64,000 bases of DNA from Rhodanobacter sp. C06. GTDB lineage: Bacteria > Pseudomonadota > Gammaproteobacteria > Xanthomonadales > Rhodanobacteraceae. The position numbers were made by a program, and so were the translations under genes. The DNA is taken from the NCBI RefSeq assembly GCF_002001105.1, contig NZ_MUNP01000036.1, positions 1-64,000 of the forward strand. The letters are read 5' to 3'. Numbering within the stretch: the first letter of the stretch is position 1; the number at the start of each line of letters is the position of its first letter. The notes under the pieces were generated by a model. The model saw only the letters and a list, made by a program, of their open reading frames with translations. It had not been told where the DNA came from and did not search any database. Positions 1-64,000 of this stretch are shown here, in pieces.

Positions 1-244
1 GCTACAACGCGCAGGTCGACGTGCACGATCCGTGGGTAAACGCCGCCGAGGCCGAGCACGAATACGGCCTCGTGCCGCTGGCCGAGCCGCCAACGGGCGC
101 CTACGACGCGGTGATCGTGGCGGTGGGCCACAAGCAGTTCGTGGCGCTGGGCGCCGATGGCGTGCGCGCCTACGGCAAGCCAGCGTGCGTGGTCTACGAC
201 GTGAAGTACGTGCTGCCGCGCGAAGCGGTGGACGGGAGACTGTG

Positions 245-245
<1 letters not shown>
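1..245 (+). CDS. tviB: UDP-GlcNAc 6-dehydrogenase, TviB/WbpO type (3' end only)
   Basis: The gene enters from the left edge. The frame is open from base 3 and ends in TGA at 243-245, leaving about 80 C-terminal residues. A run reading VDVHDPWV is typical of the C-terminal UDP-binding domain of UDP-sugar dehydrogenases, where the preceding helix leads into a 'DP' turn. The closing YDVKYVLPR resembles Vi-antigen-type enzymes, which oxidise UDP-GlcNAc to UDP-GlcNAcA with NAD. The stop overlaps the ATG of a TviC-like epimerase by one base, and the TviB/TviC pair normally supplies UDP-GalNAcA for a capsule or EPS. The N-terminal Rossmann domain and active-site Cys lie outside the window, so the assignment rests on the tail and the neighbour. 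Confidence 0.75.
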
Positions 246-1297
<1,052 letters not shown>

Positions 1298-1399
1298 GCC
1301 GGCGGCAACCGGTACCCGCCCGGCACCCGCCGGGGCGGGTCCAACACCGGTGCCACACGCACGCCGCGCGCAGGCACCCCTTGCCGCTGCTGATTCACC

Positions 1400-1434
1400 C
1401 CTCGCCCGCCGAGCCCGGCGGGTGAGGCGTTTTT
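1400..1434 (+). terminator. Rho-independent terminator after tviC
   Basis: A stem of about 11 pairs (arms 1400-1410 and 1417-1427, one G-T pair) encloses the 6-base loop GAGCCC and is followed by CGTTTTT. It lies 100 bp past the epimerase stop and separates the nucleotide-sugar genes from the EPS transcription unit. Confidence 0.75.
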
Positions 1435-1544
1435 GCAGTGCCCGTCATGACGCGTCCCGCCTGTGCAGTGCCTCGGTCCCGCCACGCGGCAGCCGCAAGC
1501 GGGTTCCAGCGGCGCGGTCAATCCGCCGGATGTTCTTTTCATTT

Positions 1545-1572
1545 TTGTGATTTATTTCGCAAAACACATATT
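1545..1572 (+). promoter_or_regulatory. Putative EPS promoter with CRP/Clp-like site
   Basis: This is the only strongly AT-rich stretch of the 370-bp gap between tviC and the sugar transferase. TGTGA-N6-TCGCA at 1546-1561 matches the CRP consensus TGTGA-N6-TCACA in 9 of 10 half-site bases. TTGTGA (1545-1550) and CATATT (1567-1572), 16 bp apart, could serve as -35 and -10. The rest of the gap (1435-1528 and 1573-1667) shows no gene. In Xanthomonas the CRP homologue Clp activates EPS genes, which makes the match plausible. Binding is inferred. Confidence 0.4.
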
Positions 1573-1667
1573 GCGTGATGCTCACATAGGTGCTATGGAC
1601 AGCGGCTCGCCGCGTTGTTACTCTCTCCATCCCACCGGCACTGGATGCCGGGGAAGGGGGAAGAGGG

Positions 1668-3053
1668 ATGTTGCGCTTCATGCACCGACAGTCCACGCGC
1701 TGGCTGCTTCTGCTCGCCGTGGCCGAAATGCTTTTGCTTTGCGCGTCGCTGAGCATCGCCATCTGGATACGCTTTGGCAGCATCGACGAACTGAGCCACC
1801 TGCCCGCGCGTTCGTTGATGTTCGCGTGGGTGTTGATGCTTGGCTTGGCGGCGATGGGCCAGTACCAGGCGCACATGCGCGCGACCTGGTTCGGCTTGCT
1901 GGCACGCCAGGCGGTCGGCTTCACGCTTGGCGGCCTGGGTCTGGTCGTGGCCTATTACGTGCTGCCGAAGGCCTACGTGGGCCGCGGCGTGCTGGGCATC
2001 GCGCTGGCGTTCGGCTTCGTGGCAGTCACCGCGTTCCGCGCGGCGTTCCTGCAGCTGGTCGAAGTGGAGGCGTTCAAACGGCGCATCCTGGTGCTCGGCG
2101 GCGGCACGCGCGCGTCGCAGATCCACAACCGCATGCGCCGTCGCTCCGACCGGCGCGGCTTCGTGGTGGTCGGCTTCGTGCCCCGTCCGGGCGAGGCCGT
2201 CGACGTACCCGTGGACCTACTGGTCACGCCCGATGCGCCGCTGGACGTCTGGGCCGAACGGCACGGCATCGACGAGATCGTGGTCGGCGTCGACGATCGC
2301 CGCGGCAGCCTGATGATGGACGAGCTGCTCGAATGCCGGCAGCTGGGCATCGAGGTGACCGACCTCACCACCTTCTTCGAGCGCGAATCCGGCCGCGTGC
2401 AGCTGGCGTTGACGTATCCCTCCTGGCTGGTCTACTCCGGCGGCTTCTACGCCTCCCCGATGCGCCGGCTCAGCAAGCGCTGCTTCGACCTCGCGGCGGC
2501 GCTGCTGGTGCTGGCGCTGACCTGGCCGCTGATGCTGCTGACGATGCTGGCGATCCGCTTCGAATCCGGCCCGGACCAGCCCATCCTGTACCGCCAGGAA
2601 CGCGTGGGCGTGCGCGGCCGCACCTTCTGGCTGATCAAGTTCCGCAGCATGCGCACGGACGCCGAACACGACGGCGTGGCGCGCTGGGCGGCCAAGAACG
2701 ACGACCGCGTGACCCGCGTCGGCCGCTTCATCCGCAAGGTGCGGTTGGACGAGCTGCCGCAGCTGTGGAACGTGCTGAAGGGCGAGATGAGTTTCATCGG
2801 CCCGCGGCCCGAGCGGCCGCAATTCGTCGCCGACCTCGCGCAGAAAATCAGCTACTACAACCTGCGCCACTGCCTCAAACCCGGCCTGGCCGGCTGGGCG
2901 CAGCTGCGCTACCCCTACGGCGCGTCGGAGGACGACGCCGCCGAGAAACTCAAGTACGACCTCTATTACGTCAAGAACAACAACCTGCTGTTCGACCTGC
3001 TGATACTGATCCAGACGGTCGAGGTGGTGTTGTTCCGTCGCGGTGCGCGCTGA
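1668..3053 (+). CDS. EPS-initiating sugar-phosphate transferase (EpsB_2 / PEP-CTERM-system type)
   Basis: A 461-residue polyprenyl glycosylphosphotransferase that transfers a sugar-1-phosphate from a nucleotide sugar to undecaprenyl phosphate, the first step of repeat-unit assembly at the inner membrane. The N-terminal half has about four membrane segments and a Rossmann-like stretch (LVLGGGTRA). The C-terminal half is the bacterial sugar-transferase domain: KRCFDLAAALL at its entry, the YRQERVG and LIKFRSM blocks, then LDELPQLWNVLKG, FIGPRPERP and KPGLAGWAQ. The domain order and length fit the sugar transferase of XrtA-type loci (TIGR03013) better than WcaJ or GumD. The start at 1668 follows GGGAAGGGGG; ATG 1680 is a possible alternative. 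An in-frame GTG at 1590 lacks a good ribosome site. Confidence 0.88.
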   Translation: MLRFMHRQSTRWLLLLAVAEMLLLCASLSIAIWIRFGSIDELSHLPARSLMFAWVLMLGLAAMGQYQAHMRATWFGLLARQAVGFTLGGLGLVVAYYVLPKAYVGRGVLGIALAFGFVAVTAFRAAFLQLVEVEAFKRRILVLGGGTRASQIHNRMRRRSDRRGFVVVGFVPRPGEAVDVPVDLLVTPDAPLDVWAERHGIDEIVVGVDDRRGSLMMDELLECRQLGIEVTDLTTFFERESGRVQLALTYPSWLVYSGGFYASPMRRLSKRCFDLAAALLVLALTWPLMLLTMLAIRFESGPDQPILYRQERVGVRGRTFWLIKFRSMRTDAEHDGVARWAAKNDDRVTRVGRFIRKVRLDELPQLWNVLKGEMSFIGPRPERPQFVADLAQKISYYNLRHCLKPGLAGWAQLRYPYGASEDDAAEKLKYDLYYVKNNNLLFDLLILIQTVEVVLFRRGAR

Positions 3054-3108
3054 CCGGGAGCCTCCGCCGGGAACGGCCTGGCGGGCCCATCTGATCCGAG
3101 GATTCGCC

Positions 3109-5919
3109 ATGCCGAGCCGAAGCTTGCCGAGTCACCCGGGCACTTCCGCCCCGCCCCGCCGTCGCCAGCGGCGCTGGCGCGCAGTGCTGGCCGCAGCCGC
3201 GGCCCTGCTGGCAGCGGTGGTGATGGCGCAGACGATCGTGCGCATCCGCAACGAACGCGTCGCGCCCCTGCTTGCCAGCCCGGCGGCGACGCCCGCCTCG
3301 GTCGGGACAGCGGAACCAGGCGTCTCCCCCGCACCGACTCCCGTCGCAAAGGCATCCGCGCAGCCCGCACCCGCCGCGCCGGTGGTGCAAGCGGCGCGAG
3401 CCACGCCGGATGCCGAAGCCGCCGTGCAGCTGTCGTCGGACAGCTTGGCATGGATGCACCAGGACCTGCCCTGCGAGGCCGATGCCGACCCGTGCAAGCC
3501 CGCGCACGTGCTGGCCCTGGTGGATGCCCAGGCGACGACGCCTGCGCACGGCGCGCCCGCTTCCGCGCCCACGCCGGCCGCCTTCGGGGTGCGGGCGCTG
3601 GCCGCCGTGACGCTGGCACCGCATCCGCGCCTGATCCTGGACGGCACCACGCTGGCCGCGCTGCGCCAGCGGGCCACCTCCTCCAACCCGCAATGGACGG
3701 CGTTGAAGGCCAAGTGCGATTCCTACATCGGCGGCACGGTCGAATATCCCTCGGGCAACGCCTACCCGAACCTGCCCAACCTCGGCCAAGGCTACCAGGG
3801 CAGCGACTACGTACCCGCGCTGCTGGCTGAGGGCATGTGCTACCAGGTGCTCAAGACCAGCAACGCCTCGGCGGCCGCCAGCTATGGCGCCAAGGCCGTG
3901 GACATCCTGATGAAGATGTCCGCCTCCGGCAGCCAGGGCCAGCTGCCCTGCACCGACAGCGGCTACGGCATGCGCTTCTACGGCGTGGGCATGGGCCTGG
4001 GCTACGACTGGGTCTGGGACCTGCTCACGCCGACCCAGCGCACGCAGGTCTACACCACCGCGAACGCCTGGATCACCGCCTGGGAGGCGCCGAACGGCTG
4101 CGCCGATTTCGAGTACGCGCATCCGCAGAGCAACTACTACGCGGGCTACTTCCACGCCAAGGCCGCCATCGCGCTGGCCACCTACGACGAGAACCCCTTG
4201 GGGCCGGCGGAATGGGACGACTGGCTGAACAACCAGTTCGCCAAGCGCGTGCAGCCTTACTACCAGCTGCACCTGCTGGGCGGCGGCTGGCCGGAGGGTT
4301 ACGCCAACTACGCGCCGCTGGGCATCCTCAACATGACCTTGCCCATGCGCGAGGTGAAAACCGCCACCGGCCAGGACCTGGTGCACGCCAGCGCACCGTA
4401 CAGCTACCCGACGGACAGCGCCGAGTACGCGATGCATTTCACCTGGCCCTCGCGCACCTATTTCGACGACCGCGACACCAACCATTCGAACTCCGACAGC
4501 CAGCCGCCAGGCACGACCCAGGTGGGTCTGTTCCAGCAACTGCTCGGCGCACTCGGCTACTGGGGCTCGCCGCACACCGCGATCTTCCGCCAGTACCTGG
4601 CCGACGTGGACGCGGCCACCAACGGCTACGGTTACGCGGACGAGTGGCTGCGCTTCCTTTCGCTGGACCCGGCCGGCACGACGGCGCCGGTGAGCGGCTT
4701 GCCGCTGTCGTATCTCGCGCCGGGCCTGGGCGCGGTGGCGGCGCGCTCGGACTGGGGCAACAGTGCCGCCTGGATGTCCTTCCGCGCCGCGCCCTACGCG
4801 AACAACCCCGGGCAGGGCGAGGAATACTTCGACCAGGGCAGCCTGGCCCTGGTGCGCGGCGGCACGCCGCTGCTGCTCAACGCCACCGGCTGGCTGGTGC
4901 ACAACCCCAACGGCACCGCCGACGAGAACCTGGTCTACAACGACAACTTCGGCAGCTTCAGCAGCGGCAACGTCTACTCGGGCAACCGCCAGATCTACAA
5001 CATCTTCTACGTGCGCAACCTGAGCAACGGCGCACCGGCCGAGCAGTACGGCCAGTTCGCCAGCACCACCGAAAGCAACCAGGCCAGCACCAAGGTGGCC
5101 GCGTTCGAGGACGGCAGCAGCTACGTCTACGTGCTGGCGACCGGCCTGCAGGACATGTACCGCAGCTTTGCCGCCGGGCCGGCCGTGACCAACTGGTCGC
5201 GCGAGATCGTGTACGTGCGGCCCAGCCGCTTCGTGGTCTACGACCGCACCACGGCGGGCAGCGCGAGCTACGACCAGTACCTGGCCTGGCATTTCCCGGC
5301 GAACCCGACCGCCAGCACCACCAGTGCCGGCGGCAACCGCCTCGACGTCACCTATGGCGGCAGCTACGCCGGCGCGATGACCACCGTGCTGCCGCAGAAC
5401 GCCACGCTGTCCACCATGGCGATGTATCCGTCCAGCAATCCGACCAAGGCCTGGCAGGTGCAGGTGCGCTCGCCGGTCGCGGGCGCCGCCCAGCAGTGGC
5501 TGACCGTGTTCGACCTGTCCACCGCGTCATCCACGGTGGCCGGCGCGAAGCCGGTGATCGTCGCCCAGGGCGGCATCCTCGGCGTGCAGCTGGCAGCATC
5601 GGACGGCAGCGCGGTGGTGGTCAGCAGCACGGGCGCGGCCGGCACGCCGCTGAGCGGCACGATCGGCTACACCGTCGACAACCTCGCCGCGCTGCACGTG
5701 ATCACCGACCTGGCGCCGTCGACCGGCTACACCGTGAACGTCGCGACCAACGGCAACCAGCAGACCATCACGGTGACTCCTGGCGGCTCCATCATGAGCA
5801 GCGCTCACGGCGTGCTCAGTTTCACGGTGAGCGGCGGCAGCGTGCAGCAGCCGACACTGCGGCCGCCACCGGTGTCCAACCTGCCGGTACCCGGCTATCC
5901 CAGGCCGTATACGGGATGA
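3109..5919 (+). CDS. Exported heparinase II/III-like polysaccharide lyase or hydrolase
   Basis: A 936-residue protein with one N-terminal membrane anchor or uncleaved signal (residues about 24-42, after a run of Arg), then a low-complexity Ala/Pro linker to about residue 165. It is followed by an alpha/alpha-toroid-like region (HPRLILDG, repeated W/Y-rich helices such as YDWVWDLL and SNYYAGYFHAK). From about residue 520 comes a beta-rich region with SDWGNSAAW, DQGSLALVRGG and YDRTTAG. That order resembles heparinase II/III and alginate-lyase-type enzymes, which cleave uronic-acid polymers by beta-elimination. It sits directly behind the priming transferase, so it probably trims or releases the EPS made here. 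The start has GAGG 7 bases upstream. The exact PL family and the catalytic residues are not assigned. Confidence 0.6.
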   Translation: MPSRSLPSHPGTSAPPRRRQRRWRAVLAAAAALLAAVVMAQTIVRIRNERVAPLLASPAATPASVGTAEPGVSPAPTPVAKASAQPAPAAPVVQAARATPDAEAAVQLSSDSLAWMHQDLPCEADADPCKPAHVLALVDAQATTPAHGAPASAPTPAAFGVRALAAVTLAPHPRLILDGTTLAALRQRATSSNPQWTALKAKCDSYIGGTVEYPSGNAYPNLPNLGQGYQGSDYVPALLAEGMCYQVLKTSNASAAASYGAKAVDILMKMSASGSQGQLPCTDSGYGMRFYGVGMGLGYDWVWDLLTPTQRTQVYTTANAWITAWEAPNGCADFEYAHPQSNYYAGYFHAKAAIALATYDENPLGPAEWDDWLNNQFAKRVQPYYQLHLLGGGWPEGYANYAPLGILNMTLPMREVKTATGQDLVHASAPYSYPTDSAEYAMHFTWPSRTYFDDRDTNHSNSDSQPPGTTQVGLFQQLLGALGYWGSPHTAIFRQYLADVDAATNGYGYADEWLRFLSLDPAGTTAPVSGLPLSYLAPGLGAVAARSDWGNSAAWMSFRAAPYANNPGQGEEYFDQGSLALVRGGTPLLLNATGWLVHNPNGTADENLVYNDNFGSFSSGNVYSGNRQIYNIFYVRNLSNGAPAEQYGQFASTTESNQASTKVAAFEDGSSYVYVLATGLQDMYRSFAAGPAVTNWSREIVYVRPSRFVVYDRTTAGSASYDQYLAWHFPANPTASTTSAGGNRLDVTYGGSYAGAMTTVLPQNATLSTMAMYPSSNPTKAWQVQVRSPVAGAAQQWLTVFDLSTASSTVAGAKPVIVAQGGILGVQLAASDGSAVVVSSTGAAGTPLSGTIGYTVDNLAALHVITDLAPSTGYTVNVATNGNQQTITVTPGGSIMSSAHGVLSFTVSGGSVQQPTLRPPPVSNLPVPGYPRPYTG

Positions 5920-5957
5920 GTGCAGCGGTGGAGATGCCGACCGTGCGCAAGCGCCCT

Positions 5958-7028
5958 TCAACCATCCTGCTCGATGTCGGTGATGTGCAGGCCGATGCTG
6001 ATGTCGCCGTCGCGGCTCGCGTCCATGCCGTGCACGAAGAACGGCTGCTGCCCGCGCGTGACGAAACCCTCGGCGCGCCACGCATCGAGCACGGACCGGG
6101 TAGCGGTCAGGCGCAGCTCGATCGCGTCGTAGCCGGCCGCGTAGCCCATCCGGCACAGCTCGCGGATCGCACGGCGATCGGCCGCGCGCACGCCGCCGGC
6201 GAACCAGGCGTCGGTCACGGTCATGAACCCCGGTGCGCGCACATTGGTCTCGCAGGCGAACCATGCCAGCAACGGCGCGCCCGGCGCCGGGGCGACCAGC
6301 AGGAAGCGGCGGCGTACCGCAGGCAGGCCGAGGAAGCGCCACTCGAGCATCCGCGTGCTGCGCACCGTGCACAGGCCCTCGCCATGTTCGGACTGCTCCC
6401 ACAGCGCCTGCATGCGGGGATCGACGGCGTCGTTCCAAGCCACGTGCAGGCCGGACCGTCGGGCCGGGATGCGCAGCCGGCGGCCTGCCGCGAGCACGCC
6501 ATCCAGCAGCGTGCCGCCGGCACGGCCCAGCGGACCCGGCAACACGCGCGACGCATAGCCGCGGTAACGCAGCGGCTTCACATGGCGCAGCAACTGGCCG
6601 GCCACGGCATAGCCGGCGCGTTTGCCGACTGCACCACCCTGCAAGTTGGTCATCGCATAGCCGAACGCGAAATGCTCCTGGCTGGCGAGCGCCACCGCAC
6701 GGATCAATCCCATCGCCGGCTTGAGCGAGCGGTGTCCGGGCAGCACGACGAAATGGCTGGCGCAGGCGACCAGCGACTCGCGCCCCTGCCAGAGCATCGG
6801 CCGCGGACCGGCGCCGACGGTGCCCACGATCTCGCCACTGGCGCGATGGCGCAGCAGCCGCAGCAGCGGACGTCCGAACGGGCAGTTCAGATAGAACACG
6901 TCGTACATGCGGCCGAGCTGGTCCCGCCAGCCGATATGGTCGCGCCAGAGGCCGATGACGGTATCGCGATCCCGTTCGAGCTGGCCTTCGACCACTTCGT
7001 AGCGATCGTCGGGAACGAGATCGTGCAT
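5958..7028 (-). CDS. GNAT/FemAB-like acyltransferase of the EPS locus
   Basis: A protein of about 356 residues, convergent with the lyase-like gene and divergent from the dioxygenase gene. No signal peptide or membrane segment is seen. The region around GEIVGTVGAGPRPML, SHFVVLPGHRSLKPA and YAMTNLQGGAVGKRAGY has the strand/loop order of GNAT N-acyltransferases, and a second similar half follows (VTDAWFAGG, ELRLTATRSVLDAWRAEGF). A double-GNAT layout like this is seen in FemAB-type and XrtA-locus acyltransferases, which move aminoacyl or acyl groups onto amines. ATG at 7028 is chosen because GAAGG precedes it by about 9 bases; an upstream extension to 7145 looks non-coding. Substrate is unknown. 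A role in acylating the EPS or the peptide is inferred from position only. Confidence 0.55.
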   Translation of the reverse strand: MHDLVPDDRYEVVEGQLERDRDTVIGLWRDHIGWRDQLGRMYDVFYLNCPFGRPLLRLLRHRASGEIVGTVGAGPRPMLWQGRESLVACASHFVVLPGHRSLKPAMGLIRAVALASQEHFAFGYAMTNLQGGAVGKRAGYAVAGQLLRHVKPLRYRGYASRVLPGPLGRAGGTLLDGVLAAGRRLRIPARRSGLHVAWNDAVDPRMQALWEQSEHGEGLCTVRSTRMLEWRFLGLPAVRRRFLLVAPAPGAPLLAWFACETNVRAPGFMTVTDAWFAGGVRAADRRAIRELCRMGYAAGYDAIELRLTATRSVLDAWRAEGFVTRGQQPFFVHGMDASRDGDISIGLHITDIEQDG

Positions 7029-7201
7029 ATCCAAGGCCTTCGGGTTGCTGAGGGCGGTGCCAGCGGATTCTGTGCGACGCCTGTCTCGCATACAAGACGA
7101 AATCGCCACGCCGAGGGCCGCCATCGGCATGCAGTAGGGAAGCACCGGACGATCCGACGCACAGGCGACGACAGCGGCAATGGCGCGACAGGGGCACGGC
7201 C

Positions 7202-8116
7202 ATGAACCAGCGCGCGGCTTGCATAGACATCGACTGGGCCACGTTCGATCCGTGGCACGTCCAGCCAGTGCGACACCGGCTGATGGAACACCCGCTGCTG
7301 CAGCCCGACCGGCTGGTGGAGTTCGGCCGGCGCCTCGAACGCGCGGCGCAGCTCTACTCGTTCAGCAACGACGTCACCGCCGGCACCAATTTCAGCAAGG
7401 CGGGCAGCACGAACCCGAACCGCAAGTCCGCGCAGGAAACCCTGAAGGACATCGACCACGCCAAGGCATGGATGTTGCTTCGCCATGTGCAGGGCGATCC
7501 GACCTACCGTGAGCTCGTCGATTCCGTGCTCGATGAAATCAAACCGCAGGTGGAACACAAGGACCCCGGCATGTGCTACCGGGCCGGCTGGATCTTCGTG
7601 TCCTCGCCACACACGGTCACGCCGTTCCACATCGACCGCAACCACGGCATCCTGCTGCAGATACGCGGCAGCAAGACCGTCTACGTATGGGACCCCGACG
7701 ACGTCACGGTGGTGAGCGACCGCGCGCGCGACTGGTTCCACGGCCATCACGAGCTTGCCTTGGTCGAGTGGCACGAGGAATTCCGCGCCCGCGCACATGT
7801 ATTCCACCTGCAGCCCGGCATGGGCGTGTACATGCCGCTGACCAGCCCGCACATGGTCGAGACCAGCGACGAGCCGTCGACGACGCTGAGCCTCAGTTAC
7901 AACACCCAGGCATCGCGTCGCAACGTGTTGCTGCACGTCGTGCACGACCGGATTCACGGCCTGGGGATCGACTTGCCTCCGGTCGGTCGGCGTCCCCGCT
8001 TCGATGCGTGGCTGCATGTCGCAGCGCATGCCGCGGATGGCGCGCGCAGGTACGCGCGCCATCGGCTGGGCCGGCCTGTCCGTTTCGATGGAGCGCCCTA
8101 TGCCTCGGACGATTGA
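7202..8116 (+). CDS. JmjC/cupin-type Fe(II)/2-oxoglutarate dioxygenase
   Basis: A 304-residue soluble protein. The metal-binding pair HxD is seen in TPFHIDRN near residue 143, and the distal His in SPHMVE near residue 217; [10 protein letters not shown] follows the first strand as in cupin_8/JmjC proteins. Enzymes of this fold hydroxylate amino-acid side chains, and stand-alone members in NRPS clusters act on free or carrier-bound amino acids. Its end overlaps the start of the first NRPS gene by 17 bp, so the two are probably translated together and it belongs to the peptide pathway. GAEGR-type motifs and a carrier domain are absent. The substrate, for example an amino acid on the first PCP, is inferred. 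The 173 bp upstream, shared with a divergent gene, show no convincing promoter. Confidence 0.65.
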
Positions 8117-11100
8117 GCAGGCCGGCTGGCCGCCTCGATCGCCGGCAGGCGCACAGGGCAAGTTCGATGAGTATGCAGATATGACGCTCGGCGATACGCA
8201 AAACATGGATTTGCTCGACGTGCTGCCCAGCCAGGCCGATGGCGCGGATGACGTATGGCGGCACCGGCAGTATCCGCTGGATTCCGCACTCGCCGGCGCG
8301 CTGGCCGGAGCCATGCGCCGATGGCCGCTCGGCCCGGCGCAACTGTTGAGCGCGGCCCTGGCGCTGGTCGAATCGCGCCTGACGGGGGTGGATGTCGTGC
8401 TTGCGACGGCACTGGACGCAACCGGCGTCACGCAGGGCTCCATCGAGGTGCCGCGAGCGGGATCGCGTGATGCATGGCTCGAAACCTGCGCGCATACGCT
8501 CGGTGACCCGGCAGGTGCGCCGGCGGACAGCGCATGGCTCGCCCATGACGGCAAGGCGATGCCAGCTTGCGGCGAAGTGTCGGTGCAGCTGGCGTGGCAA
8601 CTGCGCCTGTCGGACGACGCGCAGTTGCACGTCGATTTCCGCGGATCGCCGGACGGGACATCCGTCGACCTGCTGGCCGGCTGCGTGAAACGCACGCTAG
8701 CGGCATTCGGATCGGCGGAAGACTGCGCACTGGAATCGATCGACATCCTCGACCCGGCCGAACGCCACCGGCTGCTGGTCGAATGGAACGCGACGGACAT
8801 GCCGCGGCATGCCGGGGACACGGTGCACGGCCTGTTCGCCGCCGTCGCCAAGGATCACGCGGACCGGGTCGCGGTCGTCGACGACCAGCGCAGCCTGACC
8901 TACGCGCAGCTGGATCGGCTCGCGGAGGGACTGGCCTTGCGCCTGCGCGGCGCCGGTGTGGTGCGCGGCACGATCGTGGGCGTGATGCTGGATCGCTCGG
9001 TCGACGCGGTGGTCGCCATCCTCGGCGTGCTGAAAGCGGACGCAGCCTATCTGCCGCTCGACATGGCCTATCCGGCAGAGCGCGTGGCCTTCATGCTGGA
9101 CGACGCCGAAGTACGCATCGTAGTGACGCCGCGCATCGGGCGGGCGCTACCGCTTGCCGATTCGATCGTGCGCGTCTCCGTTGCCGCCGGGGAACGGCCG
9201 CCTGGCGATCCCATCGCCATCGAACTGGACGGCGAAGCACTGGCCTACGTGATGTACACCTCCGGATCGACCGGCACGCCGAAGGGCGTCGAGATCCGGC
9301 ACCGTTCCATCATCCGCCTGGTACGTGACGTCGAATACATCGATCTGGGGCTCGACACACGGCTGTTGCACGCAGCGCCGCTGGGCTTCGATGCCTCCAC
9401 GCTGGAGATCTGGGGCGCCCTGCTCAATGGCGGTTGCGTCATCGTGCACGACGAAGCAGTACCAACCGGCAGCGGCCTCGCCCGCAGCATAACGCGGCAC
9501 AACGTCAGCACGGCCTTCCTCACCACGGCGCTGTTCAATGCCATCGTGGATGTCGACCCCCGGCACCTGACCGGGCTGCGTGAACTGTTCACCGGCGGCG
9601 AGAAGGTCTCCGTACGGCACGTGCGCCGGGCGCTGGATGCGCTGCCCGGCACGACCATCGTCCATCCGTACGGCCCGACCGAATGCACGACATTCACCAC
9701 CACCCATCGCATACCGCGCGACCTCGCAGCCGACGCGCGCACGATTCCGATCGGGCGGCCCATCGCTGACACGCGGCTCTATGTGCTGAACCGGCGCATG
9801 GAGCTGCTGCCTACCGGCGTCGTCGGCGAATTGTTCGTGGGCGGGGCCGGCGTCGCGCGCGGCTACCTGCGGCGTCCCGAACTGAGCGCCGAACGTTTCG
9901 TGCCCGATCCATTCGGCGCCGCGGGCGAACGCCTGTATCGCACCGGCGATCTGGTGCGCTACCTGCCGGACGGCGCCATCGAATTCGTCGGCCGCATCGA
10001 TGGCCAGGTCAAGATACGCGGCTACCGCATCGAGACTGGCGAGATCGAGGCAGTCCTGGCGCGTCACCGCGCGATCGGCGCCTGCGCCGTGCAGGCGCGT
10101 GAAGACCAGCCCGGCCGCAAGCGCCTGGTCGCCTATTACGTAGGCAACGGCGTCGAGACCACTGCGCAGGCGCTGCGCGGCTACCTCGGCACCAGCCTGC
10201 CCGAGTTCATGGTGCCGGCATGCTATGTGCAGCTCGATGCGCTGCCGCTGACCACCAACGGCAAGCTCGACCGTCGCGCGCTGCCCGCGCCGGATTCCCG
10301 CCGGCCCGAACTTGCCGTGCCGTACGTGGAACCCGTCGGCCCTCTGGAGCAGCAGGCATGCGCCGTGTTCGGCGAACTGCTCGGACTGGACCGCGTGGGC
10401 CGCGACGACAACTTCTTCGAGCTGGGCGGCGATTCGCTGTCCGCCGTGCGCGCGGTCACCCGGCTCGGCGAGCTGGCGCCGCGCGAACTGACCATACCGA
10501 TGTTCTTCCAGAACCCCACGCCGGCGGCGCTGGCGCAGGCGATGGCAGGAAACACGCGGACCGCGCCCACCGCGTCCGGCCTGCCGCACGGCGGGCACGG
10601 CGTCGGTGCCGAGCCGATCGCGATCATCGCGATGGCCGGACGCTTCCCCGGCGCGGACAACGTCGAGGCGTTCTGGCGCAACCTGTGCGAAGGCCAGGAA
10701 TCGATCACCTTCTTCGGCGCCGACGAACTCGACCCGGGCATCACGCGCGCGGAGCGCGACGACCCGTCCTATGTGGCCGCGCGCGGCATCGTCGACGGCG
10801 TGGAGAACTTCGACGCCGCGTTCTTCGGCATCCCGCCGCGCGAGGCGGAGCTGATGGACCCGCAGCAGCGGATCTTCCTCGAACTGTGCTGGGAATGCCT
10901 GGAGCGCGCGGGCCATGCGCCGGGAACGCACACGGGACCGGTCGGCGTGTTCGGCGGCATGTACCACGCCACTTATTTCCAGCGTCATCTCAGTGCGCGG
11001 CCGGACCTGGTCGACAAGCTCGGCGCGTTCCAGGTGATGCTGGCCAACGAAAAGGATTTCCTGGCCACCCGCGTCGCGCACAAACTCGATCTGACCGGCC

Positions 11101-14100
11101 CGGCGGTCAGCGTGAACACCGCTTGCTCGACGTCGCTGGTGGCGATCTGCCAGGCCTTCGACGCCTTGCGCACCGGTCGTTGCACGATGGCGCTGGCCGG
11201 CGGCGCGTCGATCACCTGCCCGCCGCGCAGCGGCTATCTCGCCCAGGAAGGCACCATGCTTTCGCCGGACGGGCACACGCGCAGTTTCGACGCGGACGCG
11301 CGGGGCACGGTGTTCAGCGACGGCGCCGCGGTGGTCCTGCTCAAGCGGCTGTCCGATGCGATCGCCGACGGCGATCCGGTCTATGCGCTGATCCGCGGCA
11401 GCGCGGTGAACAACGACGGCGGCGGCAAGGCCAGCTTCATGGCGCCGAGCAGCGCGGGGCAGGCCGCGGTGATCGCCATGGCGCAGGCGGACGCCGGCGT
11501 CGACGCGCGCAGCATCAGTTACGTGGAAGCCCACGGCACGGCCACTCCGATCGGCGATCCGATCGAGATCGAGGGGCTGGTCAGCGCGTTCCGGCGCAAT
11601 ACGAACGACATCGGCTTTTGCCACGTCGGCTCGCTCAAGAGCAATGTAGGCCACATGGTGATCGCCGCCGGCGTGGCGGGCGTGATCAAGACGGCGTTCG
11701 CGCTGGCCGAGCAACGTATCCCGCCGACCCTGAATTTCCGCGCGCCCAACCCGAGTATCGATTTCGCCAGCTCGCCGTTCATGGTCAACCCGCGCCTGCT
11801 GGAATGGCACTCTGACAACGGGCCGTTGCGCGCGGGCGTCAGCTCGTTCGGCGTCGGCGGCACCAACGCACACGTAGTGATGGAGCAGGCCCCCGCACAA
11901 GAACCCTCCGATGCTGCCGACGGGCCGCAGTTGCTGCTGTTGTCGGCGCGCACGCCGACGGCGCTCGCCGCGACGGCGGAACGCGTGGCCGCACACCTGG
12001 GCACGCAACCCGGCGAGAACCTCGCCGACGTGGCCTGGACGCTAGCAGTCGGCCGCAAGGCCTTCGCCCATCGCGCCGCAGTAGTGGCCGGCGACGCGGC
12101 CGAGGCGGCCTTGCGCCTCGCCGAAGTTGCCGCCGCCAGCGTGCGCAGCCACCCCAGCCAGCCGGCCGACGTGGTGTTCCTGTTCCCTGGGCAGGGCTCG
12201 CCCTACCCTGGCATGGGCCGCGTGCTGCATGTCGCCGAGTCGGCATTCCGCGAGGCTTTCGACGCTTGCGTGGCGCATGCCGGCGAGGTGGTGGACTTCG
12301 ACCTGCGCGAACGCATGTGGAGCGACGATCCCGCGGCGCTGCTGCCCACCGCGGTGATGCAGCCGGCGATCTTCACGATGGAATACGCGCTAGCGCAATG
12401 GTGGATGAGCCTGGGCGTGCAACCGGCGGCGATGCTCGGCCATAGCGTCGGCGAGTTCGTCGCGGCGACCCTGGCCGGCGTGTTCGAGCTGCGCGACGCG
12501 ATGCGTCTCGTCGTCCGCCGCGGCGCGCTGATGCAGGCGCAGCCGGAAGGCGCAATGCTGTCGGTGCAGCTACCGCGCGAGGACGTGCTCGCGCGCCTGC
12601 CGGCGACGCTGTCGCTGGCCGTGGAAAACGCACCGGCCGCCTGCGTGGTGGCCGGACCGCATGCGGACGTCGCCGCGCTGCAGGCGGCACTGGAGAAGGA
12701 CGGTGTCGCCTGCCGCCCGCTGCGCACCTCGCACGCCTTCCACTCGGCGATGATGGAACCAGTGCTGGCGCCGTTCCGTGCCGAAGTGGAGCGCGTGTCA
12801 CGACAGGCGCCGCGCATCCCGCTGGTGTCGACCGCGACCGGCGACTGGTTGGGCGACGATGCGGCGCAGTCGATCGACTACTGGACGCGCCACCTGCGCG
12901 AACCGGTGCGCTTCTCCACCGCGCTCGAACGCGTGCTCGACAGACCTGCCCGCGTGCTGCTGGAAGTGGGTCCGCGCGCCACGCTGTGTTCGCTGGCGCG
13001 CCAGCAGCCGCTGCTGCGCCAGCAGCGCATCGCCGCCCTGCCCTCGCTCGGCGACGCGCCTCAGCTGGAACTGATGCAGTTGCGCCAGGCCGTCGGCGAG
13101 CTGTGGCGCCAGGGTGCGGCCATCGACACCGCACGGCTGGACCGACGCGCGCGGCGCCGGCGCGTATGCCTGCCCAGCTATCCGTTCGAACGCCAACGCC
13201 ATTGGATCGACGCGCCCGCGGCATCGGGCGTCCACGCATCGTTGCCACCCGCCACAACGTCCGAGTACCACGAAGGAACGCCCATCATGTCCGCGCCAAC
13301 CGTGTCGTCCGTGGAGCGCCAACCGCGCCTGATCGGCCAGCTCAAGGCCACCTTCGAGGATGTCGCCGGCATCGACCTGGCCGACGCCGATTCCGCCAGC
13401 CACTTCATCGAGCTGGGTCTGGACAGCCTGATGCTGACCCAGGTGGCGCTGCAGGTTTCCAAGACCTTCGCAGTGCCGGTGAGCTTCCGCCAATTGATGG
13501 GCGACTGCTCCAGCTTCGCGCAGCTGGCCGCGCTGCTCGACGCGCAGCTGCCACCCGAGGCGGCCGCCGCGGCAACGGCACCCGTCCTGCCGCAGCCGGC
13601 ACGGCTGGCCATGCCGGCGCTGCCTACCATCACCGGCGCGGCGCCGGACGGCTACGTGCAGCAGGTGATCGCGCAGCAGATGCAGCTGATGGCCCAGCAG
13701 CTGGCCCTGCTCGGCGGTGCGCCGGTGACACCGGTCGCCGTGCCGGCGCCAGCGGCCGCGTCGCCTGCACCGGCTGCCCCGGTCGCGGCCCCGGCCGTGG
13801 ACGAGGAAGCCGTGCTGGCCCATACCCGCTACGACGTCAAGAAGGCCTTCGGCGCGATCGCGCGCATCGACACCGGCAAGTTCGAGCTCACGCCGCGCCA
13901 GCAAGGCCGGCTGGACCGCTTCGTCGAACGCTACGTGGCGCGCACGCGCAAATCGAAGGAGTACACCCAGGCGCATCGCCCGCACATGGCCGACCCGCGC
14001 GTGGTCAACGGGTTCCGTCCCCTGCTTAAGGAAATCGTCTACCAGATCGTCATCGAGCGCTCCAAGGGCGCCCACCTGTGGGACCTGGACGGCAACGAAT

Positions 14101-15374
14101 ACGTCGACGCGCTGAACGGCTTCGGCATGAGCCTGTTCGGCTGGCAGCCAGATTTCGTGCTGGATGCCGTGCGCAGGCAGCTCGATCTCGGCTACGAGAT
14201 CGGCCCGCAGCATCCGCTGGCCGGCGAAGTGGCAAAGCTGGTCTGCGAAGTCACCGGGCACGAGCGCGCCGCGTTGTGCAACACCGGCTCGGAGGCGGTG
14301 CTTGGCGCGCTGCGCATCGCGCGCACGGCGACCGGGCGCGAGACCGTGGTGCTGTTCACCGGTGCCTACCACGGCATCGTGGACGAAGTGATCGTGCGCG
14401 GCACCAAGAAGCTGCGCGCGGTGCCGGCCGCGCCGGGCATCCTGCGTAACACCGCCGAACACGTGCTGGTGCTCGACTACGGCACGCCGGAGTCGCTGGA
14501 AATCATCCGCGAGCGCGCGCACGAGCTGGCCGCCGTGCTGATCGAACCGGTGCAGAGCCGGCGGCCGGATTTCCGCCCGGTCGAATTCCTGCGCGAGGTG
14601 CGTGCGATCACCGCGGCCAGCGGCACCTTGTGCATCTTCGACGAGATCGTTACCGGCTTCCGCAGCCATCCCGGCGGCACCCAGGCGCTGTTCGATATCC
14701 GCGCCGACCTCGCCACCTACGGCAAGGTCGTGGGCGGCGGCTATCCGATCGGGGTGATCGCAGGCAAACGTGAATACATGGATGCGCTGGACGGCGGCCA
14801 ATGGCAGTACGGCGACGACTCGATCCCCACCGTGGGCGTCACTTATTTCGCCGGCACCTTCGTGCGCCACCCTCTGGCGCTGGCCGCGGCGAAGGCGGTG
14901 CTCGAGCACGTGCGCGACGCCGGGGGCGCGCTGCAGGAACGGCTCAATGCGCGCACCGCGGCAATGGCCGACGAGCTCAACGGTTTCTTCGTGGAAGTGG
15001 GCGCGCCGATCGCGGTCAAGCAGTTCGCGTCGCTGTGGAAGACCCAGTTCCTGGAGGAGCATCCGCTGCAGGATCTGCTGTTCGCGATGATGCGCAGCCG
15101 CGGCGTGCACATCCTCGACAACTTCCCCTGCTTCTTCACCACCGCGCACAGCGAGGCGGATTTCCAGAAGATCACCCAGGCCTACAAGGAATCGGTGGCC
15201 GAGTTGCAGGAAGCCGGTTTCCTGCCGCGCAACGTCCCCCCGACGCAGACGGTGATGGATGCGGGCAAGCCGCCCGTGCCCGGCGCGCGGCTGGGCCGCG
15301 AACCCGACGGGCGGCCATGCTGGTTCGTGCCCAACCCCGCGCAACCAGGCAAGTACATGAAGGTCGAGTCATGA
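8100..15374 (+). CDS. Hybrid NRPS-PKS: (half C)-A-PCP-KS-AT-ACP-aminotransferase
   Basis: A cytoplasmic assembly-line protein of 2,424 residues. Residues 1-215 resemble only the C-terminal part of a condensation domain and have no HHxxxDG. The A domain spans 220-730 ([11 protein letters not shown] near 384, [28 protein letters not shown]). PCP Ser is in LGGDSL near 777. The ketosynthase spans 837-1260 (Cys in NTACSTS near 1007, His in EAHGTATP, His in SNVGHM). The acyltransferase has GHSVGE near 1448 and HAFH, the malonyl-CoA signature. ACP Ser is in GLDSL near 1775. From 1900 on there is a class III aminotransferase (Lys in TYGKVVGGG near 2209). The code read by eye for the A domain is DALFFGPTF(K), loosely Val-like. 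The KS-AT-ACP-AMT order is that of mycosubtilin-type beta-amino acid synthesis. Start: GGAG lies 6 bases before ATG 8100. It overlaps the next gene by ATGA. Confidence 0.9.
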
Positions 15375-18300
15375 ACACGCCCATGGACGCGCATGCCGGC
15401 CTCTCGACCGTCGACTACGATCCGTTCGCCAGCCCCGCGCTCGAACGCGTGGTGCCCAGCACCGAGGCGCAGCGCGAAATCTGGCTGGCTGCCAAACTGG
15501 GTGAGGATGCTTCGCTGGCCTACAACGAAGCGGTCGCGCTGCACCTGCACGGCGCGCTGGACCGCACGGCCATGCTCGACGCGCTGCAAGCGCTGGTTGA
15601 TCGCCACGATGCGCTGCGCGCCAGTTTCGGCCCGGACGGCGAAACCTTCTGCGTGGCCGGCGGCGTCGCGCTCGACGTGCGCCAGACCGACCTGGGCGCG
15701 CTCGATGCATCCACGCGCATTGCCGCGCTGGAGGAGCGCCGCGCGCAAGTCGTGCTGCTGCCGTTCGACCTGGAAACCGGACCGCTGTTCCGCGCCGAAC
15801 TGCTGCGCCTGGGCGAGGGCGAGCACGTGCTGCTGCTCAGCGCGCACCACCTGGTCTGCGACGGCTGGTCGTGGTGGGTGGTCCTGCGCGAACTGGGCAC
15901 GCTGTACGCGTTGCGCGGCGGCGCCGGCAACGCAAACCTGCCGCCAGCCCCCTCCTTCGCCGACTACGCCTTGCAATGCGCCGGACAGGCGGACCGCCAC
16001 GCCCGCGCCGCCGACGAGGCCTGGTGGGTAGCGCATCACGCCCATCGTCCACCGGCGCTGGACCTGCCGGGCGACCGCCCGCGGCCGCCACGGCGCAGCT
16101 TCGCTGCCGGCCGCGAGGATCATGTGCTCGGCGCCGACCTGGTCGGCGCCTTGCGCCACTTGGGCGCGCGTCACGGTGCAAGCCTGTTCGCCACCTTGCT
16201 GGGCAGTTTCGCCGGCTTGCTCGGCCGGCTGGCCGGGCAGGACGAAGTCGTGCTCGGCATCCCCGCAGCAGCGCAGGCGAACGAAGGTCTGGGCGACCTG
16301 GTCGGCCACGGCGTCAATCTGCTGCCGCTGCGCTGCACGGCCGATCCGGCGCTGCCGTTCACGCAGCTGCTTGGCGCGGCGGGCGGCGAGCTGCTCGATG
16401 CGTTGGAGCACCAGCGCTGCACCTTCGGCAGCCTGCTGCAGCAGTTGGACATCGCGCGCGATCCCGCTCGCCTGCCGCTGGTCAGCGTGCTGTTCAACAT
16501 CGACCAGGCGCTGGAGCAGGAAGGCGAAGCCTTCCCTGGGCTGCGACTGGACTTCGCCAGCGTGCCTCGCCGCTACGAGAACTTCGAACTGTTCATCAAC
16601 GCGGTGCAGGAACATGGTGGCCTGCGCCTGGAATGCCAGTACAACAGCGGCCTGTTCGATGCCGCCACCGTACGTCGCTGGCTGCGCGCCTACGAGGCCT
16701 TGCTGCGCGCCGCCGTGACGCAGCCCGACCATCCGCTCGGCGCCTTGCCGCTGGTCGACGCAGCGGCGCAGCGCGAGCTGGCCGGACTGCAGCCGCCCGA
16801 GCGTCAATGGAGCGGCCCGTCGACCATGCACGGCGCGTTCGAACGCCAGGCGTCTGCTTCACCGGAGCGCCCCGCACTGCGCTGCGGCGACGAGACACTG
16901 AGCTACCGCGCGCTGGACGAGCAGGCCAACCGCATCGCCCATGGCCTGATCGCGCACGGCGTTCGCCCCGGCGATCTCGTCGGCATCGCGTTGGAGCGCG
17001 GCCCCGCCATGCTCGCCGCCTTGCTCGGCACGCTCAAGGCCGGCGCCGGCTACGTGCCGCTCGATCCCGGCTTCCCCGCCGAGCGGCTGGCCTACATGGT
17101 CGCCGATGCGAAGCTGGCGGTGCTGCTCACCCAGGCTTCGCTGGCCGCACGCTTCGATCGGCCGGACCGCCCGCCGATTGCACTGGATGCACCGCCCGCC
17201 GGCTGGGACGCGCTGCCCGTCACGCCGCCCGCGCTGTCCGTCGATCCCGCGGCTACCGCCTACGTGATCTATACCTCCGGCTCCACCGGTCGGCCCAAGG
17301 GCGTGGCGATCCCGCATCGCGCCGTGGCGAACTTCCTCGCCAGCATGGCCGAGCGTCCCGGCCTGCACGCCGACGACCGCCTGCTCGCGGTCACCACGCT
17401 GTCCTTCGACATCGCGGTGCTGGAACTGCTCGGGCCGCTGGGCGTGGGCGGCTGCGTGGTGCTGGCCTCGCGCGAGCAGGCGATGGACGGCGAGGCGCTG
17501 AAGACCCTGCTGGCCGACCACGGCATCACGCTGATGCAGGCTACGCCGGCCAGCTGGCGCATGCTGCTGCAGGCCGGCTGGCAAGGCGGCGCCGGCTTCC
17601 GCGCGCTGTGCGGCGGCGAGGCGCTGGCGCCGGATCTGGCGGCCGCACTGCTGGCACGCTGCGCCGCGCTGTGGAACATGTACGGCCCCACCGAGACCAC
17701 GGTGTGGTCGACCTGCGCGAAGCTGGAAAAGGATCAGCCGATCACCATCGGCACGCCGATCGCGAACACCACGGTGTGGGTGCTGGACGAGCGCCGCCAG
17801 CCCTGCCCGCTGGGCGTGCCGGGCGAGCTGTGGATCGGCGGCGCGGGCGTGGCCATCGGTTACCTGCACCGCCCGGAACTCACCGCCGAGCGCTTCGTCG
17901 CCGATCCGTTCTCCGCTGCACCCGACGCACGGCTCTACCGCACCGGCGACCGCGGCCGCTGGCGCGCCGACGGCACCCTCGAACACCTCGGCCGCGCCGA
18001 CTTCCAGATCAAGCTCCGCGGCTTCCGCATCGAACCCGGCGAGATCGAGGCGCAGCTGGCCGGTCATCCGCCGGTGACGCAGGCGCTGGTGATGGTGCGC
18101 GAGGATCGTCCGGGCGACGCGCGCCTGGTCGCCTACCTGGCGAGCGAAACGCCGGTGGACGAAGCCGCCCTGCGCGGCCACCTGCGCGAACACCTGCCCG
18201 AATACATGCTCCCGCAGCACTTCGTGGTGCTGGCCGCGCTACCGCTGCTGCCGAACGGCAAGATCGACCGCGCCCGCCTGCCGGCTCCGCTCGCCGCCGC

Positions 18301-21300
18301 GCCGGCCGTCGCGCGCGCTGCGCCGCGCGACGAACTGGAGCGCCAGATCGCGCAGGCGATGGCGGCCGTGCTGGGTGGACTGGAGCCGGGCCTGGACGAC
18401 GACTTCTTCGAGCACGGCGGGCACTCTCTGCTCGCCGCGCAACTCACCGCGCGCCTCAATCGCGAGCTGGGTCTGGCGCTGCCGCTGCGTACCCTGTTCG
18501 AAGCGCCAACCGTGGCGCGGCTGGCGGCAGCGATACGCGCGGCAGGTGCAGCCGGCAAACAGGAGCCGCGCCAGATCGCGCGCCTGGCTGACCGCGAACG
18601 CGCGCCGCTGTCGCTGATGCAGCAACGCGTGTGGTACCTCGAACAGCTCAGGCCCGGCGGCGTGGCGTTTCACACGCCGTCGGCGCATCGCCTGAGCGGA
18701 TCGCTGGATCTCGCCGCCTTCGAGCAGGCGCTGCGCACCATGGTCCGCCGCCAGCCGGTGCTGCGCACCTCGATCGAGCCGGACGCGACGGGCGCGATGC
18801 AGCGCATCCACGCCGAACTGAAGGTGGAGCTGCCGCTCGAGGATCTCTCCGGCATGCCGGCAGACGAACGCGATGCCTGGCTGCGGCGCCGGCTGGACGC
18901 GTTGATCGCCGAACCGTTCGACCTGGCCACGCCGCCGCTGTTCCGCGCCCGGCTGTTCCGGCTGGGCGAGCAGGAACACGTGTTCTTCTTCATGACCCAC
19001 CACATCGTCTGGGACGGCTGGTCGTTCGACCTGCTGTACCGGGAGCTGAGCGCACTCTACGAGGCCTTCCGCACCGGCCAGCCCGATCCGCTGCCGCCGC
19101 TGGCGGTCGAGTACGGCGACTTCGCCGCGTGGCAGCGGCAGTGGATGCAGGGCGAGGAACTGCAGCGCCAGCTCGACCACTGGCTGTCCCGCCTCAAGGG
19201 CCGCATCGAACCACTGGAGCTGCCTGCCGACCGCGTGCGACCGACACGCATGTCCGGGGCCGGCGCCACCGAGTGGATCGTGCTGCCATCCGAACGGCTG
19301 ATCGCCGTGCACGCGCTGGCGCAGCAGGCCGGCACCACGCCGTTCATCGTGCTGCTCGCGGCCTACTTCGCACTGCTGCACCGGCTCGGCGGCCAGCGCG
19401 ACCTGGTGGTGAGCACGCCGGTGCGCGGCCGCGATGCGGTGGAGCTGGAACCGATGATGGGCTTCTTCGTCAACGCGCTGCCGCTGCGCCTGGCGATCGA
19501 TCCACAGGCCAGTTTCCTCGACACTTTGCGTGCGGTGCGCACGATGGTGCTCGACGCCTTCGCGTGCCCTGACGTGCCGTTCGAGCACCTGGTCAAGGCG
19601 CTGCGCTTGCCGCGCGACGAGAGCCGGCCGCCGCTGGCGCAGGCGATGTTCTCTTTCCAGGACGTGCGCGGCCGCGCCACCACCTGGGGCGGCGTGCAGC
19701 ACGAACACCTGCCGGTGTTCCAGCGCGGCAGCACCGAGGATCTGGGCCTGTGGTTCATCGAGCAGGAGCAGCGCCTGCTCGGCGGCATGGGCTTCAATGC
19801 CGACATCTTCGACCCGTCCACCGCCGCACGTTTCCGCCGCGGCTACGAGACCCTGCTGGAAGGCGCGCTGGCCGATCCGCGTCAATCGATCGCGCAACTT
19901 CCGCTGCTGCCGGCCGACGAGCTGGCGCGGCTGCACGCCTGGAACGCCACCAACGCGGCGATTCCCGTGCCGACCATGCACGGCGCGTTCGAACGCCAGG
20001 CGTCTGCTTCACCGGAGCGCCCCGCACTGCGCTGCGGCGACGAGACACTGAGCTACCGCGCGCTGGACGAGCAGGCCAACCGCATCGCCCATGGCCTGAT
20101 CGCGCACGGCGTTCGCCCCGGCGATCTCGTCGGCATCGCGTTGGAGCGCGGCCCCGCCATGCTCGCCGCCTTGCTCGGCACGCTCAAGGCCGGCGCCGGC
20201 TACGTGCCGCTCGATCCCGGCTTCCCCGCCGAGCGGCTGGCCTACATGGTCGCCGATGCGAAGCTGGCGGTGCTGCTCACCCAGGCTTCGCTGGCCGCAC
20301 GCTTCGATCGGCCGGACCGCCCGCCGATTGCACTGGATGCACCGCCCGCCGGCTGGGACGCGCTGCCCGTCACGCCGCCCGCGCTGTCCGTCGATCCCGC
20401 GGCTACCGCCTACGTGATCTATACCTCCGGCTCCACCGGTCGGCCCAAGGGCGTGGCGATCCCGCATCGCGCCGTGGCGAACTTCCTCGCCAGCATGGCC
20501 GAGCGTCCCGGCCTGCACGCCGACGACCGCCTGCTCGCGGTCACCACGCTGTCCTTCGACATCGCGGTGCTGGAACTGCTCGGGCCGCTGGGCGTGGGCG
20601 GCTGCGTGGTGCTGGCCTCGCGCGAGCAGGCGATGGCCGGCGAGGCGCTGAAGACCCTGCTGGCCGACCACGGCATCACGCTGATGCAGGCTACGCCGGC
20701 CAGCTGGCGCATGCTGCTGCAGGCCGGCTGGCAAGGCGGCGCCGGCTTCCGCGCGCTGTGCGGCGGCGAGGCGCTGGCGCCGGATCTGGCCACCGCACTG
20801 CTGGCACGCTGCGCCGCGCTGTGGAACATGTACGGCCCCACCGAGAGCACGGTATGGTCGACCTGCGCGAAGCTGGAAAAGGATCAGCCGATCACCATCG
20901 GCACGCCGATCGCGAACACCACGGTGTGGGTGCTGGACGAGCGCCGCCAGCCCTGCCCGCTGGGCGTGCCGGGCGAGCTGTGGATCGGCGGCGCGGGCGT
21001 GGCCATCGGTTACCTGCACCGCCCGGAACTCACCGCCGAGCGCTTCGTCGCCGATCCGTTCTCCGCTGCACCCGACGCACGGCTCTACCGCACCGGCGAC
21101 CGCGGCCGCTGGCGCGCCGACGGCACCCTCGAACACCTCGGCCGCGCCGACTTCCAGATCAAGCTTCGCGGCTTCCGCATCGAACCCGGCGAGATCGAGG
21201 CGATCGCCCGCGAGGACACCGCGGTGAACGACGCCGCGGCCGTGGTGTGCGAATTGTCCGCCAGCGACCAGCGTCTGGTGCTCTACGTGGCCGCCACCGA

Positions 21301-21766
21301 GGCGGAGGCCACGCTGCTGCCGCGCCTGCGCGGCGTGCTGGAATCTCAGCTGCCCGGCTACATGCGGCCGCAACACATCGTGCGGCTGGAAGCGTTCCCG
21401 CAGACGCCGAACGGCAAGCTCGACCGCAAGGCACTGCCGCTGCCCGCGACGACGAGCGGGGACGAGCCCGCACCGCGCAGTGCGGACGACGATCCGCGCC
21501 GCCGCTACCTGGGCGCGGTGTGGTGCGAGCTGATCGGCGTGGGCGAGGTGGCGTCGCAGGACAACTTCTTCGACGTGGGCGGGCACTCGCTGCTGGCGGT
21601 GGAGCTGGCCACGCGCGTGCAGCGCGAGACCGGCGTGCGGTTGAACCTGCTGGATATCGCCAGCAGCACCCTCGCTGCGCTGGCCGGGCAGTTGCCCGAA
21701 CCCGCCGCGGCCAGGCCGCACGTTCCGTTCGGCCATCGCCTGCGGCGACTGCTCGGCCTGCACTGA
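15371..21766 (+). CDS. NRPS, two modules: C-A-PCP-C-A-PCP, both predicted for glycine
   Basis: A protein of 2,131 residues. C1 (about 25-460) has HHLVCDGWS near 157, the sequence type found directly after aminotransferase domains, so it should accept the amino-acyl chain from the preceding PKS module. A1 is about 485-900 plus its C-terminal subdomain; PCP1 Ser in HGGHSL near 1018; C2 with HHIVWDGWS near 1207; A2 from 1535; PCP2 Ser in VGGHSL near 2072. Both A domains give the same by-eye specificity code DILQLGMVW(K), almost the known glycine code DILQLGLIWK. The two A cores are a near-perfect duplication, while the C domains, PCPs and the A2 C-terminal subdomain differ. There is no epimerisation or thioesterase domain. 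The ATG overlaps the stop of the upstream gene. The protein ends soon after PCP2 with a basic tail. Confidence 0.93.
16821..18052 (+). repeat. A-domain duplication, copy 1
   Basis: 1,232 bp coding for the large part of the A1 domain recur at an exact offset of 3,150 bp. Line-by-line comparison finds 6 substitutions and no indels (99.5 % identity). The edges are sharp: left of CGACCATGCA and right of GAGATCGAGGCG the copies are unrelated beyond normal domain homology. Confidence 0.97.
19971..21202 (+). repeat. A-domain duplication, copy 2
   Basis: The partner of 16821-18052, coding for most of A2. Three of the six differences change residues (Asp to Ala, Ala to Thr, Thr to Ser in PTETT/PTEST); none of these is a specificity-code position. 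The unit ends just inside the C-terminal subdomain, after the EPGEIEA motif. Confidence 0.97.
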
Positions 21767-21889
21767 TGCGGAACACGCGTGCGGCAACACCGATCCACCC
21801 ATCGCCATACCGAAATGCCATGGCCATAATGACGACACCGTTTCGACCGATGCATGTTGGACAGGGGATTGTTCGAAACAGGGGACAGC

Positions 21890-24800
21890 ATGAATGACAG
21901 TCTTGATGGCCGATACGCGGAACCGATGACCGGCTCCGCCTTTCCGCTGGGCGAAATCCGCAAGGAGAAATGGCTGGCCGGCCAGTACGGCGATGGTGCC
22001 GCGCTGGCGCTCGCCCACCTCACCGTGCTTCGGCTGGATGGCCCCTTGCACGTCGCCGTGCTGGAACAGGCTGCCGCCCGGCTGTGGCGGCGGCACGCCG
22101 GCCTGCGCATCCAGCCGTCCGCCGACGGCCACACGCAGCACGTGCATCACGACCTGCCGCTGCCGTGGGCGCGGCACGATTTCTCCTCCGCCGGCGAAGC
22201 CGCGGAGGCGCGCCTGGCCGCGCACGTCCAGGCGCGTCTGCGCGTGCCGTTCGATCCGTGCGTGCCGCCGCTGCTGCGCCTGGAACTGCTGCGCTTGGGC
22301 GAGGAGCGGCATGCCCTGCTGCTGCACGCCCACGAACTGGTGCTCGACCGCCGCGCCACCGGCCGCCTGCTGGCGGAGCTGGCGCAAACCTACGGCGAGC
22401 TGCTCGCGGGGCAGGAACCGGCATTCGCACCGGTGCCCCTGCCGTCGCCCGACGACGCGGTGCCCGCCGAAGCGCTCGCCTGGTGGCGCGCACGCCTGGC
22501 CGCCCTGCCCGATCCGCTGAACCTGCCCACCGATCGTTCGGCGCCGCTACGGCCGCGATTCGACGCCGTCGACGCTCGCCGGGTGCTACCTGCGGCGACG
22601 GTCGCCGGCTTGCGCCGGTTGGCACAGGACTGCGGGCTGTCGCTGCGCGACGTGCTGCTCGGCGGCTACGCGGCCTTCCTGATGCGCATGAGCGGGCAGC
22701 ACGACTTCGCCGTCGGCGTGCCGGTCGGCATGCACGGCGAGCCGCTGCACTTCCTGCCGCTGCGCCTGCGCGTGGAACCCGGGCAAAGCGTCGCGGAATT
22801 GCTCGCGCGCACCGCCGCTGCGCTGCACGAGGTCCATGCGCACGGCCAGGTCACGCTGATGGGCTTGCTGCGCGCGCTAGGCCTGCACCACGGCGGTGCG
22901 GAAGCGGCCCTCGGCATGGTCTCGTTCGAGTTCGATCCGGGCATGCCCGGGTTTGCCTTCGCCGGCCTGCGCCACCACGTGATCGACGGCGGCCGCGCGG
23001 CGCTGCTGGGCGAGCTGCACGCACGTGCGGCACTGGAAGGCGATGCACTCGGCATCGACCTGCACGGCTCGGCCGCGCGCTACGACGTGGCCACGCTGCA
23101 GCGCTGGCTGGGCCACTACGCCACGTTGCTGGAAACGCTCGCCGGCACGGCCGCGCCGGCTGCATCGACGATCGCCGAGTTGCCCATGCTCGATGCCGCC
23201 GGACGCGCCCAGGTGCTGCAGGCGTGGAACGACACCGCGCGCGACTACGACCTCGGCAGGGGGCTGCCGGCGCTGATCGCGGCGCAAGCGCGACGCACGC
23301 CGGAAAACATCGCCGCCGAATGCGCCGGCGAAGCGCTGGATTACGCCACGCTCGAGCGGCGCACGGATGCCCTTGCATTGGCGCTGGCCCGTCGCGGCAT
23401 CGGCCGCGGCGATCTGGTCGGCGTGTACGTGCCGCGCAGCCTGGACATGCTGGTCGCCGTGCTGGGCATCCTCAAGAGCGGTGCCGCCTACGTGCCGCTG
23501 GACCCGGAATTTCCGCAGGAGCGACTCGGCTACATGGCCGGGCATGCCGCCCTGCGCTACCTGCTGGTCACGCCCGTCCTGCATCCTCCTCCCGAATTGA
23601 CGGAGGGGCGCGGCTGCCTGGTGGTCGGCGAGCTGGCGGCCGAGCCGGCGGACGGACAACCGCTGCCGCCCGTGCGCGGCGACGACCTGGCCTACGTGCT
23701 GTTCACCTCCGGCTCCACCGGCCAGCCCAAGGGCGTGCGCATCCTGCACCGCAACCTGGTCAACTTCCTGCTGGGCATGCGCGAGCAGCCGGGCTATGGC
23801 GCCGGCGACACGCTGTGCGCCGTCACCACGCTGTCGTTCGACATCGCCGGGCTGGAGCTGTACCTGCCGCTGATCGTCGGCGGCCGCATGGTGATCGCCT
23901 CCGAGACCGAGCATCGCGACCCGCCGGCACTGTGCGAACTGATGGCGAACAGCGGCTGCACGGTGCTGCAGACCACGCCCTCCCTGCTGCGCCTGCTGCA
24001 AGGCATCGGCCGCGAGGACGTGGTGCGCGGACTGCGCCTGTTCGTCGGCGGCGAGGCGATGCCGCTGGCGCTGGCGCGCTCGCTGGTCGGGCGCTGCCGC
24101 GAATTGTGGAACCTGTACGGCCCCACCGAGACCACGATCTGGTCCTCGGTGGCGCGCATCGAACCGGGCATGGAGCCGATCCCGCTCGGCAGGCCGATCG
24201 CCAACACCCGCATCTACGTGCTGGACGAGCGCGGCCAGCCGCAGCCGCCGGGCGTCGTCGGCGAGATCTGGATCGCCGGCGATGGCGTGGCCGACGGCTA
24301 CCTCAACCGCCCCGACCTCAGCGCCGAGCGCTTCGTCGACGACCCCTTCGCCGGCGGCCGCATGTACCGCACCGGCGACCGCGGCTGCTGGCGCGACGGC
24401 CAGCTGCACTTCAGCGGCCGCGCGGACGACCAGATCAAGATCCGCGGCTACCGCATCGAGCCGGGCGACATCGAGGTGGCGGCCGCCGCCGAGCCGGGCG
24501 TGCGCGAGTGCGTGGCGGTGGCACGCAGCTTCGGCGACAACGACCTGCGCCTGGTGCTGTACGTGGCCGCGGCGGTGGACGATGGCCTGACCGAGCGCCT
24601 GCGCGCCCGCCTGCATCAGAAGCTGCCCGTCTACATGCAGCCACAGCACATCGAGCGGCTGGACGCGCTGCCGAAGACACTGAACGGCAAGATCGACCGC
24701 AAGGCCCTGCCACCACCATCCGCGGCCGCGCGGCGCGGCGTGCGGACGCAAGCAGGTGGACTGACCGATCCGCGCCAGGCCTATCTCGCCACGATCTGGC

Positions 24801-25099
24801 GCGAACTGATCGGCGTGGAACAGGTGGGCGCCAACGACAGCTTCTTCGACCTGGGCGGCCACTCGCTGCTGGCGGCGGAATTCGTGGCGCGCGTGCAGCG
24901 GGAGACTTCGGTGCGACTGCAGCTGATCGACGTGGCCTCCGGCACGCTGGCGATGCTGGCCCGCGAATTGCCCGAAAAGGCGAAAGACGCGCCGCGATTG
25001 CCGCTGCTGCTGCGGCTGCATCGCTGGTTCGGGATGGGCCTGTGGTTCGTCATGGACAAAACATGGTGGGGGGATGGCCTTGATTGGCTTTGCCAGTGA
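21890..25099 (+). CDS. NRPS, terminal module: degenerate C-A-PCP, predicted for glycine
   Basis: A protein of 1,069 residues. The N-terminal condensation fold (about 15-440) is recognisable, but its catalytic motif reads HELVLDR near residue 147 in place of HHxxxDG: the second His is Glu and the Gly is Arg. The A domain (about 459-920) has [11 protein letters not shown] near 604, [10 protein letters not shown] near 742, YRTGDRG and [10 protein letters not shown]. Its by-eye code DILQFGLIW(K) differs from the glycine code at one place. PCP Ser is in [10 protein letters not shown] near 992. No TE, reductase or terminal C domain follows, only about 75 residues with a basic, aromatic-rich tail. 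ATG 21890 is preferred (AGGGG six bases upstream); ATG 21854 is possible. The 123-bp gap before it is the only clear break in the NRPS run. Its end overlaps the next glycosyltransferase gene by 26 bp. Confidence 0.9.
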
Positions 25100-26210
25100 A
25101 GTCTTTGCGATATCGGCGCTTGCCCTCGTGCACGTCTTCGCCGGCTATCCGCTGTGGGTCGCCGCGCTGGCGCGCTGGAGGCCGCGCCCGGTGCAACGGC
25201 GCGCATGGACACCGCGCGTCACCGCGGTGCTCGCCGTGCACGACGGCGCCGCGCACGTGCGCGCCAAGCTCGAAGGCCTGCTCGCCCTGGACTATCCGGC
25301 GGAACGGCTCGACATCGTGGTGGCCTGCGATGGCTGCCGCGACGACACCGCGGCGCGTGCCCGCGCGCTCGGCGATCCGCGCATCCGCGTGCTGGAGTTT
25401 GCCGAACGACGCGGCAAGGCGGCCTGCCTCAACGACGCGGTGGCCGAGGCGCGCGGCGAGGTGCTGCTAATGACCGACGTGCGCCAGCGGCTGGAGCCGG
25501 ACGCGCTGCGCCAGCTGGTGGCGAACCTGGGCGATGCGCAGGTGGGCGCGGTCGGCGGCCAGCTGCGCCTGTTCGACGCGCACACCGGCTTCGCCCGCGG
25601 CATCGATGCGTACTGGCGCTACGAGACGCTGATCCGCGCCAGCGAAAGCCGCTCCGGCTCGGTGATCGGCGTCAGCGGCGCGCTGTACGCGATGCGCCGC
25701 GCGTTGTTCCTTCCGCTGCCGGCGGGCACCGTGCTGGACGACGTACTGGTGCCGATGCAGGTGGCCGCGGCCGGGCTGCGCGTGGTGTACGAGCCGGCCG
25801 CGGTGGCCTGGGACGGCAGTTCGCAGCAGCCGCGCGAGGAGCAGCGCCGCAAGATCCGTACGCTGGCCGGCAACTACCAGCTGGTGCAGCTGGCGCCGTG
25901 GCTGCTGCTGCCGTGGCGCAACCCGCTGTGGTTCCGCTTCGTCAGCCACAAGCTGCTGCGCCTGCTGGCGCCGTGGCTGCTGCTGGCGCTGGCGCTCTCG
26001 GCAACGCTGCTGGCGACGCGGCATGCGCTGTTCGCGGCGACCGCGCTGGGGCTGCTCGCGGCACTCGCCGCGGTGGTGGCCGGACGCCTGCTGCCGACGC
26101 TGGGCGGGCGCCAGCCCGTGCGGCTGCTGACCGCGTTCTGCTATCTCAACCTGTTCGCCGCGCAGGCGCTGCTGGCGTTCGCGCGCAACCGGAGGCTGCA
26201 CCTGTGGTGA
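25074..26210 (+). CDS. Membrane glycosyltransferase, family GT2
   Basis: A 378-residue protein with one N-terminal membrane segment, a GT-A catalytic domain and three C-terminal membrane segments (about 285-375), the layout of processive or EPS GT2 enzymes. The donor-binding part shows [26 protein letters not shown] and [10 protein letters not shown], where the usual DxD is replaced by [17 protein letters not shown] and [14 protein letters not shown] are the acceptor and (Q/E)xxR-type motifs. It adds one sugar to the lipid-linked repeat at the cytoplasmic face. The start ATG 25074 follows GGGGGG and lies inside the last codons of the third NRPS gene, so peptide and EPS genes appear to be one transcription unit. 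Confidence 0.85.
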
Positions 26211-26286
26211 TCCAGTGGCCCGTTCGATGCACCCCTTCGGCGGCATGCAACGGCGCGCCTGCGGGCGCCTGCGGGGAGTGGTGCGC

Positions 26287-27723
26287 ATGTTCCTGCTGAT
26301 CCTCGTCTACCTCGCTTTCGCGATCGTCCGGCCGCAGGACTTCCTGCCCGGCATGGCGGGCCTGCCGGTGATGTCGCTGACCCTGCTGCTGGCCTTCATC
26401 GGCTGGCTGCTGCGTGGTGCGCGCACGCCCGGCGCGCCGCAGTTCCTGCTGCTGCCGCTGTTCGTGCTGATCGCGATGGCCTCGGAGGTGGTCACCGGCT
26501 GGGCCGGCGGCATGCAGTACGTGATCGAACAGATGGGGCCGTCGCTGATCGTGTTCTTCGTGCTGGCGAGCGCCATCGACGACCCGCGCCGCACCGCCGC
26601 CACCTTCGCGGTGATCGGGCTGTGCGCGATGGTGCTGGCCTTGCACAGCGTGCAGCAGGCCAGCCACGGCGTCGGCTGGACCGGCATGACCCTGGGCGAG
26701 GACGGGCGCATCCGCTACGTGGGCATCTTCAACGATCCCAACGATCTCGGCCTGCTGTTCGTGATGGCGCTGCCGATGCTGTTCTGCGTGGCCGCGCGCG
26801 CCGGCTTCCTCGGCCGCTGGTTCTGGCGCGCCGGCATCGTGCTGCTGCTGGCCGGGATTTACCTGACCAAGTCGCGCGGCACCCAGCTGGCGGTACTGAT
26901 GATGGGCGCGATCTGGCTGTGGCAGAAGCGCGGGCTGCTCACCGCCGGCTCGCTGAGCTTCGCCGGCCTGGTCGGGCTGACGCTGCTGCCGTCCACGCGC
27001 ATGAACGACCTCGACCCGGACGAAGAGTCCGCCTTCGGTCGCGTGGACGCGTGGTACGAAGGCTTCGACATGTTCAAGACGCACCCGCTGTTCGGCGTGG
27101 GCTTCGGCAACTTCACCGACTACAACAGGCTGACCGCACACAACTCCTTCGTGCTGGTGCTGGCCGAGACCGGCTTCCTGGGCTTCGTGACCTGGCTGGC
27201 CTTCGTCGGCTACGGCTTCTGGATGATGTGGCGCCTGCTGCGCCTGCAGGCGGGGCTGGCGCAGGCGGCTCAGGTCGCGGTCGCGCATGTGGTGGCGGCA
27301 CGCCCGCAGGCACGCCTGGCGCTGGTGCGGGCGCTGCCCGCCGGCGCTGACGCGGAGCAGCGCCGGACCACCGTCGTGCGCGGGCCGGCCGCCGTCGTGG
27401 CAACTGGCGCGGGGACTGCGGCGGACCGCGCGGACACCGCGGCGCAACAGCGCCAGGACCGCGCCGAACAGGCGCTGTCGCTGACCCTGTTCTGCGCGCT
27501 GTGCGGCTTCTTCACCGCCGCGTTCTTCCTCAGCCGCAGCTACAACATCATGCTCTACACGCTGGCCGCGATCGTGGTGGGCCACTACGCCAGCCTGCGT
27601 AAACGCCACGACACGCTGCCGCGTTTCACTCTCTCGGCCAGCGGCTGGCGCTGGCTGCCGATCTCGCTGATGGTCATCGCGGCGCTCTACGTGCTGGTGG
27701 CCGTGCTGCTGCGAATGCCATGA
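26287..27723 (+). CDS. O-antigen ligase/Wzy-type polysaccharide polymerase
   Basis: A 478-residue inner-membrane protein with about 10-11 hydrophobic segments. The large periplasmic loop carries KTHPLFGVGFGNF and ...AHNSFVLVLAETGFLG, the signature of the Wzy_C/O-antigen-ligase family; RPQDFLPGMAG at the N-terminus is seen in XrtA-locus ligases. It would polymerise or ligate lipid-linked repeats in the periplasm. Between the NSF motif and the last three membrane segments is an Ala/Arg/Gln-rich insertion of about 80 residues that looks unstructured and is unusual for the family. ATG 26287 follows CGGGGAG; an in-frame GTG at 26215 would add 24 Arg-rich residues. It is followed after 10 bp by the flippase gene. 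Confidence 0.83.
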   Translation: MFLLILVYLAFAIVRPQDFLPGMAGLPVMSLTLLLAFIGWLLRGARTPGAPQFLLLPLFVLIAMASEVVTGWAGGMQYVIEQMGPSLIVFFVLASAIDDPRRTAATFAVIGLCAMVLALHSVQQASHGVGWTGMTLGEDGRIRYVGIFNDPNDLGLLFVMALPMLFCVAARAGFLGRWFWRAGIVLLLAGIYLTKSRGTQLAVLMMGAIWLWQKRGLLTAGSLSFAGLVGLTLLPSTRMNDLDPDEESAFGRVDAWYEGFDMFKTHPLFGVGFGNFTDYNRLTAHNSFVLVLAETGFLGFVTWLAFVGYGFWMMWRLLRLQAGLAQAAQVAVAHVVAARPQARLALVRALPAGADAEQRRTTVVRGPAAVVATGAGTAADRADTAAQQRQDRAEQALSLTLFCALCGFFTAAFFLSRSYNIMLYTLAAIVVGHYASLRKRHDTLPRFTLSASGWRWLPISLMVIAALYVLVAVLLRMP

Positions 27724-27733
27724 CCCCACGCTC

Positions 27734-29284
27734 ATGACCCCACGCTCGCTCACCCTGCGCAACACGCTGTTCTCCTCGCTGGGGATCTACGTCGAGTATT
27801 TCCTCGGCATGGTCTGCGCGGTGCTGATCGCGCGTCACCTGGGGCCACGCCATTACGGCATCTACGGCCTGTTCATCTGGTTCGCGGCGATCGGTATCGT
27901 GGTGACCAATTCGGGCATCACCACCGGCGTGATCAAGTTCGTGGCGGAGTTGCGCGGCAGCCGGCAACCCGAGCTGATCCGGCCGCTGCTCGCCTACATG
28001 CGCAGGGTGCAGCGCTGGCACCTGCTGGTGGTGCTCGGCCTGGGCCTGGGTCTGTACCTGCTGCTCGGGCGGCGCTACGCCGCCGAGCTGGACCTGCTGG
28101 AATTCGTGATGCTCGCGGCCGCGGTGGGCATGCGCGCGCCGTACATGTTCAACGTGGCGATCGCGAAAGGCTTCGAGGCCTTCGACGCCACCGCGCGGAT
28201 CACCCTGGTGGCGGCGCCGACCAACCTGGCGCTGGTGGTCGCCGCGATGCTGCTGCACGGCGACATCCTCTGGTTCGTGGTGATGTACGCGATCTCCAGC
28301 GCGGTGTTCCTGCTCGCCTCGCAGCACCAGGTGCGTCGGCTGCTGGCGCCGCTGCCGCGCCGCGGCGATCTGCCGGGCGAACTGCTGCGGCGCATCCGCC
28401 GGCACCTGCGCATCGTCTCGCTGACCATCATCGTGAGCTTCCTGATCGCCAGCGACGTGGAGATCCTGTTCCTCAACATGTTCGCCAGCGCCACCGCGGC
28501 GGGCTACTTCAAGGTGGCCTACCAGCTGGCCAGCGGCATCATGCTGCTGGTGCCGGGAGTGTTCAGCGCGGTGCTGCTGCCGATGATGGCGAAGGCGCTG
28601 AGCGAGGGGCGCGCCGCGGGTGGGCGTCGCTTCGTGGCGGTGACTTCGTACCTGGCTTTGCTCGGCGCGCCGGTGGTGGTGTTCGGGGCCTGCTTCGCCG
28701 CCGCGGTGATCGGACTGCTGTACGGGCCGGCCTATGCCGCCGCCGCGCCGGTGTTCGCGCTGTGCATGCTGGCCAGCGCGCTGAATACCTCGGCGCAGGG
28801 CGCGACCAGCCTGCTGGTAAGCGCCGACCGTCAGCACGTGATCCTCGCGCTCACCCTGCTGTTCGGCGTGTTCAAGATCGGCGTGGACGTGACCCTGGTC
28901 CGGCATTTCGGGCTGCACGGAGCGATGGCGGCGATCGTGATCGCCGCGGTGGTCAGCTCCTCGGCCTACGTGCTGCTGGGTATGCGCGTGGGGGGCGTGC
29001 CGCTGGAATGGCGCCGGCTCGGACGCATCCTGCTGGCCGCCGCGCTGGCCGGCGCCGTTGCCTCGCTGGTGCTGCCGCTGCGCCTGCCACCGCTGTTCAC
29101 GTTGCTGCTTGGCGGTCCGCTGCTGGTCGCGGCATATTTGCCGCTCACGCTGTGGCTGCGCTGCTGGACGGGCGCGGACATCGAGCAGCTGAAAGGCCTG
29201 CACCAGCGCTTCGCGGCGGGTCGGCCGCTGCTGCTGGGGCGCCTGCTGGCGTGGTCCGGCGCGCGCGCGGGGCAGCACTCATGA
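27734..29284 (+). CDS. Wzx-like polysaccharide flippase (MATE/MOP family)
   Basis: A 516-residue protein with about 14 hydrophobic segments spread over its length, a RfbX/Wzx-like oligosaccharide-lipid exporter of the MOP superfamily. The N-terminal block (LGPRHYGIYGLFIWFAA, NSGITTGVIKFVAE) is typical of polysaccharide_synt proteins. It would flip the undecaprenyl-linked repeat to the periplasm for the neighbouring polymerase. The direct repeat TGACCCCACGCTC lies around the start, so ATG 27734 versus the frame just upstream was judged by the hydrophobic N-terminus. The stop overlaps the next ATG (ATGA). Confidence 0.88.
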   Translation: MTPRSLTLRNTLFSSLGIYVEYFLGMVCAVLIARHLGPRHYGIYGLFIWFAAIGIVVTNSGITTGVIKFVAELRGSRQPELIRPLLAYMRRVQRWHLLVVLGLGLGLYLLLGRRYAAELDLLEFVMLAAAVGMRAPYMFNVAIAKGFEAFDATARITLVAAPTNLALVVAAMLLHGDILWFVVMYAISSAVFLLASQHQVRRLLAPLPRRGDLPGELLRRIRRHLRIVSLTIIVSFLIASDVEILFLNMFASATAAGYFKVAYQLASGIMLLVPGVFSAVLLPMMAKALSEGRAAGGRRFVAVTSYLALLGAPVVVFGACFAAAVIGLLYGPAYAAAAPVFALCMLASALNTSAQGATSLLVSADRQHVILALTLLFGVFKIGVDVTLVRHFGLHGAMAAIVIAAVVSSSAYVLLGMRVGGVPLEWRRLGRILLAAALAGAVASLVLPLRLPPLFTLLLGGPLLVAAYLPLTLWLRCWTGADIEQLKGLHQRFAAGRPLLLGRLLAWSGARAGQHS

Positions 29285-30639
29285 GCGTCTACGAACACCT
29301 GTTCCGCCGGGTGCTCTACCCGGCCTACGAATCCGGCTTGCGCCGACGCTGCACGCTGGACTGGCTCGCCGGCTACGAGCGCGACCAGTGGCTGGCGCCC
29401 GAACAGCTCCGCGCCCTGCAGCTGGAGCGCCTGCAGCGCCTGCTGCGGCACTGCGAGCAGCACGTGCCCTGGTATCGCCGGCGCTGGCGCGAGCTCGGCA
29501 TCGCGGCGGCGGACATCCGCAGCCTCGACGACTACGCGCGCCTGCCGGTGCTGGGCAAGGACGAGATCCGCGCGCACTTCGACGAGTTCAAGGCCGACGG
29601 CTGGCACGACCGGCTCCTGTACAAGGCCACCGGCGGCTCCACCGGTCAGCCGATGCGCTTCGGCTACACCCGCGAGAGCAACGAGCGGCGCACCGCGGTG
29701 ATGTGGCGCGGCTACGGCTGGGCCGGCGCGCGCATGGGCCGGCGCACGCTGTACGTCTGGGGCGGCGCGGTGGGCGAGCCGCGGCGCCTGCACCAGTTCA
29801 AGGATCGGCTGTACCACGCGGCGTTCGCGCGACGCATGCTCAACAGCTTCCACATGACCGACGCCAACCTCGGCGAATACGCCGACGCCATCGACGCCTA
29901 CCGGCCCGAGGTGATCGTGGGCTATGTCGGCCCGCTGGTACGCCTGGCGCAATGGCTGCTGGACAACCGCCGCACGCTGGCGCGGCCGCCGGCCGCGGTG
30001 CTGGGCGCGGCCGAGGCGTTGCACGATTTCCAGCGCGAACTGATCGAGCGTGCGTTCGGTTGCCCGGCCTACAACACCTACGGCTGCCGCGAGGTGATGC
30101 TGATCGCGTCCGAGTGCGAACGGCGGCACGGCCTGCACGTCAATGCCGATCACCTGGTGGTGGAGCTACATGGCGCGGCGACGAGCGGCGCCAGTGGCGA
30201 GGTGCTGCTCACCGACCTTTCCAACTACGGCATGCCGTTGCTGCGCTATGCCAACGGCGACCTGGCCACGGCCGGCACGGAAACCTGCCCGTGTGGACGC
30301 GGCCTGCCGCTGCTGGCGCACGTGGACGGCCGCAAGCTGGATGCGATCCGCACGCCGGACGGCCACCTGCTGCCCGGCGAGTTCTTTCCGCACATGCTCA
30401 AGGACGTGCCGGGCCTGCGCCGCTTCCAGCTGGTGCAGCGCCGGCTCGACCGGCTCGAACTGGCGCTGGTCTGCGACGAACGCTTCGACGACGCCGCGAT
30501 GGCCTGGATCCGCCGCGAGCTGGCGAAGGTGGTCGGCGACAGCGTCGCGCTCGAGTGCCGGATCGTCGACGATCTTCCCCTGACGCCCAGCGGCAAGCTG
30601 CGCGTCACCGTCTCCGCCCTTCCCCCTTCCTCCTCCTGA
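29281..30639 (+). CDS. PaaK/CapK-like adenylate-forming enzyme
   Basis: A 452-residue soluble member of the ANL superfamily related to phenylacetate-CoA ligase. The phosphate loop is YKATGGSTGQPM near residue 120; the A5-like motif is YNTYGCREVM; the hinge region reads GELLLTD-like, then YANGDLA, and the end has LTPSGKLR with the catalytic Lys. It is shorter than NRPS A domains and ends without a carrier. A cluster of Cys residues (TCPCGRG) may bind a metal, as in F390-synthetase-like proteins. Such enzymes are frequent in EPS loci and are thought to activate an acid for transfer onto the polymer. Next to an NRPS line lacking a release domain it is a candidate for linking acyl or peptide groups to the EPS. 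That role is inferred. Confidence 0.75.
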   Translation: MSVYEHLFRRVLYPAYESGLRRRCTLDWLAGYERDQWLAPEQLRALQLERLQRLLRHCEQHVPWYRRRWRELGIAAADIRSLDDYARLPVLGKDEIRAHFDEFKADGWHDRLLYKATGGSTGQPMRFGYTRESNERRTAVMWRGYGWAGARMGRRTLYVWGGAVGEPRRLHQFKDRLYHAAFARRMLNSFHMTDANLGEYADAIDAYRPEVIVGYVGPLVRLAQWLLDNRRTLARPPAAVLGAAEALHDFQRELIERAFGCPAYNTYGCREVMLIASECERRHGLHVNADHLVVELHGAATSGASGEVLLTDLSNYGMPLLRYANGDLATAGTETCPCGRGLPLLAHVDGRKLDAIRTPDGHLLPGEFFPHMLKDVPGLRRFQLVQRRLDRLELALVCDERFDDAAMAWIRRELAKVVGDSVALECRIVDDLPLTPSGKLRVTVSALPPSSS

Positions 30640-30647
30640 ATGCACCA

Positions 30648-31763
30648 ATGAACATCACCCATGTCGTGGAAAACTTGAACCGCGGAGGACTGGAACGCGT
30701 CGTGCTCGACCTGGTCAAGCTGCAGCAGCAACAAGGCCACCACTGCCAGGTGGTATGCCTGTTCGAACGCGGCACGCTGGCGCACGAGCTGGATGCCGCG
30801 GGCATTCCGGTGCATGCCTGCCACAAGCGCAGGGGCTTCGACATCAAGGCGCTGTCACAGGTGCGCCAGCTGATCCGCGCCCACCACACCGACGTGCTGC
30901 ACAGCCACAACGCGGTGGCACATTACCTGGCGGTGCTGGCCAGCCTCGGCCTGGGCGTGGGAAAGGTCGTCAACACCCGCCACGGCATGGGCGGCATGCA
31001 ACGCTGGAACCGCGCGGAAATGCTCTATCGCGCCAGCCTGGCGCGCACCGACGCGGTGGCGATGGTCTGCGAAGCGGCGTGCAACGGCGCGATCGAGCAT
31101 GGCCTGGTGCCGCGCCGCAAGCTGCGCGTGGTGCCGAACGGCTTGCGCGTGCAGGAATTCGCGACCGTCTCGCCGGCCGCGCGCGAGCGCTTGCACCAGG
31201 CGCTAGCGCTGTCGCCGCAGACGCGCCTGATCGGCACGGTGGGGCGGCTCAACTGGGCCAAGGACCAGGCCAGCCTGATCCGCGCGTTTCGCCGCGTGCA
31301 CGACCAGCAGGCGGACAGCGCGCTGCTGCTGGTCGGCGACGGCCTGCTGCGGCCCGAGCTGGAAGCCTGCGCGCGCGACGAGGGCCTCGCCGACGCGGTG
31401 CATTTCCTCGGCGACCGCAGCGACGTGCGCGAGCTGCTGCAGGGGCTGGACGTGTTCGTACTCTCCTCGGTGAGCGAGGGCTACTCGATGGCGCTGCTGG
31501 AAGCCTCCGCCACCGCGCTGCCGATCGTGGCCACCGACGTCGGCGGCAACCGCGAGATCGTGCAACACGGCGTCACCGGCCGCATCGTGCCGGCGCGCGA
31601 CGCCGATGCGCTGGCGCAGGCGATCCTCGACCTGCTGCGCGATCCGCAGCGCGCCGCGAGCTGCGGCGCGGCCGCCCGCGCGATGATGGAGACGCGCGGC
31701 TCGCTCGAGGCGATGGCGGCGCGCTACGCCGCGCTGTACGAGTCGCGGGAGCCGGCCGCATGA
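30648..31763 (+). CDS. GT4 glycosyltransferase, XrtA-locus Stp2-like
   Basis: A 371-residue GT-B enzyme without membrane segments. The N-terminal half begins VVENLNRGGLERVV, the glycine-rich acceptor loop, followed by HSHNAVAHYLA and TRHGMG. The C-terminal half holds the donor site: VGRLNWAKDQ and the E-x7-E element in SVSEGYSMALLEASA. The wording of both halves resembles the Stp2 transferase of XrtA/PEP-CTERM loci (TIGR03088). It adds a sugar to the growing lipid-linked repeat. It starts 8 bp after the PaaK-like gene; its stop overlaps the ATG of the next GT. Confidence 0.85.
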   Translation: MNITHVVENLNRGGLERVVLDLVKLQQQQGHHCQVVCLFERGTLAHELDAAGIPVHACHKRRGFDIKALSQVRQLIRAHHTDVLHSHNAVAHYLAVLASLGLGVGKVVNTRHGMGGMQRWNRAEMLYRASLARTDAVAMVCEAACNGAIEHGLVPRRKLRVVPNGLRVQEFATVSPAARERLHQALALSPQTRLIGTVGRLNWAKDQASLIRAFRRVHDQQADSALLLVGDGLLRPELEACARDEGLADAVHFLGDRSDVRELLQGLDVFVLSSVSEGYSMALLEASATALPIVATDVGGNREIVQHGVTGRIVPARDADALAQAILDLLRDPQRAASCGAAARAMMETRGSLEAMAARYAALYESREPAA

Positions 31764-32932
31764 AGCTGCTGGTGCTCACCAACCTGTTCCCGACGCCCTG
31801 GGATCCGCTGCGCGGCGCGTTCAACCGCCAGCAGTTCGAACGCCTGGGCCGGCGCCACGAGTTGCACGTGCTCACCGCGGTGGATTTCCGCGAGCGTCTG
31901 CGCGGCCGGCGCGGCGAGGTGCGGGTACCGGGCCTGCGCACCGATCATTTCGTGTTCGTCTACCCGCCGCGCTTCGGCCGTGCGCTGCACGCCGCCTGCT
32001 GGCTGCTGTCGCTGCTGCTGCAGCGCGGCTGGCGGCTGCGCACGGCCGGTTACGACGGCATCCTCGCGAGCTGGGCCTACCCCGATGCGGTGGGTGCCGG
32101 CTGGCTGGCGCGCCTGCTCGGCATTCCCTACGTGGTGAAGGTGCACGGCAGCGACCTCAACGTACAGGCCACGCACGCGCTGCGCCGGCCGCAGATCGCC
32201 GCGAGCCTGCGTGGCGCCGCCGCGGTGGTGGCGGTGAGCCGCGCGCTGGCCGGCAAGGCGGTGGCGCTGGGCGCGGACCCAGCGCGCGTGCACGCGATCT
32301 ACAACGGCGTCGATGCTGCGCGCTTCGCCCCCGGAGACAAGGCGGATGCACGCAAGCGGCTCGGCCTGGACATCGCTGCCGACCCATTGCTGCTCTACGT
32401 CGGCAACCTGAAGGAGAGCAAAGGCTGCCTCGATCTGCTGGAAGCCTTCGCGACGATGGCGGCCTCATGTCCGCAGGCGCAGTTGGTGTACGTGGGCGAG
32501 GGCGCTTGTCGCGCCGTGCTGGTCGCGCGTGCGCAGGCGCCAGGCCTGGCTGCGCGCGTGCGCCTGGTCGGCGCGATACCCCACGCGGCGCTGCCCGACT
32601 GGTTCCGCGCCGCCGACCTGCTGTGCCTGCCCAGCCACAACGAAGGCGTGCCCAACGTGGTGCTGGAGGCGATGGCCTGCGGCACGCCGGTGGTGGCCAC
32701 GCGGGTGGGCGGCATTCCCGAGGTGGTGCCTGCACACGCCGGCCGGCTCGTGGAGCTGGGCGACCGCGCCGCGCTCGCCGACGCGCTGGCGCAAGCGGCG
32801 GCGCAGGCCTGGGACCACGCCGCCATCGCGGAGCACGCGCACGGCTTCAGCTGGGACAGCAACATCGACCAGTTGGATGCGATCATGCGGCAGGCGGCAC
32901 GCAACGAGGCCGTGGCTGAGGTGCTGCGGTGA
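31760..32932 (+). CDS. GT4 glycosyltransferase
   Basis: A 390-residue GT-B protein. LTNLFPTPWDPLRGAFNRQQ at the N-terminus, VKVHGSDLNV and VSRALAGKAVALGA in the middle, and VGNLKESKG plus SHNEGVPNVVLEAMACGTPVV near the end are standard GT4 (RfaB/PimB-like) blocks, with the two Glu of the donor site intact. It is one of three GT4 enzymes in this run; with the GT2 and the priming enzyme they could build a repeat of about five sugars. Coupled at both ends: ATG overlaps the previous stop, and its own stop overlaps the GTG of the deacetylase gene. Confidence 0.85.
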   Translation: MKLLVLTNLFPTPWDPLRGAFNRQQFERLGRRHELHVLTAVDFRERLRGRRGEVRVPGLRTDHFVFVYPPRFGRALHAACWLLSLLLQRGWRLRTAGYDGILASWAYPDAVGAGWLARLLGIPYVVKVHGSDLNVQATHALRRPQIAASLRGAAAVVAVSRALAGKAVALGADPARVHAIYNGVDAARFAPGDKADARKRLGLDIAADPLLLYVGNLKESKGCLDLLEAFATMAASCPQAQLVYVGEGACRAVLVARAQAPGLAARVRLVGAIPHAALPDWFRAADLLCLPSHNEGVPNVVLEAMACGTPVVATRVGGIPEVVPAHAGRLVELGDRAALADALAQAAAQAWDHAAIAEHAHGFSWDSNIDQLDAIMRQAARNEAVAEVLR

Positions 32933-33570
32933 GGATCCGGCCCACGCGACAGCAAGTGCTTGGCCTGCTGCCCGAACGCCTGGTGCTGGTGCGCGGCCCG
33001 CGCGAGCCGGGCGCGCTCTACCTCAGCTTCGACGACGGCCCGCATCCGGAGCACACGCCCCGGCTGCTGGACCTGCTGGCCCGGCACGACGCGCGGGCGA
33101 GCTTCTTCCTGGTCGGCCAGCGCATCGAGCAGCACCCCGCGCTGGTCGAACGCATCGTGGCGGAGGGCCACACCCTGGGCAATCACTCGTACAGCCACCC
33201 GCTGTTCCACCGGCTCAGACTGCGCGAGCAGCTGGACGAGGTGGAGCGCACCGACCGTCTGCTGGCGGATTTCGACCGTTCCGGCCCGCACCGCTTCCGG
33301 CCGCCGCGCGGCGTGGTGTCGCTGCCGCTGCTGCTGGCCTTCGCGCGGCGCGGACGCAACCTGGCCTACTGGTCCTACGACAGCCTGGATTACCAGCCGC
33401 AGCCGCCCGATGAGCTGGCCGCGCGGCTGCTGCAGCGACCGCCGGTCGACGGCGACGTGCTGCTGATGCACGACGACAGCGACTGCGCGGCGCAGATCCT
33501 CGCGCACCTGCTGCCAGCCTGGCGCACCACCGGCCGCAGCCTGCGCGCGCTGCCGGCGGTGGCCGCATGA
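32929..33570 (+). CDS. NodB-type polysaccharide deacetylase (CE4)
   Basis: A 213-residue protein, close to a bare NodB domain, with no signal peptide. Motif 1 SFDDGPHPEHTP supplies the catalytic Asp and the first metal Asp; motif 2 NHSYSHPLF supplies the metal His pair; motif 3 is RPPRG; the late motif LMHDD carries the second catalytic His. All key CE4 residues are present. It should remove N- or O-acetyl groups from a HexNAc-containing intermediate, possibly at the cytoplasmic stage because no export signal is seen. A free amine made this way could be an attachment point for an acyl or peptidyl group. GTG start, coupled by GTGA to the upstream GT. Confidence 0.87.
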   Translation: MRIRPTRQQVLGLLPERLVLVRGPREPGALYLSFDDGPHPEHTPRLLDLLARHDARASFFLVGQRIEQHPALVERIVAEGHTLGNHSYSHPLFHRLRLREQLDEVERTDRLLADFDRSGPHRFRPPRGVVSLPLLLAFARRGRNLAYWSYDSLDYQPQPPDELAARLLQRPPVDGDVLLMHDDSDCAAQILAHLLPAWRTTGRSLRALPAVAA

Positions 33571-34736
33571 GGATCCTCTACCACCACCGCACCCGCGGGC
33601 GCGACGTCGAGGGCGTGCACATCCGCGGCGTGGTCGGCGCGCTGCGTGCGCTGGGCCACGAGGTCAGCGTGCTGTCCTTCCCCGGCGCGGACCCGGAGCA
33701 GGAGCCGGCTGCCGGCGCCGCGCGGACGAAGCGGCGCGGCGGACTCGCCGCCATCGTTTCGCGCATGCCGGGCGTGCTGTTCGAGGCGCTGGAGCTGGGC
33801 TACAACCTGGTCACCCTCGTGCGCATGCGAAGCGCATTCGCGCGGCTCCGGCCGCAGCTCGTCTACGAGCGCTATTCGCTGTTCCTGTGCGCCACCGTGT
33901 GGCTGGCACGGCGGCGCGGCATGCCCGTGATCCTGGAGATCAACGACTCGGCACTGGTCGAGCGGGTGCGCCCGCTTCGGCTGAAATCGCTGGCGCGGCG
34001 CATCGAACGCTGGTGCCTGCGCGAGGCGACCGGACTGGTGTTCATCTCCAACTGGTTCCAGCAGCAGGCCGCGGCCGCCTATGGCGACATCGCGCCCTCG
34101 GTGGTCTCGCCGAACGCGGCCGACCTTGCCCGCTTCGATCCCGGGCTCCACGACCGCGAACGCCTGCGCACCGAGCGCGGCGTGGCGGGACGCGTGGTGT
34201 GCGGCTACGTCGGCGCGTTCGTGCACTGGCACGGCGTCAACGGCTTCGTCGAGGCGGTCGCCGCGCGGCTGGCCGAGGCACCGGACCTGGTGCTGCTGCT
34301 GGTCGGCGACGGCCGCAGCCTGCCCGAGGTGCGCGCGCTGGTGCAGGCGCGCGGCCTGGCCGACCGCATCCTGCTGCCCGGCCGCGTGTCGCACGCCGAG
34401 ATACCCTCCTGGATCGCCTGCATGGACTACGCGGTGCTGCCCGACTCCAACCACTACGGCTCGCCGGTGAAGCTGTTCGAGTTCATGGCGATGGGAGTGG
34501 CCATGGTCGCCCCCGACTACGCGCCGGTGGCCGAGGTGGTCGGCGACGGTCGCACCGGCTGGCTGTTTCCGCAACGGCAGTTGCAGGCCTGCGTGCAGCG
34601 CGTACTGGAGCTGGCCATGCAGCCCGAGGAACGCCGCCGCGTCGGCGCGGCCGCGCGCGAGTACATCGTGCGCGAGCGCCAGTGGCGCAACAACGCCGAG
34701 CAGCTGCTCGGCCTGCTGCCGGAGGTGCAGCCATGA
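33567..34736 (+). CDS. GT4 glycosyltransferase
   Basis: A 389-residue GT-B enzyme of the PEP-CTERM/exosortase-associated style. It has an RGRDVEGVHIRGVVGAL acceptor loop, YERYSLFLCATVWLARRRGMPVILEINDS near residues 110-135 (a block seen in long-chain EPS GTs), VGAFVHWHGVNGF at the donor domain entry, and GSPVKLFEFMAMGVAMVAPD with the donor Glu. Coupled to its neighbours by overlapping start and stop codons on both sides. Acceptor and donor sugars are not predictable. Confidence 0.84.
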   Translation: MRILYHHRTRGRDVEGVHIRGVVGALRALGHEVSVLSFPGADPEQEPAAGAARTKRRGGLAAIVSRMPGVLFEALELGYNLVTLVRMRSAFARLRPQLVYERYSLFLCATVWLARRRGMPVILEINDSALVERVRPLRLKSLARRIERWCLREATGLVFISNWFQQQAAAAYGDIAPSVVSPNAADLARFDPGLHDRERLRTERGVAGRVVCGYVGAFVHWHGVNGFVEAVAARLAEAPDLVLLLVGDGRSLPEVRALVQARGLADRILLPGRVSHAEIPSWIACMDYAVLPDSNHYGSPVKLFEFMAMGVAMVAPDYAPVAEVVGDGRTGWLFPQRQLQACVQRVLELAMQPEERRRVGAAAREYIVRERQWRNNAEQLLGLLPEVQP

Positions 34737-35935
34737 CCGTCGCACTCGTCGTTCTTGCCGTGCTGGTGCTGCTGGGCGCCGTGGTCGTGGCGCTGGCGAT
34801 CCGCGCGCGCCACATGCAGATCTGGCTGGGCAACTACCTGCGCCGGCGCCTGCCACCGCGCCCGACCCACGGGCCGGTGCACGTGATGTTCGCGTTCGTC
34901 GACCATTTCGAGCCGAACTGGGGCTGCGTCGACCTCGCCACCCAGCGCGCCCGCGTCGACCGCTGGTGCCGCGACTACCGCGCGCTGGCCGACCGCCACC
35001 GCGACGCCGACGGCCGTCCGCCGCAGCACAGCTTCTTCTACCCCGAAGAGGAATACGTCGACGAACACCTGGACAAGCTGGCCGCGCTTTGCGCCGACGG
35101 CTACGGCGAGATCGAGATCCACCTGCACCACGACAACGACACCCCGGAAAACTTCACCGCCACCATCGCCCGCTTCAACAAGCTGCTGCACGAACGCCAC
35201 GGCGCGCTGCCGCGCGACCCGCAGACCGGCCAGCTGCGCTTCGGTTTCATCCACGGCAACTGGTGCCTGGACAACTCGCGCGCGGACGGCCGCTGGTGCG
35301 GGATCAACAACGAGCTGATCCTGCTGCGCGAACTGGGTTGCTACGCCGACTTCACCCTGCCCTCCGCGCCCAGCGAGACGCAGACGCGTACGGTCAACAG
35401 CATCTACTACGCCACCGACGATCCCGCACGCCCGAAGTCGCACGACACCGGCGTGCCGGTGCGCGTGGGCGGCACGCCTTCGGGCGACCTGATGATCGTG
35501 CAGGGTCCGCTTGGCCTGAACTGGCGCGAACGCCGGCTGGGCCTGGTGCCGCGCATCGAGAACGCCGACGTGCGCCGCGGCTGTCCGCCCACCCCGGCGC
35601 GCGTGGACCACTGGGTGCGCACCGGCATCCACGTCGAAGGCCGGCCCGAGTGGATCTTCGTGAAGGTGCACACCCACGGCACCCAGGAGCGCGACATGGA
35701 CACCTTGCTGGGCGAGGCGGCCGAGCGCATGCATGCGCACCTGGAGCGTGCGTACAACGACGGCACCCACCACGTGCTGCACTACGTCACCGCGCGCGAG
35801 ATGTACAACATCATCAAGGCCGCCGAGGCCGGCAAGAGCGGCAATCCGGGCGACTGGCGCGACTACGAGCTGCCGCCACCGCCGCACCGCACGCGTGCCG
35901 GGACGGCATCCGCCGCCCGCGAGGTGGCGGAATAG
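34733..35935 (+). CDS. Membrane-anchored protein of unknown function, possibly deacetylase-like
   Basis: A 400-residue protein with one strong N-terminal membrane segment (about 3-25); the rest is soluble. I do not recognise a named family. The block FAFVDHFEPNW near residue 53 and EIHLHHDNDTPENF near 124, with HGNWCLDN further on, places Asp and His residues at strand ends much as in NodB/polysaccharide-deacetylase barrels, and VKVHTHGTQERD supplies more His. This suggests a metal-dependent carbohydrate-active enzyme acting on the polymer. It is the last gene of the plus-strand EPS run, coupled to the upstream GT by ATGA, and its stop is one base away from the convergent hydrolase stop, with no terminator between them. 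Confidence 0.5.
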   Translation: MTVALVVLAVLVLLGAVVVALAIRARHMQIWLGNYLRRRLPPRPTHGPVHVMFAFVDHFEPNWGCVDLATQRARVDRWCRDYRALADRHRDADGRPPQHSFFYPEEEYVDEHLDKLAALCADGYGEIEIHLHHDNDTPENFTATIARFNKLLHERHGALPRDPQTGQLRFGFIHGNWCLDNSRADGRWCGINNELILLRELGCYADFTLPSAPSETQTRTVNSIYYATDDPARPKSHDTGVPVRVGGTPSGDLMIVQGPLGLNWRERRLGLVPRIENADVRRGCPPTPARVDHWVRTGIHVEGRPEWIFVKVHTHGTQERDMDTLLGEAAERMHAHLERAYNDGTHHVLHYVTAREMYNIIKAAEAGKSGNPGDWRDYELPPPPHRTRAGTASAAREVAE

Positions 35936-35936
35936 T

Positions 35937-36749
35937 TCAGCCTGTCGGCGGGAATCGCTCCAGCAACCAGCCTTCGACGTGGCCGAACAGGCGCTCGCGG
36001 TCGCAGAGCAGTGTGTAGGTGTGGTCGGTGCCGTCGAGCAGGTCCATGTGCAGCGCCGGATGGTCGGCCACGCCGCGGCCGTAGCATTCGCGGAACTGGC
36101 GCGGATGGTTGAGCTGCTCGCCGATGCCGCCGCTGTAGACGAAGCAGAGCCGCAGCCCGCGCGCCAGCATGTCGACCAGCTCGCCGCGCACCTGCTCCCG
36201 GGGTGGATAGACGCTGCCGAAGGTGACTTCTTCAGGCTCCACCGCCTGGCGGAGCTTGCGCGCGAGGAACCCGTGCCAGCGTGCGGGACTGAGCAGCCGC
36301 GGCAGGTAGTGACGCAGCTTGAAGCCGAAGGTGCGGTAGATGTAGCCGTCCAGGAAGACCGCGCCCGCCACGCCGGCCTCGCTGCAGGCGATGTGCGCGC
36401 TCTGCGCACCGCGGCACAGGCCGACCAGCACGAAACGCGTGCAGCCGGCGTGGCCCGCAAGCAGCGCGGCGGCATCGCGCACGTCAGCGCGGATCTGCTC
36501 CTCGCGCGAGCCCGCTTCCGCGCTGGCGCCGCTGTCGCCCATGGTGGACAGGTCGAAGCGCAGGGTGGGATAGCCGAGCGCATTGAGCCGGCGGGTCAGG
36601 TCCACGTGCAGGCGGAACGGGCCGACGCGATGCATCAGGCCGGTGTTGAGCACGATCACGCCTACCGTGCCGCGCGCCACGGGCGGCAGACCGGCGATGC
36701 CGACCAGGTGACGGGCGCGACCGAAGCGGAAGGCACGCTCCGCCATCAT
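35937..36749 (-). CDS. XrtA-associated alpha/beta hydrolase 1-like protein
   Basis: A 270-residue alpha/beta-hydrolase fold protein without signal peptide. The N-terminal VIVLNTGLMHRVGPFRLHVDL is very like exosortase-A-system hydrolase 1 (TIGR03100). The nucleophile elbow reads VGLCRGAQ, so the usual Ser is Cys, as in dienelactone-hydrolase-like enzymes and this family; Asp in LSTMGDSG and His in DGTDHTY complete a plausible triad. Its start overlaps the stop of the neighbouring hydrolase (ATGATG/TGA arrangement). The natural reaction is unknown. A thioesterase-like function for the NRPS line is conceivable but unproven. Confidence 0.75.
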   Translation of the reverse strand: MMAERAFRFGRARHLVGIAGLPPVARGTVGVIVLNTGLMHRVGPFRLHVDLTRRLNALGYPTLRFDLSTMGDSGASAEAGSREEQIRADVRDAAALLAGHAGCTRFVLVGLCRGAQSAHIACSEAGVAGAVFLDGYIYRTFGFKLRHYLPRLLSPARWHGFLARKLRQAVEPEEVTFGSVYPPREQVRGELVDMLARGLRLCFVYSGGIGEQLNHPRQFRECYGRGVADHPALHMDLLDGTDHTYTLLCDRERLFGHVEGWLLERFPPTG

Positions 36750-37519
36750 GCGGCCGGTTCCAGCGCCGCGCCCACCATGCGCAGCAGGTCGGGGGCGAGG
36801 ATCGCATGCTCCAGCCGGTGCAGGTCGCTCCAGTCCGTGCTCACCGGCATGGCGAGCACGCGCGCGCCGGCCTCGGCCAATGGCGACCAGCCGCCGGCCA
36901 CCGGTTCGGGACGCGAATCGAGGATCAGGGTGGGCACCCGCGCGGGCTCGGCGCGCCAGCCGGCCAGCTGCGCGCGCCACTGCGCGCTGACCGGGAAACC
37001 CAGCCATTGCCCGGCCGCCTCCTCCACGCCGCGTGGCCGGGCGTAGTGCAGCGGATCGTTGCGCAGCGCTTCCTGCCCGGCGTCGAGCTCGGCCACGTGA
37101 CGGGCACCGTCCAGCACCGGATCCCACAGGATCAGCCGCGCGAAGCCCGTCGTCGCCGCTCCCGCCAGTGCGAGACTGCCGCCCAGCTGCGCGCCGAAGC
37201 CGACCACCGTGGCGCAACCGCTGCGCACGCGCAGTTCGGCCGCCGCGCTGCGGATGTCGGCCAGGCAGTGCTGCCAGTCCAGTGCGAGGCTGTCGCCGGC
37301 CGAGTCGCCGGTGCCGTGGTAGTCGAAACGCAGCACGCCGATGCCGCGCGCGGCCAGCCCGCTGGCCAGCTGACGATAGACGCGATGTGTGCGCAGCAGC
37401 ATCTGGCCCAGCGGCGGGCACAGCAGCATGCCCACCGGCGCATGGCCGGCCACGCCGTGGTACATCCCGATCAGCGCTCCATCGCGTCCGAACTGGCAGG
37501 GTTCCGATGCCGGCGTCAT
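36746..37519 (-). CDS. XrtA-associated alpha/beta hydrolase 2-like protein
   Basis: A 257-residue protein with the S33/alpha-beta-hydrolase core: LCPPLGQMLLRTHRVYRQLA at the oxyanion strand, RFDYHGTGDSAGD, then the elbow VVGFGAQLGG. At the elbow the nucleophilic Ser is missing (Gly/Ala/Gln in its place), as in exosortase-A hydrolase 2 (TIGR03101), where WGLRLG is usual. Late Asp/His are not clear. It may be a non-catalytic partner of hydrolase 1. ATG overlaps the stop of the outer-membrane protein gene, so the three minus-strand genes are coupled. Confidence 0.68.
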   Translation of the reverse strand: MTPASEPCQFGRDGALIGMYHGVAGHAPVGMLLCPPLGQMLLRTHRVYRQLASGLAARGIGVLRFDYHGTGDSAGDSLALDWQHCLADIRSAAAELRVRSGCATVVGFGAQLGGSLALAGAATTGFARLILWDPVLDGARHVAELDAGQEALRNDPLHYARPRGVEEAAGQWLGFPVSAQWRAQLAGWRAEPARVPTLILDSRPEPVAGGWSPLAEAGARVLAMPVSTDWSDLHRLEHAILAPDLLRMVGAALEPAA

Positions 37520-38826
37520 CGCTGGTAGACAACTCCCAAATAGACTTCCTTCGCACGGTAGCCGCTGTCCGGCGCGGTGCTGGTGCGGTGGCGATCGAGC
37601 AACGACAAGCGCCAGCTCCAGTGGCGGTTGATCAGCTGGCGCAGCGCGACGCCGATGTTGGTCGTGGTGTCGCGGCGCGCCAGCGTGGTGTAGTTCTCCC
37701 GCTCGTAATTCGCGTAGCCCGAGAGCGTCAGCCGCGCGTTGAGGCGGTAGTCCACGCCGACATCGCCGCCGCGGCCGGTCTGGTCCGGCTGGAAGCCTTC
37801 AACGTAATGCAGCTTGCGGTACCACGGCGACACGCTGAAGGTGAAGCGCTCGCCGCTGTAGTCGTAGTGGGCGTCCAGGCGCCGTTCGAGGTAGATCCCG
37901 CTGCCGATCACCGCACCGCCGGTCTGGATGCCCAGCGGCGCGGAGACCCGCGTGCCGGTCTCCGCCGGCTCGACCAGATTGATCAGGTCCTGCGCGGCAT
38001 CCGAATAGCTGCGCGTGAAGGAAACCCCGAACGTGTTGCGGGCGCTCGCATGCCAGCTGAGACTGGCACGCACCAGCGGGTCGGAGGCCGACCCCAGGCC
38101 GTCGTTCAGGCGGATCCGCGACCAGCCCGCGGCCACGTCGAGATCCAGGTGCGCGAGCTTGCGCACGTAGCGCACGAACGCCTCGTCACGGCGGTAGTCG
38201 ATCTCGCCGCTGTCGTCGAAATTGACTTTCTGCGACTCCAGGTTGAGCGAGAGCTGGCTGGTCGGCGAGATGTCGCGCATCAGCCGCAGCGCTGCCTCGC
38301 CGCGCGAGGAATTGAACTCGGTGGTGCGCGAGGCGCGGCTGTTGACGTAGCGCAGCTCCGCCTGGCCGCGCAGCGCGGAGCCCAGGTCGAAATGCAGGGT
38401 CGGGCCCACCGTGAGCACATTGGTCTGCTGCTGGTTGCCCGGCGCATCGCTGGACAGCGTGGAAACCGGCTGCACGCTGGCGTAGTCCTGCGCCGTGAAA
38501 TCCAGCCGCTCCGGCAGCACGGTCCAGTTCGCCAGGCCGGCGAGTTCGCCGAGCTTCTGGTTCGCGTAGGGGCCGCCCATGTAGTCGCGGTATTCCGCTG
38601 CGCCGGTCACGTGGGCCTGCAGCGTGGCGCCCTGTTGCGCGTAGTCGAAGCCGAAGCCGGGGATCAGCACCCACTGGCTCACCGGCGCCGTGGCGCTGAG
38701 GTTGATGTTGTCGCTGTGTTCGACGCCGCCGTAGAACGAGTAGTCGAACTGGCCGGCGAGCGCCGGGGTGGCGACGATCGCCAGCGCCAGCGAGATGGCG
38801 CGGGCAAGCCGGGTGGATGAGGACAT
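37516..38826 (-). CDS. Outer-membrane beta-barrel protein of the EPS locus
   Basis: A 436-residue protein with a signal peptide (hydrophobic 9-20, cleavage after ALA near 24). The mature part is a long series of amphipathic strands with aromatic ends (FDYSFYGGVEHSDN, FTFSVSPWYRKLHY, LTLSGYANYERENY), matching putative porin BBP2-like barrels and the XrtA-system outer-membrane protein. NINLSAT near the N-terminus is the 'eHsDNinl' block common to that group. It could form the outer-membrane exit for the EPS with the Wza-like lipoprotein, or anchor the polymer. A 76-bp gap without clear signals separates it from the upstream ATPase gene. Confidence 0.75.
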   Translation of the reverse strand: MSSSTRLARAISLALAIVATPALAGQFDYSFYGGVEHSDNINLSATAPVSQWVLIPGFGFDYAQQGATLQAHVTGAAEYRDYMGGPYANQKLGELAGLANWTVLPERLDFTAQDYASVQPVSTLSSDAPGNQQQTNVLTVGPTLHFDLGSALRGQAELRYVNSRASRTTEFNSSRGEAALRLMRDISPTSQLSLNLESQKVNFDDSGEIDYRRDEAFVRYVRKLAHLDLDVAAGWSRIRLNDGLGSASDPLVRASLSWHASARNTFGVSFTRSYSDAAQDLINLVEPAETGTRVSAPLGIQTGGAVIGSGIYLERRLDAHYDYSGERFTFSVSPWYRKLHYVEGFQPDQTGRGGDVGVDYRLNARLTLSGYANYERENYTTLARRDTTTNIGVALRQLINRHWSWRLSLLDRHRTSTAPDSGYRAKEVYLGVVYQR

Positions 38827-38902
38827 GGATGCCTCCTGCGATGGATGACGCGGTGACGACCTCCGCCCGCGGCGTTGCCGGGGCAGCGGCCCACCGCCGG
38901 CC

Positions 38903-39670
38903 TCAAGGCGCCTGGTTGAACACCACGCCGGCCAGCTTCTCCGGCTCGAAATGGGCGATCGCCTGGCTGATCGCGGCGGGGGTGTCGCGGCCGTAGCCGG
39001 CCACCACCACCACGAAGTCGGCGAGATCGGAAAGGATGCGCGCGTCGGGCGAACCCTTGATGGTGGGGCCGTCCAGGAACAGGTAGCGATCCGGGTAGCG
39101 ATGGCGCATCGAGTCGAGCAGCGCGTGCATGCGGAACGAGGAGAAGTACTCGCCGCTGGCTTCGCGCGCGTCGCCCACCGGGATCAGTCGCAGGCGCGGC
39201 ATGCCGGTGGCGTAGATCTTCGACGCGATGCCCTGCGCGGGGTGCTCGAGGAAGTCGATCAGGCCGCCGTTGGCCGGATCGACGCCAAGCGCGCGATGCT
39301 GCTCCGGGTAGCGCAGGTTGCAATCGATCAGCAGGCTGGTCCGCGCCTCGTCGAAGGCGAATGCGGCGGCCAGGTTGCGCGCCACGAAACTGGCCCCCGA
39401 ACGCGGGCTGACCGCCACCACCAGGGTGATGAAGTTGCCGGTGCCGCCCATGCCGAGCAGGCGCGTGCGCAGTTCGCGGAAGGTATCCGACTGCTCCCGC
39501 GAGGAGGCCTCGCGGTGGATCAGCCGGCGCTCCTCCAGCTGCCGCGGGGCCAGCGCGCGCGGCTCGGCCATCAGCGCGATGGCATGCGCGGACGCTGGTT
39601 GCGGCAAGCGGTCGACATCTCCCGCCTCGGCCCGCAGCACGGTGCCGGAAGTCGATTCGTCGGGCTTCAT
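38903..39670 (-). CDS. CpsD/Wzc-C-like ATPase with degenerate Walker A (pseudo-tyrosine kinase)
   Basis: A 255-residue MinD/BY-kinase-fold protein. The core order is right: FRELRTRLL, VVAVSPRSGASFVARNLAAAF (Walker A position), LLIDCNLRYPEQ (Walker A') and RYLFLDGP (Walker B). The Walker A, however, reads SPRSGASF where functional BY-kinases have GxxxxGKS/T: the Lys is absent. Walker A' has Asn in place of the second Asp. The C-terminus ends in FNQAP with no Tyr cluster. It is therefore unlikely to be an autophosphorylating kinase and may only control the chain-length protein, whose gene overlaps it (ATGA). The N-terminal 60 residues look disordered. Confidence 0.78.
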   Translation of the reverse strand: MKPDESTSGTVLRAEAGDVDRLPQPASAHAIALMAEPRALAPRQLEERRLIHREASSREQSDTFRELRTRLLGMGGTGNFITLVVAVSPRSGASFVARNLAAAFAFDEARTSLLIDCNLRYPEQHRALGVDPANGGLIDFLEHPAQGIASKIYATGMPRLRLIPVGDAREASGEYFSSFRMHALLDSMRHRYPDRYLFLDGPTIKGSPDARILSDLADFVVVVAGYGRDTPAAISQAIAHFEPEKLAGVVFNQAP

Positions 39671-41211
39671 GCCGCCCCCTTGAGCTTGAACACCAACATC
39701 GTGAGGTAGGACAGCGCCACCGCCGCCAGGATCAGCACCAGCGCCAGGTTGCGCAGTCGCGCGCGCCGCCGGTCCTGTGGCGTGGCGTAGTAGGGCACGC
39801 TGACCAGTACGGGCAGGCCGGTGAGGCGTTCCAGCTGCTCGGCCGAGCGCACGCGCGGATCGAAGCGGGCGATGCCGAACAGCAGGCCGAACGGCAGCGC
39901 CAGGCCCAGCGCGAAACCGGCCACGGCGAAGTGCATGAAACGCAGACCGGTGGGGATCAGCGGCATCATCGCCGGATTCTGCACGGCGAAGGTCAGGCCC
40001 TGCTGGGTGGCGTCCAGGTCCATCGACACGCGTGCGTTCTCGCGGCGCTTCAGCAGGTCCTGGTAGACGTCGCGGTTGACGTCGTAGTCGCGGGTCAGCT
40101 CGGCGGTGGCGTTCTCCGAGCCGGCGATGCGCTTGCTGCGGTCGAGCTCGGACTGCAGCATCGCCTGGCTGGCGTTCATCCGCGCGGTGGTCGCGGCGAT
40201 CTGGCCGCGCAGATCGGTCAGCTGGCTCCTGATCTGCTGGTACAGCGGATTGAACTGCGCATTGCCGCCCAGCGACGCCGGCTTGCCGTTCGGGCTCTGC
40301 CGGCGCTGCTCGGCCTGCGCCAGCTGCTGCTGCAGATCCTGCATCTGATGGCGCACGCGCACCACGTCGGGATAGTCGTCGGTGTAGGTGAGCAGCAGCT
40401 TGTCCAGCTGCGCCTGCAGGTCGGCCAGCTGGGCCTGGTACAGGCCTGCCGTGGTCTGCACCGCGGAGACTTCCGACTCGCCGGACAGCTGCGCCGCCAG
40501 CGAGGTTTCCTGCGAGCGCTTCTCCATCAGGTCCATGCGCGCGTTTTCGACCTGGGCACGCAGATCGTTGATGCGCGCGGCAGTGGCGGCCTCGCTGCCC
40601 GTGCGCGCATCGACATTGCTCTCGCGATACGCCTTGAGCTTGTCCTCGGCGCCGGTGAGCTTGCGCTTGTAGGCCTCGACCTGGCCATTGATGAAGTCGA
40701 ACGCGTCGCGGCTCTCACGCTGCTTGGAGGCCAGGCTCTCGCTGATGAACAGCTGGCCGAACAGGCGCGTGACCTTGTAGGTGCGGGCGGGATCGGAATC
40801 GAAGTAGCTGATGGTCAGCAGGTTGTCGCGCGAGAACTTCACCGTGGTGCGCGACTTGATGCCGTTGGTGATGCGGTCCAGCTCGACCGGGCTGGGATGG
40901 TCGGCCAGCCAGCCGCCTTGGGCGAGCACCTGGTCCAGCACCTTGTGGCTGAGGATCACCGCGCGCGCGATGTCGGCGCGGTTGGCGGTGCCGGTGGGCG
41001 TGGCGGCGCCCTTCATCAACGGCGCGATGATGTTGCTTTCCTGCACCAGGATGGTGGTGGAGGCCTCGTACTTCTTCGGCCACAGCGCGCCGATGACCAG
41101 TGCCGCCAGCATGACCGCGGCGAAGACCAGCCCCAGCGCAACGCGCCGGCGGCGGCCTTCCTCCAGCAACACGGGCAGCAGGGTCTGCAGTGAAATCGGT
41201 TGTTCGTTCAT
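39667..41211 (-). CDS. Wzz/GumC-like polysaccharide chain-length protein, XrtA type
   Basis: A 514-residue inner-membrane co-polymerase. Membrane segments lie at about 24-44 and 425-450 with a further hydrophobic stretch near 490-508. Between them is a long periplasmic part with extended coiled coils (about 170-370, rich in Gln/Ala/Leu heptads), as in Wzc/GumC proteins. The N-terminal YEASTTILVQ and the late NPAMMPLIPTG followed by a membrane segment are the Wzz landmarks. Length and wording fit TIGR03007 of XrtA loci. It sets polymer length together with the Wzy-like protein and the overlapping CpsD-like gene. ATG 41211 is used. Confidence 0.88.
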   Translation of the reverse strand: MNEQPISLQTLLPVLLEEGRRRRVALGLVFAAVMLAALVIGALWPKKYEASTTILVQESNIIAPLMKGAATPTGTANRADIARAVILSHKVLDQVLAQGGWLADHPSPVELDRITNGIKSRTTVKFSRDNLLTISYFDSDPARTYKVTRLFGQLFISESLASKQRESRDAFDFINGQVEAYKRKLTGAEDKLKAYRESNVDARTGSEAATAARINDLRAQVENARMDLMEKRSQETSLAAQLSGESEVSAVQTTAGLYQAQLADLQAQLDKLLLTYTDDYPDVVRVRHQMQDLQQQLAQAEQRRQSPNGKPASLGGNAQFNPLYQQIRSQLTDLRGQIAATTARMNASQAMLQSELDRSKRIAGSENATAELTRDYDVNRDVYQDLLKRRENARVSMDLDATQQGLTFAVQNPAMMPLIPTGLRFMHFAVAGFALGLALPFGLLFGIARFDPRVRSAEQLERLTGLPVLVSVPYYATPQDRRRARLRNLALVLILAAVALSYLTMLVFKLKGAA

Positions 41212-41252
41212 GGCGTTCGCCTCTCCTCCCTGAGCCCCCTCGGACGTCTGCT

Positions 41253-41876
41253 TCAGAAGCTGCGCTGCGGCACCGTGATCACGTCGCCGGGCTGCAACGG
41301 GTAGTTGGTGGCCAGGTCGCCGTCGTTGAGGATCTTGCCCAGGCGCACAGCATAGGCCTGGTTGTCCCCCTGACCAGCGTGGCGATAGAGCTCGGTGCGG
41401 TCCGGCGAGGCGAACTCGGTGACGCCGCCGGCGGCCAACACCACGTCGAGCACGGTCATGCCCGGGCGGTAAGGCAGCGAGACGGGCGTGCGCACGGCGC
41501 CGGTGACGCGCACGCGGGCCAGGTATTCATGGCTGCGCAGCTGCGTCAGGATCACCGCGACCTGAGGGTCGCGCACGTAGGCCTTGAGCTTGTCGCGGAT
41601 GACCGCGGCCACTTCCTCCGGTGTCTGCCCGCCGGCCTGCACGTCGCCGATCAGCGGCACGGTGATCTTGCCGTCCGGGCGCACCGGCACCGACACGCTG
41701 AGGTCGGGGTTGTGCCATACGGACACCTGCAGCTGGTCGTCCACGCCGATGCGATAGTTGCTGACCGCCATGGCGTCGGCGTTGGCTTTCGGTGGCTGGG
41801 TCGACGGCGTCACTGCAGCGCAGCCACCTACTACAAGAGCGAGCAGCAAAACAACGAGCACGGTAAGGTGCTTCAT
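41253..41876 (-). CDS. Wza-like polysaccharide export lipoprotein
   Basis: A 207-residue outer-membrane lipoprotein with signal peptide and lipobox VVGGC (Cys near residue 18). The Poly_export domain YRIGVDDQLQVSVW...VPLIGDVQAGGQT is followed by one SLBB domain (RVTGAVRTPVSLPYRPGMTVLDVVLAAGG) and QPGDVITVP at the end. It forms the periplasmic/outer-membrane part of the EPS export channel. The second ATG (41876) is preferred because AGGGGG lies 6 bases upstream; the first (41882) would abut it. It is the first gene of the minus-strand wza-wzz-cpsD-OMP-hydrolase unit, with a candidate promoter just upstream. Confidence 0.9.
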   Translation of the reverse strand: MKHLTVLVVLLLALVVGGCAAVTPSTQPPKANADAMAVSNYRIGVDDQLQVSVWHNPDLSVSVPVRPDGKITVPLIGDVQAGGQTPEEVAAVIRDKLKAYVRDPQVAVILTQLRSHEYLARVRVTGAVRTPVSLPYRPGMTVLDVVLAAGGVTEFASPDRTELYRHAGQGDNQAYAVRLGKILNDGDLATNYPLQPGDVITVPQRSF

Positions 41877-41908
41877 GGTCATCCCCCTGAATCTGTGACC
41901 TTGACGTT

Positions 41909-41936
41909 AGCATATTGTGAACCGGCAAGGCGTAAA
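41909..41936 (-). promoter_or_regulatory. Putative promoter of the wza-like operon
   Basis: On the minus strand, TTTACG (41931-41936) and TATGCT (41909-41914) are 16 bp apart and lie about 30-60 bp before the lipoprotein start. TGTGA occurs twice on the plus strand at 41894 and 41916, a direct repeat 22 bp apart that might bind a regulator. Confidence 0.4.
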
Positions 41937-41954
41937 TCGGTGTGAAACCGCTTG

Positions 41955-41977
41955 GCGCCGACAACCTCCGTCGGCGC
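41955..41977 (-). terminator. Hairpin between GNAT gene and wza-like operon
   Basis: A perfect 8-bp stem (GCGCCGAC / GTCGGCGC) with a 7-base loop lies between the end of the sugar-locus genes and the EPS promoter. There is no T-run, so it may be a transcription barrier or an RNA-stabilising end rather than a standard terminator. Confidence 0.35.
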
Positions 41978-42095
41978 AGGCCGACAGCCCGCCACGACCA
42001 AGACGGCTGGCGCGGCCGGAAAGACCGGGCGCAAGGACGACAGGGCCGAACGACGGGATTCCGTCCGACAGTCGCTGCGTCAGTTGGACCCGGAC

Positions 42096-42779
42096 TCAGC
42101 CGGGTATCGCATCCAGCACGGCCACGTTCACCTCGCAGCGCAACCGGAAGCCCAGCGATTCGTACAGACGGATCGCCGCCGCGTTGGTTTTCCACGCATG
42201 CAGGAAGGCCCAGTCGCCGCGTGCGGCAATGCCGGCGGCGACGTGCCGGGACAGGCGCCGGGCCAGCCCGCGCCCCCGGAAGTCCGGATGCGTGCATACG
42301 CCGCTGAGCTCGGTGCAGCCCGGGAAACGGAAGCGCTCGCCGGCCATCGCGGCGAGTCGCCCGTCGATGCGGATGCCGACGAAACGGCCCATGCGATGGG
42401 TCTCGCGCAGGAACGGTCCCGGCTCGGTGAGCGTGGCCAGCGCCAGCATCTCCTCCGCGTCCGCATCGCCCAGCGGAACCGGTTCGTCCGGCCCGGCTTC
42501 CGGCGTGATGCGTCCGGTGGCGACCATCTGCACGCCCTTGGCGAGCTTGCTCGCCACCAGTCCGGACGGAATGCAAATCTCCGGCACCTGCAACACGAAC
42601 ACCGGCTGCGCGGGCTGCACCATCCGGGCCAGCGCCGCGAGCGCAGCATCGCCGTCGTCACGCGCGGAGGCGAAGCGGTTGATCTCCGGGCGGTAGCGTT
42701 TCGCCAGCGCATCGCCCAGCGCGAGATCCGCGTGCAGGCTGGTCAGGCTGGACCAGACGGGGCGATCAAGCGGTTCCAC
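42096..42779 (-). CDS. GNAT-family N-acetyltransferase
   Basis: A 227-residue soluble protein with the acetyl-CoA site in its C-terminal half: GVCTHPDFRGRGLARRLSRHV is the V-x-x-x-x-RGxG/A loop, followed by LHAWKTNAAAIRLYESLGF, the typical final helix and strand of FR47-like GNATs. The N-terminal 100 residues are less conserved and may hold the substrate domain. GTG start 9 bp after the GH39 stop, so it is probably the last gene of the GH1-GH39-GNAT unit. Substrate unknown. Confidence 0.8.
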   Translation of the reverse strand: MEPLDRPVWSSLTSLHADLALGDALAKRYRPEINRFASARDDGDAALAALARMVQPAQPVFVLQVPEICIPSGLVASKLAKGVQMVATGRITPEAGPDEPVPLGDADAEEMLALATLTEPGPFLRETHRMGRFVGIRIDGRLAAMAGERFRFPGCTELSGVCTHPDFRGRGLARRLSRHVAAGIAARGDWAFLHAWKTNAAAIRLYESLGFRLRCEVNVAVLDAIPG

Positions 42780-42788
42780 TGCGCGCGC

Positions 42789-44387
42789 TCAATGCACCTC
42801 GACCACCACCAGCCCCTGCGGCGGGATGTCGAGGCCGAGCTTGCCGTCATGCAGCGCAACCGACTCGGGCGCCGCCATCCGGCCGGCCGCACGCAGCTGC
42901 CGGATCTGCTCGCGCGAGGGAAAGGCCGGGCGGCCCATCTTGTCGAACGTGGCGATCACGTTGCCGTGCGCCTCGTCCAGCCGCCACACCTGCGCCTTGG
43001 CGTTCGCCGGCAGCGACGACAGGTCGAGCTCGAAGTGCTTCACCTCGCCCTTCGGCTGGCCCACCGTGTAGCTGGCGGTATCGCCCACCGGCGGCGCGTA
43101 GTTCCACAGCGCCAGCACCAGCGTGCCGTCGGCACGGCGGGTGGCGAGCGCGGAGTCGGAGTCCACCGGCAACCGCACGTCGCCCAGCTTGTGCAGCATC
43201 GCGAAGGCGTTGAAGGACGGTTTGGGGATGTTGTCCTCGGCAACCAGGCCGAAGCCGCCGTAGAACGGCGTGCGCACCACGCCCTGCTCCTCGAACACGT
43301 CGGAGAACGACCAGTAGCTCATCGCCTCCACCTTGCCGGCGCAGGCGCGGATGGTGTTCGCCAGCCACGGGCCCATGTACACCGTGTCGGTGACGTTGGG
43401 CAGGTTGGCGTAGGACGCGTTGAACTCGCTCATGATGAACGGCAGCTTCGGATAGGCCGAGGCCAGCACTTCCTTGTGCACCTTGTCCACCGCGCGGCAC
43501 ACCATGTCCTTGCGCGCGATGTTCTCGCTGGTGTGGAACACGTTGTCCGCGGTGTCGTCGCCGTAGACGTGGGTGCTGACGAAGTCCACCGGCACGTTCG
43601 CCTCGTGCACGTGCTTGAGGAAATCGGCGACCTCCGCCGCCTGCGCCGTGGCCGGCCCGCCCACGCGCAGGCGCGGACTCACGGACTTCAGCGCACGCGC
43701 GGTGTGGTCGTACAGCGTGTAGTACGTGGCCATCTTGGGATTGCCGGCCCAGAAGCCGATGTTCGGCTCGTTCCACACCTCGAAGTACCACTTCGACACC
43801 TCGGCGATGCCGTAGCGCGCGATCAGGTGCTGCGCGAAGGCGCGGATCATGCCGTCCCACAGCGCGTAGTCCTTCGGCGGCGCGACGTTGGGGTGGTACC
43901 AGAAATCCTGCAGCGCCTTCGGATCGGAACTCAGGTCCTTCGGCATGAAGCCCAGCTCCACGAACGGGCGCACGCCGCGCGCCAGCAGGCCGTCGTAGAT
44001 CTGGTCCACGTAGGAGAAGTTGTAGACCGGCTGATCGCTCGCCGCGGACTTGTCGGCAGCGTTGTAGAACACCTTGTCGGCCTTGCCCAGCTGGAACAGG
44101 CCCACGTCGTCGTCGAGGATGCCGTGGAAGCGCACGTAGCCGAAACCGGTCGCCTGCTTCACCTCCACGAGATCCTTGCGGTAGTCGTCGCGCAACGCCA
44201 GCGATGCGCGGCCGGAGCCGAACATCTCTTCCCAGAAGTGCGGGAACGGGGTGCCCGGCGCCTCCGCGTCGACATGGACACGTACGCCGTCGCCCGCGGC
44301 GGGCGCCGCCTGCGCCGCACCCAGCGCGAACAGGCACGCGGCCAGCAGGCCCAGCGCGACCCGCCACGGCATCGGTTTCGTCTTCAT
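42789..44387 (-). CDS. GH39 glycoside hydrolase (beta-xylosidase-like), secreted
   Basis: A 532-residue protein with a signal peptide (hydrophobic 8-24, cleavage after AQA). The TIM barrel shows PFPHFWEEMFGSGRA and VRFHGILDDDVG, both GH39 hallmarks, the acid/base Glu in FEVWNEPNIGFW and the nucleophile Glu in FIMSEFNASY. A beta-sandwich with LVLALWNYAP follows the barrel. GH39 retains configuration and acts on beta-xylosides and some related sugars; the biofilm enzyme PslG is also GH39, so action on the nearby EPS cannot be excluded. ATG 44387 has GGAG about 9 bases upstream. It lies 34 bp after the GH1 gene. Confidence 0.87.
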   Translation of the reverse strand: MKTKPMPWRVALGLLAACLFALGAAQAAPAAGDGVRVHVDAEAPGTPFPHFWEEMFGSGRASLALRDDYRKDLVEVKQATGFGYVRFHGILDDDVGLFQLGKADKVFYNAADKSAASDQPVYNFSYVDQIYDGLLARGVRPFVELGFMPKDLSSDPKALQDFWYHPNVAPPKDYALWDGMIRAFAQHLIARYGIAEVSKWYFEVWNEPNIGFWAGNPKMATYYTLYDHTARALKSVSPRLRVGGPATAQAAEVADFLKHVHEANVPVDFVSTHVYGDDTADNVFHTSENIARKDMVCRAVDKVHKEVLASAYPKLPFIMSEFNASYANLPNVTDTVYMGPWLANTIRACAGKVEAMSYWSFSDVFEEQGVVRTPFYGGFGLVAEDNIPKPSFNAFAMLHKLGDVRLPVDSDSALATRRADGTLVLALWNYAPPVGDTASYTVGQPKGEVKHFELDLSSLPANAKAQVWRLDEAHGNVIATFDKMGRPAFPSREQIRQLRAAGRMAAPESVALHDGKLGLDIPPQGLVVVEVH

Positions 44388-44421
44388 CGGCTCGTCTCCT
44401 TCGTGCATGTCGTTCGACGAT

Positions 44422-45777
44422 TCATGCCTCGCCCAGCGCCTCGCCGTGGCTCGCGATCACGCGCGCGTAGAGTTTCGCACTGGCCTTGGGCGTGCGCCGC
44501 TGCGTGGCGAAGTCGACGTGGTACAGCCCGAAGCGCTTGGCGTAGCCCAGCGACCATTCCAGGTTGTCCAGCAGCGACCACGCGTAATAGCCGCGCAGGT
44601 CGACGCCAGCCTCGATCGCGCGATGCGCAGCCTCGAGGTGCCGCCGCAGGTAGTCCGTGCGCAGCGGGTCGTCCAGCACCTCGCCCTCGACCACCGGCGG
44701 GTCGTAGAAGGCGGCGCCGTTCTCGGTGATGTAGAGCGGGATGTCGCCGTAGCGCCGACGGAAACCGGTCAGCATGTCGACGAGGCCTTGTTCGTACACT
44801 TCCCAGCCGGTCTCGGTATGGGTGCGATGGGGCTGGTGCACCGGCGCGGCGCGCAGCGGCAGCGCATCCGTGTCGTGCCGCACCACCGCGCGCGTGTAGT
44901 AGTTGAGCCCGACAAAGTCGACCGGCTGTCGCGTGAGCCGGAAATCGTCCGCGGGGAAATCCGGCCATGCCTCGCCGTACACCTCGCGCAGTTCGGGCGG
45001 ATAGCTGCCGAGCAGCGCCGGATCGGCGAACTGCAGGTTCATGTAGGCGTCCGCGCGACGCGTCGCGGCGAGATCGTCCGCGCTGTCGGAAGCCGGGTAC
45101 TTGGGCTCGATGTTGAATACCACGCCGATCGCGTGCCGGCCGTGCGCACGATAGGCCTGGATGCCCGCGCCGCTGGCGCGCATCAGGTTGTGCGCGGCGA
45201 TCGGCGCCTCGTAAAGGTTGCGGTGGCCCGGCGCCAGCGCGCCGCGCAGGTAACCGCCATCGACCACCACCCACGGCTCGTTGAGCGTGGTCCACTGCGG
45301 CACGCGGTCGTCCAGCGCCGAGAACATGATCGCGGCGTATTCGGCGAACCAGTGCGCGCTGTCGCGGTTTAGCCAGCCGCCGCGGTCGTCCAGCGCGGCC
45401 GGCAGGTCCCAGTGGAACAGCGTGACGTTCGGCGCGATGCCGTTTTCCAGCAGCTCGTCGACCAGCCGCGAGTAGAAGTCCAAACCCTGCGCGTTGACCC
45501 GTCCGGTGCCCTGGGGCAGCACGCGCGCCCAGTTCACGCTGAAGCGGTAGCTCTGCAGGCCCAGCGCGCGCATCAGCCGCACGTCGTCCCGGTAGCGGCG
45601 GTAGTGGTCGCAGGCCACGTCGCCGTGGTCGCCGTTCGCCATCATCCCCGGCGTGTGCGCGAAGCGCTGCCAGATGCTGGGGCCGGCGCCGTCCGCCAGC
45701 GGCGACCCCTCGATCTGGTAGGCGGAGGTGGCCGCGCCCCACAGGAAGCCGTCCGGAAAGCGGAAACGCGGGTTCAT
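44422..45777 (-). CDS. GH1 beta-glucosidase, cytoplasmic
   Basis: A 451-residue protein of normal GH1 length with no signal peptide. It opens FPDGFLWGAATSAYQIEGS, carries the acid/base Glu in TTLNEPWV and the nucleophile Glu in YITENGAA, and ends with the aglycone-site block YYAWSLLDNLEWSLGY. It releases glucose from beta-glucosides or beta-glucooligosaccharides brought in by the nearby transporter. Expression is probably controlled by the perfect LacI-type palindrome 37 bp upstream of the ATG. First gene of the minus-strand GH1-GH39-GNAT unit. Confidence 0.93.
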   Translation of the reverse strand: MNPRFRFPDGFLWGAATSAYQIEGSPLADGAGPSIWQRFAHTPGMMANGDHGDVACDHYRRYRDDVRLMRALGLQSYRFSVNWARVLPQGTGRVNAQGLDFYSRLVDELLENGIAPNVTLFHWDLPAALDDRGGWLNRDSAHWFAEYAAIMFSALDDRVPQWTTLNEPWVVVDGGYLRGALAPGHRNLYEAPIAAHNLMRASGAGIQAYRAHGRHAIGVVFNIEPKYPASDSADDLAATRRADAYMNLQFADPALLGSYPPELREVYGEAWPDFPADDFRLTRQPVDFVGLNYYTRAVVRHDTDALPLRAAPVHQPHRTHTETGWEVYEQGLVDMLTGFRRRYGDIPLYITENGAAFYDPPVVEGEVLDDPLRTDYLRRHLEAAHRAIEAGVDLRGYYAWSLLDNLEWSLGYAKRFGLYHVDFATQRRTPKASAKLYARVIASHGEALGEA

Positions 45778-45810
45778 GGGTTCGCGGACTCTCGAATGCC
45801 GCACTGCGGC

Positions 45811-45838
45811 TTGATGTAATCGATTACATTCCGAGAAT
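45811..45838 (+). promoter_or_regulatory. LacI-type operator inside a promoter of the divergent GH1/ATPase region
   Basis: ATGTAATCGATTACAT at 45814-45829 is a perfect 16-bp palindrome with the central CG of LacI-family operators. It lies in the 146-bp gap between the divergent GH1 and ABC-ATPase genes. On the plus strand TTGATG (45811-45816) and GAGAAT (45833-45838), 16 bp apart, flank it like -35 and -10, so a bound repressor would block the promoter. Confidence 0.7.
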
Positions 45839-45923
45839 AGCCGAACGCCGTCGCGGGATGCACGCACTTTTCCGCGACGACGACCACCGTGCCGCGACCA
45901 CCACCAGAGAGCACGCAACGCCG

Positions 45924-47018
45924 ATGGCCATCGTCAGTCTCGACCACGTGCGCAAGGTCTATCCCAACGGGCATGCCGCCGTCGCCGGCGCCAGCTTTGA
46001 TGTCGGCGATGGCGAACTGCTGGTGCTGGTCGGCCCCTCCGGCTGCGGCAAGACCACCTTGCTGCGCATGATCGCGGGGCTGGAAAGCATCGACGCCGGC
46101 ACGCTGCGCATCGGCGGGCGCGTGGTGAACGAAGTGCCGCCCAAGGATCGCGACATCGCGATGGTGTTCCAGAACTACGCGCTCTACCCGCACATGACGG
46201 TGGCCGAGAACCTGGGCTTCGGCCTGCGCCTGCGCGGCACGCCGCGCGCGGAAATCGCGCAGCGCGTGGCCGAGGTGGCGCGCCTGCTGGAACTGGAGCA
46301 ACGGCTGGATGCCCGCCCCGCCGCGTTGTCCGGCGGTCAACGCCAGCGCGTGGCGCTGGGCCGCGCAATGGTGCGCCAGCCCGCGGTGTTCCTGCTCGAC
46401 GAGCCGCTGTCCAACCTCGACGCGCGCCTGCGCCTGGCGATGCGCGTGGAGATCGCGCGGCTGCACCGCCGCTTCGGCACCACCACGGTCTACGTCACCC
46501 ACGACCAGATCGAGGCGATGACGCTGGGCCAGCGCATCGTGGTGTTCGACCGCGGCGTGATCCAGCAGGTCGACACGCCGATGCACCTGTACGATCGCCC
46601 CGCCAACCTGTTCGTCGCCGGCTTCCTCGGCAGCCCTGCGATGAACCTGCTGCGTGGCACGCTGCACATGGACGACGGCCTCGCCCTGGCCACCGCGGGC
46701 GGCACGATACGGCTCGGCACGCCGCCGCAGATGGATGCGCTCGCCGACTGGCGCGATCGCGAGGTGGTGCTCGGGTTGCGCCCGGAAGACTTGCATCCGC
46801 TCGCGGCCGGCGATCCGGCGATCGCACTGGAGGCGCGGCTGGAGGTGCTGGAGCCGGTGGGCAACGAGGTCATCCTCAACCTGAGGCACGGAGATTCTGC
46901 GCTGGTCGCGCGCGCACCACCGGGCATTGCGTGCACCGTCGGTGAAACGGTGCGATTGGGTGTCGCCGCGCAGCGGCTGCATTTCTTCGATCCGCGCGAT
47001 GGAGCGCGTATCGGCTGA
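45924..47018 (+). CDS. MalK/UgpC-type sugar ABC transporter ATPase
   Basis: A 364-residue protein. Walker A GPSGCGKTT near residue 37, Q-loop in VFQNYALYPHMT, signature LSGGQRQRVALGRA, Walker B FLLDEPLSNLDARLR and switch His in VTHDQ are all intact; the C-terminal 120 residues form the TOBE-type regulatory domain found in carbohydrate importers (CUT1). It should energise the two permeases encoded on the other strand beyond the intergenic element. The start at 45924 gives the usual MAIVSLDHV opening; an upstream ATG at 45858 would add 22 residues without homology. Controlled by the shared LacI operator. Confidence 0.9.
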   Translation: MAIVSLDHVRKVYPNGHAAVAGASFDVGDGELLVLVGPSGCGKTTLLRMIAGLESIDAGTLRIGGRVVNEVPPKDRDIAMVFQNYALYPHMTVAENLGFGLRLRGTPRAEIAQRVAEVARLLELEQRLDARPAALSGGQRQRVALGRAMVRQPAVFLLDEPLSNLDARLRLAMRVEIARLHRRFGTTTVYVTHDQIEAMTLGQRIVVFDRGVIQQVDTPMHLYDRPANLFVAGFLGSPAMNLLRGTLHMDDGLALATAGGTIRLGTPPQMDALADWRDREVVLGLRPEDLHPLAAGDPAIALEARLEVLEPVGNEVILNLRHGDSALVARAPPGIACTVGETVRLGVAAQRLHFFDPRDGARIG

Positions 47019-47083
47019 GACGCGGCTACCTATTGGCGCGTGCTTGCAGTGGGCGTTTCTTGTTTTGCGAAACCGCAAAAGAC

Positions 47084-47667
47084 AAAGCGGTTTCGAGCGC
47101 CTGCCGGCGCCCGAGTCACTTTTCTCTGCGTGGCCAGAGAAAAGTAACCAAAAGAGAGGCCACCCCGATGGCGCGCCCTCTGGGCATCCTGCCCTGCGGG
47201 TGCGCGGGCGGGTTACGGGGTTTTTCGACGGCACCTCCGTGTGCCGGCGAAAAACTGGCCGGCCTCCTGCCGGCCATCCTGCGGACTTTCCTTCACCCAC
47301 CCGCCGCGCCATAGGGGCCCCGGGTAGAGCAGCGCGCTCCCGGCGCGCACTTTCAGAAAAGCCGAAATGCCGCGAACTCGCGGCGCTCTTGCTTCTGGCG
47401 CGCACGATGCGCACCCGCTTTTCCGGGGTCCCCTCGGCGACGGTGAGGCGTGGACGATCAGGCCGCGCAGCGGGCGAGCCCACGGATGGGCTCGCCTTTT
47501 CGCGCGGGCAGGAGCCCGCTCGAAAAGACCGGCCACGGCTCACGGACTTTCCGTCCATGGATGGACGGAAAGCGTCGCCGCGGGGTGCCGTTTCTCTTTG
47601 GCTACTTTCTCTTTTGGCATGCAAAGAGAAAGTAGCTCGGGCGCCAACAGGCGCACGAAACCGCTTT
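47084..47667. repeat. Intergenic element with ~75-bp imperfect terminal inverted repeats
   Basis: The 791-bp gap between the ATPase gene and the permease gene holds no convincing gene. Its left part (47084-47157, starting AAAGCGGTTTCGAGCGCC) is about 80 % identical to the reverse complement of 47591-47667. Each end also contains nested short hairpins (CTTTTCTCTG...CAGAGAAAAG). Inside, CTTTCCGTCCAT / ATGGACGGAAAG (47547-47572) is a further 12-bp-armed palindrome. No transposase reading frame is present, so this is a MITE-like or structured intergenic repeat. Similar GC-rich elements with AGAGAAAAGTAACCAAA ends occur in Xanthomonadales intergenic DNA (from memory, not searched). Confidence 0.65.
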
Positions 47668-47710
47668 GAAACTTGCGAACAAGCAGAAGCCAAAGCCCCC
47701 CTCACCCCAA

Positions 47711-47747
47711 CCCTCTCCCCCAACAATGAAGCTGTTGGGGGAGAGGG
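47711..47747. terminator. Strong hairpin of the CCCTCTCCCC repeat type
   Basis: A perfect 15-bp stem (arms 47711-47725 and 47733-47747) with the loop ATGAAGC lies 62 bp past the end of the permease operon. It begins with the CTCACCCCAACCCTCTCCCC wording that recurs elsewhere in the window. It probably serves as a bidirectional transcript end. Confidence 0.6.
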
Positions 47748-47809
47748 AAAGCTGTGGGACCTCGCCAGCGGGCGAGAGAGGGTTTGCAGCCCGCGCCGCA
47801 TGCCGGAAC

Positions 47810-48631
47810 TCATCCCTTCACGCTCCCCATCAACAACCCATCCAGGTAATGCCGCTGCATGGAAAGAAACAGCACCAGCACCGGCAGCACGGTGAGCACC
47901 GAGCCGGCCATCATCTGCTCGGTGCCTTCCGTGTGCTCGCGCGCCAGCGAAGCCAGCCCCAGCGGCAACGTGTAGTGGCCTTGCCCGGTGAGCTCGATCA
48001 GCGGCCACATGAAGTCGTTCCACGCGGTGAGGAAGGTGAGGATCGCCAGCGTCGCCACCACCGGCCGCAGCAGCGGCAACACGACGCAGACGAAGATGCG
48101 CAGCTCGCTCGCGCCGTCGATGCGCGCCGCCTCCAGCAGTTCGTCGGGCAAGCCGCGTGCGTACTGGCGCACCAGGAAGATGCCGAGCACCGTCGCCATG
48201 CCGGGCAGCACCACGCCGGCGTAGCTGTCCACCAGGCCCGTGTACTTGAACATCAGGAACAGCGGCAGCATCGCTACCTGCGCCGGTATCACCAGCAGGC
48301 CGAGCAGCATTCGGAACAGCCGCTCGCGGCCCGCGAAACGCAGCTTGGCGAAGGCGTAACCCGCCAGCAGGTTGCAGGCCAGCGACAGCAGCGTGATCGC
48401 ACCGGAAATGAGCAGGCTGTTGAGCAGGTAGCGCCACATGCCGGCATGCCCGAACAGCTGCCGGTAGTTGTCCAGCGTAGGGTTCGCCGGCCACAGCGGT
48501 GGCGGCAGCGCATTGGACGTGCCGGGCGGCATGAACGATACGGCGAGCATCCACGCCAGCGGAAACAGCGCCACCAGCGCGCCGCCCAGCAGCAGGCCAT
48601 TGACGAGCGCCTTCGCCAGCCGCGGGTTCAC
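47810..48631 (-). CDS. Sugar ABC transporter permease, MalG type
   Basis: A 273-residue inner-membrane protein with six hydrophobic segments. The EAA loop DELLEAARIDGASELRIF is the contact site for the MalK-type ATPase, and LFPLAWMLAVSF and the ending YLDGLLMGSVKG are typical of CUT1 second permeases. It forms the importer with the adjacent MalF-type protein, the binding lipoprotein and the ATPase at 45924. The GTG start has AGGAGAGG upstream and overlaps the previous stop (GTGA). Confidence 0.9.
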   Translation of the reverse strand: MNPRLAKALVNGLLLGGALVALFPLAWMLAVSFMPPGTSNALPPPLWPANPTLDNYRQLFGHAGMWRYLLNSLLISGAITLLSLACNLLAGYAFAKLRFAGRERLFRMLLGLLVIPAQVAMLPLFLMFKYTGLVDSYAGVVLPGMATVLGIFLVRQYARGLPDELLEAARIDGASELRIFVCVVLPLLRPVVATLAILTFLTAWNDFMWPLIELTGQGHYTLPLGLASLAREHTEGTEQMMAGSVLTVLPVLVLFLSMQRHYLDGLLMGSVKG

Positions 48632-49515
48632 GCCGCCTCTCCTGCCTGCTCCCTGGACGACAACCGCAGCATCGCCGCGGTCACCGCGAACATCACCAGG
48701 AACAGCACGAAGGCCTCCGCCGAGGCGACGCCGAGGTTCCACCACTGGAAGCCGTCCTCGTACATCAGGTACAGCACGCTGGTGGTGCTTTCCAGCGGGC
48801 CGCCCTCGGTCATCACGTAGGGCTCGGCGAACAGCTGGAAATAACCCGACACGGTGAGGATGGCCACCATCAGCAGGGTCGGCCCCAGCAGCGGCAGGCT
48901 GACGTGGCGGAACTGCCGCCACGCCGAGGCGCCGTCGATGCGCGCCGCCTCGTACAGCTCGACGGGGATCGCCTGCAGCCCGGCGAGCAGGATGATCATG
49001 TTGTAGCCGAAGTTCTTCCACACCGCGAACAGGATGATCGTGGGCATCGCCCAGTGCGGATCACCCAGCCAGTCCACCGGGTGGATGCCGAGCATGCCGA
49101 GCAGATGGTTGGCCCAGCCGTACCTGGTGTTGAACAGGTAGCGCCACACCACCGCCATCGCCACCGCGGTGGTCACCACCGGCGCGAACAGCGCGGTGCG
49201 GAAGAACGCCTTGCAGCGCGCCAGCCGCGAATGCAGCAGCAATGCCGCGCCCAGCGAGGCGGCCAGCGACAGCGGCACGCCCACCGCCACGAAATAGAAC
49301 GTGTGCCCCAGCGCCGCCCAGAACGCCGGCCGGTGCAGCAGCGCCCAGTAGTTGCCCAGCGCCACGAAGCGCAGGTTGTGCAGGTCGGCCAGCGCGTAGA
49401 GGTCGTAGTCGGTGAAGCTCAGCACGAGTGCGCCGAGCACCGGGATCAGGAAGAACACGCCCAGCACCAGCAACGCGGGGGCGAGGAACAGCCAGGCGGC
49501 GCGGCGCGCGCTCAT
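48628..49515 (-). CDS. Sugar ABC transporter permease, MalF type
   Basis: A 295-residue protein with six hydrophobic segments. The first begins LFLAPALLVLGVFFLIP, the standard CUT1 opening; the EAA loop is VELYEAARIDGASAWRQF. It lacks the long periplasmic loop of E. coli MalF, as usual for oligosaccharide importers outside enterics. ATG 49515 was chosen because the first membrane segment then starts about 8 residues in; an upstream ATG at 49569 would lie in repeat DNA. Coupled to the MalG-type gene. Confidence 0.9.
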   Translation of the reverse strand: MSARRAAWLFLAPALLVLGVFFLIPVLGALVLSFTDYDLYALADLHNLRFVALGNYWALLHRPAFWAALGHTFYFVAVGVPLSLAASLGAALLLHSRLARCKAFFRTALFAPVVTTAVAMAVVWRYLFNTRYGWANHLLGMLGIHPVDWLGDPHWAMPTIILFAVWKNFGYNMIILLAGLQAIPVELYEAARIDGASAWRQFRHVSLPLLGPTLLMVAILTVSGYFQLFAEPYVMTEGGPLESTTSVLYLMYEDGFQWWNLGVASAEAFVLFLVMFAVTAAMLRLSSREQAGEAA

Positions 49516-49575
49516 GCACGTCGCTCCGTGCCGAAACCGATGCCGCAGTCGCATGGAGAGCAACCCCATCCCGAC

Positions 49576-49596
49576 CCTCCCTTGCGCGCAGGGGAG
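49576..49596. repeat. Partial CCCTCTCCCC-type hairpin repeat
   Basis: In the 115-bp gap between the binding protein and permease genes, an imperfect CTCCC...GGGGAG stem with a GC-rich loop resembles a decayed copy of the hairpin repeat seen at 47711 and 62895. Confidence 0.35.
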
Positions 49597-49630
49597 AGAG
49601 AAAGAGCGGGCGCGGGCTTCATCGGCAAGT

Positions 49631-50914
49631 TCATCGCTTCGCCTCCGCGCGGTCGAGCAGCCAGCGCCGCTTGGCCAGGATGCGGTCGGCCTGGCGATCC
49701 ATCTCGGCCGCGGCCTGGTCCACCGTCAGCTCGCCGGCCACGGCGCGCGCGGCAACCTGCTGCATCATCACAGCAATGCGTTCCCACTCGGGCACGGCCG
49801 GCGTGGGCTTCACGCGTTCGAGCTGGTCGCGGAAGGCTCGCGCCTGCACATCGTCGCGCAGCAGCGGGCTGTCCCAGCTGCTGCGCCGGGGCGGCATGTC
49901 GCCAGTGAGCCGGTAGAAGCGCTGCTGCACCTCGGGCTGCGACAGGTATTCGATCAGCGCCCACGCCGCGCGCCGCCGCTTCGACGCGCGGAACACCACC
50001 AGGCTGGCCCCGCCCGCGAGCCCGGCGCCGGGACCGTCCGGCCCTGGCAGCGGCGCGGTGGACCAGTCGGCCTGCTCGGCTGCCGGCAGGCGCTTGCGGA
50101 ACTCGCCGATGTTCCACGGCCCCGACAGGTAGAACGCGTAGGTCCCGCGGCCGAATTCCTCCCACGGATTGCTCACCTCCACATTGGTGACCACCGGCGC
50201 CTGCCGCAGGCGGAACGTATCCACGTAGAACGTCAGGGCGCGCTCGAAACCGGCGCTTTCGAAGTTGCCGTAGCGGTCGCCGTCGCGCAGCAGCGGATCG
50301 GGCTGCTGCAACGCCAGCGACAGCAGCTGCTCGTACTCGTTGGTCGGCAGAAGGATGCCGTAGACCTTGCGTTCGGGATGGCTGAGCGCGGCCAGCATGC
50401 GCCGCCACCCGGCCCAGTCGCGCGGCGGCGCGTCGAAGCCGGCCTGTTTCAGCAGGTCGCTGCGGTAGAACAGCAAGCGCGTGTCCACGTACCACGGGAT
50501 GCCGTACAACTGGCCGTCGCTGACATTGGTCGCCCAGATGCTGGCGAAGTAGTCCGACGACGTGACATTCGCCGAGTCAGCTACGTGCCGCTGCAGCGGC
50601 GCCAGCGCGTGCAGCGCCACCAGTTCCGGCAGCCAGGTGTTGCCGAGTTGCGCCATGTCCGGCGTGGTGCCGCCTGCGATCGCGGTAAGCAGCTTCTGGT
50701 GCGCCGCGCTCAGCGGCAGCTGCTGCACTTCGACCTGGATGTCCGGATGCGTGCGCTCGAAGTCCGGCAGCAGCTGGGCGACAGCCTCCCCCTCCGGCCC
50801 GAAGGTCCAGAACACCAGGGCGTCGGTGCGCTTGCCCGCGCAACCCGCAAGGCACAGCACCGCCACGATGACCACCCATCGCAACCACGCACCGCGCCTT
50901 GCACCCATGCCCAT
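49631..50914 (-). CDS. Sugar-binding lipoprotein of an ABC importer (family 1 SBP)
   Basis: A 427-residue lipoprotein. Signal peptide with lipobox VLCLAGC (Cys near 25); the mature protein begins with LVFWTFGPEGEAVAQLLPDFE and has AIAGGTTPDMAQLGNTWLPEL, LYGIPWYVDTRLLFYRSDLL and GGASLVVFRASK, standard blocks of SBP_bac_1 proteins. It captures the oligosaccharide in the periplasm for the two permeases that follow. ATG 50914 has GAGG 8 bases upstream. It begins 10 bp after the glucanase-like gene, so the uptake and degradation genes are one unit. Confidence 0.9.
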   Translation of the reverse strand: MGMGARRGAWLRWVVIVAVLCLAGCAGKRTDALVFWTFGPEGEAVAQLLPDFERTHPDIQVEVQQLPLSAAHQKLLTAIAGGTTPDMAQLGNTWLPELVALHALAPLQRHVADSANVTSSDYFASIWATNVSDGQLYGIPWYVDTRLLFYRSDLLKQAGFDAPPRDWAGWRRMLAALSHPERKVYGILLPTNEYEQLLSLALQQPDPLLRDGDRYGNFESAGFERALTFYVDTFRLRQAPVVTNVEVSNPWEEFGRGTYAFYLSGPWNIGEFRKRLPAAEQADWSTAPLPGPDGPGAGLAGGASLVVFRASKRRRAAWALIEYLSQPEVQQRFYRLTGDMPPRRSSWDSPLLRDDVQARAFRDQLERVKPTPAVPEWERIAVMMQQVAARAVAGELTVDQAAAEMDRQADRILAKRRWLLDRAEAKR

Positions 50915-50924
50915 GCGCGTCGCC

Positions 50925-52388
50925 TCAGTTCCGCTCCAGCCAACCACCGGTGAAGCCGGCGCGCTGCAGGCCGCGGCGGATGTAGGGGTTCTTCTTCATG
51001 ACCTTCCACACCAGTCCGCTGCGCCAGTTCTCGATCATCAGCAGGATCGGCCCCTGGTCGATGCCCAGCTGCTGGTTGTCGGCCCAGCCGAAACCGGGAT
51101 AGGTGTTGCCGGCCGTCGGCGTGCCGTGGAAGCTGAGGTTGAAGGCATCGACGAAACCGTAGCGGTCGTAGATGTACTTGCCGTAGCGCTGCTTCATCGC
51201 CATCAGCGCGGGCAGCACGACGGACGGCGCGAACGCGATCGAGCCGCCGGCCGCGGTGGGCGCGATGGTGCCGTCGTCGTTGATCTCGTCCAGCCCGGCG
51301 CCGCGCGCCATGTAGGCGCTGAAGCGGCGCACGCCCTGCGGCGAACTCACGGTCACGTCGCCCGGGCCATCGCTGGCAGTCAATCCCCACACCTCGGCGC
51401 CGTAACCCGTCCAGTGGCCGGGATTGGCGATCGCATACGCGCGCTGCGCCAGGGTCGCCAGCCGGCCGTTCTGTGCGTAATCCAAGTCGTGCGCGCGGCC
51501 CCAGGCGTCGCGGATGCCACGGAAATCCACCCAGGCCTCGGTGTACTGGTGGCCGAACAGCGGCGCGAAGTTGAGGAAGCTGTAGCCCTGGAACGTGCCC
51601 CAGTCGCGCGGATAGGTCGCGCACCAGGCCGCCCAGGCGTCGGCGGCCACCGGATGCGTGGGCGAACCCAGCGCGAGCAGGTAGACCAGCTTGCCTTCGT
51701 CGTAGCCCTGCCAGTCGGCATCGATGAACTTGCCGCCCGGCGTCCAGCCCATGCTGATCAGCGGCTTGCGCACCTGCATCCACGGCCAGTCGACGGCGCG
51801 GTAGAGTTGGTCGGCGAGCCGGCGGATCTCTTTCTCCGGCGGCGTGTCGCGGTCGTAATAACTCTGCGCGAACAGCACGCCGCCCATCAGCAAGGTGGTG
51901 TCCACGCTGGACAGTTCCACCGACCGCTCGTAACGCAGCCCGGTGCGCATGTCGAGGAAGTGGTAGAAGAAGCCGTGGTAGCCCGAGGTGTCGTCCTCGC
52001 CGCCGTTCTGCGGCGCGGCGGCGAGGTAGCGCAGTGTGGTCAGCGTGCGCTCCACCGCCTGCGCGCGGCTGATGTAGCCGCGCTCCACGCCGACGCCATA
52101 GGCGGTCAGGCCGAAGCCGATCGCGGCGATCGAGGAGAAGGTGTGGTTCGGCCACGAATCCGGCACCAGGCCGGTGTACGGGTCCGCACTTTGCCAGAAC
52201 CAGTCGAAGGTGCGGTGTTCGAGATCATCGACGAAGGCCTGCTGGTCGGGCGCCAGCTTCTGGTAGGTCAGGGTGTCGGGTTGCGATGGCGCGATGGTCT
52301 GGTCTGCGCGCAGCGGCGTTCCGGCAACCAGCACCGCAAGGGCGACGGCGGCAAGGACGTGCAGGCGGCGCCATTTGAATGGGGACAT
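50925..52388 (-). CDS. Secreted GH144-like beta-1,2-glucanase (glycoamylase-domain protein)
   Basis: A 487-residue protein with a signal peptide (hydrophobic 11-24, cleavage after LRA). The rest is an (alpha/alpha)6-barrel domain of the PF10091 'glycoamylase' type: DDLEHRTFDWFWQSADPYTGL, SSIAAIGFGLTAYGVGVERGYI, GYHGFFYHFLDM, LSSVDTTLLMGGVL, GWTPGGKFIDADWQGYDEGKLVYLLALGSPTHPV. Characterised members are GH144 endo-beta-1,2-glucanases or sophorohydrolases. It would cut an incoming glucan in the periplasm into oligosaccharides for the binding protein next door, with GH1 finishing the work inside. Beta-1,2 specificity is inferred from family. Confidence 0.8.
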   Translation of the reverse strand: MSPFKWRRLHVLAAVALAVLVAGTPLRADQTIAPSQPDTLTYQKLAPDQQAFVDDLEHRTFDWFWQSADPYTGLVPDSWPNHTFSSIAAIGFGLTAYGVGVERGYISRAQAVERTLTTLRYLAAAPQNGGEDDTSGYHGFFYHFLDMRTGLRYERSVELSSVDTTLLMGGVLFAQSYYDRDTPPEKEIRRLADQLYRAVDWPWMQVRKPLISMGWTPGGKFIDADWQGYDEGKLVYLLALGSPTHPVAADAWAAWCATYPRDWGTFQGYSFLNFAPLFGHQYTEAWVDFRGIRDAWGRAHDLDYAQNGRLATLAQRAYAIANPGHWTGYGAEVWGLTASDGPGDVTVSSPQGVRRFSAYMARGAGLDEINDDGTIAPTAAGGSIAFAPSVVLPALMAMKQRYGKYIYDRYGFVDAFNLSFHGTPTAGNTYPGFGWADNQQLGIDQGPILLMIENWRSGLVWKVMKKNPYIRRGLQRAGFTGGWLERN

Positions 52389-52451
52389 CGGAACCTCGTG
52401 TCGATCGGGGAGCGTGGAGCGCGCGGCGCCACGCCGGCACCACGGTTTCGC

Positions 52452-53975
52452 TCAGGCCATTTCCTTCGCCGGCGCCGGGCAGACCCGGTCGATGAAGGCC
52501 TGGTGCATGGGCATCGCTTCGACGCAGGTGTTCACCACCTGGCCCACGCTGGCCATGAAGCCGGCGAGGTCGCGCTCCGGCATCTGGTCCACCAGCGGGT
52601 GGTAGCCACGCGGCATGATGCGCTGGCCCAGCATCACCTGCACCCAGCTCGGCGTGGAGAACATCTCCTCGCCGTCGCGGTAGAAACGCCCGCTGTCGCG
52701 GAACAGGCGGATGTACTCGTCGAGCTGCACCGGAATCGACATGGTGCGGCAATAGTTCCAGAACGGCGTGTCATCGCGTTCGGTGGCGTGGTAATGCAGG
52801 ATCAGGAAGTCGCGGATGCGCTCGTATTCGAAGCGCGAACGCGCGTTGTAGCGGTCGACCAGCACCGGGCTGAAGTCGCGCTGCGGAAACATCTCCAGCA
52901 GGCGCGCGATGCCGGACTGGATCATGTAGATGCTGGTGGACTCCAGCGGCTCCAGGAAGCCGGCGGCCAGGCCCAGCGCGACCACGTTGCGGTTCCACGC
53001 CTGCTTGCGCATGCCGGTGGTGAAGCGCAGCCGGTGCGGTTCGCCCAGCGGGGCGCCGTCCAGGTTCGCCAGCAGCAAGGCGGTGGCCTCGTCGTCGCTC
53101 ATGTGCGTGCTGCAGTACACGTGGCCGTTGCCGGTGCGATGCTGCAGCGGGATGCGCCACTGCCAGCCGGCCGGCCGCGCGGTGGCGCGCGTGTACGGCG
53201 TGGGCGGACTCGTCCGCTCGCAGCCCACCGCGATCGCGCGGTCGCAGGGCAGCCAGTGCGAGCAGTCGTCGAAGCCGGTGTGCAGCGCCTGTTCGATCAG
53301 CAGGCCGCGGAAGCCGGAGCAGTCGATGAACAGGTCGCCCTCGATGCGCTCGCCGCTCTCGAGATGCAGCGCCGCCACGAAGCCGTCGTCCGGCCGCAGC
53401 TCGACGCGGGCGATCTTTCCCTCGCTGCGCCGCACGCCGCGCTGTTCGGCATAGCGGCGCAGGAAGCGCGCGTACAGGCCCGCGTCGAAATGGTAGGCAT
53501 AGGCGATGTTCGCCAGCGGCGAGTCCTTCGGCACGTCGGTGGCGGATGGCATGAACTTGCCGCGCGGCGCCGCCACGGTATTGATCGAGTAGGCGCCGAT
53601 GTCCTCGGCCACGCCGCGCTGCCGGGCCTTGATCCAGAACTGGTGGAACGGCAGCAGGCTGATGTCGTGGCCGATGCTGCCGAAGCCGTGGATGTAGCTG
53701 TCGCCCAGCCGCGCCCAGTCGTTGAACTGCACGCCGAGCTTGAACGTGCCGCTGGTGTTGCGGATGAACTCGACGTCGTCGATGCCGAGCAGGTCGTTGA
53801 ACAGCTTGAGGTGCGGCACGGTGCCTTCGCCCACGCGCACCGTGCCGATCTCTTCCGACTCCACCAGCCGGATCGAGCAATCGCCGCCCAGCACCTTGGC
53901 GAACGCCGCGGCGGCCATCCAGCCGGCGGTACCGCCGCCGGCGATGACGATGTGCTTGATGCGCAGGTCGGTCAT
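52452..53975 (-). CDS. Flavin-dependent 'tryptophan halogenase' family protein
   Basis: A 507-residue FAD-binding protein. GGGTAGWMAA (residues 13-22) is the dinucleotide fold; GWxWxIP-type wording appears as GWQWRIPLQ; GLAAGFLEPLESTSIY contains the conserved Glu of the active site. A Lys is present near residue 57 (PHLKLFND), where PrnA has its catalytic Lys, but alignment there is one residue short and uncertain. Proteins of this family next to TonB receptors and LacI regulators are common in Xanthomonadales and Caulobacterales; the studied ones halogenate indole-like aromatics, not sugars. Its role in a sugar locus is unclear. It lies between the receptor and the glucanase gene. Confidence 0.8.
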   Translation of the reverse strand: MTDLRIKHIVIAGGGTAGWMAAAAFAKVLGGDCSIRLVESEEIGTVRVGEGTVPHLKLFNDLLGIDDVEFIRNTSGTFKLGVQFNDWARLGDSYIHGFGSIGHDISLLPFHQFWIKARQRGVAEDIGAYSINTVAAPRGKFMPSATDVPKDSPLANIAYAYHFDAGLYARFLRRYAEQRGVRRSEGKIARVELRPDDGFVAALHLESGERIEGDLFIDCSGFRGLLIEQALHTGFDDCSHWLPCDRAIAVGCERTSPPTPYTRATARPAGWQWRIPLQHRTGNGHVYCSTHMSDDEATALLLANLDGAPLGEPHRLRFTTGMRKQAWNRNVVALGLAAGFLEPLESTSIYMIQSGIARLLEMFPQRDFSPVLVDRYNARSRFEYERIRDFLILHYHATERDDTPFWNYCRTMSIPVQLDEYIRLFRDSGRFYRDGEEMFSTPSWVQVMLGQRIMPRGYHPLVDQMPERDLAGFMASVGQVVNTCVEAMPMHQAFIDRVCPAPAKEMA

Positions 53976-54012
53976 GGGCGTCTCGACGACAGGGAATGAG
54001 CCAACGGGGCAG

Positions 54013-54035
54013 CCGGGGCGCGCGAGGCGCCCCGG
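54013..54035. terminator. Hairpin between receptor and halogenase genes
   Basis: A perfect 9-bp GC stem (CCGGGGCGC / GCGCCCCGG) with a 5-base loop sits 8 bp past the receptor stop. No T-run, so it may lower downstream expression or protect the receptor mRNA end rather than stop transcription fully. Confidence 0.4.
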
Positions 54036-54042
54036 CCGGCCG

Positions 54043-57000
54043 TCAGAAGCTTATGCCCATCGAGAGCTTGACCGTGCGTGGATACCCCGTGATGTCGCCG
54101 GTGGGGTTGTAGGTCACGACAGGGTTGTAGCTGCCGTTCGATCCCCAGTTCTCCAGGTAGCCGACGTAGTTGTTCCAGTTGAACGCGTTGATCAAGTCGA
54201 AGCGCACGTAGGCGTTGAGGTTGCCGTAGATCTTGAAGTTCTTCGTGGCCTGGAAGTCCAGGTCGCGGTAGCCGAAGATCTTGCCGCCGATCAGGAAGCG
54301 CCCGTTGCCCGGCGGTGCGACCGCCGCCGAACGGCAGCCGCTGCCGGCCACGCCGCCGCTGTCCACGTTGGAGGCCGGCGCCCCGAAGCAGGCGAGGTTG
54401 AGGTCGGGGATCGGCGTGGCCAAGGTCAGCTTGGCGCCCAGCGTGAAGCCCCACGGGCCATCCAGCGTGCCGGTCATCACCAAGCGGTGCTTGGACACGC
54501 CGGACGAGGTGAACGGATAATTGCCGATCCATTCGTAGTCGAACGCGTACTGGTCGGTGGGATCGGCGTTGTCGTTGTTCTGTTCCGTGTCCGAGTAGGT
54601 GTAGGCGATCGTCGCGCCCCAGTGCGATTCCTTGGTGTATGGCTTCTCGGCCGACAGCAGCAGCTGTTTGGTGCGCGTCTCCAGCCCGTTGTTGCCAATG
54701 ATCAGGCTGCCGAAACCGGGAATGCCGTTGCCCCAGGGCTGGCTGCCACCCTGCCAGAAGCTGCCATCCGGATAACGGTTGCCCAGCGTGTACACCAGGC
54801 CGTTGTGGCTGGCGATGTAGGCCAGCGTCGCGCTGGTGTTCCAGTCGCCTATCTGGTTTCGCATGCCGATGCTGAACTGGTCGGAATACGGCGCCTTGAG
54901 GTTGTTGGTAACCAGGTCGACTTCTTTGCCAGTGTTGCTGCCGGCCACCAAGCCCTGCAGGGTCGGGATGCTGAGGTAGGCCGGGTTCCACGCGTAGCAG
55001 CTGTTCACACCGACCGTGCACGGCACGTCGGGCGTGTTGAACATGATCGTGGGTTGCGACAGCGACTGCTTGGTCTGCTCCACCTGCAGCGACTCGTACA
55101 GGTCGCGGTCGAAGGAGCGGCCAACGCCGCCGAAGACCACGTGCCGCTGGTCGCCGTTGATGTCGTAGGAGAAGCCGAAGCGCGGCTGCCACTCGCCCGT
55201 CTTCGCGTGGCGGTTGTGGCCGGTACTGATGTAGTCGTTGATGTTCACCCCGCCCAGCGCCAGCGTCTGCGCGTAGGTCTGGCCGGCCGGCGCGTTCGGG
55301 TCCTGCATGCCGAAGGCCGCCACCACGTTCGCGGGGGTCACGTAGTCGAGATAGGAGGGCGTCTTCTCGTAGTCCCAGCGCACGCCGAGGTTCAAGGTCA
55401 GGTGGTCGTCCACCGCCCAGTCGTCCTGGATGTAGAGGCCGAGCTGCTTGTCCGAGCTGTTGGCCACCGGGCTGATGCCGGGCGTGGGCGCGCCGAACTG
55501 CACCTGGTACGGGATCGCCTCCGTGCCGGCGGGCGTCACCGCGTAGTTGAACAGCGCGTTGGAATCGCCCGCATCCTGCGCGGTGAGCTTCACGGCCTTG
55601 TACTTGAAGCCCATCTTGATGACGTGGTCGCCGTTCCACTGCAGGTCGTTGAAGGTGAGGTCGTCCTGGATCGCCGGGCCTTTCTGGCCCTTGTTCTGCT
55701 GGGCCAGCGGCGAGTTGCCGGTCTGCAGGATGGTGGTGTTCAGCTGCGCTCCGGTGAGCGTATAGCTGCTGCCCGCGCCGCGGACGATCGGCGTGGGCGT
55801 GAAGAACGCATCCTCGTAGGTCACCTGCAACCGGTTGAACCAGCTGTAGGCGCTGTGATCCCAGCGGAGGTCGAAGCGCTTGTCGGTGTTGATCGTGTTG
55901 AGCCCCGCCGTGGCGGTAGTCACGCCGCCGAGGCCGCTGATGGAGGTCTCGTGGCGATACTTGCCGCTCAGCTCGAAGCGGTCGTGCTCGGTGGGCTCGA
56001 AGTCGATCTTGCCGAACCAGTCGTTTTCCTTGAACGGCAGGCTCGCCGGTCCGATCTGCGACTGCACGTCGGCTGGCAGGAAGGCGGTGACGCCGGTGAC
56101 GCCGGGCACCACGGTGGTGGGGCTGTCGAATTCCTTGCCCTCGTAGGTGATGAAGAAGTGCGCCATGTCCTTCACGATCGGGCCGCCCACATCGAAGCCG
56201 TAGTCCTTCTCGTGTGACTGCGTCTTGTCGTGGGCAGCCTGCTCCGAAGGCGTCATCGCGCGCAGGCGGGTGTTGGTGAAGTTGCCGAACACGTCGCCGT
56301 GGAACTCGTTGGTGCCGGACTTGGTCTCGGCGGTCACCGCGGCACTGGAGATCTGGTCGTACTCCGCCTTGTAGTTGGAGGTGATGACCTTGTACGAACC
56401 GATCGCCAGCTGCGGGAACGGGTTGCCCTGGCTGGCGTTCTGGCCGGTGAGGCCGCCCGGCAGCACGTAGTTCTTCTGGCCGACGCCGTCGATGTAGACG
56501 TTGATGTTGCTGCTGGCCTGGGCGCCGGAACGCAGGCTGGTGTTGCCGTTGGCGTCGCGCGTGAAGACCATGCCGGGCACGATGTCCGCGAACTCCAGGA
56601 AGTTGCGCGAGGCCGCCGGCAGCGCCTGGATGTCGCGCAGCGAGACGATGTTGCCAACCTCCGAGGTGGTCACGTCCGGCAGGGTCGACGCGGATACCGT
56701 CACGCCGCCCAGCGTCTTGGTGCCGGCCGGCGCCGCCGCCACCGGTGCGGCGGCACCCAGGTCGATCGTGCCGGTCGAGGCCACCGACAGCGTGACGGTC
56801 TTCTGGGTGCCCGCGCCCGCATCCACCTGGTAGGTGCCCGGCCGCAGGCCGACCAGCGCGAAGCTGCCGTCCTTGCTCGAACGGGTGACGCGCACCGCGC
56901 CGGTGTCCACGTTCCTGGCGGTGACCGTGGCTTCGGGTGGCGCATGCCCGCGCAAGGTGGAATCCGCCGACTGGGCCAGGACGATGCCCGGCGCCGCGGC

Positions 57001-57063
57001 AACCATCGCCATGGCGACGGCGGCCGGCAGCAACCGCTTCTTGAAAGGCTTCTGACTGCTCAT
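54043..57063 (-). CDS. TonB-dependent receptor, Oar-like, with carboxypeptidase-regulatory N-domain
   Basis: A 1,006-residue outer-membrane receptor. Signal peptide to LAQ near residue 31; a CarboxypepD_reg-like repeat at 35-110 (STLRGHAPPEATVTARN, GLRPGTYQVDAG); plug domain about 120-270 with VYIDGVGQ and TSNYKAEYDQISSAAV; then a 22-strand-type barrel ending in Phe (SMGISF), as required for BAM assembly. YIQDDWAVDDHLTLNLGVRWDYE is a typical late-barrel block. No classical TonB box was picked out by eye. It should import a large or complex glycan across the outer membrane; it follows lacI by 19 bp and heads the uptake and degradation genes. Confidence 0.92.
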   Translation of the reverse strand: MSSQKPFKKRLLPAAVAMAMVAAAPGIVLAQSADSTLRGHAPPEATVTARNVDTGAVRVTRSSKDGSFALVGLRPGTYQVDAGAGTQKTVTLSVASTGTIDLGAAAPVAAAPAGTKTLGGVTVSASTLPDVTTSEVGNIVSLRDIQALPAASRNFLEFADIVPGMVFTRDANGNTSLRSGAQASSNINVYIDGVGQKNYVLPGGLTGQNASQGNPFPQLAIGSYKVITSNYKAEYDQISSAAVTAETKSGTNEFHGDVFGNFTNTRLRAMTPSEQAAHDKTQSHEKDYGFDVGGPIVKDMAHFFITYEGKEFDSPTTVVPGVTGVTAFLPADVQSQIGPASLPFKENDWFGKIDFEPTEHDRFELSGKYRHETSISGLGGVTTATAGLNTINTDKRFDLRWDHSAYSWFNRLQVTYEDAFFTPTPIVRGAGSSYTLTGAQLNTTILQTGNSPLAQQNKGQKGPAIQDDLTFNDLQWNGDHVIKMGFKYKAVKLTAQDAGDSNALFNYAVTPAGTEAIPYQVQFGAPTPGISPVANSSDKQLGLYIQDDWAVDDHLTLNLGVRWDYEKTPSYLDYVTPANVVAAFGMQDPNAPAGQTYAQTLALGGVNINDYISTGHNRHAKTGEWQPRFGFSYDINGDQRHVVFGGVGRSFDRDLYESLQVEQTKQSLSQPTIMFNTPDVPCTVGVNSCYAWNPAYLSIPTLQGLVAGSNTGKEVDLVTNNLKAPYSDQFSIGMRNQIGDWNTSATLAYIASHNGLVYTLGNRYPDGSFWQGGSQPWGNGIPGFGSLIIGNNGLETRTKQLLLSAEKPYTKESHWGATIAYTYSDTEQNNDNADPTDQYAFDYEWIGNYPFTSSGVSKHRLVMTGTLDGPWGFTLGAKLTLATPIPDLNLACFGAPASNVDSGGVAGSGCRSAAVAPPGNGRFLIGGKIFGYRDLDFQATKNFKIYGNLNAYVRFDLINAFNWNNYVGYLENWGSNGSYNPVVTYNPTGDITGYPRTVKLSMGISF

Positions 57064-57082
57064 GGTCTCCCCTCCAATGCCG

Positions 57083-58150
57083 TCATCGACTCGACGAACG
57101 GCGTGATTTCGTGGTTGTGGTTGTGGTTGTGGTGGTTGCGGCCCCGCCCCGATGTGCCCCGCAGGAATCGCGCACGACGATGTCGCAGCCGAGCGTGTGC
57201 ACCGATGCCGCGGACGACCCGGGGCGATCCATCAGGTCGGCCAGCAAATCCATGGCGTTCTTGCCCAGTTCCGCGATGCGCACGCGCACCGTGCTGAGCG
57301 GCGGCGTGACGTAGCGCGCGATCGGGATGTCGTCGAAACCGGCCAGGGCGATGTCGCCCGGCACGGCCAGGCCGGCTTCCTTGAAGGCTTGCAGGCAGCC
57401 CACGGCCATCATGTCGTTGGCGGCGAACACGGCCTGCGGGCGCGTCTTGCCCGCCAGCAGTTCGCGTGCGGCCAGATAGCCGGATGACTCGCTGAAGTTG
57501 CCCGAGACGATCCGCAGCGGCTCGCCCGGCGCCAGCTTGGCCATCGCGGCGCGGAAGCCCGCCTCGCGCTGGCGGGCGTCGTAGTTGTCCTTCGGCCCGC
57601 TGACGAAGGCGATGCGCGCATGCCCGAGCCCGACCAGGTGGCGCACCATGGCGTAGGTGCCGGCGAAGTTGTCGATGTTCAGCACGGCGGCGGCGCCGCT
57701 CTTCACGTCGCTGTTGAGCAGCACGCTGGGCAGGCCTTCCGGCAGGTTTGCCTCGAGGAAATCCGCATCCACGCCCGGCGAGGACAGGATCACGATGCCG
57801 TCCACGCGGCCCTGCATCGCGCGCAGCGCCGCGGCCGCATCCTCCGCGCCGTCGTGCGAGCTGGAAACCAGCAGGTGCAGGCCGTGCGAACGCGCCTCCA
57901 GGTCGATGCCGCGGATCAGTTCGGAGAAGAATTCGCCATGCAGGTCCGGCAGGAGCGCTCCGATGGTGTGGGTGCGCCGGGTGATCAGGCTGCGCGCGGC
58001 GCCGTGCGGCACGTAACGCAGGCGGGAGGCGACCTCGCGGATGCGCTGCTCGGTCGCCGCGGTCACGCCGCCGTTGCCGTTGAGCGCACGCGACACCGAG
58101 GCCACGGAGACCTTCGCTTCGCGCGCCACGTCCTTGATCGTTATCGTCAC
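57083..58150 (-). CDS. LacI-family transcriptional regulator
   Basis: A 355-residue regulator. The DNA-binding head is TIKDVAREAKVSVASVSRALNG with the hinge helix RYVPHGAARSL; the effector domain runs from HTIGALLPDLHGEFF to about residue 325 (FAANDMMAVGCLQAFKEAG, DIALAGFDDIPIARYVTPPLSTVR). After the usual end near VVRDSC it carries about 25 extra residues including nine consecutive Thr, encoded by a GTGGTT-type repeat. The GTG start at 58150 is preferred: GGGGGAG lies 5 bases upstream and the head then starts at residue 3. It probably represses the receptor-to-permease genes, GH1 and the ATPase, with a glucan breakdown product as inducer. Confidence 0.92.
   Translation of the reverse strand: MTITIKDVAREAKVSVASVSRALNGNGGVTAATEQRIREVASRLRYVPHGAARSLITRRTHTIGALLPDLHGEFFSELIRGIDLEARSHGLHLLVSSSHDGAEDAAAALRAMQGRVDGIVILSSPGVDADFLEANLPEGLPSVLLNSDVKSGAAAVLNIDNFAGTYAMVRHLVGLGHARIAFVSGPKDNYDARQREAGFRAAMAKLAPGEPLRIVSGNFSESSGYLAARELLAGKTRPQAVFAANDMMAVGCLQAFKEAGLAVPGDIALAGFDDIPIARYVTPPLSTVRVRIAELGKNAMDLLADLMDRPGSSAASVHTLGCDIVVRDSCGAHRGGAATTTTTTTTTKSRRSSSR
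57111..57137. repeat. GTGGTT simple-sequence repeat in the lacI 3' end
   Basis: Three perfect GTGGTT units followed by GTGGTGGTT encode the poly-Thr tail of the LacI regulator on the minus strand. Units are 6 bp, so gain or loss keeps the frame and changes only the tail length. Confidence 0.8.
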
Positions 58151-58192
58151 TGCGCTCCCCCACGGAGTCGGCCCGATGGCGGGCGAGCGCAA

Positions 58193-58206
58193 CGTAAACG
58201 TTTTCA
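58193..58206 (-). promoter_or_regulatory. Second LacI-type operator, upstream of lacI
   Basis: CGTAAACGTTTTCA, 43 bp before the GTG of the regulator, shares 10 of 14 positions and the central CG with the palindrome at 45815-45828. It probably mediates autoregulation and control of the receptor operon. The rest of the 452-bp gap 58151-58602 holds no gene apart from the leu promoter at its right end. Confidence 0.55.
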
Positions 58207-58565
58207 TCGCGGCTTGTAAAGTGCCACCGCGACCAGACCTGCACTGCAGCGCGGCAAAGCCGGACCCCATGCCACGACCCACCCAGGCGGAATGACGGCA
58301 ACATGCTGCCGCCGGCCAGCCGGTCGATTTGCAGCACCGCAGCAAAGCCGGCACGACAACGACGCCATCGCCGCGCCGATGCACGACATGGCGGCGAGTC
58401 CGCGGGCGTCGCGATCGCCGTCAAATCCGCCTCCGATGGGTCATCGGCACGGACGCGCACCGTGTCCAAGGCCACGCCAGTGACTGGACGCCCGCGCATC
58501 GTTCGGACGTCCAGCCGTCCAGATTGCCAAATCCGAAAGCCACGAAAAGATTTCACTAGAAACTG

Positions 58566-58595
58566 TTGACACGTTCCGACAGGCTGCCGTACTGT
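58566..58595 (+). promoter_or_regulatory. Putative promoter of the leu operon
   Basis: A perfect TTGACA at 58566-58571 is followed after 18 bp by TACTGT (58590-58595). Transcription would begin near 58602, at or next to the ATG of the leader peptide, so the leader message may be leaderless. Confidence 0.5.
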
Positions 58596-58602
58596 CGACG
58601 AC

Positions 58603-58740
58603 ATGCCGCAGCGCAACAGCCACCGCAGCTACACCGAAACGATCCGTCCCGCGACGGTCGCCGGCCTGCTGCAGCTTCGCGGCACGCTCCTTCTTGCCCT
58701 TGTACTCGTACTCCTTATTACCAACGGAGGTGCGGGCTGA
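58603..58740 (+). CDS. leuL: Leucine operon leader peptide (attenuator)
   Basis: A 45-codon reading frame, ATG to TGA, lying between the promoter and a terminator ahead of leuA. Codons 29-39 (58687-58719) encode seven Leu, two Val, one Ile and one Ala, with Leu also at 22, 23 and 25. In that run Leu is spelled CTC or CTT, Val GTA and Ile ATT, whereas the structural genes of the window use almost only CTG, GTG and ATC. A rare-codon cluster for branched-chain amino acids is what attenuation needs: a ribosome stalled there for lack of charged tRNA lets transcription pass the terminator 47 nt downstream. No protein function beyond translation is expected. Confidence 0.85.
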   Translation: MPQRNSHRSYTETIRPATVAGLLQLRGTLLLALVLVLLITNGGAG

Positions 58741-58787
58741 GGGCATGTGTCCAGGTAGCTAGAAAACGAACCTGAAAACACCCGAAG

Positions 58788-58819
58788 AACCCCGCACCAG
58801 AAATGGAGCGGGGTTTTTT
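58788..58819 (+). terminator. Attenuator terminator of the leu operon
   Basis: A perfect 8-bp stem (AACCCCGC / GCGGGGTT) with a 12-base loop is followed by a T-run (58814-58819). It lies 47 nt after the leader stop and 35 nt before leuA, so it ends transcription when branched-chain amino acids are plentiful. Confidence 0.88.
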
Positions 58820-58854
58820 GTTGCCCGAAAGCCCGTCCCGCAACGGAGCCAGCG

Positions 58855-60461
<1,607 letters not shown>

Positions 60462-60465
<4 letters not shown>

Positions 60466-61466
60466 ACACGCCCTTCCTCTGGCACAACGGCCGCATCAAG
60501 CCGTGGAGCGAAGCCAACGTCCATGTCAGCACGCACGCCCTGCACTACGGCTCCTCGGTGTTCGAGGGCGAGCGCGTCTACGCCACGCCGAATGGCCCCG
60601 CCTATTTCCGCCTCGCCGATCACACGCGCCGGCTGTTCGAATCGGCCAGGGTGTACGAGATCGACGTCGGCTACGGCGAGGCCGAGATCGACGCGGCCTG
60701 CCATGAGGTGATCCGCGCGAACGGGCTGCAGTCCGCTTACGTGCGCCCGATCGTGTTCCGTGGCGCCGGCGGCCTGGGCGTGCTGGCGAAGCCCGGCGCA
60801 CCGGTGGACGTGGCGATCATGGCGATGGAATGGGGCGCGTATCTCGGCGACGCCGCCGAACGCGGCGCCGACGTGTGCGTGTCCTCGTGGCACCGCCCCG
60901 CGCCGAACACCATCCCGAGCTGGGCCAAGGCCGGCGGCAATTACCTGAGCAGCCAGCTGATCGGCATGGAAGCGCGCCGCGGCGGCTACGACGAGGGCAT
61001 CGCGCTGGGCGTGAACGGCATGCTCTCCGAGGGCGCGGGCGAGAACCTGTTCCTGGTGAAGCGCGGCAAGCTGCTCACTCCGCCGTCCAGCGCCGGCATC
61101 CTCGCCGGCATCACCCGCGACAGCGTGCTCGCGCTGGCCGCCGACCTGGGCATCGCGGTGGAGGAGCGCGACCTGCCGCGGGAAGCCCTTTACACGGCGG
61201 ACGAGGTGTTCATGACCGGCACCGCCGCCGAGATCACCCCCGTGCGCTCGGTGGATCGCAAGCCGGTCGGCAACGGCAAACCCGGCGAGATCACCCGCGC
61301 ACTGCGCGGGGCCTTCTTCGGCCTGTTCGACGGCCGTACGGCCGACAAGTGGGGCTGGCTGGATGTGGTCGACGCCACGCATTCCGGACAAGCCAGCGTC
61401 GCCTCGGCGCTTGATTTTCGCGCTCATGGACGAGCGCAGGAAATGACTCTGGAGGCTTCCGCATGA
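60462..61466 (+). CDS. ilvE: Branched-chain amino-acid aminotransferase
   Basis: A 334-residue PLP enzyme of fold type IV that makes leucine, valine and isoleucine from their keto acids. [16 protein letters not shown] near residue 25 is the substrate loop; the PLP Lys is in [13 protein letters not shown] near 160; [12 protein letters not shown] and [11 protein letters not shown] are the cofactor-phosphate and carboxylate-binding motifs. Length is slightly above E. coli IlvE (309), with a short C-terminal extension. It is coupled to leuA (ATGA) and to leuC (ATGA), so the last leucine step is encoded inside the leu operon and shares its attenuator. Confidence 0.95.
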
Positions 61467-62878
61467 CGGCCGCACGCACGCTGTTCGAGAAAATCTGGGA
61501 CGCCCACGTGGTGGCGCCCGAAAGCACCGACACCCCGGCGATCCTGTACGTCGACCTGCACCTGGCGCACGAGGTCACCTCGCCGCAAGCCTTCGATGAA
61601 CTGCGTTCGCGCGGCTTGAAGCTGCGCCGCCCCGACCGCACGCTGGCCACGCTGGACCACTCCACCCCCACCCTGCCGGCGAACGCGGACGGCACGCGCC
61701 CCTACGCGAACGCCGAGGCGCAGGCGCAGGTGGCTCAGCTGGAAACGAACTGCCGCGAGTTCGGCGTCGAGCTGCACGGCTGGGACAGCGCCGAGCGCGG
61801 CATCGTGCACGTGATCGGCCCGGAGCTGGGCGCCACCCGGCCGGGCATGACCATCGTCTGCGGCGACAGCCACACCTCCACGCATGGTGCGTTCGGCGCA
61901 CTGGCTTTCGGCATCGGCACCACCGAGGTAGGCCACGTGATGGCCACGCAATGCCTGCTGCAGCGCAAACCGAAGACGCTGGCGATCCACGTGGACGGCG
62001 CACTGCCTGCCGGCGTGGGCGCAAAAGACCTGATCCTGCACATCATCGGCACCATCGGCGTGGACGGCGGCACCGGTCACGTGATCGAGTACCGCGGCGC
62101 GGCCATCGAAAAGCTGTCGATGGAAGAGCGCATGACGGTGTGCAACATGTCGATCGAAGCCGGCGCCCGCGCGGGCTTGATCGCACCGGACGAAACCACG
62201 TTCGCTTGGCTGCAGGGTCGCCCGCGCGTGCCGCAGGGCGACGCATGGGGCCGCGCGGTGGCGCAGTGGCGCACGCTGAAGACCGACGACGGCGCGCAGT
62301 ACGACCGCGAAGTGCGCATCGATGCCGGCACGGTGAAACCCACCGTCACCTACGGCACCCACCCCGGCATGGCGATCGCGATGGACGCGCCGGTGCCCGC
62401 CGCGCGCAATGCGATGGAACAGCGCGCGCTGGACTACATGCAGAGCCGCGCCGGCCAGCCCATGCAGGGCTCCAAGGTGGACGTGGTGTTCGTCGGCAGC
62501 TGCACCAACTCGCGCCTGTCCGACCTGCGTGAAGCGGCCGGTGTGCTGCGCGGCCACCGCGTCGCCGAAGGCGTGCGCATGCTGGTGGTGCCCGGCTCCG
62601 AGGCGGTGCGCCGCGATGCCGAGGCGGAAGGCCTGCACGAGGTATTCCGCGCCGCCGGTGCCGAGTGGCGCGTGCCCGGCTGCTCGATGTGCATCGCGAT
62701 GAACGGCGACCTGGCGCAGCCGGGACAACTCGTGGTCTCCACCTCCAACCGCAACTTCGAGGGTCGCCAGGGCAAGGGCGCACGCACCGTGCTGGCCAGC
62801 CCGGCCACCGCCGCGGCTTCCGCCGTCGCCGGCGTCATTGCCGATCCGCGCGAATACCTGGTGGAGGTAGCGGCATGA
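61463..62878 (+). CDS. leuC: 3-isopropylmalate dehydratase large subunit
   Basis: A 471-residue aconitase-family subunit. The three [4Fe-4S] Cys are seen in [11 protein letters not shown] (one) and [10 protein letters not shown] (two); [22 protein letters not shown] and the opening [12 protein letters not shown] are diagnostic. With LeuD it isomerises 2- to 3-isopropylmalate. Length equals the enterobacterial enzyme (466). The ATG overlaps the ilvE stop. The following gene is 178 bp away, separated by inverted repeats. Confidence 0.97.
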
Positions 62879-62894
62879 GCGCTCGCGTTTTTCT

Positions 62895-63025
62895 CCCTCT
62901 CCCCTTTGGGGAGAGGGCTGGGGTGAGGGGTCGCTCTTGCAACGCCCTCGCATCGGAGCGCGCTTCGATGCACATCACCGCGAGCACCCGCCCCTCACCT
63001 CAATCCTCTCCCCAAAGGGGAGAGG
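62895..63025. repeat. Inverted pair of CCCTCTCCCC hairpin repeats between leuC and leuD
   Basis: Two hairpins face each other: CCCTCTCCCC-TTT-GGGGAGAGGG at 62895-62917 and CCTCTCCCC-AAA-GGGGAGAGG at 63005-63025. Each is flanked by the same GGGGTGAGGGG / CCCCTCACC wording, so the unit of about 40 bp is present in opposite orientations 65 bp apart, in the style of a REP doublet. It makes up most of the 178-bp leuC-leuD gap, which otherwise holds no gene. Confidence 0.75.
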
Positions 63026-63056
63026 AGGCGAACGCAACCAGCGAGGAATTTCATTA

Positions 63057-63638
63057 ATGCGCCCCGTCACCCGCCTCCATTCGCGCACCGCCGTGCTGCC
63101 GGACGAGAACATCGACACCGACCGCATCATCCCGGCGCGCTTCCTCACCACCACCACGCGCACGGGCCTGGGCAAGCTGTGCTTCCACGACTGGCGCTAT
63201 TTGCCCGACGGCAGCGACAACCCCGCCTTCCCGCTGAACCGGCCGGAAGCGAAGGGCTGCGCCATCGTGGTGGCGGGGCGCAACTTCGGCTGCGGTTCCT
63301 CGCGCGAGCACGCGCCGTGGGCGCTGCTGGACTACGGCATCCACGCGGTGCTGTGCAGCGAGATCGCGGACATCTTCCGCAACAACGCGTTGAAAAACGG
63401 CCTGCTCGCGATCGTGGTTTCCGCCGCCGAGCACCAGTGGCTGCTGGCGAACCCGGGCATCGAGCTGAGCATCGACGTGCAAGGACAGTACGTCGTCCTG
63501 CCCGACGGCGGCCGCATCGGCTTCGAACTGGAGCCGTTCGCGCGCCATTGCCTGCTGGAAGGCGTCGACCAGCTCGGCTTCCTGCAGCAGCACGCGGATG
63601 CGATCACTCATTACGAACAACAGGAGAAGGCTGCATGA
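63057..63638 (+). CDS. leuD: 3-isopropylmalate dehydratase small subunit
   Basis: A 193-residue swivel-domain subunit, near the usual 200. [15 protein letters not shown] near residue 15 and [17 protein letters not shown] near 75 are the LeuD signatures; the second holds the substrate-binding SREH. Together with LeuC it forms the isomerase. GAGGAA lies about 9 bases before the ATG, giving it its own ribosome site after the repeat-filled gap. The stop overlaps the leuB ATG. Confidence 0.96.
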
Positions 63639-64000
63639 AGGCACGCATCGTCACCCTGCCCGGCGACGGCGTCGGCCCGGAAGTCACCGCCGCCGCGGTC
63701 GCCGTGCTGGAAGCGGTTGCCACGCACTTCGACCATGAGTTCGCGTTCGACGAGCAGCTGGTCGGCGGTGCCGCGATCGACGCCACCGGCGAGCCGCTGC
63801 CCGCCGCCACGCTGGCCGCCTGCCAGGCCGCTGACGCGGTGCTGCTGGGCGCGGTGGGCGGGCCGAAGTGGTCCGATCCGAATGCGAAGGTGCGCCCGGA
63901 ACAAGGCCTGCTCGGCCTGCGCGCCGCGCTGGGCGTGTACGCGAACCTGCGCCCGCTCACCGTGCATCCCGCGCTGGCCGCGCTGTCGCCGCTGAAGGAC
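63635..64000 (+). CDS. leuB: 3-isopropylmalate dehydrogenase (5' end only)
   Basis: The first 122 residues are present; the gene runs off the right edge. [13 protein letters not shown] at the N-terminus, [10 protein letters not shown] near residue 70 and [16 protein letters not shown] near 90-105 are typical of LeuB, which oxidatively decarboxylates 3-isopropylmalate with NAD. ATG overlaps the leuD stop. Confidence 0.95.

Follow-up and report, generated by a model that had tools for sequence, protein, structure and literature searches.

A hybrid NRPS-PKS module as a conserved part of an exopolysaccharide locus in Rhodanobacter sp. C06 and its family, with a possible role in peptide decoration

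Introduction

What does a peptide assembly line do in the middle of a set of genes for an extracellular polysaccharide? The question is raised by a stretch of 64,000 nucleotides from the soil-type bacterium Rhodanobacter sp. C06 (assembly GCF_002001105.1, contig NZ_MUNP01000036.1, positions 1 to 64,000 of the forward strand), here called the window, in which a hybrid of nonribosomal peptide synthetase and polyketide synthase (NRPS-PKS) is found inside a Wzx/Wzy-type exopolysaccharide (EPS) locus. In titles and the first parts of abstracts, with limited access to subscription papers, we recognised no report that ties an NRPS to such a locus; the accessible part of a Dyella genome paper mentions a polyketide/non-ribosomal peptide cluster of which the product is unknown.

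Organization of the locus

The gene content of the locus is directly observed. On visual inspection, the left edge of the window seems to contain the last part of a UDP-sugar dehydrogenase gene, just upstream of a plus-strand gene for a TviC-like UDP-N-acetylglucosaminuronate 4-epimerase (247-1297, start approximate; 428 bits, below the equivalog cut-off of 760). It is followed on the same strand by a priming polyprenyl glycosylphosphotransferase of family TIGR03013 (1590-3053; 550 bits, cut-off 393) and by a heparinase-like protein, possibly a polysaccharide lyase (3109-5919, start approximate), with a weak match to Hepar_II_III_C (E 0.031, below cut-off) and a strong coding bias. Beyond the assembly line, the plus strand encodes a GT2 glycosyltransferase (25074-26210), a Wzy-type polymerase (26215-27723; Wzy_C), a Wzx-type flippase (27734-29284), a PaaK/CapK-like adenylate-forming ligase (29281-30639, start approximate), the GT4 glycosyltransferases GTa (30648-31763), GTb (31760-32932) and GTc (33567-34736), a polysaccharide deacetylase of the NodB family (32929-33570) and a highly conserved 400-aa protein (34733-35935). 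The 400-aa protein has no significant family, occurs in 94 of 233 genomes and served as the marker for this EPS locus in genome counts.

The minus strand carries two alpha/beta hydrolases (hydrolase 1, 35937-36746; hydrolase 2, 36746-37519), an outer-membrane beta-barrel of the TIGR03016 kind (37516-38826, below cut-off), a tyrosine autokinase of the TIGR03018 kind (38903-39670, below cut-off), a chain-length determinant of family TIGR03007 (39667-41211; 374 bits, cut-off 279) and the polysaccharide export protein Wza of family TIGR03027 (41253-41882; 210 bits, cut-off 180). The locus brings together what a Wzx/Wzy-dependent EPS pathway calls for, from the priming transferase and the glycosyltransferases to the flippase, the polymerase and the proteins for chain length and export. 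No dedicated small-molecule exporter was found among the annotated genes of the window's locus. An earlier note on this DNA had described the epimerase, priming transferase, GT2, Wzy, Wzx, GT4 and deacetylase genes correctly; the PaaK-like ligase, the 400-aa protein and hydrolase 1 had gone unnamed in it. The ligase was considered as a part of the peptide module and rejected, since it also occurs in four genomes (G019, G025, G165, G178) in which the NRPS was not found.

The first gene of the span 7202-25099 is, by way of correction, no synthetase: it encodes a JmjC/cupin hydroxylase of the Fe(II)/2-oxoglutarate type (7202-8116, plus strand; Cupin_8, JMJD5/FIH and fold), of which His143, Asp145 and His217 are invariant across 29 aligned sequences. 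The three giant genes that follow are real and all contain NRPS/PKS domains. They belong to a single plus-strand run of genes (7202-35935), in which several neighbours overlap slightly, among them N3 (stop at 25099) and the GT2 gene (ATG at 25074) with the 26-bp overlap announced earlier. Their placement between the priming transferase and lyase-like genes and the GT-Wzy-Wzx genes also stands, whereas the unbroken same-strand neighbourhood does not: a minus-strand gene for a GNAT-like protein (5958 to about 7028; recognised by eye, no family match) follows the lyase-like gene and precedes the cupin gene, and separates the run from the priming transferase. No plus-strand terminator pattern was found within 5900-25300, and a single promoter-like site occurs on this strand in the gap between N2 and N3 (21802-21830), in a scan that performs at chance level.

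The peptide assembly line

On the basis of domain matches and motifs, N1 (8100-15374, start approximate) has the order A-T-KS-AT-ACP-aminotransferase (AMT); N2 (15371-21766) is C-A-T-C-A-T and N3 (21854-25099) is C-A-T, all three on the plus strand. These genes contain the only three condensation-domain matches in the genome. The searched catalytic and core motifs of the A, C, T, KS, AT and ACP domains are present, except for the condensation motif of N3, which is degenerate (HELVLDR against HHxxxDG); the two carrier motifs of N2 fall outside the pattern of the motif script and were read separately in the sequence. No Pfam match to a chain-release domain, thioesterase or reductase, was obtained on N2 or N3.

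The chemistry of the product can be predicted from the domain order and from specificity codes of the A domains. Both A domains of N2, which lie within a 1259-bp repeat that is 98% identical (16806-18064 and 19956-21214), have glycine-like codes, as has N3. Comparison with solved glycine-activating domains brought up only chains of linear gramicidin synthase, of which the second A domain activates glycine; by our own reading its pocket residues are partly different. The glycine assignment therefore rests on the specificity code.

Conservation and linkage in the family

The earlier note held that such EPS loci normally contain no NRPS. Within the family this is reversed: in a survey of 233 genomes, with the AT-end/ACP/AMT part of N1 as query, an NRPS was found in 82 of the 94 genomes that carry the marker gene. 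Fragmented assemblies may escape this query, as happened with G060, where a piece of N1 reaches the contig start. TIGR03013 was present in all 82 family genomes with a close NRPS (at least 69% identity; raw counts that ignore phylogeny). In the 67 cases where both are on one contig, they are at most 30 kb apart in 66, and on the same strand in 65 of these 66. This observed linkage makes the NRPS a conserved part of the family's EPS locus and no chance neighbour, and in this respect the interpretation in the earlier note is supported. Close relatives had been proposed as the place to look, absence from all their EPS loci being the adverse outcome; the NRPS was found in 5 of the 15 genomes of the window's genus, each time on the same contig as TIGR03013 and within 30 kb of it. 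The NRPS in the EPS locus is thus no oddity of one genome. The genes that adjoin it vary, being GT2 in some genera and the hydrolases in others.

EPS loci that are free of the module are also observed. The search left 12 genomes with the marker gene and no NRPS, 9 of which lack hydrolase 1 as well. G178 still has the genes for GT2, Wzy, Wzx, PaaK and glycosyltransferases as well as the lyase-like gene, which is separated from GT2 by about 1.4 kb. All three module-free loci that were inspected contain other modifying enzymes: two Acyl_transf_3 proteins in G165, a GNAT protein in G178, and AsnB with an NAD-synthase-like protein in G019. In G067 and G150 the place of the NRPS in the locus is taken by a divergent version (53% identity; KS-AT-ACP-AMT-C-A(Gly-like)-T).

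Beyond the family survey the picture is less strict. Loci of Variovorax (L102, L106) and Xenophilus (L099) have N1-N2 and hydrolases, flanked by PPTase, autotransporter or housekeeping-type genes, and no EPS genes were recognised within the visible flanks of 3-5 kb. TIGR03013 above cut-off is absent from 7 of 15 chosen NRPS genomes. Among 63 named loci of at least 20 kb, 48 contain a strict EPS gene, and 62 do so only if hydrolases are counted. The Variovorax and Xenophilus loci speak against a strict need for EPS.

Relation to exosortase loci

The locus had been called XrtA-type, a label that is not supported for this genome: there is no exosortase match (PF09721, 0 of 1). The EPS families TIGR03013, TIGR03007 and TIGR03027 score above cut-off, with TIGR03018 and TIGR03016 below. 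PEP-CTERM proteins (PF07589) gave no match in the genome, and none in the controls either. Among the 136 family genomes with TIGR03013, an NRPS and a strong exosortase match were never found together, and this exclusion holds within the family for 20 strong matches (E < 1e-60). A general mutual exclusion was rejected, with 7 of the 16 family genomes with a weaker PF09721 match carrying the NRPS. In 15 NRPS genomes reached via other loci, the exosortase match was strong (E < 1e-50) in 2 and weaker in 8; one of the 15, G235, probably belongs to the family because it shares hit coordinates with G027. The notion that the NRPS substitutes for the decarboxylase set of XrtA loci was also discarded, since 6 of the 233 genomes have a TIGR03099 match above cut-off and 5 of these six also carry the NRPS.

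Hydrolase 1 and the proposed function

Hydrolase 1 has a cysteine at the nucleophile elbow, and hydrolase 2 is a relative that has no Ser or Cys at the expected position. In the window, hydrolase 1 is located about 10.8 kb past N3, with EPS genes in between, and it tracks the NRPS: of 233 genomes, 96 have both, 3 only the hydrolase, 4 only the NRPS and 130 neither (phylogeny ignored). Cys111 and His242 are each conserved in 33 of 33 aligned sequences. In G015, hydrolase 1 is absent and a thioesterase-like motif is found instead. Such a motif (GGSMGG or GWSMGG) is also present in six named N2 proteins of Lysobacter and Pseudoxanthomonas, four of which come with hydrolase 1 too; here the peptide could be released before any transfer.

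These observations suggest a slime that is decorated with or shaped by a peptide. The EPS genes (priming transferase, glycosyltransferases, Wzy, Wzx, PaaK-like ligase, deacetylase, 400-aa protein, and chain-length, kinase and export genes) would make a polysaccharide, probably containing uronic acid, and the cupin hydroxylase, N1, N2, N3 and hydrolases 1 and 2 would form the peptide module. A starter amino acid would be extended by one malonate, the aminotransferase would replace the keto group by an amine, and one to three glycines would then be joined. For hydrolase 1 we infer a role in which its conserved Cys and His remove the peptide from the last carrier and, most likely, hand it over to the lipid-linked repeat, where a hydroxyl or an amine, perhaps one exposed by the deacetylase, would accept it; Wzx, Wzy and Wza would export the peptide as part of the EPS. 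No known enzyme that joins a peptide thioester to a sugar was found. That an exchangeable module makes a beta-amino-acid/glycine peptide, which hydrolase 1 releases or transfers, probably for EPS decoration, is the reading we prefer, at somewhat less than even probability.

A wider proposal, more doubtful than this, is that there exists a class of peptide-decorated EPS in which an NRPS-PKS makes a diamino-acid/oligoglycine peptide and a Cys-type alpha/beta hydrolase acts as peptidyl transferase onto the lipid-linked repeat. The peptide cassette would be exchangeable: in relatives the same EPS backbone would have an acyltransferase, GNAT or amidotransferase cassette in its stead. Within the family, genomes with a strong exosortase match were not found to carry it.

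Alternative explanations

Nearly as likely as EPS decoration is a free small peptide, expressed together with EPS since both serve life in biofilms and acting as a signal, a metallophore or a modulator of biofilms; hydrolase 1 would then be a hydrolysing thioesterase. We consider this quite conceivable, even if the odds are rather against it. The Variovorax and Xenophilus units of NRPS and hydrolase, in whose visible flanks EPS genes were not recognised, and the thioesterase-like motifs of the six N2 proteins and of G015 speak for it. Mutanofactins are a known biofilm-modulating NRPS/PKS product, but their genes, according to the accessible parts of the source, include ABC transporter genes (PMC11782227), whereas no dedicated exporter was recognised in the window's locus. 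The tight EPS linkage across the family and the presence of two different NRPS versions at one position of the EPS locus also speak against a free product.

It is improbable that, instead of decorating the repeat unit, the product serves the polysaccharide as an anchor or carrier of lipid-like or peptide nature. Such a role has been proposed for PKS-type RkpA and the rhizobial K-antigen, and the window has a PKS module; furthermore, the terminal carrier domains in many loci end with a basic, amphipathic-looking tail (G.RLRRLFG kind) that could bind the membrane. Against this, a short, glycine-rich product is predicted, nothing points to a fatty starter, and nine relatives have the EPS marker gene and lack the module. 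Least probable of all is that the NRPS is a mere passenger in the EPS locus and shares no function with it, as the occurrences outside the family with no EPS genes recognised nearby might suggest, since the linkage within 30 kb persists despite differing neighbours and the distant hydrolase 1 is present or absent together with the NRPS.

Significance and comparison with known systems

If EPS decoration is correct, assembly-line peptide synthesis would be a route to modify extracellular polysaccharides, linking natural products with slime and biofilm glycans, fields that are annotated apart, and secondary-metabolite-cluster calls with unknown product would misdirect the search for that product. 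Should the peptide be free, its tie to the EPS locus across a bacterial family would still offer a testable lead on a role in biofilms.

The locus shares its priming, chain-length and export families (TIGR03013, TIGR03007, TIGR03027) with XrtA/PEP-CTERM EPS loci, and its hydrolases are related to TIGR03100/TIGR03101 of those loci. It differs in that the genome has no exosortase match and does have an NRPS-PKS module, and in that its kinase, outer-membrane and hydrolase genes score below curated cut-offs. The main text of Haft 2006, as available (PMC1569441), contains no mention of peptide synthetase, polyketide, ligase, hydrolase, decarboxylase or aminotransferase. The muf cluster for mutanofactin in Streptococcus mutans is likewise a hybrid PKS/NRPS that is tied to biofilms; it has its own ABC transporter genes, and a Wzx/Wzy locus is not mentioned in the accessible parts of the paper (PMC11782227). 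At the level of the polymer, the sheath thiopeptidoglycan of Sphaerotilus is a polysaccharide of glucuronic acid and amino sugar that is named, in the part available, as a peptide-bearing glycoconjugate (PMC11087309). To our knowledge, no NRPS is known for that glycoconjugate; the window's system is known only from its genes. In modules of the iturin and microcystin type, the KS-AT-ACP-AMT order leads to a beta-amino acid. The window's assembly line shares this order; it differs in that the starter seems to be an amino acid which an A domain loads, that the product would be about three to five units long, and that a thioesterase domain was not found.

Organization of the locus

A Wzx/Wzy-type EPS locus occupies about positions 1–41882 of the window, a 64-kb stretch that opens a contig of a 4.14-Mb genome. 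By eye, the left edge holds the apparent end of a UDP-sugar dehydrogenase gene, followed by genes for a TviC-like epimerase, a priming transferase (model TIGR03013) and a heparinase-like protein; a minus-strand gene (5958 to about 7028) separates the latter from the cupin gene (7202–8116). With the cupin begins a plus-strand run that continues with the NRPS/PKS genes N1 (8100–15374), N2 (15371–21766) and N3 (21854–25099) and with genes for a GT2, Wzy, Wzx, a PaaK-like ligase, two GT4 enzymes, a deacetylase, another GT4 and a 400-aa protein (34733–35935), where it ends. On the minus strand follow hydrolase 1 (35937–36746), hydrolase 2 (36746–37519), an outer-membrane barrel, a kinase, a chain-length protein and an export protein. 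Overlaps of 4 to 26 bp occur between several genes in this plus-strand series, and N2 and N3 are spaced by 87 bp. Scans, which are weak evidence either way, detected no plus-strand terminator pattern in 5900–25300 and one plus-strand promoter-like site, at chance level, in the N2–N3 gap. A carbohydrate-use locus (42789–58384, both strands) encodes GH39, GH1 and glucoamylase-like enzymes, ABC transporter parts, a TonB-type barrel and LacI, and includes a tryptophan-halogenase-family gene (52452–53975).

Assembly line and predicted product

The domain order is A-T-KS-AT-ACP-aminotransferase in N1, C-A-T-C-A-T in N2 and C-A-T in N3, with the KS, AT, A-domain, carrier and aminotransferase-Lys motifs all in place and the C motif of N3 reading HELVLDR. 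The N-terminal 200 or so residues of N1 match no Pfam domain and by eye resemble the end of a C domain. Motif-read pocket codes are DALLFGPTF (N1), DILQLGMVW (both N2 domains) and DILQFGLIW (N3), those of N2 and N3 being similar to DILQLGLIWK, a code for glycine. Because of the domain order and these codes, the expected product would be short, consisting of a starter and malonate, aminated and extended with glycine units. The cupin, a JmjC/FIH-type hydroxylase, could hydroxylate this peptide.

Among the best 80 named GTDB loci with a related NRPS, starter codes were readable in 68 and are of the DA(L/F)L (50), DVQ (12), DILM (4) and DFW (2) kinds, the first resembling valine-type codes and the second those for proline. 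The first A domain of N2, in 75 entries from these loci, carries a glycine-like DI(L/M)Q code in 62, a serine/threonine-kind code in five, an unreadable code in one and other codes in the rest. The second was not found in 38 of the 75 entries, part of which are truncated at a contig end; elsewhere its code was sometimes unreadable. In many loci the C-terminus of N2 retains the last carrier and a basic tail (G.RLRRLFG kind), also when the preceding A domain is degenerate or lost. In the window, the N2 A-domain regions (16806–18064 and 19956–21214) form a 1259-bp repeat of 98% identical DNA with dissimilar flanks, which points to recent duplication or gene conversion.

Linkage of the NRPS module with EPS genes

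A region of N1 was used to search 233 genomes of the Rhodanobacteraceae; counts are of raw genomes, ignoring shared descent. It matched in 82 genomes at 69% identity or more and in 18 more at 49–56%. All 82 have TIGR03013 over cut-off, on one contig with the NRPS in 67, where the two lie at most 30 kb apart in 66 (median of the 67, 10.4 kb; exception G015, 196 kb). In the second set TIGR03013 was present in 17 of 18 genomes, on the same contig in 15 and within 30 kb in all 15; for four more distant matches (<49%) there was none over cut-off. Two genomes (G067, G150) carry a divergent NRPS in the identical EPS slot with the same flanks. We are confident that in this family the NRPS module belongs with the EPS locus.

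The 400-aa protein, for which no significant family match was found, is very well conserved (71–97% identity in 91 of 93 other carriers; 60 and 62% in G020 and G030) and served as marker of the EPS locus. Of 94 marker genomes, 82 had the NRPS by search and 12 did not; hydrolase 1 was also missing in nine of these 12 (G019, G021, G024, G025, G030, G033, G043, G165, G178), three of which (G030, G043, G178) are <90% complete. The backbone is mostly that of the window only in G165 and G178, several GTs being missing or diverged in the other module-less genomes examined. In G178 the stretch from the lyase-like gene to GT2 measures 1.4 kb. Where the hydrolases would be expected, G165 has two Acyl_transf_3 genes and G178 a GNAT gene; G019 has AsnB and NAD-synthase-like genes. 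The PaaK ligase is kept in loci lacking the NRPS module. Retention of the marker while NRPS and hydrolase 1 are absent, together with such contrasts within genera g4 and g23, argues for a locus built of an EPS backbone and an exchangeable module.

Of the 233 genomes, 96 have both hydrolase 1 and the NRPS, three have hydrolase 1 only (G060, which has an N1 piece, and G047 and G134, 86% and 77% complete), four have the NRPS only (G004, G005, G015, G220) and 130 have neither. Hydrolase 1 is related to TIGR03100, below its cut-off (78 versus 168 bits). Its predicted structure is that of an alpha/beta hydrolase (mean pLDDT 88; structural matches with TM about 0.5–0.65), and Cys111 and His242 are each conserved in 33 of 33 aligned sequences. 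Hydrolase 2 of the window has neither Ser nor Cys where the elbow is expected, and an alignment of 28 sequences shows no conserved one there. Hydrolase 1, unnamed in the earlier note, is a candidate transfer or release enzyme.

Fate of the peptide

The earlier note proposed that the peptide may be attached to the EPS. This is a live and well-motivated hypothesis, to which we give slightly less than an even chance; a free peptide is nearly as likely. Among the best 80 named loci the NRPS unit occurs in Rhodanobacter, Dyella, Luteibacter, Frateuria, Pseudoxanthomonas, Lysobacter and Luteimonas, and also in Variovorax, Xenophilus, Thiomonas, Ideonella and Lautropia. Of the 63 loci of at least 20 kb (the other 17 being shorter), 48 contain a strict EPS gene similar to one of the window (priming transferase, GT2, Wzy, Wzx, export, chain length or kinase), and 62 of 63 when hydrolases and others are counted. 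In the flanks of about 3–5 kb around the unit in Variovorax, Xenophilus and Lautropia, genes for a PPTase, for an autotransporter or for a TctC-type protein, or genes of housekeeping type, were recognized rather than EPS genes. The Thiomonas locus L104, though, contains matches to the chain-length and kinase genes, with a sugar epimerase next to the unit. In Variovorax boronicumulans an autotransporter gene (L106:621-4070) lies immediately upstream of the NRPS. TIGR03013 over cut-off was missing from seven of 15 chosen genomes. A thioesterase-like motif (GGSMGG/GWSMGG; pattern match, no domain search) was found in N2 of L054, L055, L056, L079, L086 and L093, and in G015. The EPS-poor loci, the TIGR03013 gaps and these motifs fit a released peptide that may act without EPS. 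In the Lysobacter loci L054, L055, L056 and L086 the motif precedes the last N2 carrier domain, the order in L054 being C-T, thioesterase-like stretch, T.

Comparison with exosortase-associated loci

The locus had been described as XrtA-type; a profile search found no exosortase match (PF09721) in the genome of the window. In the family, strong matches (E below 1e-60) occur in 20 genomes and weaker ones in 16, seven of the latter in NRPS genomes. In G149 and G194, the 40-kb region surrounding the exosortase-type priming transferase gave no match to the NRPS, PaaK, hydrolase or 400-aa protein, and its EPS genes are distant relatives. As a general rule, mutual exclusion of NRPS and strong exosortase does not hold outside the family; within it, the 136 genomes with TIGR03013 over cut-off comprise 99 with the NRPS, 19 with a strong exosortase match, 18 with neither and none with both.
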